From Citrus sinensis (taxonomy: Eukaryota; Streptophyta; Magnoliopsida; Sapindales; Rutaceae), in the NCBI RefSeq assembly GCF_022201045.2, contig NC_068564.1, positions 27,805,001 to 27,869,000 of the forward strand: a stretch of 64,000 bases of DNA, in the 5' to 3' direction. The notes under the pieces are model-generated. The model was given only the letters and a program-made list of their open reading frames with translations. It ran no database searches and was not told the origin of the DNA. A program made the position numbers and the translations under genes. This document shows, one piece after another, positions 1 through 64,000 of the stretch. Every line of letters begins with the position of its first letter. The first letter of the stretch is position 1.

Positions 1-21
1 GAAACCCACATTTTACCACTT

Positions 22-348
22 TTTTTTTTTTTGAAGTCTGTTATACACAGATATTACTGACATTACATCAGACATTACAATTAATATTTACAATCATACT
101 ATATAACTGGGACCACCATCATACATTGACACACTGAAGTATATGCCCAGATATTTTAAACCCTCTCTAATATTCGAGGGGTGCCTGCTCCACTCACATT
201 TCGTAAGGGAGAGACTGTCTCCACTCAATTAATTAATAATTGAGGAAGAACTGAAACTAACCTCCATAATGCTCTTATGGAGGCTCGAACCCTTACACTC
301 AACATTATAAGTGCAAGGCTTCTCCCATTGGACCAAAGGCCCATTGGT
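22..348 (-). mobile_element. tRNA-derived SINE with target-site duplications
   Basis: The direct repeat CACATTTTACCACTT lies at 7-21 and again, perfectly, at 349-363, and brackets the element. Read on the minus strand, it starts at 348 with a stretch resembling an RNA polymerase III A box (TGGTCCAATGGGAGAAG). About 40 bases on comes a B-box-like GGTTCGAGCC. It ends in an A-run (T-run at 22-32 on the plus strand). A/B boxes, an A-tail and a 15-base duplication together define a tRNA-derived SINE inserted by LINE machinery. The perfect duplication suggests a fairly recent insertion. I do not recognise the named family. Confidence 0.8.
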
Positions 349-363
349 CACATTTTACCACTT

Positions 364-690
364 AATATTTAAACTTTTATCATTTTACTACCTAATGTTT
401 TAAGTTGTTATTACTTTATCACTTCCAGTGCACAAACAATTTGTTGGAAAAAGTTTAAATATTCACTTAAAAAAATTGTAAATTCTCGGGTGCACAAGTG
501 GAAAAAAGAAATTCTTTCTAATATTCACAAATAGATTTGCTTTGTTAATAATTGTTATGAGCCCATCAATTGATCTATTATTCAAAAACAATTAATGTAA
601 AATCAAGTTGCCCAAAAAGCAAACATATATTAAAAAATAAAAAAAATGAAAAATATAAGTTCACTTTTGAACGGTCCCATAATATCATAC
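364..690. other. Intergenic, AT-rich
   Basis: This lies between the SINE and the hAT-type element. I see nothing beyond AT-rich sequence. The short open frame starting at 570 runs on into the transposon and is not gene-like. Confidence 0.6.
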
Positions 691-1711
691 TAAAGATGGC
701 CAATGGGGTGTGTGACACGTGTCTGTATATTACGGTACGATATGAGCACGTTTTGGTAGGGCACGCGGCATGGCACGTGAGTCGTATCGGACTTAGAATT
801 TTAGGCGCAAGGGTCTTAAAAGTATGGTACGATTAGAGATGAGTTAAAGCACGGCACGCGAAATGGCACGTAATAAGCACGCTTTATTGGTGGGCTAACA
901 CGCGGCCCGTGGTCCATTAATAGCACGTGGGCCAAAGTATATCAAAGTAAAAAAAAATTAATGAAAAGTCTACATAAAATGTTATGATTTTACAAATATC
1001 TTAAAATTAAAATTTTTAATATATTTTTTTAACATAGGCTTTTAAAAATTAATTTAAGTCCTAGTTTAAATAAATATTATAATTTTTTATGTTTACAATT
1101 TATTAAATGAATAAATAAATATCATGATTTCAATAAATAAAATTATAAATATCATGATTTTATAAATGATAAATAAAAATTTTTACGACATTAATATTTT
1201 ATTTATAAAATCATAACTTAATTAATAGTTAATGGAGATATGTTTCATTTGTGAATGAAATGCTTTTCATATTTATGCACAAAAAAATAAAATTAGGAAC
1301 GAAATATTTTTATGATAAATTAAAAATTACATTTTCATTCAACGAAGTTCAAGTGCAATTATAATATTAGTAGTTCAAATAAAATTATGTGTAATTGTTA
1401 TTTTAAGATTGTAATTTTATTTTTCATGAATTATTACTATGATTTATGGAATTATTGTTGTTGTTATTATTATTAGGTTAATAGGCTTAAAAAAGTACGC
1501 CAAACTTATGAATTTTTTTAGACACGCTGGATATATGGATTTAAAAGAAAAAAAAATTGATAGGTCTTTTTTAGGCACGGCACGAGCGGGCTCGTGTTGT
1601 GGATCCTGTCGGGCCCTTATAAAAAAAACTAAGTGGTAGGCCATGTTGTGCTGGCCCACAGACCCTATTGAGCCGACACTTGACGGCACGGCACTATCTT
1701 GGCCATCACTA
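691..1711. mobile_element. Non-autonomous hAT-type DNA transposon
   Basis: The ends are inverted: TAAAGATGGCCAA on the left and, reverse-complemented, TAGTGATGGCCAA on the right. Flanking 8-base repeats TATCATAC (683-690) and TATCAAAC (1712-1719) differ by one base. Eight-base duplications and this terminal motif fit the hAT superfamily. Subterminal parts are rich in GGCACG-type motifs on both sides, as in hAT ends, while the centre is AT-rich with no transposase. It is about 1.02 kb and non-autonomous. Confidence 0.7.
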
Positions 1712-1719
1712 TATCAAAC

Positions 1720-3115
1720 TAACAACGGCATCAAATAAATATCAAAATTAATTTAAAAAAAAAAAGGAAAAAAGATCAAAACAAATATTAACCACTTGAA
1801 TAGAATCTGAACCACACATTATAAAAAGGACCAGTGAGATTGAGATTTAAGCAAATAATTCTCAAAAGATTAACAGAGAATGATCCAGCCTTAGATCCCG
1901 AATCTACATTTTCTCTTCCAATTTTGTATGCTTCCCTGCAGTTTTCAATTTTCCACCTAATTAGAAAAATAAAACACTTTCAGAAAAAAAAAAAAAGACG
2001 AAGAAGAAGAATCACTTTCGTTCAATTATTTTAAAATTTTTTATTTAACAACCCACGTGTTCATTTGCAGAATTAAAAAGTTGAAGGAAAAAAAAGTCAG
2101 GAAAATGAAAGAAAAAGAAATGATTGATGCAGGTGGTCCCCATGAGGGTAACAGTGTAGTTCACAAATCACGGGAAAGAAAGTGTTCCGTTTTTCACATG
2201 GGGACGTGGCCCAACAACTCATCAGTGATATTTATGGCTGTTTCTTCCTTAAGAAATTTCCCGTGCTTTGGATTGACGTGTCCAAATTTGGGGCTTTGTG
2301 CCCACATGAAAATACAAGGAAAATTCAGCCATGCGAGGGTACGACCTATGAAACGAACTAACGAATTGAGTTTTTTTCTTTTTGTTTTTTTTCCCCCTCC
2401 CACTCTCAATAGTCAATACCAAACGAATTGAGTTCTAAATACAGAGACTGTGGAGTGTGGAAAAGGGGGAAAAAAAAAAGCATATTCTCATAAATAAAGC
2501 AAATATTTTACAAAATGAAAGCACTTATTGCGTCGGAACTTACATTTTACACATAACATGTTTTAATTTACTTAATTAATATGTTTCTTGCTAATATTAC
2601 ACAACAAATTTACTGAAATTACACTTAATAATCTAAATTATAGATTTTTTAGTATCAGACAACAAATTTACTAATAATACAATCAAAAATTTAGACATAA
2701 ATAAAAATCAATACAAAGACCCAAAAATCGGCCCCAATCAAGGAGGAATGTAAATATATTGGCGAACAGCATAAAAATTTATTCATTTTTCACTTCCTTT
2801 TTTTTTATAAAACACTAAACATGAAGATCCAAACGGAATTTTTGTCCTTCCAGTTTCCAAAAAGCGCGTGGAGAGACGCTAGGCCTTAAACCTTTCCCAA
2901 CTAATGGGGATTAGAGAATCGTTAAGAAGGATTCAGTGGTATGAGGAGTCTCTAACCCATGCGCACGCGCCAAGAAGTCACTCTGCCCCACGCCCCACTC
3001 TCCCAATAATTGTCCTTCTACACCAACAACAAAAACCTCACGGCACGTCCTGAGCCACATCGTCCCTCCTTGGCCTCTCCTTCACTCCCCCCTTATCCCT
3101 CCTGCTATATAATAA
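1720..3115. other. Upstream intergenic region of the GGP gene
   Basis: No gene is recognised. The frames at 1834-2034 and 2057-2431 are low-complexity and lack homology that I can see. From about 2820 the base composition rises and pyrimidine-rich patches appear, as expected for a core promoter leading to the TATA box at 3116. Confidence 0.5.
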
Positions 3116-3124
3116 ATCAAACCC
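3116..3124 (+). promoter_or_regulatory. TATA box of the GGP gene
   Basis: TATATAATA sits in a pyrimidine-rich stretch. It would place transcription start near 3145-3155, upstream of the regulatory uORF at 3302 and about 510 bases before the main ATG. The start site is inferred. Confidence 0.6.
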
Positions 3125-3301
3125 CAGGCTTCTGATTCATCTTCAACTTGCCCACGAAGAATTAGTTCTCGCTGCCCTTCAACTTCCATTGAAAGATTTT
3201 AAGTTCTGAAACTGGGTTTGGTTGGTTTGTTCGTTTGTTTGACGTTTTTAGTTGTTGCTTAGGTGGGGGGGTAAAACCCGGGCAAGCAAGTTGTAGACAT
3301 C

Positions 3302-3493
3302 ACGGCTATACACAGAGTAACGCGGCTTCAAACTCATGTCCGAACTGTACGACGCAAGGGTTGTGTGATTGAGAGCAACCCTTCGCCGCACGGCGGGCGT
3401 GGCGCTCTGCCTTCCGAAGGCGGCAGCCCTTCTGATCTCCTCTTTCTTGCCGGCGGCGGTCTCGCTTTTTCTTCTTTTTCTTTGTATTATTAG
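3302..3493 (+). CDS. Conserved non-canonical (ACG-start) uORF of GDP-L-galactose phosphorylase
   Basis: A 63-codon frame starts at ACG (3302-3304), not ATG, and stops at TAG (3491-3493), 166 bases before the main ATG and in another frame. The peptide contains RVTRLQTHVRTVRRKGC, then ESNPSPHGGRGALPSEGGSP, then SDLLFLAGGG, and ends SFSLYY. I recognise this as the deeply conserved peptide in plant VTC2/GGP leaders. Established knowledge: high ascorbate promotes translation of this uORF, which stalls or diverts ribosomes and lowers GGP protein, giving feedback control of vitamin C synthesis. An in-frame stop at 3272-3274 and the absence of an in-frame ATG support ACG as initiator. A second in-frame ACG follows at codon 7. 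Confidence 0.9.
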   Translation, partial: TAIHRVTRLQTHVRTVRRKGCVIESNPSPHGGRGALPSEGGSPSDLLFLAGGGLAFSSFSLYY

Positions 3494-3659
3494 CCTAGCT
3501 CCGTAGATTATACATACGTAAGTTTAAACAAGTATTTTAGAATTAAGCTATTGCAAGCATTAATTAGATCTCAAGAGAAAAAAAAAAGAAAAAGAAAAAA
3601 GAAAAAACCTTCGTTGTTCTTGTTCTTTGTTTCTTTTGTTTTTTTTTTTGGGAAATTTC

Positions 3660-5747
3660 ATGATGTTGAGGATCAAGAGGGTGCCGACGGTTGTTTCGAA
3701 TTATCAGAAAGAGGAGACGGAGGAGGCTGCTGCTGCTGCTCGTCGTGTAAGCGGGTGCGGGAGGAATTGCTTGAACAAATGTTGCATTCAAGGTGCTTGT
3801 TTAAAATGCTTATACGAAATTTTGTTTATTGTTTTTGGTTTTTTTTTTCAAAATTTTTGACTTGTTTCGGGAGTAATTTTATCTGGGTTTTTGTTTAAAA
3901 TAGGTGCAAAGCTTCCTTTATATGCTTTCAAGAGGGTGAACAAGTTTAAAACTGAAATGGGTGTGCATGGACACGAGGTTAGAGAGCCCGAGCCTCCCGT
4001 TGCATTTCTGGACTCGCTCGTTCTTGGGGAGGTAAATTTTGTTAAGCAAATGATAAAATGAAGATTGAATGTTGAGTTTATGTTGTGTGTCCTTGATAGC
4101 ATTTGTTTACCTGTAACCAAGTATAAATTAGTTTCCAATCTCATTGTAGTGGGAGGACCGCGTACAGAGAGGACTATTTCGCTATGATGTTACTGCCTGT
4201 GAAACCAGGGTATCTTTTTGGTTCCTCTAAAAATTGAATGTTTATTTGATTTTGCATGTTGGTTTTCATTGAGATTTCTTTACTATACAAATGTTCGTTT
4301 AGGTCATTCCTGGTCAGTATGGTTTCATTGCTCAACTGAACGAGGGCCGCCACCTGAAGAAAAGGCCTACTGAGTTCCGTGTTGATAAGGTCCTCCAGCC
4401 TTTTGATGGGAACAAGTTCAACTTTACCAAAGTGGGGCAAGAAGAGGTGCTCTTCCAGTTTGAGGCAAGCGAAGATGGTGAAGTCCAGTTTCACCCAAGT
4501 GCCCCCATTGATGTTGAGAATTCTCCAAGTGTTGTTGCCATCAATGTATGTTCTTTGTTCTTAGTTTTTATAGCTAAGAGAGTATGTTAATGTTGAGCAA
4601 GAATTTAATTAAATTTTTTTTTTGGGCACAAAATAAAGCGAGCCTAGGAAGCTAGTTGAGCAAGGATGTATGCTAATAATTTATCTTTCCTGGTGTATAT
4701 AATTTAACAGGTGAGTCCTATTGAGTACGGGCATGTGCTGTTGATCCCACGAGTTCTTGAGTGCTTGCCACAGAGGATTGACCGTGATAGCTTCTTGCTC
4801 GCACTTTACATGGCTGCAGAAGCTGGGAATCCATACTTCAGGTTGGGTTACAACAGCTTGGGTGCATTTGCTACCATCAACCACCTTCACTTCCAGGTTT
4901 ATATCTACTTAAATTACTCAGCTAATTTTCTCAAATGCGGATTTTGCTTATGAATAGCTATCCGCAGTTACTTAACAGTGGGTAACTAAAATGCAACTCA
5001 CTGATTTCAATTGCCACAGGCTTACTACATGGCCTTGCCTTTTCCAATTGAGAAGGCTCCTACCAAGAAGATAATCTCTACTGGCAGTGGTGTGAAGATC
5101 TCTGAGCTTTTAAACTATCCAGTCAGAGGCCTCGTCTTTGAAGGTGGAAACTCTCTGGAAGACTTATCCAACACAGTCTCGGATGCGTGCATTTGCCTTC
5201 AAGAGAACAACATTCCTTACAATGTTCTCATTGCTGATTGTGGAAAGCGCATATTTCTCTTACCACAGGTAGTAAATTTAGAATCACTGCCGAAGTTATT
5301 TTGTTTTTGCCATGTTGTGCATGGAAATATTTTTCCAGTTTCACTTTGATTTACAATTTGTTCAAAACGAACCAACAGTGCTATGCTGAGAAACAAGCTC
5401 TTGGGGAAGTGAGTTCAGAGCTTCTGGACACCCAAGTGAACCCTGCTGTGTGGGAGATTAGTGGGCATATGGTGTTAAAGAGGAAGAAGGACTATGAAGA
5501 GGCATCCGAGGAAAATGCTTGGAGGCTGCTTGCCGAAGTCTCTCTCTCTGAGGAGAGGTACCAAGAAGTAAATGCTCTCATCTTTGAAGCCATTGCGCGT
5601 GGTGATGATGCCAATGGAGGTGTTGCTGAGAGCGTAATTGGGGAGGCAGATGCGAAACCAAAGTCTGGCGGTGAAGTGGATGCAATTAATAAAAACTCTT
5701 GCCCTGCCATGGTGTCGGGGACTCCAGAATGCCTGGTTCTTCAGTAA
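3660..5747 (+). CDS. GGP: GDP-L-galactose phosphorylase (VTC2/VTC5 family)
   Basis: Seven coding exons: 3660-3792, 3904-4031, 4150-4209, 4303-4545, 4711-4896, 5020-5268 and 5379-5747. All introns are GT-AG and frames join cleanly to 455 residues, near the family's usual 440-450. The enzyme converts GDP-L-galactose and phosphate to L-galactose-1-phosphate and GDP, the first committed step of the Smirnoff-Wheeler ascorbate pathway, in cytosol and nucleus. The N-terminus MMLRIKRVPTVVSNYQK matches the family; either of two adjacent ATGs may start it. The histidine-triad motif HLHFQ (about residues 246-250) ends exon 5; the middle histidine is the expected catalytic nucleophile. The conserved CGRNCL and ACETR stretches are present. 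No breaks seen. Regulation is by the uORF in the leader. Locus neighbours suggest the Arabidopsis VTC5 position. Confidence 0.95.
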
Positions 5748-6701
5748 GATCCCTGGCTTGGTGACCAGACCGGTTGTGTTTGTCTGGTTCATGTATGATA
5801 GCTTAAATAAGTGACTGTGTTATGGAGTGTGGCAGTAGCCTAAATAAGCAAACTTCGTTTGCGCTGCTTTGCGTTTAGTCTAATTTGCCGCCTATGGGCG
5901 CTGTGATGTATGTAAGATATTCTGTTTGCTGATGAGCCTCTCTGTTGATGCTCATGGAATTTATTTCTGTATAATTATATGCCGCAGCAGCGGCAGCAGG
6001 TATTGTGGCTTGATGATCCGCTATTGCTTCTACAAACTTGCATCAGCAATGACGTACTGACGGAATGCAAACAGAGAATCTATCTTTCTTATTCTACATG
6101 TCCCTTTAAATAATGGAAAACTTTTTGACCTGCCACGTCAAAAATTCCCAGAGCTACCAAATAGGACGAAGAAAAAGAAAAATGAATAATAAAAAATTTA
6201 ATTAAAAAATTAGAAAAGAAAAGTGCTTCTGATGCTTCAACGGTGATCAATAATAATTATAAAATAATCTAGCGAATTGAGACGCCTCATGCACCAAACA
6301 TTGCGTCCACACCCAAATAGTTAATTGCCGTTCCATAAATATATAGCGTTTATTTGAAATTCTCAAAAAAAAAAAAAATTTGAAAGTGTCAACTTCCAAG
6401 TCAAGACTTCTTTTATTTATAATTTTGATATCATTATTTATTTGTTTCAAAATAGGACATGAAATGTATATTTAAATTTTGAAGATTAAATTAAGGGGAA
6501 AAAAACACTTTTTTACAATGGCAATTCTAAATAATACTATAGTTTTCAGTTAAATCATTAATTTTATAAAGACAATCGTTTTCAGAATCTGATGGAATCT
6601 GGAAAAGGGAAAATGGACTTGTGTTAAAATATTTATAAACTATGCCCTTATTTGTGATTTGTAAAAATGAGAGGGAGCCAGATATTATTGTCTCAAACCA
6701 T
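5748..6701. other. GGP 3' region and intergenic DNA
   Basis: The first 250-350 bases are T-rich and gene-like and are probably the 3' UTR. The rest is AT-rich intergenic sequence with no recognised gene. The duplicated block begins at about 6702. Confidence 0.5.
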
Positions 6702-6763
6702 ATCATGAGCTCCATCCATGTTCACGGTAGTTTCAAAACTTTTCGACAAAGGCTTGGAGACTC

Positions 6764-8285
6764 GGGTGTGCTTGGTACCATTGAAAATTTGTTGTTTTTT
6801 GTTTTATGAAAAGGAAAATGGAGAAAATTTGTTTGGTGAGCTTATTTTGGTAGAAAACTGTACAATGATTAAAAATAAAACAATTCCATTTTTTAATGTG
6901 TACAAAGAAAACAAGAGAACGCAATTATAACGTTCTCTGTTTTATTTCACTTTTACTCTCTGCCAAGAGTCCCAATATCTTAACTTTTATAACATAGTGT
7001 AACAAATTATGTGGGCCCATTTAATAAAGAAATAATTTAATAAATAAACTATTATAACAAATATTTAAAAATAATAGCAAGAGTTTATTCCTTAATTACT
7101 TAATATATTACCCATATTGTTCTAAATAAAAAGAAATATCATATAATTATTATACTAAATTATTACATTGTTCGACCAATATGCAGTTATTTAAAAACTA
7201 TTACAAACTTTCATATATTAATGAAAATATATCAATAATAAAGTTACATTCTAACAGCTAATATAAATAAATATATGATAATTATGAAATAATTTAAGAT
7301 TTTCTCAATTAATATTATATATTATCTTATAACTACAATTTATTTACATAATTAAAAGCTTTTAAGAAATTATTAAAATATCTTCGAACCTATATGTATT
7401 TATAATAATATATAATACATCATAATATAATAGCTAAATAGATAAATTATTTAATGATATAAAATATATATTTAAATTCATTGTATTATATTATTCTTTC
7501 ATAATAGTTTCATTAAATAGTTCTCTAATCTCTCTCTCTTTTTGTCTTTATTTTTTTAGACAAGCAATCAAACACTTTTTTCATCTTTTTATTTTCAAGT
7601 ATTGTTCTTAAAATAAAGGGTTATTATTATTTTACTACTTTAAAATTTTTCAAATATCAAATGACTACAACAAGTATTGTTTCATATCATTTTCTTACTA
7701 TATCTTTATAAAAATATCATTTTATTACTTTTCCGTTACAACAAATATCATTTTACTATTTTTCCGTTACAACCGTTAGTTAACTCGTTAGTCGACCAGT
7801 TAGTTGACTAACAAAATACTAATTTTACCCTTCATGATTAAAAATATAAGTTTCATTAAAAAAAATAATAAGACAAATTTATTTTGTAAATAAGCTTCAT
7901 TTTCATAATTCCAGCAAAAAGAATTATGTTGGTATTTTATATCCATTTTAATAAATATATTACAAATTTATTTTGTAAATAAGTTTCAAGTAATTTTTTT
8001 TAATCATAAAGGGTGAAATTGGTATTTTGTTAGTCAACTAACTGGTTAACTAACGGTTATAATGGAAAAGTAGTAAAATGATATTTTTATCAAGATATAG
8101 TAGGAAAATGATATGAGACAATACTTGTTGTAGTCATTTGATATTTGACAATTTTTGAAGTAATAAAATGATAATAACCCATAAATAAACTACCAAACAT
8201 GTTTTTATTTTTAACAAAAACTAATCATTCTTATTTTATAGAACAAATTCAAAAACACCATTTAAAAAATGATACCAAACGCACC
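6764..8285. mobile_element. DNA transposon with GGGTGYGYTTGGTA termini, in copy 1 only
   Basis: The left end reads GGGTGTGCTTGGTACCATT; the right end, reverse-complemented, reads GGTGCGTTTGGTATCATT. Copy 2 has the uninterrupted site near 23370, so the insertion is directly visible. The flanking duplication looks like 3 bases (CTC), though the right edge is ambiguous by a base. This is compatible with a PIF/Harbinger-like element, but the superfamily is not settled. No transposase is seen. A 563-base inverted-repeat element is nested inside. Confidence 0.65.
7618..8180. mobile_element. Nested foldback MITE with long inverted repeats
   Basis: The left arm, starting GGGTTATTAT, and the right arm, ending ATAATAACCC, are inverted copies for roughly 250 bases each. 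They share blocks such as the TGACTACAACAAGTATTG / CAATACTTGTTGTAGTCA pair. The arms are diverged by scattered substitutions and length changes. Flanks are AT-rich and a clean target duplication cannot be fixed. It has no coding capacity. Confidence 0.65.
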
Positions 8286-8302
8286 CTCAGCTTCCGCTCA
8301 CT
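8286..8302 (+). other. Putative end of the non-coding first exon of bL31m copy 1
   Basis: A good splice donor (ACT|GTGAGTTTT at 8303) is conserved in copy 2 as ACT|GTAAGTTTT (23385). It could splice to the acceptor at 14628 just before the bL31m ATG. If so, the transposon at 6764-8285 sits in the leader exon or core promoter. This is inference from donor quality and conservation only. Confidence 0.35.
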
Positions 8303-8482
8303 GTGAGTTTTCAAATCTCTCAACATACTTATGTGCAAATAATTGGGTTTCCATCTAGAACTTTACACCGTATGTTTGATTTACCTTTTGAATGTACGGA
8401 GTATGAATCAACCCTTGATTTGTTTTTAACCCATAATAATAATTATTATTATTTTTCGAGTTACCGGCAGATTAAGGGATCC

Positions 8483-9323
8483 CAGCGTTGATATTTGCCT
8501 CGGGTCAAACCCAGCTAACGGAAGCATAGGTCGTCGTTTTCGGCTCTTTTTTTTTTTGTTTCGTTTTGAAACGGCACCGTTTCTACTTCTATTTTTTTTC
8601 TTCTCTCTCTTTGTTTAACTTAACCCAGCTGCAGACCCCTTCCTTCTTCCACTTCGTTCTCTTCATCCACCGACAACCACATTTGTTTGCAAATCCTTCA
8701 GAACCCAGCCACTCCTTTGTTTGCCTCCTCTCCATTCTCAAGTCAAACACGCAACTTTATACTTTCCTGCACAGTAACATATATAGCTGCAAAGTCTCTT
8801 TGTTGTTGAAATGGATCAAGACATTAAAACATATGAGCACAAATTTTTTAGCACAAATTTTCAAGGACAATCTCCAAGTTCAAAGGAAGAAATTAATGGC
8901 AATGAAATAATCATGATGCGAGATATGATTCATATAAACACAACCCAGAAGCATGTATAAGTTTAATAACTTATACACATCAATCTACACTATGCTTCAA
9001 ATTGAAGAAACCAGGGGCACCATTTTTCAATTCAGGTATATTGTTGTTTCTCTTCTCTTCGTTCACAGCAAATCAGAACAAAGAAAAAAAATTAAAAGCA
9101 GAAACAATGTGATGAAGAGAATGAAGAGAAGAGAACAAAGAGGAAGAAGCAAGGGGTCTACAGTTGGGTTAAGTTAAACGAAGAGAAAGAAGAAATCAGA
9201 ACAAAGGAAAAGAAAATGGAAGCAGAAATGGTGTCGTTTCAAAACGAATAAAAAAAAATAACAGCCAAAATGACGACCTATGCTGCCGTGTCGGGGTTTA
9301 ACCCGGGACAAACATCATTTTCC
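8483..9323. mobile_element. MULE-like foldback element with 9-bp target duplication
   Basis: A perfect AAGGGATCC flanks it at 8474-8482 and 9324-9332, while copy 2 has one uninterrupted site near 23632 (AAGGGGTCC). The two ends are long inverted repeats (more than 200 bases) sharing GCATAGGTCGTC, CGTTTTGAAACG and TTTAACTTAACCCA. Nine-base duplications and long inverted repeats fit a non-autonomous Mutator-like element. The frames at 8566 and 8953 lie in it and are not genes. Confidence 0.75.
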
Positions 9324-9332
9324 AAGGGATCC

Positions 9333-10516
9333 TTGTCTCTGAAATTTGAATTTTTTTTATAGATGGGTTAGCGAATGTTGGTTCTTACTAATATGTTTGA
9401 TGAAATACCTGTGAGAAATTAGTCTTCTCATGTAAAACATTTACACTCTGTTTGGCCAGGAGGATGTTTGCAGGGAGGGAAATAGTGTGGAATTTTATAA
9501 TGTTTTGAGTCCCAATAATAGCTTGACCTTTTCTATGTTCTTAACCGACGACTATTGCCAGAACCTACAACATCGGGTTGGAAATTTTTATTGCAAAATT
9601 GAGTATGAAAATTGAATTAATTAGAAAACTTTTTTGGTTGGAGTTTAGGATTTAGAGGCATGCTAGTGAGTGGATGTTTCCAATTTCTATGTTTTGAAAA
9701 TTTAGAGAAGAATTTGTCGGCAAATAGACCAGATGCCAATACTAATATGTTGGAAAGTTCTTGTATTAATGTGTCACTATAAAATCATCTGCCATGTATA
9801 TGCTCTTGAAAGACTAGTTTGGATATCTTATATATTAACCTCAAGGGTGATTTATGCATTAAAGATAGATTAGATATCATAGGTTTTGGATGTATTTCAT
9901 TGTTTTGTTATGAGAATTGAGGTTTACCTATTGGTTGAATGCATACATTGACAATTGCTGACTGGAGCTATCTACTTTGGATAAGCAAAGGTAAACCTAA
10001 TTTTCATAAAATCCACGCGCGTCAGTTAGAATGAGCCTGGATGGAACAAACATTTCTTGAAGCATCTAAAAATAATTCACCAATAAATAAATATAATATT
10101 TTCTTGATGCATCTTAATAGTTATTTATTTTTTTGCTACATGCTTACATGTGCCGCTACATATCAAGTGGAAACACTTACATGAGATCTCACTTATCAGA
10201 TTCCATTGTGGAACACACCATTTTTTCTGAAGAATTCGCCATGCTCTATCTGATCCATCCATAATATCATGAAAAATGGATACAAATTTTTTACTGCTAC
10301 TTAGTACCAGTAATAGGTCTGAAAAAGTATTTAAAAATACCAAATTTAGATATTTGTGCCCTGTCGAAGTAAGGAACCATGGCATATATGTTTGGAATCG
10401 ATTCCATTTTGAGAGAGTTGAAAAAGCATTGTCTCATTGAAAGGTTCTAGACATCTGCCATTTCTCAACGCATTTCTTTAGACAAAAATTCTGTTTTTTC
10501 CTCTTTCTCTTTTTGG
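9333..10516 (+). other. Probable 5' intron of bL31m copy 1, first part
   Basis: This is non-coding sequence collinear with 23640-24820 of copy 2. It would lie inside the leader intron of bL31m. An antisense open frame at 10125-10385 is discussed among the rejected items. Confidence 0.5.
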
Positions 10517-10521
10517 ATAGT

Positions 10522-12264
10522 TGATAAGTGCATATTTTTCATATATTTTGCTATTAATTTCTCTATCTTTTTCTTGTTTTGGTCTTAAATATTCTAGTTA
10601 TTTTAGTTAATTTTTAATTTAGTAACTTATATTTTATTGTGTTAATTTTTATCTTAGTTTTATTTATTTTGTTATTTTAGGTATATTTTGGAATTAAAGA
10701 GAAATTAAATCAGAGCATTTAAGAAGAGATCTGCTTGAAGGAATTAGAAAAGGGAAATAATTAGTGATTTTTGAAAACCAAGAAAACCGAAGCCAACAAA
10801 ATTAATTCATGCATATTCAGAAGATTATGACCATCACGTGGAGATTAAAGAGGGAATTGAATTTAATTCAATTTGGCGACTTCATTTAATTGGAATCAAG
10901 AATCTTAAAGGGTAATAACATATGCAAGCATTAAAGTGGCTTTGGCTTGCTCATTGGTTAATATGGGAAGCAAATTGAACAATGAAGAAAAAGGAAGCCA
11001 AGCCATCACTTGAAAACAAAATTGGAAAACAAAGATTGCAAACCAAAAGTGGCCACGTGAAAGGAAAGAGAATAAAGCCTTTTGGCTTTAGGAAATCATT
11101 ATTGGCTTATTAATTGAAGCATGAGGTGGCAGTTTTGAGCTTGGAATTTAATTCTCTCCAGGCAAGGATTTAAACAAAGCCACAATTGAAGCATTATAAA
11201 TAGGATCAAGCGGAAGCAATAAAAAAAAAAAAGAAGAATTCGGGCAGCAAGAGACTTTGAGGGCAGGGCAAATCCAATTCGGCAAGAAGAAGAAAAAAAA
11301 TCAGCAGCCGGAATTCAATTGAAGAAAAAGGCAGCCGCTTGAATTAATTTCCATGACTGGTTTTATCAATTTTCTTATTCCCAATTCAATTATGTTAGGC
11401 TAAATTTTTATTTGGTTGAGGGTGAATTCAAAACCCTAAACATGCTATGCAATTAAATTTAAATTCTATCATTCAATTTATTTAATTGATATTGTTTATG
11501 TTCTTCTATAATTAATGTTCATAGTTTATTCTTGTTTGATTTAAGTGGCCAATTAGATAGAACTTGAATAAATTTTATTGCTAGATTAAAATTCTTGATC
11601 CGTAATTGTCTTGATATTTTAATCATTAGTAGCAAGCTGGAATTAATGATTTCAATTGGAGAACATAACCTAGGTTAAATAATCCGAGCTTGTGTGTTTA
11701 TTGCCTAGATCAATCTAATATCTTTCTTTGTTTAATGCTTCTATTATCTTAAATTTAAAGAGCTTATTTTAAATTATTTAATGGTTAGAGATTAGGTGAA
11801 GAGCTTATTTTACCTAACGACACACTAAGGAAAGATTGAGACTAACAGAGCTTATTGTTGTCTATGGTTGTTAGTTTCAATATAAATTGATAATAGAATT
11901 GATATATTATGTGCATGTTTGGTGGTGGCAAATGATCCTTTAACCAAAGTTTTCATCATTATTATTTCTTTCTCCTTTAATTAGAGTTTTTATTAAATTC
12001 TTGTTCGTAATTTTAATTTCTCTATTTCTTACTATTTAGTTAAAAATTCATAAACCCCTCTTTTATTTTTAATTGGTATTTTCTTTAGTTAGACTAATTT
12101 ATATTATTATTACTATTACTATTATTTTATTTTAAATCTTGCTTTGGAGTTAATAATAAATATAACTAGCATAGTCTCTGTGGGATCGATCCTTACTCGT
12201 TCTGTACTAATTATTTATATTAGTGGTAAGGTTTTAAATTTGGTGCACCTTAACGACACTACCA
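10522..12264 (+). mobile_element. Solo LTR (fossil), Ty3/gypsy-like
   Basis: This fossil begins TGATAAGTGCATATTTTTCA and ends CACTACCA, that is TG...CA. It is flanked by the 5-base duplication ATAGT at 10517-10521 and 12265-12269. Copy 2 carries the empty site near 24825. It is about 1743 bases with no internal region, so it is a solo LTR left by LTR-LTR recombination. The end sequence is typical of Ty3/gypsy LTRs in plants; the lineage is not certain. The insertion postdates the segmental duplication, or was never in copy 2. Confidence 0.75.
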
Positions 12265-12730
12265 ATAGTAAATATTTCTAAGAACATGGAGTGTGAATCA
12301 AACCCATATTTGAATTGAAATTGAGATACTGATGCAAGTTCTTCTCGTCTGAATCAGATTGATTCATATCTGAAAGACATTGACAATGAAATATTTAGTT
12401 CTTTCAGCTGTATGAGAACTGAAACATTTATCCAATCCAATTCTAAAAATTTCTAAGAACATAGAGTGTGAATCAAACCCGTGTTTGAATTGAAATTGAG
12501 ATACTGATGCAAGTTCTTCTCGTCTAAATTAGATTGATTCATATCTGAAAGACGTTGACAATGAAATATTTAGTTCTTTCAGCTGTATGTGAACTGAAAC
12601 ATTTATCCAATCCAATTCTAAAAATTTCTAAGAACATGGAGTGTGAATCAAACCCATGTTTGAATTGAAATTGAGATATTGATGCAAGTTCTTCTCGTCT
12701 AAATCAGATTGATTCATATCTGAAAGAGGT

Positions 12731-14190
12731 TGATGCGTAAATTAGCAAGCGCATTAGTCGGCACAAGTAATATAATGAAGAGTAGAGTGACATAGATTGT
12801 ATATCCTATTAATTACTAAAATTATTCTAACCATAATTTATTTGAATAACCGAATAAATGAATTTAGAATAAAAATTAAATAAAATAAAATAAAATAACT
12901 AAAAACTAAATAAAGATGCAGACAGTAATAGAAATCACCAAGAAATTAAGACATTAGAACATCCGATTTCACCATAATCAATCCAATTTAATTCTCCATC
13001 TATTCTATTAAAGTTTATTACCCATGTTGACAGTGAATTTCTCTAATCTATTTAATATCTTCTCTCGAGTAATATCAAAAATATCCTTACATATTAACCC
13101 ACTATATCTCTATATGAATTTCAATATGCAAAGATTCATTAAGTTATATGGAAACTCTTAGAAAAACTGCATGAATCACGTTGGCACATCTCTGTCTTTC
13201 GTTCAATTCATGACATCCATTACACAGAGCAAAAATACATAAATTTCCTCTCGGTCTCATTATGTATCCTCAAATCATTTAAATATTGGCCATATATTTA
13301 AAAGCATTAAGCACAATAATGAACTCTCAATCATGAAATAATAAACTAAAAATAATACAGATTTATGGAATTAAACTTTCATAGTTAGGCTGCATCATAG
13401 CCCTAGTAAAATAAATTAGTTCATAGAAATATAGAGAGAATCCATGAATTTAATTGGGAACATTCAAGTAAGATAATAGAAAAATAGAAAAGAAAGAGTA
13501 AACTCAGGAAGCTATCTCTCCAAATTGTTGCTCCCGGATTTGCAGCGGCAGCTTCACTTCTTTTTTTCTTTTCTTGCTCTCGGTTTTTTTCTCAGTTTCT
13601 CAATTTGTGCGGCTGCTCCCGTCCTCCTCCTCGGTTTTGCTTCTTTTTCATTTTATATTATTGCTCAACCCGCGAATCCTTAAATCAAAAGGATTTAAAA
13701 CAAGGATCCCTCTATGTTACATTCATGTAACTTACAACCCTCTCATATAAATAGTAAGTAGTGTGGCGTTCATTCACTATTTAATATTCATGTGAGAGGG
13801 TTGTAAGTTACATGAATGTAACTTGACATTAGCCTTAAAACAAAACAAGCCTAGCCTACTTTTTAAGTCCATGCACGTGAATCCCACGTGAATCAATGGT
13901 CAATGTCCTTTTTAACTATTCACGTGAGTTGTAGTGTTGTACACATAAAAAGCCAATTATTGCCCTTTAAACATCCTTTTTCTTCTTTTCTTTTATTCTT
14001 CACAAGTGACAATTATTTCCATAAATTCTAATTTATTTCGTTTTTAAGCTCCCTTTTATTTTAATATTCCCAATATTCCTACAATAATAAAATATAAAAA
14101 TAAAAATAAAAATTAATATAATAAAATATAATTTAACATAAAATTAAGTTAAATTTTTTTAAAAATAATAAATAAATTATGAGTACATCA
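12731..14190 (-). mobile_element. Second solo LTR (fossil), minus orientation, Ty3/gypsy-like
   Basis: On the minus strand this fossil begins TGATGTACTCATAATTT and ends TTACGCATCA (TG...CA). It splits the third 175-base unit. The flanking pentamers (GAGGT and AACGT) each differ by one base from the inferred target GACGT; an alternative reading gives a perfect GTTGA duplication, shifting edges by a few bases. It is about 1.46 kb with no internal coding region and is likely a solo LTR. It contains a small palindromic insertion. Confidence 0.6.
13716..13822. repeat. 107-bp hairpin inside the solo LTR
   Basis: The left arm, 13716-13748, starts GTTACATTCATGTAACTTAC and continues to ACCCTCTCAT. 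The right arm, 13790-13822, is its reverse complement with about two mismatches. About 40 bases separate the arms. Each arm also contains the smaller palindrome TTACATKAATGTAA. It may be a minimal MITE or part of the LTR family itself. Confidence 0.7.
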
Positions 14191-14639
14191 AACGTTGACA
14201 ATGAAATATTTAGTGCTTTCAACTGTATGCGAACTGAAACATTTATCCAATCCAATTCTATGAGTTATTGAGTACCTCTGATATGAGCCTGTCTTGTGTA
14301 GTTCCTATTGGTTTTGCCCCTTATTGAGAAAGAGCTAAAGCATTTCAAAAGAAAAACCTCCAGCTGTGCCATTTAACATCAATAGACTCCCTTCACACTG
14401 TTTTCTTCCTTAACATGGTTCACATTTAATGTGTTTAAGCAGTTTTTAATTTATTTTTTAGCAATATATTTAAATAAATAACATTGTTTTTATTTGTCTA
14501 ATAATTGATCACTGCATATACATTGGTAAAACAATTATCCTCATTCCATTGTTGTTTAGCTACAAAACTTTTTTAAAATCTGAATTTCTGTGTAAAGTTC
14601 TTTTCATAAGCTTCTTTTTAATTTGCAGATTTGGAGAAA

Positions 14640-14849
14640 ATGAAGAAAGGACTGCACCCTCAGATGCAATGGATATCCTATGTGACTCAGAGTGGCAGAC
14701 TGATGCATGTTATGATGACAAAAATACACAATGTTGGCAAAGTTTACCATTTTAGGGCCAGGCGCCAAATGGCTCAGAGTATTGGACAAGTTGCCAAGTT
14801 CAGGCGACGTTATGAACAGCAGGCGGACGCAGAAAACAATGAAAAATGA
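14640..14849 (+). CDS. Mitochondrial ribosomal protein bL31m, copy 1
   Basis: A 69-residue protein is encoded in one exon that begins after the acceptor TTTGCAG (14628), 11 bases before the ATG. It starts MKKGLHPQMQWISYVTQSGR and contains KIHNVGKVYHFRARRQMAQS and AKFRRRY. The KKGLHP start and the GxxxxFxRRY-type end resemble bacterial L31 (KKDIHP...RFNKRY). The zinc cysteines of bacterial L31 are absent, as in the plant mitochondrial form. Its role would be in the large mitoribosomal subunit. Only three base differences separate it from copy 2 over 210 bases. Upstream exons are non-coding; this copy's upstream region was hit by several transposons, so its expression is uncertain. Confidence 0.75.
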   Translation: MKKGLHPQMQWISYVTQSGRLMHVMMTKIHNVGKVYHFRARRQMAQSIGQVAKFRRRYEQQADAENNEK

Positions 14850-16131
14850 GGCATCTAGAACACATAGAGAAGTTAGGTATCTGTTGTTGGATTTGAATTG
14901 CTTTTAAGAAATAAGCATAAACATTGTGCTCTAAATTCTGAAGCAAAGTTTGTTTTCTGCTCCCTTAAGGCTTCAATGTTAAGTGCACATTTCCATTTTG
15001 ATGATTCGGGTGATGTCAACGATAGTTATAAAGTTTTTGTGCAATACCAATCGGCTAGTTTGATTGCATGTTTCATACTTACATTTGGGCTTGAGTTAGA
15101 ATTGGTGGCATAATCCTCCTTTGCGCTGTGGTGTTTCTAGCATTTGGCATTGTATATGCAAGCAAGGGTGCATTATTACATTTTAACCCCCATTGCTTTG
15201 CAAACTTTTGTTGTTTATGCTACGTAATGCAAAACATTAATTAGTCTTTGTATTCACCATCTCAAGTACGGGTGTGAATTCGTGTAATGGTGTCGTATTC
15301 GTATCATGTCTATTCATATCGCATAAAATTTAAGCAAAAACGGATATGACTCGATTTATTAATCATGTTAAAACATCAAAATAAGGATACGATCCGTTTA
15401 TTCATTGTGTTAATAGCGTTGACTTGTTAACATACTGAATACATAATTATTGAAAATCAATCTAAAAATAAAATATATGTCGATATTATTCTTAAAAATA
15501 GGTCATAAATAAATTAACATTACATAAATATGACATGAATAAATTTATAACATAATATGAGTATGACATAAAAAAATTAATTTAGCGTGTAGTATATATA
15601 ATTTAATTTTTTTTCAATAATATTAATTAATATTCATGTCATAAATATAATTATTTTTAAGTGGTCTACCACGAATACAATACGATATTTATCGTATATG
15701 TCATGTCAACGCATTTTTTAATAATATCAATATTTGAAAAAAAAAATCCTCTATCGTATGATCTCTGTTCCAGTTGTTTCCTCTCGGGGTTTATAAAAGT
15801 AATGGGCCTCAGGTTTGCCCCATAGGAGGACCAATTCTTTCCAAGAAAAAAGCCCGTCCAATTTTAATTTCAAGGGATTTGATTGATCGCTGCCGACTTT
15901 ATTTCTAATTTAGGATTTGTTACAGCTAAAGCACCTACATGCACGAAGCAAAGCATAAATCTCCTGCCTATCACGTAATTAGTAACAACACAAGACTGGA
16001 AATCATGAAGCTCCTGTAAGAAAAACATGAGGCTCCTTAATAGTAACTGAAAATCACTTTTCTTTTTCTATAATTTTTTTGTTGGTATAAATCTCATTTA
16101 GGACTCTTCTTACCTCTAATGCAAAGTTCAA
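14850..16131. other. bL31m 3' region and intergenic DNA
   Basis: Sequence up to 15025 is shared with copy 2, where it ends abruptly at the deletion junction. From about 15262 to 15720 there is a degenerate stretch with ATTCGTGT/GTGTCGTATTC-type motifs that resembles eroded hAT-family ends, but no inverted termini or duplications can be defined. No gene is seen. Confidence 0.45.
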
Positions 16132-16722
16132 ATGATCCGGCTGGCCAATGCCCTAATAGCAACCATCTTGCAACTCTCACTCGTTGTAATAGTAGAAGCG
16201 ACTTCAACACACAAAGTTGTGCAACAAAATGCCATTGGAAATGCCTCTACATCAACATCATCGCCATGGCTCAATAAAGTAGCAAACGGGGGCCGGCGGC
16301 CGAGGCCGTCCGGGTGCTGGAACAGGCAATGGATATGCAGACAAGGAGAAGCACCGGGGACCCAAATGAGATGCTGCAGAAACCGTTGCGTTGATGTGTT
16401 TTCTGATGTTAATAACTGTGGCTTATGTGGAATTCGATGTCGATTTTCTTGGCAATGTTGTCGTGGATTTTGTACCAACACAAATAGGGGCCCCTTTAAC
16501 TGTGGAAGATGTGGGAATAGATGCCCTTGGGGTGTCAGGTGCATTTATGGTATGTGTGGATATGCTCAGCCATGGCCAAGACCAAGGCCAAGGCCACGGC
16601 CGCAGCCTCCGCATCCTTCTCAACCTAAACCACCTAGTCCTTGCCCGCCAAGGGGTGACCAGCCACCTAAACCACCTAGGCCTTGGCCGCCACGGGGTGA
16701 TCAGCCACCTCCTATGGGTTGA
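16132..16722 (+). CDS. STIG1-family secreted cysteine-rich protein with proline-rich tail
   Basis: An intronless 196-residue frame. Residues 1-23 form a signal peptide (MIRLANALIATILQLSLVVI then VEA). Residues about 62-145 form the Stig1 domain with 16 cysteines in the family pattern, including CCRNRC, NNCGLCGIRC, CCRGFC and NCGRCGNRC. STIG1 of stigma exudate is an apoplastic peptide affecting pollen tubes and exudate secretion; other members act in flowers and roots. Unusually, about 50 residues follow the last domain cysteine: an arginine-proline run (PRPRPRPRPQPP), then two imperfect copies of a PP(P)xPxPCPPRGDQPP-type unit. Most Stig1 proteins I know end soon after the cysteines. The tail may bind cell-wall pectin, which is inference. 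Confidence 0.9.
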   Translation: MIRLANALIATILQLSLVVIVEATSTHKVVQQNAIGNASTSTSSPWLNKVANGGRRPRPSGCWNRQWICRQGEAPGTQMRCCRNRCVDVFSDVNNCGLCGIRCRFSWQCCRGFCTNTNRGPFNCGRCGNRCPWGVRCIYGMCGYAQPWPRPRPRPRPQPPHPSQPKPPSPCPPRGDQPPKPPRPWPPRGDQPPPMG

Positions 16723-17509
16723 AGTTCATCATATTTCTAGCTGGCTATATGGTTCTCATTTACAGTGAGCTATTAGCTGTATCATTGCCTCTTAGTTAAT
16801 GTCTGTTTTGAGTCTTGCTGTTGGTGAAACTAGTCGTATATTTCTCTCACTTTATGTTTAGAGAGCGATCTTGTGTTTCAACTTTCATAAATACTAGTAT
16901 TTTGGTGTTTCACTTTCATGCAATGCGAAGGTTAATTCAGTTTGTTTATAATTGGCTTTCCATGCATGGCGTAGACGCAAGCATACACGCATATAGGGTT
17001 TCCTCCATTGCATGAATAATCCCTCTATTTCCCTCCAAGTTTGATTCACGCTCTAGTTTAAATTCATTGTGGATTGCAGATATAGATTTCGTTTCATTTA
17101 TCAAATTATCCTCTGCATTTTATTTTAACTCCTGCTAGCTCCACAAAACTTGCCCATTTATACATTACTTGGGGTAATTTTTATTTTTTTTATTTTAAAG
17201 AATTATGCAACCAAGTCATTAAACTGCCCCATAAATTTAAACATCATTAGGAAGCATCATAAAGACATAAACTAAGGGATATTGTTATTGTACGAATACA
17301 GTTTTAGGTTTAAAAATAAAATAAAAAAAGGGGCAACCAACTGCATCAACTTTGCAAAATGATACATTAGTTTTCTCTCCCAGGTTCGTAGTTTCAGAAT
17401 GGAAAAATAGGTCGGAATTACTTGTACTTCTCTGCAAGTAAATGGAACTCAAGTTAGGTCAAGTATCCAGCAGTTGAGGCAAGACTTGTTCGATTGCAGT
17501 CGCCTATTA
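16723..17509. other. STIG1-like 3' region and convergent intergenic
   Basis: This lies between the plus-strand STIG1-like gene and the minus-strand CNX5 stop. It should contain both 3' UTRs. The small frame at 16815 is not supported. Confidence 0.5.
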
Positions 17510-20500
17510 TTAATAGACAGGAAAACTCGGATCCACATCATTTGCCCAAGACTCCAGGCCTCCAATAATATCTCTTGCAGAAGTGAAACCCAGCTTGTGA
17601 AGAGCTTGCACAGCTCTCTGTGAATCATTGCCTCTTCTGCATACTACATACAGGTTAGAACCTGAACTCGCATTTGATCCTCTGTGCTCTTCCTTTTCTT
17701 TCATTGCCGATGAAATCTCAGGCAACCTGGATTCCAAATCTGAGAGAGGGATGTTTATGGAGTTTGGAAGAGAAACAATCCTGAAGTGATGTGCTGGCCT
17801 GACATCAACTAATATATGAGCTTCTCCATTAACAACTTTTTCTTTGTACTCCTTGCTGCTTATTCTAGAATCTGCTGAGAGCAAATTCAATTTCAAGGGA
17901 AGCTGTATATAATTGGAATGTCAACGTATTAGATTTTAGCGATATAATAATATTGGCAGTTAAATTAGCAGAATGCAATACATACCGTAGACAGAGGTGA
18001 CTGAGTGAACTTTTCATAATCAAAATTTCTGAAGTGGTCTTGGGTAAATGTTGAATTTTCTCCACAAGCTTCACATTGTGATGATCTGCCTCTAATCTTG
18101 ACCTAAGCAATGATATAGAGACAAATATCGGCATGTAAATTAAATGTCAAGAAGGTTCAGTTTAACTATTACTTGAACAAAATGCGTTTAAGGTATTCAC
18201 ATCAGAAAGACAGAAACCATACAAATCTAAATCCATTTTGGTTTCACCAAATATGGTATATGCTAAATACAATTACTGAAGCTTGTAAATTGTTAAGAAT
18301 ATTAATCATGCTTTCCAAACTAGAGTTGACCAGTAACAAACTTTGAAAAATAAGTAAAATGAACATACAATTCGGATTCGTGCTGACAATGCATCAAACA
18401 GGAGCATCCGTCCTGACAGTGGTTCACCAACAGCACTTGCAACCTTAATGGCCTCTAAGGCTTGGAGACAGCCAATGATTCCAGGAACTGAAAACGAAAA
18501 ATTAAAAGCATTAGTATTTCATAAAGCAAACGGCATTTCAAGAGCTTGAAAATTGGGCATTATGGTATTGAAATATAACTTCGGCTGTACCAAATGAATT
18601 ACTAACCTACCTACTCCAAGGACTCCACTATCAGCGCATCTTTGGCATGCTGTAGTTGGTGGTGGGGTTGGAAATAGGCAACGATAGCAAGGACCTCCAT
18701 TGTAATTGTAAACTGTGAGCTACAGTGCAAATTTTAACAATGCAGTTATGCTAGAAGCTCAGGTACTATACATGAGCCAAAACTAAAATCTCTACAAAAT
18801 ATCTTTTATATGTTTCTAGCTAGAAGAATAGCACAAAACTGCGGCTCAATTGCATACCTGCCCTTCCAGTCCCAGTGCAGCACCTGATACCAGAGGCTGC
18901 AGGCATAAACATGGATTAATAATTTTTCAAAGCAGGCAATGGCAGAATATCATATGTTTCTCACATGTTGAAACACATAAGACATTGCCTCAGCTGCAAG
19001 CCTCATTTAAAACGAAAAGCAGAAATGTAAACACAGTACACATGTTAGCCCAGTAACCTCGTTATCTGAAATTAAAATTGAATCTCTTAACAATTTTAAA
19101 TGCATTTAGGGATGAACAGAATCTATGCGAACCAAAATATAACTTCATTGAACTCCAATTGCCCCACTTCAAAACATTATTTTGAAGTCAATTTATACAT
19201 CCTTACACAATCATGCAAGACGATCAGCAAGTCACAGAGTCAACTTACCTTTCCCAACACCACACAACAATCACTGATCATGTAACGGCTTGGAGCATTA
19301 TCGGTTGCATCTACAACTATCTCATATCTAAAATGTTACAACAGTTACGGAACTCTCGAGATTCCAGATGTACTGACCCCAGTGGTAAATGGAGGGAAAT
19401 TTTATTTCACAGAGAGAATTATTCATTCAACTATTTCCGAAGGATACTGACTCAGTATTTCCAAAGCATTGGATGTGCGTAAAGCTTCTCTGTGCTCAAT
19501 AATGTGAACAGTGGAGTTGATCCTGGAACACACATTCATATTAGATAAAATCAAGACAAAGCCAATACAACAGAATAAGCCCCACCAAACTCTCAAGTGA
19601 AGACAAAAATGAGTTCAGCCTTCAGAATAAGGTGAGCTAATGCAAAAAATGCAGAAAAGTAACATACGAACGACAAGTAGCAGCAGCAGATTTCACTTTT
19701 GATTGACCAATATATGGTTCGGTGTGGATAACCTGAAATATGCAAATAAAAAAGAAACTAATAAAAGAATATTTATAATCACAATCACAATCACCATAAG
19801 TAATTTTTCTTTTCTTTCTTTCTTTTTTTTTTTTGGGAAAATTCGAGATGACATTGTAGAAAGAGAGATGCAGAAAATAAAGCAATGTAGATATAATTTT
19901 TATAAGCATTGATCATCTGCCTACATGTGCCTGTTACAGGGGGAGTTAAAATGTTTTTGATGGTGAGAAAGACACTGAAGTGACACGCGTGTATGTATTC
20001 AAAGTCATAAGTAATAGCATCAGGTCAATGGTGATAGCAAATTGACAGAATTCTACAGATCAACAATAGTAGCAGGAATAGTGGAATACCATATATCATA
20101 GAAACAGTAAACACGAATTTCCTATTTTTACCTGCCTGTGCATGTTGTTAAGCTCAACTACATCATGATCCACAATACCCAATCGCCCTGAAGAACAATT
20201 CAACAAAAAAGTCAAGCTAATGAAACATTCAAAAGACATATATAAAACAGCAGCCATTTGATAATCACATAAACAAACCATTCAGCATAAATCAAAGTGG
20301 ATGCAGTGGGGGGCTTTTTGCTCAGCAAAAGCCCTTCGGATAGTAAATAAGGCGTTGATATCGCCTATTCAAAAAAAATTTGATTGAAAAGAAACACTTG
20401 CAAGAAGAGCTACTTAGTAAAAACATTACCAAACACAATTTAAACCATATTCAGTGAACTCTTAAATCATCTTACCAACACCACAAGCTGCAAGATACAG

Positions 20501-20920
20501 CAGAGCCGGCGAACCCAAGCCCCCAGCTCCAATCACTAAAATCGAAGACTTGAGGAGATTCGATTGCCCTACAACAAGAAATAAATCCAAAATTTCAAAT
20601 TTAATTCAATAAGATGCTAAAGGAATGAAATTCTGGAAACAATTGATTTAAAAAGTCAAACCTTCAACACCGAAAGAAGGAAGCAAGAGGTGGCGACTGT
20701 AACGGTAAATCATATCCGGTGATAGTCCATAATCAACGGCAGAGCTTGGACGATAAGAACCATTAGAAACGGTGTCGGTTTGGGGCTGACTAACAGTCGT
20801 GTCACGAAGCTGAGCTTCAAGAGCGGAGATTCGATAATCAATATCACTCTTAGCAGCCTTTAAGGTTTCAATTTCGCCGAGGACTCTTGCCACGTCAGTG
20901 CTACCTCCGTTTGTCTCCAT
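17510..20920 (-). CDS. CNX5: Adenylyltransferase/sulfurtransferase CNX5 (MOCS3/UBA4 type)
   Basis: Eleven exons on the minus strand: 20920-20662, 20568-20476, 20187-20132, 19732-19668, 19522-19448, 19327-19249, 18896-18858, 18719-18611, 18487-18369, 18102-17986 and 17902-17510. Introns are GT-AG and the product is 467 residues, close to the Arabidopsis protein. The N-terminal coiled region ([14 protein letters not shown]) precedes an E1-like domain with [19 protein letters not shown] and [13 protein letters not shown]. Paired CYRC / CQRC and QCEAC cysteines give zinc and catalytic sites. A C-terminal rhodanese domain has active-site CRRGNDSQ (Cys about 425). It adenylates and sulfurates the small molybdopterin-synthase subunit and Urm1-like proteins, serving Moco synthesis and tRNA thiolation in the cytosol. 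An in-frame start 34 codons upstream is possible, but METNGG matches the family start. Confidence 0.95.
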
Positions 20921-21379
20921 ATTCTGAACAACCGAAGACGTCCAGTGAAGACTGTGAAGTGGGGTCAGAGGTGAAGCGGCAATCAGAGGAACCCTAATTA
21001 GACAGAAAAGTGACAAATTCAAAGAATGATACCGGTGAGCTGGAAACAGGAGAAAAAAAAAACCTTAACACATCCTAATTTCAGACTCCTAACGCAAGAT
21101 GGAAGAAAAAGACGAAATTACCCTTGAAGGAGATTCCAGACGTGTTCGATGTAATTGCTCTCACCAAATCACAACCCGCCAGGGATGATCCCTATCGTGA
21201 GACCAAAAACGGAATGGCAAATGAATAAACAGCCACGTGTCTCGTTGGCTCTCGGACTGATATGTCTATAAATATATCAATCCGAAGTCTGATCATTCCC
21301 TCTCGGCAAAGTTAAACCATCCATCCGATCAGTCGCAAGGGGCGTGGCTCACTCACAAATCCAATATTAACAATAAACG
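20921..21379. promoter_or_regulatory. Divergent promoter between CNX5 and the unknown small gene
   Basis: The two start codons face away from each other with 459 bases between them. A G-box/ABRE-like CCACGTGT lies at 21233-21240 and a TATA box TATAAATA at 21267-21274, 106 bases before the plus-strand ATG. Copy 2 retains the G-box-like motif (26233-26240) but not this TATA box. Confidence 0.6.
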
Positions 21380-21912
21380 ATGTCGTTAGTGTCGCAAATG
21401 AGAGGCTTCATCTTCCTTTACTTCAAATCTTCACGACCATCTTCTATCAAGCCTTTGACGGCATATCTCTACAAGCCCTTCAAGGTACGCGCATACGCAT
21501 AGAACATAAATAATCGCAGTTGATTAGTTAACTATAAGATTAATTTTTGATCTTATTGTTTTTTTTTTTTTTTTTTTTTTTGGGTTCGTGTCTATTACGT
21601 TATTTTGACATAATTAAATAAATGAATACTGTGTCGTATCAGAGGTACGGTAGCGAAGGAGCAAGCAATAAAGATCAAAATATTAGTCTTCACCCCGAGA
21701 GGCATGGGAGAGCGCCGTCAATAGCTGAAGAGTTCGAGAGAGTTGCAGAGGAAAAGCTTCGAGCTGCGGGTCAAGGGGTTGGGAGTCAGACCAAGGACAA
21801 GGTTTACGATGGAGCCGAAGAATCCACCCGCGGTGGCTCCAATGTTGATTCTGTCAAAAACAGATTCGAGGAGCACGAACAAGGAGCTGACTACCGCGGG
21901 AAGGGAGATTGA
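21380..21912 (+). CDS. Small plant protein of unknown function, copy 1
   Basis: Two exons, 21380-21484 and 21643-21912, give 124 residues. The first exon encodes a basic, hydrophobic N-terminus (MSLVSQMRGFIFLYFKSSRP) that could be a mitochondrial presequence or membrane anchor. The second is hydrophilic and charged: FERVAEEKLRAAGQG, then a glycine- and glutamate-rich end (KNRFEEHEQGADYRGKGD). The 11-residue-like amphipathic stretch recalls LEA_4 proteins, but this is weak. Donor AAG|GTACGC and acceptor TATCAG join in frame in both copies, and both reading frames are intact, so I consider it a real gene. I do not recognise a named family. It shares a divergent promoter with CNX5. Confidence 0.75.
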
Positions 21913-22859
21913 GATGTTTAATAATTAGTTTCAGATTCTGTGATTTTGAATAAGTTGATGAAGTATGTGCAATTCATCAAAGATGTAAAATTCTTCTCCG
22001 TTTAGTTTCTTGTTTTGATGCTGAGTTTTGGTATGATCAAGTTGATGACATTGGGATAAAAATACAGTTCTATAATATTTATGTGGGTTCATAAAATTCA
22101 TTCGTATTGGCTTTATAATATATCTGTGATTGAATCATAAAAATTGTTGCAAAGAAATAACCGAAGCTTCACGAATGTAATTTTCGAACAAGCATTTTAT
22201 TATCAGAGTAATTTATGACAAATTTCTAAAACATGCCATGCTGTCTATATCGTCCTCATTCCTTTCCAAATGTGTAAAAGGATGAGAACCAAAAAATAGA
22301 ATAAAATATGAACGTACACAATTGACTCCAGCACAAATCACAACTAGCGCGGGCCTATTAAAAAGTCCTGATAAATTTTGGCTCCGTGTCGGTGGTGCTT
22401 GAATAAATTATATTTTACTTCGTAAGAACCCGGGCCTAATAAACTCAGCAGTAGAGCGGAAAGAGCCCAATATGAACGGCAATAAGTTGGGTCTTTTTCC
22501 ATCTCTCAAAATTCTTTATAAAACTCATTTCTTATTAAAATTACATGAACACCCGAAAATTAATTAATTATTTTTTATTTTAAATGCAAATTTGATTAAT
22601 ATATTCTTTCAACAAAATTTCTATTTCATGATTTTTTATTGATGTTTTAAAATTATAGCTAAAAAATATTTTGTAAAGAATATTATAAGAATTTTGAGTT
22701 ATGGAATTATAAGTAATATAAAAAAATATGTATTTTATAATAAATAATTAAAAAAATTTAACGTGAAATTTGGTAAAAATATGGTTACTTTTTTTTTTTA
22801 TAAAAATATTTTATAAATTAAACTGAGATTTTTTTTAAAGGGTGTTAAAATTCCGCCCA
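21913..22859. other. 3' region of the unknown gene and AT-rich intergenic
   Basis: This is shared with 26927-27904 of copy 2 with many small differences. No gene is seen. Sequence from about 22840 (TTCCGCCCAATGGGAG) onward matches the uL30m promoter. Confidence 0.55.
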
Positions 22860-23312
22860 ATGGGAGTACATGCTTGAGCCCAACAAAGGCCCACTAAAAA
22901 CATACGGCAGTCAACAATCAAAACCTGGCTTGGCTTCTTCTCCTACTCCTGCTTCGTTTCCTCTCAATTTTTCTCACTTATCTAACAAACCGCCATCAAT
23001 CAGCGGCCGCCGCCGCAAGCCGCTGGCAGCAGTCACTTGGTTGCCCAAATCGCCGGTTTTCTCACTCTTCGCAGTAAGTTTCTTTTATCTGAAATTAAAA
23101 TTTACTCTCTGAAAGTTATTATCATTTTGAATTTTTATCGGCTTTAGCACCATTAATTGTATCGCTATCATTACTGAAAATATCGAAGAGCAGAGAAAAA
23201 CATTTGCTTTTATATCTGATTGAAAGCTTCAATTTGTGGTGACAATTCTTTTTCTTACTGTATGTGATGTAGGGGACCTGCGTTTTGATTTTGTTTTCTA
23301 TTGGAACTTACT
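22860..23312 (+). promoter_or_regulatory. Duplicate uL30m promoter, leader exon and part of its leader intron, now upstream of bL31m copy 2
   Basis: This matches 27900-28357 closely, including a GGCCGCCGCCGCAAGCCGCT core and the splice donor GCA|GTAAGTTT (exon end 23073). At the native locus this leader splices to uL30m. Here the sequence breaks at 23312 and continues into bL31m copy 2, whose exon acceptor is at 25362. A chimeric uL30m-leader/bL31m transcript is therefore possible, either directly (2.3-kb intron) or through the donor at 23385. A frame at 22870-23112 crosses the donor and is leader, not protein. Confidence 0.65.
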
Positions 23313-23384
23313 ATTATGAGCTCCATGTTCGCAGTAGTTTAAAAACTTTTCGACAAAGGCTTCGAAACTCAGTTCTCGGTCACT

Positions 23385-25362
23385 GTAAGTTTTCAACTCT
23401 CTCAATATACTGATGCGCAAATAATTGGGTTTCCATCTCGAACTTTACACGGTATGTTTGATTTACCTTTTGAATCTCATGATGGCCATTTTATTCTCTA
23501 CAGAATTTTTGTTTTCTAAAAACTTGAGTATGAATGTACGGAGTACGAATCAACCCTTGATTTGTTTTTCACCCAGAATAATTATTATTATTATTATTAT
23601 TTTTTTTTTTTTTTGAGTTACTAGCAGATAAAGGGGTCCTTGTCTCTGACATTTGAATATTTTTGATAGATGGGCTAGTGAATTTTGGTTATTACTAATG
23701 TGTTTGATGAAATACCTGTGAGAAATTAGTCTTATCATGTAACACATCTACAATCTGTTTGGCCAGGAAGATGTTTGCAGGGAGGGAAATAGTGAGGAAT
23801 TTTATAATTTTTGAGACCCGGTAATAGCATAACCTTTTCTTAACTGAGGACTATTGCTGGAACCTACAGCATAGGATTGAAATTTTTATTGCAAAATTGA
23901 GTATGAAGATTGAATTGATTAGAAAACTTTTTACATTGGACTTTAGGATTTAGAGGCATGCCAGTGAGTAGATGTTTCCAATTTCAATGTTTTGAAATTT
24001 TAGTGAAGAATTTGTGAGCAAATAGACCAGATGCCAATACTAATATGTTGGAAAGTTCTTGTATTAATGTGTCACTATAAAATCATCTGCCATGTATATA
24101 CTCTTGATAGGCCAGTTTGGATATCTTCTGTATTAACCTCAAGATTGATTTATGCATTAAAAATAGATTAGATATCATAGGTTTGGATGTATTCCATTGT
24201 TTTGTTATGAGAATTGAGGTTTACCTGTTGGCTGAATGTACAATTGTTGACTGTAGCTATCTACTTTGGATAAGCAAAGGTAAACCTAATTTTCATAAAA
24301 TCCACGCGTGTCAGTTAGAATGAGACTGGATGGAACAAACATTTCATGAAGCATCTTAAAATTATTCACCAAGAAATAAACATAATATTGTCTTGATGCA
24401 TCTTAGTAGTTATTTATTTTTCTGCTACATGCTTACATGTGCCGCCACAGATCACGTGGAAACTCTTACTCAAAATCTCACTTATCAGATTCCGTTGTGG
24501 AAGACACCATTTTTTCTGAAGAATTGGCCATGCTCTATCTAATCCATTCATAATATCATGAAAAATGGATACAAATTTTTGACTGCTACTTAGTACCAGT
24601 AATAGGTCTGAAAAAGTATTTAAAAATATCAAATTTAGATATTTGTACCCTGTCGAAGAAAGGAACCACGGCATATATGTTTGGAATCGATTCCATTTTG
24701 AGAGAGTTGAAAAAGCACTGTTTCGTTGAAAGGTTCTAGACATATGCCATTTCTTAACGCATTTCTTTAGGCAAAGAGTCAAAGACTCCATTTTTCCTCT
24801 TTCTCTTTTCGGATGGTAAATATTTCTTAGAATGTAGTGTGAATCAAACCCATATTTGAATTGAAATTGAGATACTGACGCAAGTTCTTCTTGTCTAAAA
24901 TAGATCGATTCATATCCGAAAGAAGTTGACAATGAAATATTTAGTGCTTTCAGCCGAATGTGAACTGAAACATTTATCCAATCCAATTCTATGGGTTATT
25001 GAGTACCTCTGATATGAGCCTATGTCTTGTGTAGTTCCTATTGTTTTTGCCCCTTTTTGAGAAAGTGCTAAAGCATTTCAAAAGAAAAACCTCCAGCTGT
25101 GCCATTTAACATCAATAGACTCCCTTCACACTGTTTTCTTCTTTAACATGGTTCACATTTAATGTGTTTCAGCAGTTTTTAATTTATTTTTTAGCAATAT
25201 ATTTAAATAAATAACATTGTGTTTATTTATCTAATAATTGATCACTGCATATACATTGGTAAAACAATTATCCTCAATCCATTGTTGTTTAGCTACAAAA
25301 CTTTTTTTAAAATCTGAATTTCTGTTTAAAGTTCTTTTCATAAGCTTCTTTCTAATTTGCAG
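23385..25362 (+). other. Probable leader intron of bL31m copy 2
   Basis: Bounded by donor GTAAGT at 23385 and acceptor TTTGCAG ending 25362. It preserves the state before the insertions seen in copy 1. A 190-codon antisense frame (24414-24986) lies inside and is judged fortuitous. T-runs and (ATT)n occur near 23580-23612. Confidence 0.5.
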
Positions 25363-25373
25363 ATTTGGAGAAA

Positions 25374-25583
25374 ATGAAGAAAGGACTGCACCCTCAGATG
25401 CAATGGATATCCTATGTGACTCAGAGTGGCAGACTGATGCATGTTATGATGACAAAAATACACAATGTTGGCAAAGTTTACCATTTTAGGGCCAGGCGCC
25501 AAATGGCTCAGAGTATTGGACAAGTTGCCAAGTTCAGGCGACGTTATGAACAGCAGTTGGATGCAGAAAACAATGAAAAATGA
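25374..25583 (+). CDS. Mitochondrial ribosomal protein bL31m, copy 2
   Basis: A 69-residue protein, identical to copy 1 except one position near the end (EQQLDAENNEK versus EQQADAENNEK). The acceptor, the 11-base leader before the ATG, and the reading frame are intact. The near absence of coding change, against visibly more differences in flanking DNA, suggests constraint on both copies or recent gene conversion. Its native promoter is cut at 23313; the nearest upstream promoter is the duplicated uL30m one. This makes it the better candidate for normal expression, since copy 1's upstream region is heavily invaded. That preference is inference. Confidence 0.75.
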   Translation: MKKGLHPQMQWISYVTQSGRLMHVMMTKIHNVGKVYHFRARRQMAQSIGQVAKFRRRYEQQLDAENNEK

Positions 25584-25758
25584 GGCATCTAGAACACATA
25601 GAGAAGTCAGTTATGTGTTGCTGGATTTGAATTCCTTTTAAGAAATAAGCATGAACATTGTGCTCTAAATTCTGAAGCGAAGTTTGTTTTTGTACTCCCT
25701 TGAGGCTTCAATATTAAGTACACATTTCCATTTTGATGATTCTAGTGATGTCAACGAT

Positions 25759-25914
25759 AGAAACGGTGTCGTTTTGGGGCTGAGTAACATTCGTCTCGCG
25801 AAGCTGTGCTTCAAGAGCCGAGATCCGGTTCTCAATGTCACTCTTAGCAGCCTTTAAGGTTTCAATTTCGCCGAGGACTTTTGCTACGTCAGCATTACCT
25901 CCGTTTGTCACCAT
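25759..25914 (-). pseudogene. CNX5 exon-1 remnant, 3'-truncated
   Basis: On the minus strand the ATG at 25914 starts [20 protein letters not shown], matching [20 protein letters not shown] of CNX5. Similarity stops after about 52 codons at the deletion junction, and all downstream exons are absent. The frame continues for about 15 unrelated codons into the bL31m 3' region before a stop. Around ten of 50 residues differ, far more than in bL31m, so it appears free of constraint. The N-terminal coiled segment alone cannot provide CNX5 activity. Confidence 0.85.
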
Positions 25915-26392
25915 ATTCTGAACAACCGGAGACGTCCAGCGAAGACTGTGAAGTGGAGTAAGAGGGAATGCGGCAATCAGAGGAACCATAATTATACCGA
26001 AAAGTGACAAATTCGAAGAATGATACCGTTGAACTGGAAACATGAAAAAAATAACCTTAACACCTCCTAATTTCAGACTCCTAACGCAATGATGGGGGGA
26101 AAAACAGAAAGACGAAATTACCCTTGAAGGAGATTCCAGACGTGTGCAATGTAATTGCTCTCACCAAATCACAACCCGCCAGGGTTGATCCCTTGTTTCC
26201 GAACGAAAATGAAATGGCAAATGCATAAACAGCCACGTGTCTGTTCACTCTCGGACTGATCTGAACTGCGCGGGTCCCCATGAAATATCCATAATCCATC
26301 CAAAGTCTCATCCTTTTCTTTGGGCAAAGTTAAACCATCCATCCGATCAGTCGCAAGGGGCGTACGCACAAATCCAATACTAACAATAAACG

Positions 26393-26926
26393 ATGTCGTT
26401 AGTGTCGCAAATGAGAGGCTTCATCTTCCTTTACTTCAAATCTTCACGACCGTCTTCTAGCAAGCCTCTGACGGCATATCTCTACAAGCCCTTCAAGGTA
26501 CGCACACACGCATGGAACATAAATGATCGCAGTTGATTAGTTAACGATCAGATTAATTTTTGATCTTATTGTTATTATTTTTTTTTTTTTTTGGGTTCGT
26601 GTCTATTACGTTATTTTGACATAATTAAATAAATGAATATTGTGTCATATCAGAGGTACGGTAGCGAAGGAGCAAGCAATAAAGATCAAAATATAAGTAG
26701 TCTTCATCCTGAGAGGCATGGGAGAGCGCCGTCAATAGCTGAAGAGTTCGAGAGAGTTGCAGAGGAAAAGCTTCGAGCTGCGGGTCAAGGTGTTGCAAGT
26801 CAGGCGAAGGACAAGGTTTATGATGGAGCCGAAGAATCCACCCGCGGTGGCTCCAATGTTGATTCTGTCAAAAACAGATTCGAGGGGCATGAACAAGGAG
26901 CTGATTACCGCGGGAGGGGAGATTGA
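26393..26926 (+). CDS. Small plant protein of unknown function, copy 2
   Basis: Exons 26393-26497 and 26654-26926 give 125 residues, one longer than copy 1 (an extra serine in NISSLHPERHG). Other differences are few: I/S in the first exon, and G/A, T/A, E/G and K/R in the second. Splice sites are conserved. Its upstream region keeps the G-box-like CCACGTGT (26233-26240), but the segment that holds the TATA box in copy 1 is replaced by unrelated sequence near 26262-26300. It may thus be expressed differently. See copy 1 for protein features. Confidence 0.7.
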
Positions 26927-27899
26927 GATGTTTAATAATTAGTTTCAGATTCTGTGATTTTGAATAAGTTGATGGAGTATGTGCAAGTCATCAAAAACGT
27001 AAAAGTCTTCTCTATTTCGTTTCTTGTTTTGATGGTGAGTTTTGGTATGATCAAGTTGATGACATTGGGATAAAATTACGGTTTTGTAATGTATTTGTGG
27101 GTTCATTAATTCATATTGGCTTTATAATATATCTGTGATTGCATCTTAAAAATTGTTGCAAAGAAATAACTGAAGCTATATGAATGTAATTTTCGAACAA
27201 GCGTTATTATCAGAGTAATTTTTGACAAATTTTCTAAAGCATGAAATGCTGATGCTGTCTACATCATCATCCGGATTCCTGATCAAATATGGAAAAGGAT
27301 GAGAACCAAAAAATAGAATAAAATATGAACGCACAACTTTGACTCCAGCACTAATCACAACTAACGCGGGCCCTGTGGAAAGCTTCTCTCTCGGTCTCTG
27401 GTGCTTGAATAAATAAATTATATTGGGCCTAATTTACGCAGCCGTACAGCAGAAAGAGCCCAATACGAATGGCAATGAGTTGGTCTTTCCCAATCTCTCA
27501 AAAATTCTTTGTAAGACTCTTTTCTTATTAAAATTACTTAAACTTCTTTACAAAAAATATTACTTAAATGCCTAAAAATTAATTAATTTTATTTTAAATA
27601 TTTAAATAAAATATTCTTTCAACAACATTTCTACGCCTATTCCATTTCATAATTTTTATTTGTATTTTAAAATTATAATTGAAAAATAATGTTTAAAAGA
27701 AAATTGTAAGAATTTTGAGTTATGGAAATATAAATAATATAACAAAATAGTAATTAATGATTTTATAATTTATATGTATTTGAATAATTAAAGAATTTTG
27801 AGGTGAAATTTGGTAAAAATATGGTTACTTTTTTTATAAATTAAACTGAAATTTTTTAGAAAATAAAAGTTATTAGGATTTTATAGGGTGTTAAAAATC
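26927..27899. other. 3' region of unknown gene copy 2 and intergenic
   Basis: AT-rich, collinear with 21913-22859, with several small insertions and deletions between copies. No gene is seen. Confidence 0.5.
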
Positions 27900-28562
27900 C
27901 GCCCAATGGGGAGTGCATGCTTCAGCCCAAGAAAGGCCCACTAAAAACATACAGCAGTCAACAAACAAAACCTCGCTCGGCTTCTTCACTTATTCCTGCT
28001 TCGTTTCTTCTCAATTTTTCTCACTTATCTAACAAACCGCCATCAATCAGCGGCCGCCGCCGCAAGCCGCTCGTAGCAGTCACTTGGTTGCCCAAATCGC
28101 CGGTTTTCTCACTTTTCGCAGTAAGTTTTTTTCTGAAAAATTAAAATTTACTCTCTGAAAGTTATTATCATTTTGAATTTTTATCGGCTTAGCACCCTTA
28201 ATTGTATCGCTATCATTACTGAAAATATCAAACAACAGAGAAAAACATTTTCTTTTATATCTGATTAAAAGCTTCAATTTGTGGTGACATTTCTTTTACT
28301 TACTGTATGTGACGTAGGGGACCTGCGTTTTGATTTTGTTTTCTATTGGAACTTACTTGACAATCCCAGAGCAATTTTTACAAACTTTCAAGATTATTAA
28401 TTTGGTTTCATTGCATTTTGTGAATAAGTAAAATCAGAAACAACAGTAAATTCCTAGCTAATGTTTGTTCAGACATGTAGTTGGCTTCGCTTACATTCTA
28501 TGTGTTCTTATGTTTTTTTTTTTTCGTTTTTATGTTAACGTTCTGTCGATTTCGTATCTCTA
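27900..28562 (+). promoter_or_regulatory. Native uL30m promoter, leader exon and leader intron
   Basis: The leader exon ends at 28120 (GCA|GTAAGTTT). The intron runs 28121-28562 and ends CTCTAG just 27 bases before the ATG. The part up to 28357 is duplicated at 22860-23312; the part from 28358 is unique. A leader intron is common in plant ribosomal-protein genes and often supports expression, which is general knowledge. Confidence 0.6.
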
Positions 28563-28589
28563 GGAAATAATAGTGGGAACAAGGCAGAA

Positions 28590-29115
28590 ATGAATGCTTT
28601 CAAAGCTTTTAAAGCCTGTGTTCCAATTGAATGGAGTCCAAACTTGTATATAACCCTTGTGAGGGGGATGCCAGGCACGAGAAGGCTTCACAGACGCACT
28701 TTGGAGGCATTACGTCTCCGGAAATGTAACCGCACTGTTATGCGCTGGAACACTCCCACCGTCCGAGGAATGCTTCAGCAGGTATCAGGAAAAGCTCAAA
28801 GTGAATTTTTTTTTTTAATACATTTTCGCGCAAGGGTCTTTCTTTTATATTTGGGTTCTTTAGCTGCTTTCAAGTCAGCAGGTATCAGAAAAGGCTCAAA
28901 ATGGTTATTTTTCTTTTTAACATTTTCGTGCAAGTTTCTCTGTTTTTGGGTTTATTTGGTGCTTACAAATACCATATATATAGGTAAAAAGGTTGGTTGT
29001 AATTGAGACAGAAGAGATGTATAAGGCTCGCAAAGAGAAGTTGGCCAACCACCGAGCTCTACGCCCCCCCATGGTCATTAATCATCTCCCAAGTTCTACA
29101 ACTCAATCCACTTAG
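28590..29115 (+). CDS. Mitochondrial ribosomal protein uL30m
   Basis: Two coding exons, 28590-28781 and 28984-29115, give 107 residues, the usual length for plant uL30m. The protein begins MNAFKAFKACVPIEWSPNLY; ITLVRGMPGTRRLHRRTLEA and LRLRKCNRTVMRWNTPTVRG match the L30 core (short basic beta-alpha-beta fold, with the conserved VKRLVVIETEEMY after the junction). It belongs to the large mitoribosomal subunit. The intron holds a partial copy of the exon-intron border with a second donor-like site. Together with bL31m and CNX5 it follows the order seen in Arabidopsis. Confidence 0.9.
28776..28935 (+). repeat. Tandem duplication across the uL30m splice donor
   Basis: TCAGCAGGTATCAGGAAAAG at the true donor (about 28775) recurs as TCAGCAGGTATCAGAAAAGG near 28877, followed in both by a CTCAAA, a T-run and ACATTTTCGYGCAAG. 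The repeat lies inside the intron and supplies a second plausible GT donor about 102 bases downstream. Use of it would add codons to the mRNA. Confidence 0.75.
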
Positions 29116-31046
29116 CTACCTTTGAAAATTTTCACAAGCTTGGATTTCCTCCTTTGTTTACGTAGTAATTCTGTTTCCTTTAAAATTGTTGCTTCCTATG
29201 ATAGTCATATGCTTTGGTCAAATCTGGTTAATATGTCTAAACATTTTAGTGTGAGATGCAAGCTCTTTACGAATAACTGCTTATCTCTTCTATGGTGATG
29301 AATTTTATTTGTCTAGAAGGGAATGTTCCGGCTGTAACAAATAAAAGTAGTTTTTAGACATTAGGTTCCAAGTCTAATACATAATCCAACTGATGAGATG
29401 CTTGTCTGGATTGTTCAGCCACCACAAGATTTTTCAACTAAGCAATTTTCAGCCCCAATTGCTTGGGACTATGACATTTTCCTTTGAAGTGCTAGTGCAA
29501 GATCTAAGGTAGTTGTTTGCTAGATTTAGTTAATAAATAAGGTTTATGCATATTATTTAATCAATTTTGGCATATTTAGATTTCAAACCAAAAACAAAAA
29601 ACAAATGCCACCTAGTTTCTCTTGGATGCCATTCAAGGTTTTCAGATTTTCATTTTGTTGTTTAGTTTTTCTCTTCTCATCAGTCACCTTTTTGGTACCT
29701 GTTTGAGTATGTTTATTACTTCCAGAACTTGATATCTTTGGTAAATAAACATGAAAAAAAAATATAGTCTATTTTATCGTTCTAGCACCTTCTGCTTGGT
29801 GATGAATATTCATGTTGATCAAGGATCTTGAACCTTCTTCTTTTTTTCCCTTCTCTCTCTCTCTCTTTTACTTGAATGTAGAATGCAAGTTGCAATATTT
29901 GTATCCAATCCTCCCTATTTCTAGTTTCATTTCTTACCGGTACCAAGTTTTCTGATACACTAAAGTTGAAAATTTGACAGAAAAAGTTTGTAAGGAAAAA
30001 TTTGGGAGAAAAAACCAAAAATGGGGGCCTAGATTACCATACATTTACTGTAAAGTGCAGCTAAGCAAAAATCAGAAACTGAAGCAGGAATTAAGTCGGC
30101 CGGTTAATAATTTTTGTCTGATTGTACCTTACGAAAAATGTAAATTAGCAAGATCCAAAAAAGTTTGAAGGGCTGTAAAGGCTGATGTCACTTGGTCGAG
30201 CTTTTCTTGGATGTATTTTGACAAGCAATAATGCTAGGGCAACTGGTATCATATGATTCATATCCCATATGATGTTTCTGCGGATTTGTAATTGTGGCAC
30301 CCCTTTTTATACGAAATTAATGAATTCACTGATGTGACATTTGCAAATCAACTACCCCTTCACTTGGTTTCCAAATTTTGGGGTACTGCTTAGAATCTAG
30401 CACTTTCGTTTGATGAATTTCTATGTCATCAATTTCCTCGTCTTCTGAAATCTATCTCATGGTGATCATTTTGATAACCTAGTTCAAGTTATAAACCGTG
30501 AGATCTTTTAGGTGTAGTAAGCAGTCATATTATAGATGACACTATTCTGGATATGGATATATACTACCGATACCGAACCCGGAAACTTGTCGTCCGAGCA
30601 AACACTTTCAAGTTTTGAGCGAATGGACCCAGAAAATTGCCATCCACGCGCAGAAGTAGAGTAAAATAACGATCTTGTAGTTTAATGGCACACACATTAA
30701 TCAGTTGAAAACGTTAGGCCCCGAAAGATCATGTTTTCTTCAGCTTTGCATTTATATTCATATGTACTATCTTTTCTTTTAACTTTTTCACAGCATTAAA
30801 GCCCTGATATTTTTAAAAGCGGCATGCAATATGTGAAGTGTGTCTCATCGATTCTTGCCCAATTGTTCTACCTATTCAATGAAGCATTTGTGTGAGTGAA
30901 ATCTTTTATCACATCTCAGCTTAAATAAATTCATTTACTTGTTTCTCCATAGCATTTCCTTCTGTTTTGTTTCATAATTTTATTAAATACGTCGAATATT
31001 GGTTGTTCCAATGGGTTAAAACCAATTTATTAATACTGAACATGTA
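29116..31046. other. Intergenic between uL30m and the GH9 gene
   Basis: This holds the uL30m 3' UTR and, at the right edge, the 3' UTR of the minus-strand GH9 gene. No coding region is recognised; the small frames near 29782 and 29974 overlap each other on opposite strands and look random. Confidence 0.5.
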
Positions 31047-33084
31047 TTAGCTGGAAGCAATCAAGAGATTATCAGTATGCGAACCAAGGCTGTATAATCT
31101 ACGTAATTTAGCAAAAACTCCGACTAGTGTTGCGGTATTATACGTGCAGGCCTCTGTCTGCACAAAGTTCGACCGTTCATCTCGAAACTGATCCTTCTCG
31201 TCGGGCCCACCGACGAGGGCCCCAACAACAACATTCGGGTTGGGATCAAGCCGTTTAAACCAATCATCATACCCCTGGGTGCACCCGATAAAACCCTGGT
31301 CCTGTTTGTAAGACACGGTAGAACCTCCTCTGTGGTGCATTCTTTGAGGGAACTTTGAACCATAGCCTACCAAGTAACTGACCGCCATTGGATTAGAGCC
31401 CAAGATGTAATCAACCTGTGATTTGGCAAAGTCAAAGAGTTCCCGGGGGGTCAACGTGCCGCGGTCGCACTTAAGCGTCTGATTTGTTGACTGAAGGTAA
31501 TCACCGTAAACAGTGAGCAGAAACGCAGCCGTTGACACGTACTGCATGTTGTCCCATTGGCGGATGTACAGTAGGCCTCCCGGGGTGCGATCCACGTTGG
31601 TCTCATTGTTCTTGTTAAGGCACGCACAGAGATAAAATTCAGCTTTCGAACGGTATCGTTCAAGAACTTGCTCGTGTTCCTTGTGATTATTCACCATTGA
31701 AGCGATGATTTGAACGCCAGCGTACTTAACATCCCAGCTAAATTCAGTAATGGCCCAAGTGATCCCACCAAAACGATCGGCATTATCAAGCACGTACTTC
31801 AAATACGCCTCGTTGTCGGTTGCCTTGTATAGCCACACAGCCGCCCATAACAACTCGTCCATGTATCCACTAACCGACGGATAGTACCCCTTCACTACCT
31901 CTATACTACTGTCGTATTTCCCTCTGTACTTGTCACCAAACTCAAACAACTGCAAAACAAAATGCTTTTGTAATTTGTAATATAACCTGGAATTAATTAA
32001 TTAATTAATTAATTAAAGCATGCTCTAAATTTGGTTACTAACTAAACTCTCTTGTTTTGGTGAGTATTGTACCTACCATATATATGTATATGCTTATGGT
32101 CACTATTAAGTCACTACTATTACAAGTTAACAACCTCATTAACTGACTTACCTGTTGCGCGTGGTGCAATAGTAGGTGAGAGTAATGTGGGTTTAGTTTC
32201 CTAAACACAATTGATGCTGCCGCCATTGCCGCTGCCGTCTCTCCGGCGACATCCGAGCCGGGGTTTCTCTCGTCTACTTTGTAAGCACGCCGCGACGTCG
32301 TCATGTCTTCCGGCCGCTGCCAACAGTAGTGATCGGTGTCTCCATCACCCACCTGGTAATTGTTTAACGCTGATTGAATCAGATAAAAAAAAAAAGGGGC
32401 CATTGTTGTACAAATTAACATTTTATATTTTTTTCCAAGGAACGATTTAATTTTACCTCAACCCATAATACATGAGGGTGAGTGTGAGCTTTGATGAAAT
32501 AATCAGTTCCCCACTTGATGGCCTCGATTGCATGATGATACTCGCCAGCGTCGGAAATTTCTCCACCATACTGAATAACTCCCCAGGAGAGCATAGTTAT
32601 AGTAAATGCCATTGGCAAACCAAACTTCACATTGTCACCAGCATCATAGTACCCTCCCACCAAGTCCACCTACACATAATTCCCATCAAAATATACGTAT
32701 ATATTATTCTTCATCGTATTTGTATTCATGTATACATTTGCCATCGCCTGTCTATGGGTGCATGTACGTGTTTATAACATTTATTAAGGAAATATATATG
32801 TGATGGGTTTATAGAGTGAATGGTCTTACTCCTTGTTCTAGGCCGTCGGTGAGGCCGGAGTGGTGGCGCCAGGTGACTCTTTGGTTGTGCGGCAACCGGC
32901 CGGAGCGTTGTGATTCGAAGTAGAGGAGACTCTTGGAGAGAGCATCGCCGTAGTTGAAGGAGTCATGACATTGTACTATTAGGGGTAAGGTCAGAGCCAT
33001 CATGTAAAATAATAAACCAAATGAAATTTGGAAATATTTTGGTTGCTTCACCACCACGCACTGCTCTTGTCTTTTCTCCTCCAT
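31047..33084 (-). CDS. Secreted endo-beta-1,4-glucanase, glycoside hydrolase family 9
   Basis: Four exons on the minus strand, 33084-32830, 32669-32457, 32352-32152 and 31949-31047, give 523 residues. The first ATG in frame is at 33084; upstream codons lack ATG and a TATA box lies at 33128-33135. Residues about 20-46 are a hydrophobic signal or anchor ([20 protein letters not shown]). The catalytic domain follows directly, with [18 protein letters not shown] (base aspartates), [20 protein letters not shown], the signature ending [10 protein letters not shown], and [19 protein letters not shown] carrying the acid glutamate. There is no cellulose-binding module, so it is class B. It hydrolyses beta-1,4-glucans in the wall and is used in growth, abscission or ripening. 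No breaks are seen. Confidence 0.93.
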
Positions 33085-33127
33085 TTCTATTGATCTCTCC
33101 ACTTCTATGGCTTCACTTACACCTCTA

Positions 33128-33135
33128 TATTTATA
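33128..33135 (-). promoter_or_regulatory. TATA box of the GH9 gene
   Basis: TATAAATA on the minus strand, about 44 bases before the ATG at 33084. This implies a very short leader and argues against any start upstream of that ATG. Confidence 0.55.
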
Positions 33136-34124
33136 TTTGGTGTTTCAAAACGCAAGTAATTGAATAGATAGGCCTACCAAATATACTAAATTCAGGGTTT
33201 TGTAATTTTTTTTTTTTTAAAAAAAAAAAAAACAAGAACATTTAGTTTATAATGATCTTTGCGTGGTGAACTGCTTCTAAAGATCGAACTTGAAATATTA
33301 TTATTTAAATCAACACTTTAGGACGTGTGGCAAAGAAGCCAGAATAACTGCTGAAAAAACTCATTCTTATTAGGTTAATTTAATGCGTGAATCACTTCTG
33401 AGTTGCACAAATATAATATGATTTGCTTAGGAATTATTCTTGGTTTAAGTTAAATTCGTTTGTTTATTTATTAAAAAAAAAATGAATAGTCAACAAAAAT
33501 CCCACGTAGAGGTGGACCCACGATTCCTCGCCGTTTAATGAACGTAACATCTTTGGATGGCAATAACAAGTAATAATCTGACGGCTGGAGACAGTTTGAA
33601 CCGGCTTCCACCGTTATCATTACTCTGTAAAGACAAAATCTAAAGAATAAGTGCTGATGTAATAGTAAATGTCTGTGCGCCATTTTTGGTTGAAATCCAT
33701 CGTGTTTAGCAAATATGTATATTAAATTAAGTCAGACAAAAATTTGAATTAGTGTTTATGGGTTGTTTGTGGAAAGTTTTTTTAAATCTTATTTATGAAC
33801 TCAATTCTGTCTAAACACTTAATCCACGGATTTTAATCCATTTATTCTATTCGGGCTTTGTTTTCATGTCTTGAACCCATTAAGAAATTGGGTGAAATAA
33901 TCAAAGGTATTATCAGTTGGGTTTGAAAGTGCTCAAAGTGAGCTCATGCTGATGATCCAATCCAATAGGCTGGCGATTTCCACCCTGCATTTTATGTAAC
34001 CACAACCCACCATAAATATTAGTAAAATCTTTGTTGTTTGTCTAAAATTTTAATGATTAATCGATTAAATCCTCTTTAATTTCTCTTTTATCACTTAGGT
34101 TTAATGTTTTCGTGGGCAATTTAT
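33136..34124. other. Intergenic upstream of the GH9 gene
   Basis: AT-rich, no gene recognised. A long T-run facing an A-run at 33209-33232 could form a hairpin and may be an assembly-sensitive spot. Confidence 0.45.
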
Positions 34125-34397
34125 GGTGCATTTGGGATTAACGTTGGACAGTTGTAGCTTAAAAACTACAGCACTAAAATATTTGATAAACACTGGTTAC
34201 AGTAACTTGTAAGCTTTGCTAATATGATTTTTCATTTATATAATGAAAAACTTATTATATCTTTAACAATTTTGTCAAAATAATTATTTTAAATATATAT
34301 TTACTACATATTATTAATTTTTATTTAATAGTTACAATTTTTTTCCTCAGCAGCTATAATTTTAAAGTTACAACATTTCAATCTCAAATAGGACCTT
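34125..34397. mobile_element. MITE, family shared with 35501 and 49389
   Basis: The left end reads GGTGCATTTGGGATTAA; the right end, reverse-complemented, reads GGTCCTATTTGAGATTGAA. It contains AAAATATTTGATAAACACT, also present at 35557. It is about 270 bases, AT-rich and non-coding. No clear target duplication. Confidence 0.5.
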
Positions 34398-34571
34398 AGT
34401 CGTTTCACATAATAAAAGTAAAATTGTTAAATTAATTTTGTTCTAAGGCAAAAGATAAGTAGTCCTAGACGGTGAAACAATTCAGGTAACAAAAGATAAA
34501 TTAAAAATTTAAGAAGGATTTAAGTGATTGATTACCAAACTACCAATTTATTTGAGTTTTAGACAAACTAT

Positions 34572-35218
34572 GGGTAAAAGCTTGTTTAGTCCCTATATTA
34601 TGAGGTTAATGTCCATTTAGTCCCTATATTTTTAAAAACACCTCAAAACATCCCTGCTACTAAATATTGACCCTTATGCCATTATTTTTTATTATTTTTA
34701 ACTTGCTTTTACAATATTACATTTTTACAATAATGTTTCTTTTTTGGATATTAATAAAAAATTAAATTATCAAATTAAACTCAAAAATAAAATAAAAACA
34801 AAAAAGGTATATATTAATTTTTGTGGAAGCTCACGTATGTCTAAAAAATTAATATCTTAAAAAATTACATTATCAATTTTTTTAGAAAAATTAATATTTT
34901 ATCTCAAGAGTGTGTTCCACAAAAATTAATATATATTATTTTATTTTATTTTATTTTTTGGTGTTAAACTGGTAATTTATTTTTTTCTTTTTAATAATGT
35001 CTAAAAAAATTATTATAATAGGGTTATTTTTTTCTTTTTAATAATATCTAAAAAATTATTATAATAGGGCAATATTATAAAAATAAGTTAAAAGGAACAA
35101 AAGATAATGGCAAAAGTGTCAATAATTTAATGGTAGGGATGATTTGAGGTATTTTTAAAAATATAGGGACTAAACGGATACTAACTTCAAAATATAGGGA
35201 CTAAACGAGCTTTTACCC
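34572..35218. mobile_element. MULE-type MITE with perfect target duplication
   Basis: Flanked by a perfect GACAAACTAT (34562-34571 and 35219-35228). Termini are GGGTAAAAGCTTGTTTAGTC on the left and GGGTAAAAGCTCGTTTAGTC on the right after reverse complement. The similarity runs inward for over 100 bases. The 9-10-base duplication and long inverted termini mark a non-autonomous Mutator-like element of 647 bases. The perfect duplication suggests a recent insertion. Confidence 0.85.
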
Positions 35219-35500
35219 GACAAACTATCAAGCATCTTTTTTATAAATTGCCTTATTCGTGGTTAGTGGGTGTAATTGTATTAACAAATGGGGTGGAAAT
35301 ATACCCAATCCACTAAAACTTTGCTTTACCCAATACTGTAGTTTGGCCCAAAGGGACAAGGTTGGACCTTTCTTACTTCTTAGCTAACTCAAAGGCTAGG
35401 AGCTTGCAGTTGATTATTGACCATTGAGATTCTCAATTTGAATCGTTCACATCTTTCAAAATCTTTGGCGAAACAAATGCCCTTCTTTGCAAGCAATTGC

Positions 35501-36467
35501 CTAGGCTTCGTTTGATAAGTTGTGTAGAAGCTAGGCTTGTAAAATTAAAAGTTATTAAAATATTTGATAAACACTTTTCACTTTGCATGTTAAAATTGAT
35601 TTTACTTTATAATTATTGAATGATAAGTTTATGCTATCCTTATTAATTTAACTTGGGAAAATATCCACCGTCCACCCGTTTTTTTTAACTTTTTCAATAA
35701 TACACAATTTCTTCTTTTTTTGGCTGGAATCCACCTAAAGTTACATTTTGTTTCACTTTTCCATTTCCGTTTGGAATCCGTTAAGAAAACTAACGGAAAC
35801 TTTAAAAAAATGACCATTTTACCCCTCAAAACGAAAATTACAATTTCACCTTAAAAATTATCAAAAATAATCAGATTAAATCTAATTATTTTTGCCATCG
35901 GTCAATAAAGAAATTAATTCCACAACCATCAAATGTAGGTTTTTTTTTTAATATGTCTGTAATTAGAATGCTGAATTATAACAGTAGTATTAAAAATAGC
36001 ATAATCTCGCAAACCACCAATTGAATTTAAGATAAGTAGAGTTTTATTATTCATTGAGTTAGAATCTCTAGTAGTTAAGATTTTTTTTTAACTTCATTAA
36101 CGTACCAATAATGATATTCATCATTAAATCTGATTATTTTTGGCATTTTTTAAGGTGAAATTGTAATTTTCGTTTTGGGGGTAAAATGATCATTTTTTTA
36201 AGTTTCCGTTAGTTTTCTTAACGGATTCCAAACGGAAGTGGAAAGTGAAACAAAATGTAACTTTAGGTGGATTCTAGCAAAAAAAAAAAAAAAAAGAATT
36301 GTGTATTTTTAAAAAAGTTAAAAAAAACGGGTGGACGGTGGATATTTTTCCATTTAACTTTAAAAAAATTTTAACTACCAAACACTTCTATCGGACAACT
36401 AATGCTTTCATTTTATGACAGTTAGTGACTTCAAAATCACAACATTCAATGCCAAACACAAGCTTAG
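35501..36467. mobile_element. MITE split by a nested MULE-type MITE
   Basis: The outer ends are CTAGGCTTCGTTTGATAAG and, reverse-complemented, CTAAGCTTGTGTTTGGCAT. Removing the nested element leaves about 260 bases, similar to the MITE at 34125-34397 (shared AAAATATTTGATAAACACT). The outer element is therefore older than its insert. Confidence 0.55.
35655..36351. mobile_element. Nested MULE-type foldback MITE
   Basis: Perfect 9-base duplication ATTTAACTT at 35646-35654 and 36352-36360. The arms are inverted for about 220 bases, both containing ATATCCACCGTCCACCCG and GGATTCCAAACGGAA-type blocks. Length is 697 bases. The minus-strand frame at 35629-35829 lies in one arm and is not a gene. Confidence 0.85.
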
Positions 36468-38330
36468 TCCTCTAATTCCGCTCAATTGGTTCTATTACAA
36501 ACAAAAAAAGGGGTAGAAATTTCATTCACTAGCCACAATCTCTATTTTCCTCGTTCATGGTATGGACACGCAAGGAAAGTTCGCACACAACAACATATGT
36601 GTCAGCATTAATTCTATAGCATCAAAATGCAAAAACTCCGGCCTATCATATCATAAAATCCTTCAGGCGAAGTCGGCCAACTCAAAGCAACAAAGCCATC
36701 CCCCTTTGCTGTGTTTTTGGTGAGCAGAAACCTGCCGACCTCCCTACTTCTGTTGACATTATAATAACTCATATTATATAAAATCATCGAAATTTCACAC
36801 ACACAGACACAGGTTGGGACCAAGAGCGCACACGTGCCTCTTCAACACAAAATTGACATTTATTTATTAATTATTAAATGAAGGATTGAATATCACTCAA
36901 GTGAAGGGATAAGGTCAAAAAATAATTCGAGGGTTTGTATTGTAGCTAGTCCAAAGAACACGCTTCAAGAAAACAAGTCAAGGTGGAGTTGGAAACATTT
37001 TTTTAAGCTTTTTTTTTTTAATTTAATTTAATATCTTCAAGGGCATTTAGTGGGGTGGTGAGTGTACCACTCTAATTTCTCAACTGAAACCTACCAACTA
37101 TTGACGTATATAATAAGAGAAAGGGCAAAAGTACAGTAAAATATTTGAGCATTCCCCATAAAAAGTTTCTTAATTCTCTAGTTCTCCAAAGCACTTGTCT
37201 TAGGGAGTCGTGCTAGATTTTCATGAATCATTTACCCTTTGAGTGGAATTTAAGTCTCCATGCAACGCGTCGAACGTCATGTGTTCGTTTTAAATTTTCA
37301 ATTTAGCTTCTTGCGAGCCCTAAATGCAACTCGTAGAAGTTAACTAACAAAATAAGCAACTTGCATTACTTAATACTCTTGATCATCCTGTTTTAGCTTC
37401 TTTATTTAGATGCATATGTTGAAAATTTAACAATATCTTGTGAATTTGTTCACCCATTTGAACCATTTTGCTGCTTAATTTTTCGTATTCCAAACAAACG
37501 AATTCAAAAACTACAACAGTGGTTCTGGGAAATAGAAAGATCATTTCCCATTATTTATTTATTATTTATTATTATTGAAAATGAAGGATAACATGGAAAT
37601 CAATTTTTGATCACGTGAGACCCAGAATACACGTGACTCGTCTTTTCGGGGCAATTAATTAGTAAAAAAGCAGTGGCTAGCCTCGATTGCCATGACATTC
37701 TCTGATGATGACAAATATCAAACTGCAAAGAAACATGATGATGACTTTGAGACCACCCAAATGCATCCGTCCACAGAAACCAATCGTGTCAAAGTGTGTG
37801 TTTGTTCAATTTGTTGTTATTTTTCAAAGGAGCCGTTGAAGTTGGTGATGCCATTGATTCCTTGTTGATGTTTCTGCCCAAAAAAGGACAACTCTTATGT
37901 TTTGAAATTACCAAAGGGATGAGTTTTCTGCTACCAATTTGGATTCACATGCAACTTTGATTAAGTTATATATGCGTGCTTAATGCCATATATGATGCAG
38001 CACTAATAGATAGAATTTGTTAGATCATCCTCATAACTAAACTCGAAAATATAACATTCGAGTCAAGTTCTAAATTCTTGGGTCATGCGGAAGAAATTTT
38101 ATTAGATAACGTATGTGTAAAAAGAAGAAATGAAAGAAACGTGATGCAACAAACGTAGATAAGTTTTTGTAATGACCTCTCTAATCTACAAATAGAACTT
38201 ATGTATTGCTAAAATTTGGAAAAGCTTGCAACATTTAACAACTACTGACAACATAATGTTTTAGGTAATCTAAAATGATTTAGGTTGTGCATATGGTGTG
38301 GTGAAACAAAGATTTAATGTACAAATTTAA
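36468..38330. other. Intergenic
   Basis: I recognise no genes or RNA genes. It contains ordinary AT-rich sequence with A/T runs and a purine-rich stretch near 36890-37020. Confidence 0.45.
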
Positions 38331-38879
38331 TAGGGATGGTAAAATTCAAATTCGTATCTATAAATTTTTTTGCGGATCCAGATGCGGGTAATATCTGTGC
38401 GGATTGCGAGCGGATTTTTCACATATCCGAATCCACATAATAATAAATTTAAAAATAATTTTAAATTTAATAATTTACCTAATAATATTAAATAAAATTT
38501 AATTATAATTTAACAATCAACAATTCAACATAAAAAAGCGTACAACAACACCATAAATTCACAAATGATAATTTCACAACATAAATCAAACATAAAAAAA
38601 AAATCTAAGGTAAATGGATTCATTATAATATTCTCTAATTATTATTATTATTATTATTTGTTTAGTTTTTTAACATATTTTTCATAGTCAATAAAGATTA
38701 TAGAGTTAATTATGCTTATAAATATTAAATAAATAATTTAATTTAAATTTAAATTTAATTAATTATAAAATAATGTGAATTCATATATTTAATTTTTCAG
38801 ATACAATCTGTATTTTTTAACATATGAATTTAAATTTTTATGTATCCAGATCTTCTGAAGTTTATTTTATTCCCATCCA
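38331..38879. mobile_element. hAT-type MITE
   Basis: The left end is TAGGGATGGTAAAATTC; the right end, reverse-complemented, is TGGATGGGAATAAAAT. Subterminal GCGGAT(C/T) motifs (GCGGATCCAGATGCGGG, GTGCGGATTGCGAGCGGA) are typical of hAT ends in plants. The target duplication cannot be fixed because both flanks are TTAA-rich. Non-coding, about 550 bases. Confidence 0.5.
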
Positions 38880-39696
38880 TTAAATCTTTTTTTCTTCCCT
38901 AGCTAATGATGTGACAATATGTGAATTTAATATTTCCTAATAAATTGACGGGGAGAAACAAAAAAACAACGATGAATGCAGATTGACTTCATTCAATCAA
39001 TCGCTCCTCTCATGAAGAGGCAACCAAAACGGATAGCAGTTCGATACCTTCAAGGCTAAGCCTCCAGTGTGAACCGACTGACAATTACACAGTACCTGAT
39101 TTTTAACTATAAATAATGTGCCAATCAAATAGAACTAATATTCTAATAATTAGGCACGGAGCTAAAATTTAGGGTTTTTTTTTTTTTTTTTGTATAATTA
39201 CGAGCTTAATGTGAGGCCCCGTTAACGAATTCCACTAATTTGCTTTAATAATTACAATCAAATCAGCGTAGCTGGCCAATCTCAACGTTCGAATCGGTAA
39301 ATTCGTAAATTTCACCTCAAATCATCATTGCGTGTGGAAATATGTAAAAAGCTGCACAATGCACCGAAGCGACGTCCGCAATTCACCGCAAACGAACCAT
39401 GACACGTGTACGGCAAACAACACACGCCATTTGGCGAAAATCCAACATGGAGGTCGAGATTTTCCGTTAGTATCGTTTGCCAAAATACTCTCCTCCAGAA
39501 TCTAAAATGTAAATCTCCTTCAACAAAATACGAGCTTAATTAAATCTCAACCGCCCATAAATAACAATATTGTCGACGCATGAAAACAAAAAATAAGAGA
39601 TCGTTAACAATTTTATCATCACCACGTGGACCCACCTCAACGTCTTCTTTCTTTCTCCATTTTCCCACTTACCCCACTCTCACGTTAATTCCTCTC
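38880..39696. other. Upstream region of the GH17 gene
   Basis: No gene. The last 400 bases include ACACGTGTA (about 39403) and CCACGTGGA (39621) G-box-type motifs, which in plants bind bZIP or bHLH factors. Use here is not shown. Confidence 0.45.
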
Positions 39697-39703
39697 TATA
39701 AAA
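39697..39703 (+). promoter_or_regulatory. TATA box of the GH17 gene
   Basis: TATAAAA, 55 bases before the ATG at 39758, in a pyrimidine-rich context. Confidence 0.6.
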
Positions 39704-39757
39704 CCGCCATTAAACCACCAAATCCCAAAAGAAAAAAATCTACCCTCACCTCTATCA

Positions 39758-41488
39758 ATGGCGACCCTTGCTGCATTCTCTTCCTTCTTCTTCTTCTTCC
39801 TCGTAACCTTCGCTTCTGCAGGTAACTTTTATGTTAACTCTTCATTGTTAATTTAGTATATGATTTTTTTCCAATATGATCCCCGTTATTGTCCCCTCAG
39901 TTTTACTAATGTTAGCATTACGGCCCCTGTCGAACAAAATTTTTTAATTTCCAATTGAGCATTAATATTTTGTTGCAGATACTGGCAAGGTAGGTATAAA
40001 TTACGGCAGAGTTGCAAACAACTTACCGTCGCCGGAGAAAGTTGTGGAGCTGCTGAAATCTCAAGGAATCGGCCGAGTTAAAACATACGACACTGACTCA
40101 GCCGTACTCGCTGCACTCGCGAACTCGGACATAAGCGTCGTCGTTGCGTTCCCGAATGAGGAACTCTCCAAGGCCGCAGCTGACCAGTCATTTACTGACA
40201 ACTGGGTCCAGGCCAATATCTCCAAGTACTACCCGGCAACGAAGATCGAGGCCGTCGCCGTGGGCAACGAAGTCTTCGCAGACCCGAAGAACACGACGCC
40301 GTTTCTCGTCCCCGCCATGAAGAACGTTTACAACTCCTTGGTTAAGTACAAGCTTGATTCTAACGTTAAAGTCTCCTCTCCTATTGCTTTAGGTGCGTTA
40401 CAAAATTCGTACCCGCCATCTTCCGGGTCGTTCAAATCGGATCTCATCGAGCCCGCTTTGAAACCCATGTTGGAGTTTCTACGTAAGACGTCGTCGTATC
40501 TCATGGTTAATGCGTATCCTTTTTTCGCCTACTCTGCTAACGCGGATAAGATATCTTTAGACTACGCTCTGTTTAGGGATAATCCCGGTCAGGTGGATTC
40601 AGGTAACGGGCTGAAGTATAGTAACCTTTTTGACGCCCAACTCGACGCCGTTTTCGCTGCCATGTCAGCAATCAGTTATAACGACGTGAAGGTTGTGGTG
40701 ACGGAGACTGGATGGCCGTCTATGGGTGACGAGAATGAGGCGGGTGCTGGTGCGGCCAATGCCGCGGCGTACAACGGGAATCTAGTACGTAGAGTCTTGT
40801 CTGGAAGTGGGACCCCCTTGAGACCAAAGGACCCACTTAACGTTTACCTCTTCGCTTTGTTCAATGAGAATCAAAAACAGGGTCCCACATCGGAAAGGAA
40901 TTACGGGTTGTTTTATCCCAACGAACAGACGGTGTACGACTCGCCGTTTGTGTCAACTAGTGGGAACTCAAGCTCAACGCCGGCAGCCAATAAGAGCAAG
41001 ACTCAAGTTCCGGTGAGCGGAGGAGGAGGTGGTGACGTGTCGCCCTCGGCGGCGGGACAGACTTGGTGCGTGGCTAACGCGAATGCTGGTGAGAAAAAGC
41101 TGCAAGCCGCAATTGATTATGCCTGTGGCGAGGGAGGCGCTGATTGCCGACCGATTCAAGAGGGCGCCACGTGTTACGATCCTAACACGTTAGAAGCCCA
41201 TGCATCGTATGCCTTCAATAGTTATTATCAGAAGCAAGTGCGTAAGGCTGGATCTTGTGATTTTGGTGGTGCGGCCTACGTGGTCACGCAGGCTCCTAGT
41301 AAGTATCCAATCCCTTCTCCCAATTATAATTTGTTGTGTTAAATGTTAAATTAATTATTTGTTTTGATATATAGATTTGATTTTAAGCTTTATTATTATT
41401 ATTATTATTATTATGGCTGAAAAAAAACTGGGTGTTTGCTGTTTGTGATGCAGAATATGGAAAATGCCAGTTCCCAACTGGCTATTGA
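39758..41488 (+). CDS. Glucan endo-1,3-beta-glucosidase, GH17 with X8/CBM43 domain
   Basis: Three exons, 39758-39821, 39979-41298 and 41454-41488, give 472 residues. Residues 1-21 are a signal peptide (MATLAAFSSFFFFFLVTFAS). The GH17 barrel starts DTGKVGINYGR; VAVGNEVF holds the proton-donor glutamate and VVVTETGWPSMGDENEAG the nucleophile. After a serine/glycine-rich linker, the C-terminal X8 domain (QTWCVANANAGEKKLQAAID to GKCQFPTGY) has paired cysteines and binds beta-1,3-glucan. The last 12 residues come from a tiny third exon. There is no hydrophobic tail, so no GPI anchor is predicted, and the enzyme should be in the wall, acting on callose or pathogen glucans. The gene matches the Arabidopsis GH17 gene near L30/CNX5. 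Confidence 0.95.
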
Positions 41489-44407
41489 GTGGGAAAAAAA
41501 ATAGGGAGCATTAGCTGATTTGTGGTCGCGGCTTACGATTGGTGATGATTTTTTCTGATAGATTTAGAGGATTGGAACATTAATTTTTCTCCCTTGTATT
41601 TAAATTTTACGCTGAGTGGGTGGGGTTGTTATCAGTTGGTTTGACTCTAGTGTCAATATGATCAAATCCTTATTGTATTTATTCTAATGATCATGAATTT
41701 AGTCCATTATTTTATGTGGATACAGATCAGATTATGATGTTGCAGACTTTATGTTAATGTCATTCGGCATCTTTTTTGTTGTTTTATTTTCTTGGCTTGA
41801 TATATATGTAATTTATATATGTTGAAAAAATAGCACGCAGATTATTATTTCAGTCATAATTTTGAGTCAAACTTATTTGGTATAATTTCTTTTGAAAGTA
41901 ATTTAAAAGTAATGTATTTATATACTCAAAGTGGTGATGCTGAGATGAATAAAAAACTAACACTCAAAGTACACTTGTTGACTGTATCGAATAAAAGCAG
42001 GAGTTACAAAGAATATAATGATTTGTTAAAATTTAGAATTAGTTCCAGAATTTATTATTTGCAACTGCTAATTAAATTCAGAATTTATTTTGAGATTGTA
42101 ACAGTTAATTAAATTCAAATATTAATAAGAAATTAAATCTAGAATAAAAAAAAACATGATTAATGGGCTGCAATTACACTTTTAATGAGATATTGAAAGT
42201 AGAGGTTACAAAATTTATGTAGTTAAAATTATGGATAAATTCATTAGATAATCTAAATTCCTCCACTATATCATGTATGCCTTTTTCATAAAGTTCGAAC
42301 ACAATGAAGTTTGATGTAAATAGGATAGTGGTGCAAAATAATTATTTGATCAACCCCAGAGTAGTACCCAAAAGTTCAAGTTTTATTTACTTAACCAACG
42401 TGTGTTTAGTTGAAAGATGCAACTTTTTTTTGTGTTGGATTCAATTTAGTCACACCCATAACACAAACATACGAACTTTACGAATACAAATCGTTGTAGA
42501 TAATCATGTAAAGAGAATTGATGTTGTATTTTTGTAAAACGATGATCTTTTTTAGGCGCTCTGAGAACTTTCCAAGTTATGAGCTAGTGGCAGTGTGCAG
42601 AAGCCCAAAAAATAATTATCTTGTCAAAATGGCCCCGGCAAATTTCGGCAATGGTCTGGTCCGTTTGGCAAATATTAACAGAAGAACTTCTTTGTTCTCA
42701 TTGAACACATAGCCTTTAGTCTGCTTACGGGAGGAAAGACAAGAACTGCAAATTCTATTCTTTTATAAATTTATTTTATACAAATTGATTTCTTTTATAA
42801 TCTAATTTGTTAAACCTATTAACATTATCATGGTCTTTTAAATATATGAAGATGAATATTATGATAAAAATAAATAAAGTACTCTTGTTTATTGGCATTT
42901 TGCTTATATACTTTGGCATTTTGCTTTAACTGGGGATCCATAATGGCAACATGGATGTAAGACACCATCAGATCAACTTAAAAAATTCATTGCGAGATGA
43001 GTATTTTTAAATTGATGGGAAAAAGAAGGAGCATCAATGCGAGATTAATAAAGTTTTGCAAAGCAATTTATTCAATTAATTATTTTTATAACTTTTAATA
43101 AGTTCATGTTTCTTGATTTTCCGTTCTTGATATTTGGAGGAAGGAAGATAAAATTTGCAAACTAGAAGAAACAAAGAGGGTGGGAGGGAATTATTTGACT
43201 TTTGATAAACTAATTTTTAAGTTTAAAAATTATCGACACGTGTCAAAAAATAATTAGTTAGTGGTTCCACATCATCTGATGACATGGAACATCAGATGTA
43301 TTGTAGAATTTGTTGGAGGTTGGTTGAAAGACGATAATATTTATTAATTTTTCAATTATCGGAACTCATGGTTATTTTATACAACCAATCTACTTATACC
43401 ACATCAATTTGTACATACTTATTTATACAAAGTAGTTGTTACTCTATCATTACTCAATTGGAAGAGGAACCGAGGAAATATCTCAAGCTGCCCTCCTCAC
43501 AGCCACTTCTAAGGCTGAGTGGCGAGTGGCTCTCTTACCGTTGGTAAAACAAATGGGCCTTTCATGCACTGGATCTAAAATGTTGGGGCTGGAGAAGAAC
43601 ATGACCAACTATACAATTTCCTTTTTGAAAAATAAAATAAAATAAAATTGATAGCTACAATTTCACGACATTTAAGGTCAATTGTGGTTATATTGTAGTA
43701 AAATTTATTTTTAAAAGTACTATAAATTTTAAAAATAATAGTATATATTAATAAATGTTACTATTAAATTGCAATTCGTATGATTTTAAATTTGCTACTG
43801 TCAAGTCTACGCTATTTTAATAAATACCAGCACCTTCCTATTAGGGTATTATCATTGAACAATAACTACGGTATGTAGATGATCCACAAAGTACAGGTGG
43901 CATGCGGCAATCATTTTCTTAATTAAATAAGGATTCCACTCCGAGATATCTCGTATGAACTCCTACAGTGCCATCAAAATTACTTGTACATGTACACAAG
44001 ATACTTTCTTTCACCAACTATCAGCCACAAATAATATGATAAACAACACAAACATGGTTACATGAACCCCACTTTTTATATTTATAGTTAATTAAATTGT
44101 AAATATATTTTTCATAATAAAATTTATAATATTAGGAAATTTAGTTTTTTATTGTTTCAAAATTATTTTGATTTTATAAAAAAAAAATATATTAGCATTT
44201 AAGTTGATGATTTGTCTCCCATGAAATTTCCCCCAGAGTTTTATGAGGATATAAAAGGGGTGTGACAAGCAATACTCAATCATGGCCCCACGGCAACAGG
44301 GTTCCCCCAGAAAGGTTTTGGGCCGTGAGTCCAAGGATGTGGGTAAAAACTCCAACAACGTTTATCTTACCTAGAAAAGCCCAATAAAATTCTGCCAAAG
44401 AATTAAT
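41489..44407. other. Intergenic downstream of the GH17 gene
   Basis: GH17 3' UTR, then AT-rich DNA. Frames at 41912, 42304, 42518 and 43436 are short, AT-rich and unsupported. The 43440-43620 stretch is less AT-rich than its surroundings but matches nothing I recognise. Confidence 0.45.
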
Positions 44408-44781
44408 GACGTGTTTACTTGAGGGTTTAGGGAATGAGAATGAAAGAATATGAATGAAACTCATGTTTATTTGGTAAAATATAATTTGAGAATGAGAATA
44501 AAATGTGTGAGTCCCACACAATTTAGGAATAAAAAATGAGAATCTCATTCCTATGGAGGGATTGGGAATGAGGATTCTCATTTCTTTAACTGACTTTTGT
44601 ATCCTCTAATTTTTTTCATTATTTTAGTTAATATTATTATTTAATTAATATCATTTTTATAATGATATTTATACATGTATCTAATTAATAAAAATTACAT
44701 TATTTAATATTATGAGTATTTTGGTAAATTGATTCTCATTACTATTCTTCATTCTCATTTATTTTACCAAGTAAACACATC
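44408..44781. mobile_element. MITE with GACGTGTTTACTT termini
   Basis: The left end is GACGTGTTTACTTGAGGG; the right end, reverse-complemented, is GATGTGTTTACTTGGTAA. The flanking trinucleotide AAT is repeated. Internal GAATGAGAATGA and CATTCTCATT blocks are inverted. Three-base duplication suggests a PIF/Harbinger-like or related element. The minus frame at 44276-44581 overlaps it and is not a gene. Confidence 0.55.
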
Positions 44782-45103
44782 AATAACATTCCAGCACATT
44801 CACATTCTCAACCAATTTTTATTTCACCCCATTCTTTTTTCATGAAATAAACGCACCATAAGTCAATAACAGAAAGGAATCATTTCTTCTTAATGAACCC
44901 TCATCATTTTTATCACATCGTTATTATGGTCCTAAATGTATGAATACAATTCAAAATAAAACGACTTTGAAGTGTCAAATCCATCCAATGCCTCTCATAA
45001 AGTCATCAAAAATTTGGAACCACTCAGTAGTCTACCGTTTACTCCACAGTCAAATATGTAGATTGCAATATCCTGGGTTGATCGTACATTTATAATTATA
45101 AAA

Positions 45104-45164
<61 letters not shown>

Positions 45165-46536
45165 CAATAAAAAAAAGCCATTCAACAACCAAGTTTAAAA
45201 AAATATTAGAGTGCGAGATAAAATCCCATTTTAGTTTATAACATAGCACATATAACAAAAGTATTTAAACTTTTTTTTTGTTTTTGTTTTTCCCTTTTGG
45301 AAACAAACCGTTTAAAGTTCAAACCGATTTATAACTTGTACATAACTTTCCTTAAAAAATTGATTGTACAGTCTACATGAACGATTATTTTGGTAAAATT
45401 AATTACTAAACTATAAACACAATGACTCTCACTATTAAGCGGAGCTATTCGGCCCCACTCTATTATCAATGAGACCCCTCAAAGGCTCAAATCTCTGTTT
45501 TAAATGAAATCATAAATTAAGGACAAAAGAATGTGTGAAAAAAAAATAGGGTGGCATTATTGAGACCCAATATAATTTTTTTCATGAATCCATCTACTTA
45601 TTAGTATATTAATTATTAAAATTTGAAATTTTAATTTCTACACTATAAACCTACTAATTTTAATTTCGAAAGAGACCTTTCTCAAATTAACTTTAAAGTT
45701 TAAAGTTACCAAATTCCCAGCAGTCCGAAATAGGATTTTGATATTCACTTCAAATTATTTTTTTGCCCCTGGTTTTGTCATAGCTTACTAGCTTTTATCT
45801 TCCCAAATATAAAATTCGTGAGGCAACAGACCAAGAGAATGTGAAATTGTGAGGTTTTGTCATTAAATTTTGCTTTTATGTCCAATTATTATTATTATTA
45901 TTATTGTTAACAACAGTATCCTATAATCACCATAAATTCATGATTGACAGCTTACTAAAATCAGTTAGTTAGTTGGTTGAAAATAAAAAGAAAAACATGT
46001 TCGGTAGAAGTTTAAAGTTCTTATAATAAACAAAATATTAAGAAGATAATAAATTAATAAATCTACTCCCATTCGAATCTGGACCCAAATAAGCAAATAA
46101 GTTTAAATTTAACAAGTAATAAACTCAAGTCAGTTTTATTTGACAGACAAGAATAAGTAAGGAATTTTTTGCCATACATGTGCAATTATAAACTGCAAAA
46201 ACGAATGAAATGACGTCTAAATCAGAAACATTAAGACGATATGACTTCAGGGTGAGAGCGTATAAAATGATAGATCTTCTTCAAGATAAAACTGGACGAC
46301 ACTTTGTATATAGCATTCGTCGGCCTATACTACGTAGGATATGTCGTTTAATTTCGAATGAACTCACGGCATGTCGTAAAAGTTAAATACAGGCACACAA
46401 CATATCTCTCGAGCAGCTAATTTTACCAAAATTTTATGAATTAAATAATATTGTATAAGATTAGATAAAACTCCAAACACATAAGAGAATGAGGATTGAA
46501 AAGTGAAAACTAATTCATTGTGGATCCACTGTGCCC
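44782..46536. other. Intergenic with simple repeats
   Basis: No gene. Contains the (TA)27 microsatellite and an (ATT)n run near 45888-45904. Confidence 0.5.
45107..45160. repeat. (TA)27 microsatellite
   Basis: An uninterrupted TA run of 54 bases, self-complementary and probably length-variable. Confidence 0.95.
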
Positions 46537-46539
46537 TTA

Positions 46540-47266
46540 GGGCTCGTTTGGGATTGTTTTTGGAAAGTTTAAAAATAATTTTGAAAATTTAAAAATTTAA
46601 AAACTAATTTTAGTATTTAGTAAATAAAAAAAAATCAAAATCACTTTTATTAAAATTAGCTCCTCTCACAGTTGATTTTGAAAAGAAGTGAATATTTTAA
46701 ATTCTGATTTTGATAATCAATTTTATTATTTAATACAATTCCATTAATATCCTTAAAATTATTACCTAAACCCAAAATTATCCTTATTCAAGCTGGAAAC
46801 AAAATTAATAGTTTAATAAATTTTTATTATAATTCATCAATATAAATTTATTAATATCAATATAAATTTATTAATATCAATTTCTTGGTCAAATTATTAT
46901 TAAATTTGTTTCACTATATTATAAATTTAATTATCAATTGTTGTAAGATAAAAAATAAAAAAAAAGTATATTATAAATTTTATTTTTAGCAAAAATTATT
47001 ATAATACACAATTAAAAATATCATATGTACATGTTTTTATATGTATAACTAAATTTTATCATGCATTATATATATTTTAGTTATTTGTTTTCTCTCATCA
47101 GTTTAATAGTAAAATTTACCAAACGTTCATAATAACTTTCAAAACTCACAGTACTTTTGAAAACAAAATTTACCAAACATTTAACTGATTCTCTTCACAG
47201 TTGATTATTTATACAGTACAATTAACAACAATTATTTTAGAAGTTATAATATTCCTAAACTGGCCC
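46540..47266. mobile_element. PIF/Harbinger-type MITE with TTA duplication
   Basis: TTA flanks both sides (46537-46539, 47267-47269). Termini are GGGCTCGTTTGGGATTG and, reverse-complemented, GGGCCAGTTTAGGAATA. TTA/TAA duplications with GGGCCNGTTTGG ends are diagnostic of Tourist/PIF-Harbinger elements. About 727 bases, AT-rich, non-coding. Two inner blocks share an ACCAAACNTTNA motif. Confidence 0.7.
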
Positions 47267-47269
47267 TTA

Positions 47270-49388
47270 ATCTTTTTTTCAGTGAAATGACTTGAATGAA
47301 ATATGAGAACATATTAATGAAGGTATAATTCAAACTAGTTATATATTTTTTCTACATTTGTTGTAAGAGGACCTTTCCTTAAAAATTATTGTCCTTCGCA
47401 TATTTCATCATTTAATTTCATAAGGATGGATTTATTTCATCAATTGTTTGAAATATTTTATAATTATTCTAAGTTCAAAATTACCAACTCATTAAAATTA
47501 GGGAAAAATTGTGGTGCAAAATTGGTACTGTGCTACAGTTGTAATCAGCCGTTAGATCCCAATAAATCCCACCCATCTAAGTGCATCCAACGACTGAATG
47601 CAACCGTGACACGGTACCATAGTTACAACGTATCCGGACCCTTAAAATTAATCAGTTATTTAATTGAAACAAAAAAAAGGGTCCCTTAGAAATTTAAAGT
47701 CTTATAATTAACAAAATATTAAGAAGATAATATGTTAGTTTTGAAAATAGGCATTTTGGGATTGAATTAGTTGTTAAAAATATGTTTTTATAAACACGTT
47801 TTCAGAACTAGTTTTAATAAAACTTTGAAAGGTCGGTTTTTGCCTGAATAACTTCCCCCCTTTTTTTTTTATCTTCTTTGGTATTGTTTTGATATAAATA
47901 TTAAGAATTGAGTAAAAATTTCTAATGAATTTCTGTAAACTTCTTTTGAACACAGTATGTCAGTATATATTGGCCCCATTTTACCAATAATACGTTGTTT
48001 TGAAGAAAAAAGGTGTGTTGGGCAGCGAGTTGGAAATTTTAAAGCGTGTCTCTACATTCAAAACCAATTTTAATATATGTATTATAACACACCATAAAAA
48101 GCTGAGACGCTGTGCAATAATAAAACACACTAGCTAGGAATGCAAAAAAGAGTTGCGTAAACACGTTATTCACAAATCAATTTCCCTCAAGAAAGTCGCA
48201 ATAAACCAGCGGCAGCAGGTAGCATCGCCTCAGCAAAAAGGAAAACGTGTGCGCTAGCTGCAGCCTGCTGCGTGCTGTTGTATTTTTCTAGAGCAAGCTA
48301 GCGTGTGATTTGGCTTAGTGCCACAGGAGTTGATGTTTGGTTGGGCGGTGCGTTACTACTTTACTTACCATTGCGTTATTATTTTGCGCACCAAATGCGT
48401 ATTCTTCAAGAAACTTCTTCATTGTCTAATTTTTTATTTGTTAAAGGGCGTAAGATTTTTTTGGCACCCTTTGGTTTGGTTGCTCGAATCAATTTGATTG
48501 TTGCTGGCCCTCGTAGCTACTTATTTTGGAGCTTTCTTCTATCGTGACTGACTTGGATTGCGAGATGGTTATTTAACTAATGAATTCAATCGTGTCATTA
48601 CCTACCTAGGATTTGGATTCAGGATTTACGTGTGTGTTAAAACTTAAATGTAAACCAAAGGGAGCAAAGGAAGCTTATTAATTGATTGTGAGATATGTCA
48701 TTATCGTAGTAATTGATTGTAAGATAATGTCACAAGTTTCATCTATATAATATACCCCAAATATGATACGAATTGAGCAAGCAAATAGATTTTTATAAAT
48801 TTAAAAATACCTAATTGTTTATTATTAAGCCGTGTCTATGGTGAAATTATTTCAATATAGAGCATTAATGATGTTATCAGACCATAATAATAAATACATA
48901 TTTAATATTTATTTTTATAATCGTACGGCCATCAATGATACTCTATCATAAAGTGCTTACAAGATAACTATATATCTAATCCAAACACATTTCAAGTAAA
49001 TTTTGGTGACATGGCATTATTGGTCAACCGCTAAAGGCTTATCCCGAATCTTACCGGACCAGCCTGACCCATGAATGTGACCCCACCATTGCACCCACCG
49101 CCACCTTCCTCAATCGCCTACACTGACCCCACCTTCTAAACCAAAGGGAGCTTATTTCTTTCCCAGTAAGGCAAATAGGCAAAATTATATTTATATATAA
49201 ACTAAGTAATAATAATTATTGTTGAATTCCACCATCTTGGATTAAAAAAATAGTTTTGACACTCAATAATTATTTTACCGATTTATTTACTAAAAAATCA
49301 TTAATAAGCTACCTTAATTTATCTAAAGTCATAATGTCATTTTTTCTTTTGTTCTGACAAAACTATCAACGTTTCTAAATACATTTAA
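47270..49388. other. Intergenic
   Basis: A moderate-GC patch at 47510-47640 and another at 48200-48330 rich in CTGC/GCAG stand out from AT-rich surroundings; I recognise neither. The frame at 48305-48547 has no features of a real gene. No RNA gene is recognised. Confidence 0.4.
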
Positions 49389-49653
49389 TCTCTTTTTGGT
49401 ATTGAAGTATTATAGTTTTTAAGTTATAGTTATTGTTAAAAAAATTATAATTATGAAATAAAAGTTAATAATATACAGTAAATATAATTTTTAAAGAATA
49501 ATTTTAACAAAATTAGTAAAAATATAATAAATTGTTCATTATGTAAGTGTAAAATTAAATTAATTAAGATACAACAGCTAGTATTTACTAGACACTTTAC
49601 TGTAATAACTTTAAACTACAACTATCCAATTTTAATCCCCAACGGAACCTTAG
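49389..49653. mobile_element. MITE resembling the 34125 family
   Basis: On the minus strand its right end reads GGTTCCGTTGGGGATTAAAA followed by TTGGATAGTTGTAGTTTAAA, close to GGATTAACGTTGGACAGTTG followed by TAGCTTAAAA at 34135. The left end is more diverged. About 265 bases, AT-rich. Confidence 0.4.
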
Positions 49654-51180
49654 TTCCTTTATATTAAGCTCCATAATAGAGGTTGATGGCAATAGTTTAT
49701 TTATTATTAATTTCTTGCATTTGAAACTTTTTTATTTTATATTTATCTTTATTTGTTTTAAACATAGATTATATTCCTCAATTCTACTCTACGGGTACAA
49801 TTTTAATTATGTAGGGCTATCTGCACTCGAATATATTTTTGGACACTTTAGTTTCAGTAAAAATTTATATTACTTAAATAACCTTGATATAATTTATTAT
49901 TGAGGATAATAATATAATTTATGAAAATTTTATTACTCTTTAAACTCGTCTTGTACACGCTATTCCAAGTAGAAGAAATGAAATCTCAAATCTTTTCCTC
50001 TTCATCGTCCAATTTGAATCCATTTTTAAAACAAAATACTTAGCTCTAGGAAGTCATCGTGCTGGCTGCACACTCTTTATTCCAATGTAACTGAAAATTT
50101 TAATATGAAGAAATGAAGTTTTGTAGGGGAAGACAAATTTGAATAAAATGAACAAATTGCCATTTATGTAGAAAGATATCCAATACAAAGAAAAGTTAGC
50201 CAATGATTATAACATTCTTGCGCATCACGAGCTATTACTTAAAGAATAATGAAATATTTTATGAGTGTAAAAAGAGAACGATACTTAATATGGATTTAAT
50301 AAATGATTATGGTGGTATGTAAAAGGACGTACAAGATAAAAATTACTTTTTAGAATTTATTAAATGTATATTAAGAATAATAAAGTGTTTAAAGTAAACT
50401 TTAGAATATAAATAGTGTCACACTGTCACTCTTTTAATTATTGTGTTTTATCTCAAAACTTTTAAACAAAATTGACATTAGATGATTATGTTCCACATTT
50501 TTAACGTCAAACGTATGATAACCTTGTTCAATTTAGAATCACGTATTCAATAGTTGGTGTCGCTATATGTTTCTAGATTAAATCCAGAACAATTGGGTGA
50601 TATTAAATTTTTAATTAATTGCTACGAACTTTTTTATTTATGAAGAAATTTTCAAATTAATCGAGCTTGTAGCCGACTGATGAAGAAAACATATAATTCT
50701 ATGCATCTCTCTCGCTGGTTCGCTAATCTTTAGTCTTGACTATGGACGATTTCTTAGCACTATATATTGTCTAAACAAAGGGATGACTCAATGACTTTTC
50801 ATTTGAGTGAAAATAAAGCATATTTGTATATGCTTTTATTAATTACACGAAAATATTCTATTTGTTTAGGCATAGATTTTTAAATATTCACGTGCGAGTA
50901 GTTTTTCGAGTTATTGCGGGGTAGATTTCTTCACTGTACTGCTAACAATTTCTTATTTACCGGTAAATTAGAATAATTTTAAAATTTTATTAAAAAGTAA
51001 TGCGATGAATTTGCGAGAATTTCTCTTTTTCGGATTTTTTTTTTTTTTTTTTTTGTTTTTCAAGAGAAGATGTAAAAGTAATTCAAATGTCTCTAAAAAG
51101 GGCCGAACCGGTCAAAAATTAGATTTAAAAAATTGGAAAAAAAAATAAGAGACGAGTAATGTTTGCGATGGTAGACGTGT
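49654..51180. other. Intergenic
   Basis: AT-rich, no recognised gene. A T-run of about 17 bases lies at 51037-51053. Confidence 0.45.
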
Positions 51181-51450
51181 CCTTTGCGTATGAAGTGACG
51201 CCGTATAAAAGGCAGAACAGCTGTCGGTTAGCGTGATCACGAGTCACGAGATGGTTCAGAAAGACCCACTGCCCGTGGATCCTGCATCTTGTCGACCCGC
51301 TGGCCGATCAGAGGTGACCGGGAAACCTGCTGCTGCCTGTAAAAGATGGGAAAACCTGTCCCAAGGAGTCAGAGACAGCAGCCTTGGTTATGGGGATGAC
51401 AGATGTCTTACGTCTGCTTTATGTGTGGGCCCATGTTCACAATTTTAGAG
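51181..51450 (+). other. TATA-led GC-richer island with a 71-codon frame
   Basis: TATAAAAGG at 51205-51213 is followed by a markedly less AT-rich stretch and a frame from about 51233 to 51448. The frame's codons do not resemble a known protein, and the ORF's nominal start is not a convincing ATG context (ATG GTT CAG begins at 51251). It could be a short transcript, a transposon scrap or a fortuitous island. Confidence 0.25.
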
Positions 51451-52457
51451 ACGCTTAGGCCATTTTATAAGAGGATTAGCTTTTTGATAGCTTTATTTTT
51501 AAATCTTAATTAACTTAGTTTTAATATTAATTTTAAGAGTGTAGAAAAACGAAATATAATCTTTTTTTTTAGTATTCTTATAAAGATAATTTATCTTAGA
51601 CATTAAACTAATATTATTTTAAAATGTATAAAATAAAAGATTTGTGGTCTTTAGATATTATACTAATTTTGATTTATGATAATTTAATTTGAGAACGAAA
51701 TATTTTACACCGAAAACATTTTTATACAAATTTTAAAACAAAAATTATATATAAATTACGAACCACTTTCTTTACATACATGAGTAAGTTGGCGTTCGAG
51801 TGCCACTTATTTTTGTGAGAAGATTTTCACTTCCAAATATTTAAAAATAAATTCGGTATACTATGAATTCGTTTATGCATATATTTACACCATATTTAAA
51901 ATTTGTATATTTTATATTGTAAATATCGATCGTTTTGTTAAATAATATAAAAATGTACATAATAATAACGAATTGCTTAATATAATATTTGAAAAAATAC
52001 ATTTGTTTTTTTTTTATTTAAATTTTCTGTCTCTTATTTATTTTTATATTTTGATTTTTCCTAATTTTCTGTTTCTCTATTTCCTTTTTCTTTATGGTGG
52101 TTATTTTTCTTGTTGATTGTTGAACGTAGTTTATCTGCTCCTCTTGAGATCATCTGTGATTGTATATGTTGTCAACTCAAAGTTCAGATCGAAATTGTGT
52201 TATTGTTCGAATTGGGAGACTATGTCTGTATTAGAATTAATGGATGACTCTAATAGTGTTGAATCGAGATTCTGACGACCTGGTGGGTGTTACCAATGGC
52301 ATGGGTTGAGGGCTCATCATTAGACTTGTTGGGAATACTTTGGAGGGTCGGTTATTGTTGTTGCGGTTTTTGTGGTTTTTTAGTTATTTTTTGTAGTAAG
52401 TATTGTGTTATTGGTGTATTGTATTATTTTTTTGTATTATTATTTTCCCTCCGTAAA
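51451..52457. other. Intergenic, possible LINE-related DNA
   Basis: AT-rich to about 52080, then less so. The frames at 52287 and 52405 are T-rich artefacts. No gene is recognised. Confidence 0.4.
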
Positions 52458-52914
52458 ATCTATCCTTATTTTTATTTTTATTTTTTTGAATGAGAAGTAC
52501 CTTCATTTCAACTTAAAGAAGAAAATAAGTACAATAAGTGGGGAGGGTATGAACCCATCCAAACAAAAGTTTCGAGCATCTCTAGAGCTAGTTTAGCTAA
52601 AGAGTGGGCTATCGCATTACAAGATCTATTAGCATATTGGACACAAACTGAGCTAAAGCTCTTTAACATTTTCTGCACTTCTGAAATGGTCCACAAAATC
52701 TCGGATCTGCAGCCCCGATTGTTGTTAACTAACTTAACAATCTCTTGAGCATCTGATTCCACAATCAGAGACTTTATACAAGCATTCCTTGCAACCTGCA
52801 GCCCCCATTCGACTGCTTCTGCTTCTGCAAAACACACATCACCATAGAACTTGGAAACTTTGACTGCAGCTGCAATCACATTCCCATCTTCATCTCGAAT
52901 TACAGCCCCTTAAT
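52458..52914 (-). mobile_element. 5'-truncated LINE (L1) tail with RNase H domain
   Basis: On the minus strand an open frame reads GAVIRDEDGNVIAAAVKVSK, continues AEAEAVEWGLQVARNACIKS and ESDAQEIVKLVNN, then ANRSCNAIAHSLAKLALE. These are the RVT_3-type RNase H hallmarks (AEAEA, ESDA, R..N..AH.LA) found at the C-terminus of plant L1 ORF2 and related genes. The frame ends within GSYPPHLLYL, followed by TTCTCATTCAAAAAAA and an A-rich tail, as in L1 3' ends. The element begins abruptly within the domain, hence 5'-truncated. A target duplication could not be identified. Confidence 0.7.
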
Positions 52915-54439
52915 AGGTAAAATTATTTTTCTCCTTTCATTTTGTATTATGTTTAGTTGAGGAGTTGTCCTAACTTAAGTTTCAGTTTTAAGTCTTATCT
53001 TAAGGAGTTGTCCTAACTTAAGTTTCAGTTTTAAGTCTTATCTTATATTATTATACTTAAACTTAATGTGGTCTGTGTATTTATGCCTGTGTGATGTTAT
53101 ATTGTTGGATATTCTTAGTCTTAATGAAAGACATAGTTTCCTATTAAAGAAAATAGTTGTGTTTCAAAAATTAAGATAATTTTATCATATTGGTAAAAAA
53201 ATTTTAAAGTTAGTGAGTGGGTTCGGTGGGTTCCGGTCTGAGACAGCGGCGTGGTGGGGGCCCACGAAGCGAGGTCAATGAGATCTAATTCTAAATTTTA
53301 AATTCAACGCATGTTTTAATGGGTGCCTGTGATTTGGTCTTTTCGTTTTTTGGCATTTGTGTCCCCTCTTCGTTTCCACTTAAAATAAAAATTTACGCTT
53401 AAAAAAGAAAAACTAAAATTCTAATACTTGTTTCGTTGCAACGCTTTTAAATTTTTTTTTTTTCAAGAAACAAAAAGATCGTCATTTTTACCATTAATTT
53501 AAAATCAAAATTCTTCTATTCAATATTTAGCATTTTCTTTTTTTTTTTCACTTGATGTGAGCAAGTTTTGAATTGATTATTTAACTATCACGTTTTAAAA
53601 TTTTACTCATTAACAACAGATAAAAAAATTGTGACAGCCAAGCAAAGATCGGTTAATACTTTAAATCTAAATTTAAAAAAAAAATAGTTTTAATTTCATT
53701 CAAATTTTTTATTTACCACCAAAAAATATTTTTCGCTTGTGTTGCTGACTTTGAAATAAACATAAGAATCAATACAATTCAGAATTCAAAAGTCATTTAT
53801 TAAAACTTAGAGTCAAAACTATTTGGATAGTGGTGACTGGTGAGCAAAATGTGGGGAGAAAGGACATGAAATTTGTACATGATAATATTATAATAAATCG
53901 CCATATAGGATGCTTTGTGGATTAGGAAATAAATGTGGGATTAGGTGATTAATGTTTTTTGCTTTTTGTTAATGGACTTCAAATTAAGGTACCATTTAAT
54001 TATCTTGGGTCTCAATCTTCTGCATCAAGTTGACATTTGCCATGATTACAATGTTGTAACTTGTAAGAGATCCACAAGAAAAAAAACCTTTTAATTACTT
54101 CACTTCTAATATAATTTCAATTTAACCTTTAAGTTCACACTTGCCATTATTACAACGTTGTAAGGGATGCAAAATTTAAAAAAAAAAAAAAAACCTTATA
54201 ATTACTTCACTTTTAATATGATTTCAATTTAACCTTTAATATCTTAATTACTTTCTTTTATTTTGTTTCTTTTGACTAAATGAACAAGAACTCTAATAAA
54301 CCAATTTAAAATATATTTACATCTAGCAACTTGTAAATTTTTCAAGGCTTAATTTATAATTTATCTTACATTTACCGTATTATGGTTAAATCAACTGACG
54401 AAGATTCTTGGAATAGATGGGGGTAAAAAGTCCCCAAGT
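52915..54439. other. Intergenic
   Basis: No gene. It contains a 43-base tandem repeat at 52961-53045 and two related stretches at about 54040-54240 (TTACAAYGTTGTAA followed by CCTTWTAATTACTTCACTT), an old local duplication. Confidence 0.5.
52961..53045 (+). repeat. Tandem repeat, 2 x 43 bp
   Basis: GGAGTTGTCCTAACTTAAG, followed by TTTCAGTTTTAAGTCTTATC, occurs twice head-to-tail with no visible differences. A recent local duplication of non-coding DNA. Confidence 0.85.
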
Positions 54440-54800
54440 GAGCGTATTTTGGGGGACTGTCAAGCACATCCTACAAGGATCAAGGTGGATCTCGTTGTTG
54501 CATACCTCAGGTCGGAGCAACGCACCATCGGACGTTCAACAGGCAATCTCACGATCGGGCATGAGTATCCAGAAATAACCTTCCATTGTCATGCCGATCA
54601 TGTCGTGAAGCATCTTGTTCACCAGCCGGTCCAGCCCCCTGTCTAGTAAATATGTGGCACCCGCATTCCTGAGCCCCAAGGGCATTACTCTCAAACAGAA
54701 TACCCCTTGCTCTGTCTTTAGCATGTGGGCGGGGGGCCGGTCCCTCCCATAGACCAGAACCTGAGAATTTTCAACTCGCTTATGAGAGCCGGGAGAGCAT
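54440..54800 (-). mobile_element. Ty3/gypsy pol fragment (fossil)
   Basis: On the minus strand a partial reverse-transcriptase region is recognisable from the MPLGLRNAGATY motif of Ty3/gypsy elements and the following conserved stretch. It is a short, degenerate, broken fragment; no LTRs, gag or integrase are seen nearby. It is less AT-rich than the flanks. Age looks old. Confidence 0.7.
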
Positions 54801-57800
54801 ATCCAATTTATTTTTAATGATTAAAATTAGCGGAATTTATAAGAATGATTAACAAATTTCGATGGGCATCAAAAACAGCTGTATAGTGCCTTAAACAAAA
54901 AGGGTCTTTTCTTTTGATTAAAATCAAAAAAATGGGGTCAGCCAAATATGCATGCCCAACATTATTAGTAATGATGGACGGTGGTTATAGTTGGCATTTC
55001 AATTCATTATTTTCAGCTATTCCAAAAGAGAAAATATGAATAAAATAAAATCAACAAATCCCATAAGAAAAGGGCAAAAAAAAAAAAAGATGGGAAGAAA
55101 TAAGTGGGAACATTTTTACTTTTTGGTGGAGGAAAATTCTATTCAATGTAAATTTTCTACGGGGTTATGGGGCTAATGACGAGATTAAAAAAATGGGTAT
55201 ATTATTTTATAATTTGTTTATGGAGAATAATTGAGAGCATATTCACTTAATTGGCTGCAATTTCAACTCATACATTGTCTTGTTCCCACGACATTTTCAA
55301 GTTGAACATTTTATTTGAGTATCTTTTTGTTTCACCGTGGTGTAATATTAAGTTGATTTAAGTAATTAGGTATTGGTACACTTATGATTACAAAGTTGTG
55401 AGTTTTATATGAATAGATTCGAAACAAGTTGAATGGTTTAGATTTATAAAATTTTCCAAAAAAAAAAAAAAAAAACATTCTCACCTAAAATGAGCATTAA
55501 ATTTCCCATCTGAACTCGACAGGTACCGCGTAGCTAACCATCTTTAATCTATTCTTCAATTTTTATTTATTTATTTTATGGCCAATGAGAAGCCACTTTC
55601 AATTGGTAGTGGTCCTGCAACGAGCCACGCTGTGTGTTGCTACAAATTGTTTTCATTGAATCATGTTACTTCAATTTCAAGCCTGTAAATTGTACTTATT
55701 GGTGTTGACAAGTGATCATGATGGCGGTAAATTGTTTTGGCCTAATGGCACATGATTTACTATTAATTCACTGTTTCCATTCCATGTTGATTTTGGTTGG
55801 TTTGTTTTATAGTATACTCATGACACGGTCATCTTTTTCCAAAAGGGCCTCCAATTTATATGTTTAATGCTTCTAGCTCTTTACCATCTCTAATCAACAA
55901 GTTTATTTCATAAAATGTAATTTATTAAAACCATCCCCATCCTATGCTATAAATTAAATTATGTTCATTAAAGACAAGTAGAAATTGAGTTTAAAAAATT
56001 CTTAAAAATTAGCCTACTTGACTTGACTCTTATACTGAAAATAAGATGTTAAACGATCAATTATTTCTCACGCTAATCTTAAAAGAGAAAATTATTTAAT
56101 TTGTATTTGCGCATGCGTGTGGAGATAGGTCAAAAGTGTGTGAAATGAAAAAAAATAATTTAATTACAAAATTTATTCAGGGTATTCATAAAAATGGTAA
56201 AAATAAAAAAAAATGTTAAAATAGACAATAAATTAGAACTCACCAAAATAAAAAGTCAAAAAATAGATTCACTTACTTCCAAGCAATTGTGTCCCTAACT
56301 TTGATGGTAGATTATTTCGGAGACTCACTAAGACTAAAAAAAAAAAAGTTGTTAAATTTGAAAAACAAAAAACATAACTTAGACAATGTAGAATTGTAGA
56401 TTGTTACAAGAAATTTGTTTTTGCCAGATGTTTTAAGGCTTTAAGCAAAGACAATAAGTAGGGTGAAAATTTCAACAAATTTCAATTTCAATTACTTATC
56501 GAGAAAATGTTTGTACTGTATATGACATTTTAAGAAATTAAATCATCTAGTTAATAATTTTTTAATTTCAATTGTATATATATATATATATTCTCTATCC
56601 CCCACTAACAATGGAAGGGAGATAAAAAAAATGCTAAAATAATAGAATGAGGAAGAAGGAAGTGGCAAAATTAGAAAAGAAAGTATTTCGTCGCTCTAAA
56701 ATTTGAAGAACAAGAGGGAAAAAAACCCAAATGAAAAAATGTAAAAGAAAAAGTGAAATAATTGGATAAAGTGGGGTAAAGTTCGATCTGGCTTGGATCC
56801 TTTGATAAAATACGAATAAAATCCTCACAACAATTTTATATAAACATGTTTTCCGCGTGTTTTAACCTTGCCGATTTCACACACAAAGGAGAGACCAGAG
56901 AGAATGAAAGGGTGAACCCAAAAACGAAAACAAAACTAGAGATAGCAAAATAATTTATCACAGTCTAAGTCTACATTCGGAGAGAAAAATGAGGAATTTT
57001 ATAATTTTTAAGTAATATAGCTGATTTCAGGGATAAATAACATTTAGGTCCCTTGAATTTTTTATTTGAGGATATGGCTATAGTTTCTCTATTTACATCA
57101 AATCGGTCCCTGATCCTAAATTAAACGGCTAAAATAACCTTACTCGATGGAATCGAGCGTTCTTAACAGTAATGGTATTTCTGTCATTTCAGTTAGGTTT
57201 AGGATCTACTCCATCGAATAAATGAAGATCAAATCCATATATATAAAAAAAAAAAAAAAAATTCCCGGGCTCGGACGTTACTATTTACTAACCCATTTAT
57301 TAAAAAAAAAAAAGAATTAAAAAAAATTGGCAATCGAGTAAGGCGTCGGTTTTTGTGTGTGGGGGCAAGAGAAGGTTAGAGAAATCGAGAAAGGGAAAAC
57401 AAAAAAGAAAAGCCATTTCAGCCAGAGAAACTAAAAAGCAAAGACGAACCCCAAAAAAATTAAAAAATTATAAAAAATTAAAAAATGAAAATATATATTT
57501 AAAAAAAAAAAAAATCATTTTTGTGTAGAAGAGAAGGTGAGGTGCTGCCTGCTTTTGCCATCCAGTTCCCATCCCACCCACCTATCCCCTCTCCTTCCTT
57601 CCCTTCTCCTTCCATCCAACACATCAAAGTCACTCGTCTTAATTTCTTTCTTGAGAATCCCTTAATAATATTTCTCTCCAACGCGTTGAGGAGAAATTTA
57701 TTCTGATTTTTTTTGATAAATTTTCAAACACAAACGTTTGTAAGTATAGTTTTATTTCATTCATTAATCATTTGTAAAGAGGGTTTCAAACTCTCACATA

Positions 57801-57803
57801 CAT
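54801..57803. other. Intergenic and upstream region of the ERF gene
   Basis: No gene recognised. There are many A/T runs (55080, 55460, 57245, 57300, 57500) and a short (TA)n at 56575-56590. Sequence at 57040-57240 carries a TTTAGGTCCCTTGAATTTT-type motif resembling eroded MITE ends. The 300 bases before the ERF ATG are pyrimidine-rich and probably hold its leader. Confidence 0.45.
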
Positions 57804-58508
57804 ATGAGGAGGGCGAGGGGAGCCGCGACAACAACCGCAGCCGCCAAACAACTTATAGAACCGAACGGATCTGCGGCAAGAACCGCCGCCGCAGCGGGGA
57901 AAGAGCCGAGATACAGAGGCGTCCGCAAGAGACCATGGGGACGTTTCGCGGCGGAGATCAGAGACCCCTGGAAGAAGACGCGCGTCTGGCTCGGCACCTT
58001 CGATTCCGCCGAGGACGCCGCGCGTGCCTACGACGCGGCGGCGCGTACCCTCCGTGGCCCCAAGGCCAAAACCAATTTCCCGATTCATAACACGAATGTT
58101 TCCTCTTATTATCCTAACAACAATAACGATCCGTTTTTGGATCAGAGATTATACGGCAGCGTTTTCCACGATATTCAAGATCAGCAAATTGTAAATCCGC
58201 AGAGACCGACGACAAGCAGTATGAGCAGCACCGTCGAGTCATTCAGCGGGCCCCGGCCGCCTCATCCGCCGCAAAGATCAGCGAATCTGACGGATGGTTC
58301 GCGTAGGTATCCACGGACGCCGCCGGTGGTGCCGGAGGACTGTCATAGCGATTGCGACTCTTCGTCTTCCGTTATTGATGATGATGGAGATATTGCGCTG
58401 TCTTCGTGCAGGAAGTCGTTGTTGCCGTTTGATCTTAACTTTCCACCGTTGGATGATGTCGATTTTAACGGTGATGATGATCTCCAGTGCACCGCTTTAT
58501 GTCTCTGA
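57804..58508 (+). CDS. ERF transcriptional repressor with EAR motif
   Basis: Intronless, 234 residues. An alanine-rich N-terminus leads into one AP2/ERF domain at about residues 34-92 ([60 protein letters not shown]). Domain alanine and aspartate at the diagnostic positions ([15 protein letters not shown]) mark the ERF rather than DREB type, so GCC-box binding is expected. Near the C-terminus, [12 protein letters not shown] is an EAR motif (DLNxxP), which recruits TOPLESS-type corepressors. This is group VIII / class II ERF, like AtERF3, 4 or 7. It acts in the nucleus in ethylene, stress or defence signalling. The middle is low-complexity, with serine- and proline-rich runs. No breaks are seen. 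Confidence 0.95.
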
Positions 58509-60382
58509 TGATGGTTGATCTTTGTCATTATTATTTTTTTTTCCTTTTTTTGTTTTTTCCCCTCTATTATTGTGCGGAAAAAAAAATTAAGATGAAATGA
58601 TCTTAATTCTACGAGAATGATGATGATGATGGCATGTTGTTATTCGAATCCCAAAAAAAAAAAAACCAAAATTAATATATGATGATGATGATGATCTTGT
58701 TGTTTATTGGAACAAAATGGATTAGGGCTTGTGTTGTAAGGAGATCTGGGTTTCTCGTAACTAGCCGTTATTGATAACATGCTTTTATCTAAAAATTATC
58801 TGATTTCGTATCACATGATGCTCTCTGCTTAAAAGAAAATTACAAGTTTTCATCTGTTATTGTACTCTCCATGTATATGTATTGGTATTACAGATTGTTA
58901 CCCTGAATCTTGTTGTTTGCATTGTGGTTCATGTTTGTATTTTGCTAATTTGGCAATTGGCATCTGGATATAAGCTTCGTTTCGGTTTGTTCTTTTGTTC
59001 ATTTTGCAGAGCATAATATGTCTTGTGACTTATGAACTTCCTTCCGTGAAGAAATTCTTTACAGCCGCATAATGGTATCTTTGCATGAAACTGCTTTTGC
59101 TTTTTCATTGGTTCAATAGAGGTTCTCTTGTGACTTGTGAGGAATGATGGTTGAATTTTTTTTTTTTTTAAATACAAACAAGATCTATCCAATTATCCAC
59201 AGTAGGAAAGTATATGAAATCAATCAGCATTTGAACTATGATTCATCATTCATACGTTGACCCAGGATTCTGAAAAATAAGTTAAAATTTGGAAATTAAA
59301 GATATTTCTTATGTATGTGTGTGTGTGTGTGTGTGTGATTAAGCTATGAATTAGGGTTAACATTATTTCGTCTTAACTTGTGATAAAATCTGCCGTTTTT
59401 GGTACGCATAAAAAGGCATGGACATTGTACTCATGGTACCACCAACAACACAGCTGTATTGTTGTTTATTCCTCTTTCAACTTTTTTGTCCCTTCTTTGA
59501 AATGAATGTGAAGTGAAGGTGCCTGAAAATCCTATCCCTAATCCTCTTGGCTTTGCTTTCGTGGCATTTTACTTTTTTATGCACTATTGGGCATTGGCCT
59601 GAGTGTGTGGCCGACTTTGTTCTTGTTCTTGTTTGGACCATATACTAAAACAAATCTATTGTTTTTAGAGATCAAAAGTAGTGGTCTGCGATTTGAATCT
59701 GTGGGCCCTTAGGCTTTTTAACTGATAATTTTTTCTTTTCTTTTTCTAGTGTGATATACATAATACCAAGAAAGATCACATTCATCCATATACCATGACT
59801 TGCAAACTTCAAATTGCTCTTCGGAGTCACTCAATTGAAAGCTACCTATTCAGCTTAATTTGAGTGTAGACTCATTCCCTTCCATGTCTTCTTCTCCTGC
59901 CCTCTGGGTAACTTGTGCTATTGAAAGAGTTATGACCAATTTAGTCGTCATTTAGATGCACTGACTTTTCACTTAAGAGGCGACTGCATTAACCACTATG
60001 TTACAAAGGCTTCGACGATGGCCACTGATTTTTAGTTATATAATTGATCATATATCACAGTGATGGCAATCCTGAACGTTTCAGAATTTCAGCATATTTA
60101 GCAATTAGTTGTCTGTGTTTTTTTGGAATTAATGTCCTTTCATTTTAAGGAAGTCAGACTAATCGGCGGTTTTCCGGTGGGAAATGGTTTATGGACGCAC
60201 AGAACTAACCGGGTTCAAAATGTTTGTGGGTCGGTTCTCTTGGGCTTCCTTCAGAATGGACTGGACTTAATATGGTACAGAGTATGGGCTTAAAATGGGG
60301 AGGCAGTCCTAACAATGTCCAGTCCCTACTTTTTACTTCATCACATCATTATGCGCATTATTATTTATTTGATCTTTAGCTT
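58509..60382. other. ERF 3' region and intergenic
   Basis: GATGAT repeats near 58617-58635 and 58680-58695, then non-coding DNA with no recognised gene. The minus frame 58929-59192 is unsupported. Confidence 0.5.
59316..59337. repeat. (TG)11 microsatellite
   Basis: An uninterrupted TG run of 22 bases. Confidence 0.9.
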
Positions 60383-60797
60383 AGGTTTTATTTGGTATAA
60401 CTTTTAAATAGAGTTTATTTAAGTAGAAGTTTTTACAAGTAGAGCATTTACCAAACAAATTTAGTTGTTTTGTTGTCAATAAGAGCTTTTATTAAAAGTT
60501 GTAAAATTATTTTAATAGGTAAATTTTTTTAAAGTTATCTTTTGAAATAAATGAAATAAAATTGTCAAATAAGTAAATAATAATTTAAAATTTTTAACAT
60601 TTTAAAAAAGTTATTCAATTTCCATTTGCACAAGTCTATAATTTGAATGCTTATTAGTAGAGACAAAATAACTTATTTTATCTCGAAAAACTTGTCAAAA
60701 AAAAGAAAACCAAACAACAACAAAAATTTTAAAAAAAAAATTATGAGATTAAATAAGAATTTATAACTATTGAACAAGTTAAACCAAATAAGTACTT
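60383..60797. mobile_element. Probable MITE
   Basis: The left end TTTTATTTGGTATAACTTTT and the right end, reverse-complemented, ACTTATTTGGTTTAACTTGT are similar. Internal ACCAAACAAATTTAGTTG and AACCAAACAACAACAAAAAT flank the AT-rich centre. No clean target duplication. About 415 bases. Confidence 0.4.
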
Positions 60798-63662
60798 GTA
60801 TGAATACATGATATACATCACTCTACTCATATATGTGTAGAAGAATATATACCCTCAGCTAATTAAGTAGACGAGAGAAAAAACACTAGAATCCTAAAAC
60901 AAGAACGCGCACAGATTGCCACGTGGCCGTGTGGCAGAATTATCTCTTAAAATAAACCTGATTTCACATGATATTTTCTGGGCATGCATGCAATATTATT
61001 TATATTCGGTAGGCAAAATTATCTTGTATTTATTTGCGTAAAATCTTTATCAAAATTGAATAATCTTCATGCTCTATATTTGTTTATTGGAGGTCGTTTG
61101 ACTACTGGACGGTGCTGGTGTTTAAAAGATTGAAATGCTGATGATGAACAATTAAGCTTTTCTGCCAAAACTTCACAGGAATCTTTAAGAAAAATGGAAA
61201 AAGCCCCGAATCGACACTTGATCCTCGTGCATATGCAGCCAATAAATTTCTCACACGCGATGACCTTCTCAGTCACAGAGCACACAAGTTGACCATCCCC
61301 CATGATCATTTGCTATTTCCCTTAGCTGCCAGATTCAAACTGCCCAATAGATTTTTGACAGCTTCTGCTTGAATTTTTGTCCTGTTACCAAAAAAAAAAA
61401 TACAGCTTAACAGGGAAAAAAAAAGAAAAAAAATAATTATGAGACTGATGATCTGGTCGTTGACGCACATACCCATGTGGCGGATTCATATTGGTCTCCG
61501 CCGTAAACAACGGCCCGACTGTTCACGTTATAGGTTATGTGGGCCCCGCCACCAGCTGTAGGACATTTTAATTAATTTAATTATGTGGTTTTATTGGATC
61601 AGCCCCTTTTACATTTGGCCGATAACGTGGCTTGCCTCACTAAATTGCACTGTCAAAATAGATAAAATGAATATCGTGTCAGGATCATGATCTGGGCAGT
61701 GGGTATTGTTTCTCGTTTAAGTGATACCTTTATTCATTATTTCTTTAAAGAACGTAACTTAAAAAAGAGATTTCGACGGTATTCAGTGTTGGTTTTGTGC
61801 TAAATCCAGAATTTTAGTCTCGCATTTGGACTCCATTGATCTTTTTTCACTTGATCAGATGACTAAAGTTTACTAAAAGATTTTGACGGAAATGATTGGT
61901 TGATTGATGGTACAATGCTTGATTATACATTAAAGCTACCTTTTGAAATAACGGATTAGATTGGATTGGATTAGACTAACTTTTAGATGAGATTAAATTA
62001 GATTGTATTATATTATATTATATAGTACTATCTTTTATTTGGTATAGTGTCTGATAGGACTATGTTAAATTTAATTTAATGAAGCTAAAATAATTATTTA
62101 AATAATATATTATTTTTTAAATCATATTACTATTTGTTAAATTTAATATTTAGATTTTAATATTATTGGAATTAAATAAATTGAATATTTTTTATGTTTA
62201 TTATATTACATACTAGTTAAAACAATTATTGAATAAATATTAAATTTTAAAAAGTTAAAAAAGAATTATTGAATAAACTTTTGATATTAGTAACAAATTT
62301 AAACTATGAAATATCTAATCATGTCTAAACCCATATGAAAATAGAGATTAATAGTCCTGTGAATGTTGGACTAAAATTTAGATTAATTTATTAATCTTGA
62401 CAGTCAAACATAACTCTGGATTGGACTAATTTTTTATCCTTTAAATTAGTTTAATCCTACCTTTTATCCAACGTCCAAACATGGCCTAATATCTTTTTTT
62501 TTCTAGGATTAATTATGGATTTAGCTACTATTAGTCAGTAACATATCATAAATTTTTCCATAAACATACTTTAAACGAGAGATTTATTGAATTTGGAGTA
62601 CGCGGAACTTGAAATCAATATAATTTGATCAAAATTAGCAAACGCAAAATTCATCCTACATTTGAATTTAAAATTCAATTGTTAAACAAACTGAACTGAA
62701 AAGTTTGACCCTTCGGCCTTCCAACGCTAATGCATTACACAGAGAACCTTCCTGTGCAATAACATTTGGTACCTTTGACATAACCACTATCCCAAACCAT
62801 CAACCAATCAACTGAAGCCACTTGTCATTCCCTCATTAGCTATTTAGCTCAGACCATCCAAATGGAAAAGCATCGCGCGGCTGATTTTGAAAGTCTGGGA
62901 ACAAAAATTCAAACAGCTTATATAGTTTTGGGATACTAACATTTGAATATATAGTTTTTGATGTTATTACATAAAAGGATATAGTTTGTTATTATTTTCA
63001 TGAAGATCCTAAGCACTGTCGAATTTTTTTCATTTTCCTCTCTTTTTTAGCAAGTATTGTGATGGAAACTCCCTTTTCAACTTATCCCAGTAATGTTTGA
63101 ATATGCATATGGTACAATTATTAGTAATTTTACTCTATTAAAAAAATATAAATAATTTTACATCTTGTACAATTATAAGTCATTTTACTTTATAAAAAAA
63201 AAATCAACAGCTGAATCAATTAATATCAACAAAATTAAATAGTTTTATCAATAGATTTCACTAAATTCTATTAAGAAATCAATTATTTAAGTTTTTAAAA
63301 GTGTATCAGTCAAATAATTGATCTTAGTAAAAAGAAAAAATATTTTCAACAAAATTGATAATTTAATTTTTCAAAGTAATTTGAATTATGTCATTAGAAC
63401 TGAACATCTTAATTGAGTTTTTTTTTTATTATATAAATGTACCAGAAAACTTTAAAAAAACTATAAAATATTCTTAATAAAAATAAAATATATTTACTTC
63501 AGAGTTATAAACTATTTAGCTTCATTTAGCACTTGACTCAACTTTCTTAATCTAATTGACTTACACTCGATTTACTATTTAACTTGATCATGAAAGACAT
63601 GAAATGGAGTCCAGTATTTTTGACTTATTTGATGTGCGTTGGATCTATTGTTAGTAACTTTA
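60798..63662. other. Intergenic
   Basis: No gene recognised. A GCCACGTGGCC palindrome (60918-60928) is a strong G-box-like site with no gene nearby in the window. The stretch 61950-62490 has a right end (ATTAGGCCATGTTTGGACG on the minus strand) typical of a MITE, but a matching left end is unclear. The 80-codon minus frame at 61067-61309 is not supported. Confidence 0.4.
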
Positions 63663-64000
63663 CGGTGTGTTTGACATATTATATTGCATTATGCTGTATT
63701 ATATTATTTTAATACTGGTGTATTATATTATACTGTATTGCATTGGCAGTGTATTATAATAATATTGTATAATGTTTGGTGTTACACTGTACTGTATTAA
63801 TTTTTTTGTGATTAACTTAAATTATATATTTAGAAAATAATATTTGTTAGTACCTAGAAAAATACAAAATATAGAAGTATTAAATTTTAGAAATTTAACA
63901 TTATTTTTTAGTATAAATATTAAAAAATATTTTTTCCATAAAGATTGAATCTTATAGCCTGATAATCGACAACATAACATTTATTTTAAATTAATATTAT
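63663..64000. mobile_element. Possible MITE cut by the window end
   Basis: Begins CGGTGTGTTTGACATATTA, a typical MITE start, followed by repeats of TGTATTATATTA. The right end is outside the window, so this is tentative. Confidence 0.35.

Follow-up and report, generated by a model that had tools for sequence, protein, structure and literature searches.

A tandem duplication in the genome of Citrus sinensis has placed a copy of the 5' end of uL30m, with its promoter region, in front of a second gene for bL31m. We analysed a stretch of 64,000 nucleotides (the window; C9:27805001-27869000 of a 299.7-Mb genome in 11 contigs), in which the promoter swap is real at the level of the DNA, and judging from motifs and splice-like signals the captured uL30m promoter probably drives this second bL31m gene (copy 2). 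For the events as a whole, the best explanation, which we favour with reasonable confidence, comprises a duplication, capture of the promoter, splicing from 23073 to 25363 and a later transposon insertion. A block of bL31m, CNX5, a small gene and uL30m would have been duplicated in tandem. With one breakpoint in the leader exon of bL31m and the other in uL30m intron 1, the event would have given a second bL31m gene beginning with the uL30m promoter and a non-coding leader. In transcripts from the copied promoter, splicing would remove both the junction and the stub of the old bL31m leader, leaving a short leader devoid of upstream ATGs, from which the bL31m protein would need nothing. A transposon insertion into the leader exon of the native gene (copy 1) would have followed the duplication. 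If true, this would be a clean example from nature in which a housekeeping gene traded its regulation for that of a complex partner, with its protein unchanged, before a transposon struck the native copy; the pairing within one complex and the later insertion are the features worth following. It raises the question whether duplicated subunit genes tolerate a change of promoter better when the new promoter is that of a gene for the same complex.

Tandem duplication and its junction

Self-comparison of the window revealed one large head-to-tail duplication, with copy 1 at about 6701-23312 and copy 2 at 23313-28357. The paired segments were 6701-8497 (interrupted) and 23312-23655, 9324-10526 and 23631-24822, 14194-15025 and 24925-25760, and 20764-23312 and 25758-28357, with homology reaching from about 6701 in bL31m and up to 28357 in uL30m. 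Both breakpoints are interior points of genes, namely the leader exon of bL31m and intron 1 of uL30m, and the arrangement is that of a chimeric gene formed by tandem duplication, as the 5' part of uL30m lies in the same orientation ahead of the 3' part of bL31m, whose frame is intact. In copy 1, bL31m is followed by CNX5 (minus strand), by a small gene of two exons (21379-21912) and by the uL30m 5' end; in copy 2, bL31m is followed by a stump of CNX5 (its 5' part), by the small gene and by uL30m, the last of which extends past the duplicated part. Most of CNX5 is missing from copy 2, where the counterpart of about 15.02-20.76 kb of copy 1 (about 5.7 kb) is absent. Since the native flank of bL31m is found in the left copy and the body of uL30m in the right one, the chimeric 5' end belongs to copy 2 of bL31m.

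A sequence-only reading had placed a junction between a copied uL30m 5' end and bL31m copy 2 at 23312/23313, and self-comparison bore this out. The same reading took the promoter, leader exon and donor of uL30m to be copied upstream of bL31m copy 2; a genome search with the 453 bases of 22860-23312 led to one further match in the 299.7 Mb, which lies at the complete uL30m gene and covers positions 3-453 (94% identical). As this gene is the sole other match, the resemblance is no chance match. The uL30m promoter region was found at two places, itself included, and bL31m genes likewise at two, by protein and by DNA search alike, with all such repeat counts being lower bounds. The native upstream DNA of bL31m, said to be severed about 70 bases ahead of its own donor, ends 72 bases before it by our count. 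All features are collected in Table 1.

Table 1. Features of the duplicated region (positions within the window)
Feature	Position	Strand	Basis or remark
Left part of native bL31m leader exon, copy 1	6701..6763	+	left edge of duplicated unit; aligns to 23312-23371
Transposon in copy 1 leader exon	6764..8286	.	ends GGGTGTGCTTGGTA / inverted GGGTGCGTTTGGTA; nested element at about 7617-8182
Right 16 bases of native bL31m leader exon, copy 1	8287..8302	+	donor GTGAGT next
bL31m coding sequence, copy 1	14640..14849	+	exon from 14629; 69-aa frame; one of the two genome places
Two site II motifs in copied uL30m promoter	22877..22893	-	TGGGCT 22877-22882, TGGGCC 22888-22893; both also at 27924, 27935
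Copied uL30m leader exon (putative)	22904..23073	+	aligned to 27951-28120; no ATG; start assumed at 22904; donor after 23073
Copied start of uL30m intron 1	23074..23312	+	self-comparison, alignment
Tandem-duplication junction	23312/23313	.	one overlap base (T, 23312) fits both sides
Last 72 bases of bL31m leader exon, copy 2	23313..23384	+	own donor GTAAGT next; two ATGs inside
bL31m leader intron, copy 2	23385..25362	+	without the insertions found in copy 1
bL31m coding sequence, copy 2	25374..25583	+	exon from 25363; matches 6xyw_AA (E 4.3e-34), 9evs_1c (E 6.7e-32)
CNX5 5' fragment in copy 2	25758..26054	-	self-comparison; rhodanese/ThiF pieces in copy 1 gene
Promoter and putative leader exon of complete uL30m gene	27884..28120	+	inferred from motifs, donor, acceptor
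uL30m coding exons and intervening intron	28590..29115	+	first coding exon found at one genome place, itself (lower bound)

Identity of the genes and the proposed ancestral block

Both genes encode mitoribosomal large-subunit proteins, as the earlier reading had it, since their products match chains of solved mitoribosomes. For bL31m, two matches were obtained at the threshold, the L31 chains 6xyw_AA and 9evs_1c, and the score with Pfam Ribosomal_L31 was 24 bits, under the cut-off of 27. uL30m matched 9gyt_1b, 9evs_1b and 6xyw_Az (At5g55140) with E values of 1.5e-46 to 1.5e-45, and PF00327 with 62.7 bits. The chain name At5g55140 in 6xyw supports a plant-mitoribosome origin of the matched entries; the others we also take to be plant mitoribosomes. 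Both copies have an open bL31m frame of 69 residues, with one difference between them, in agreement with the intact frame already noted for copy 2.

A coding N-terminal extension of bL31m was considered and rejected, as a search with the extended reading gave two matches whose alignments started at MKKG or one residue earlier, and as the corresponding ATG in the leader stub of copy 2 meets an early stop. The leader remnant of copy 1 is in frame with exon 2 if the transposon is skipped. Chain 9evs_1c (135 aa) carries 59 residues before MKKG and the 76-aa chain of 6xyw none (PDB 9evs/9gyt, 6xyw); the annotation of start sites may be inconsistent among plant bL31m.

The name CNX5 rests on rhodanese and ThiF pieces in the gene of copy 1 and on its location between the two ribosomal genes. 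As far as the excerpted sources go, bL31m appears in a published table under AT5G55125 and AT1G27435, and uL30m under AT5G55140 (PMC6953067); CNX5 is AT5G55130 (PMC5791162). The adjoining gene numbers indicate that bL31m, CNX5 and uL30m are linked in Arabidopsis too, which supports a single bL31m-CNX5-uL30m block as the ancestral state.

Divergence of the copies

Non-coding parts differ between the copies by 3.4 to 21.6%, most of them by 6-12% (pairwise counts, assigned to neither copy), and the latter range points to an old structure, unlike a segregating variant. Such divergence exceeds what is usual between haplotypes, so that an assembly artefact in which two haplotypes were set end to end is very improbable; the copies differ in addition by transposons and by the about 5.7 kb absent from one of them, and the junction unites interior points of two different genes.

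The coding sequence of bL31m shows substitutions at 3 of 210 positions, all within codons 62-63, compared to 147 of 1966 in the non-coding parts of the gene (Fisher p 0.0003), and is weakly more alike than its nearest flanks (p 0.037). If one copy had evolved neutrally, three or fewer coding changes would be expected with a probability of 0.26 at the local rate and of 0.05 and 0.02 at two wider rates; with both copies neutral, the values drop to 0.01, 0.0001 and 0.00001, which makes two neutral copies unlikely at each of the three rates. The 3' end of the leader intron is also unusually alike, with 15/435 differences (3.4%) in the last 435 bases versus 104/1192 (8.7%) in the middle intron (p 0.00015). 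This suggests that gene conversion has likely acted in the 3' part of bL31m, and the identity of the coding sequences is therefore a weaker sign of selection on both copies.

The alike intron end would also be consistent with transcription of copy 2 from a promoter near exon 2, within the old intron and common to both copies, which would leave captured promoter and transposon of little import. Gene conversion accounts for the similarity equally well, however, and no TGGGCY occurs in 23677-27423. Moreover, the acceptor-like sites ahead of exon 2 are among the best in the window (percentiles 99.8 and 99.9 in the two copies, from assumed weights), so that this stretch resembles the end of an intron, and we consider such an internal promoter unlikely.

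The copied uL30m promoter and leader

The presence of a leader exon in uL30m at all is suggested by motifs, donor and acceptor. Plant ribosomal protein promoters carry GCCCA/TGGGCC motifs, which peak around -60 to -110, and mitoribosomal ones telo-boxes, according to the parts of two surveys available to us (PMC1832190, PMC3212954). Like the site II promoters of these sources, which have GCCCA/TGGGCY upstream of the leader, both uL30m promoters have two TGGGCY near the leader, here within 17 bases; unlike the telo-box-bearing mitoribosomal promoters, neither 22400-23073 nor 27400-28120 contains AAACCCT. The octamer AGGCCCAC, found at 22887-22894 of the copied promoter, is among those given for Arabidopsis and rice promoters alike in the same excerpted survey (PMC1832190). 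Single motifs carry little meaning, because the 37 TGGGCY of the window (29.84 expected) were equalled or exceeded in 10 of 100 shuffles, whereas two within 100 bases of the copied promoter would arise by chance with a probability of about 0.001 at the shuffled window rate. From the motifs, transcription from the copied promoter would begin about 75 bases further on, near 22960, and 22904 was used as a cautious earlier start.

The two leader copies align without gaps across 22921-23072. Between copied and complete uL30m gene, 15 of 233 bases are substituted in promoter and leader and 14 of 238 in the adjoining intron (Fisher p 0.85); as the former diverged as much as the latter, the copied promoter shows no sign of selection. 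Farther upstream the divergence is greater, with 56/470 and 90/417 differences, the latter in an AT-rich stretch that is hard to align.

A frame spanning the leader (22870-23073 and 27917-28120) begins with an ATG at 22870, or at 27917 for the complete uL30m gene; after splicing, its stop would overlap the start codon, as ATGA, in bL31m copy 2 and uL30m alike. A conserved peptide was rejected, as 10 of the 13 differences between the copies fall in residue-changing codons. Being upstream of the site II motifs, this ATG probably lies ahead of the start site; an earlier start of transcription than assumed would turn the frame into an upstream ORF of both genes, and the zero upstream ATGs given below would no longer apply.

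Predicted splicing of the chimeric leader

The donor after 23073 reads GCA|GTAAGT, and the identical nine bases follow 28120 in the complete uL30m gene. At bL31m copy 2, the acceptor reads TAATTTGCAG|ATTT. Both signals are located as previously claimed, with 25362, formerly given for the acceptor, being the last intron base. Joined from 23073 to 25363, the leader would comprise about 180 bases with 0 upstream ATGs (start assumed at 22904); if the own donor of bL31m at 23384 were used, four upstream ATGs would be retained.

Scores and percentiles of donors and acceptors derive from assumed weights. The acceptor at 25363 scores highest between 23074 and 25400 (5.28; percentile 99.8 of 3161 AGs), with 23628 (5.16) near behind. 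The donors at 23073 (1.44) and 23384 (1.27) score alike, and five donor-like sites in the intron outscore both, the best being 23451 (4.56) and 24279 (3.89), so the choice of splice sites is not settled by sequence alone. Of the chimeric leader proposed before, the ordered elements on one strand stand, namely motifs, ATG-free leader, donor, junction, acceptor and frame, and the use of 23073 over rivals that score alike or higher is the part that we infer.

The native gene and its transposon

An inverted-repeat transposon of 1.5 kb splits the leader exon of copy 1 at 6763/8287, 16 bases ahead of the donor, and copy 2, where the sequence is uninterrupted, represents the empty site. Its outer part has matches at eight other places in the genome, and its inner 0.57 kb at 30 or more (87 rows, with 40 of 278 candidates scored and several places yielding two rows). 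Five relatives were fetched, all of which match the outer element, whole or partly, without the inner insert, and against these five the ends and the nested insert were defined. TC flanks the element on both sides here, and TTA at one relative. The intron of copy 1 bears two further insertions, at about 8489-9320 and 10526-14194. The former (8489-9317, about 0.8 kb) is bounded by inverted ends at 8489-8664 and 9128-9317. In copy 1 the intron also carries three head-to-tail repeats of 175 bases (12262-12786), with 94% and 73% identity to the first, and copy 2 has this sequence once (24808-24982).

The position of the transposon in the leader of copy 1 strengthens promoter capture beyond the earlier reading, as it leaves copy 2 with the cleaner 5' end, and the swap could for this reason matter now. 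Read through the transposon, the copy 1 leader contains 23 upstream ATGs from 6701 and 26 from 6600, next to a split 16 bases from a donor (GTGAGT) that scores below GTAAGT of copy 2 (-0.25 versus 1.27, assumed weights), and the native flank 5760-6763 has no TGGGCY. These points stand against a copy 1 that still works, by starting in or beyond the transposon or by splicing round it, beside a silent or weak copy 2. Such a division is improbable in our view, even though copy 1, too, has an intact and almost unchanged frame, transcription beginning in 8287-8302 would produce a leader with 0 upstream ATGs, and donor-like sites occur ahead of and at the transposon edge (6726, 6765). Returning to expression from the captured promoter, copy 2 may carry much of the bL31m supply. 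A stronger version, in which the native gene was crippled by the insertion after the duplication, bL31m now comes mainly from the chimeric gene and two large-subunit proteins are under two copies of one promoter, can be put forward tentatively, and we would sooner doubt than accept it. That a swap between genes of the same subunit might be compatible in dosage, as suggested earlier, is plausible.

Comparison with known systems

The mode of origin is already known from Drosophila yakuba, where, in the excerpted text of PMC5460883, tandem duplications with breakpoints in two genes join a 5' end, promoter and UTR to other sequence, and where shuffled structures often alter expression and whole-gene duplications rarely do. 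The citrus gene shares with these chimeras a 5' end and promoter joined by breakpoints in two genes. It differs, as far as that excerpt goes, in that the donated part is non-coding and the bL31m protein thus unchanged, in that donor and recipient belong to one ribosomal subunit, in that the copies are about 6-12% diverged in most non-coding parts and hence old, not segregating, and in that its expression is predicted here from the DNA.

Plant mitochondrial genes that moved to the nucleus acquire 5' parts (presequence, regulatory) from other nuclear genes, sometimes from genes for mitochondrial proteins (PMC8317393, excerpted). Like them, bL31m, a gene for a mitochondrial protein, gained the 5' part of another nuclear gene; in contrast to what the excerpt describes, both bL31m copies lie within one nuclear tandem duplication without an organelle move at that step, and no targeting sequence was gained, as the frame begins in exon 2. 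The captured 5' part is thus not one on a newly moved sequence. Among the matches listed, in part excerpts, for literature on tandem-duplication chimeras, plant promoter capture and the Arabidopsis bL31m genes, the present case was not described.

Other genes of the block

A STIG1-like frame (16132-16722; PF04885, 85.5 bits) lies between bL31m copy 1 and CNX5 and has no counterpart in copy 2. The CNX5 stump (25714-26054, minus strand) still has the gene's 5' end, and its antisense transcription could proceed towards the 3' end of bL31m copy 2. Here the CNX5 N-terminus runs on into unrelated codons within a frame of 109 aa (26043-25714). The small two-exon gene is present at 21379-21912 and 26393-26926, with open frames of about 125 aa and no Pfam match, and between the copies 15 of 378 exon positions differ, compared to about 12% in the flanks.
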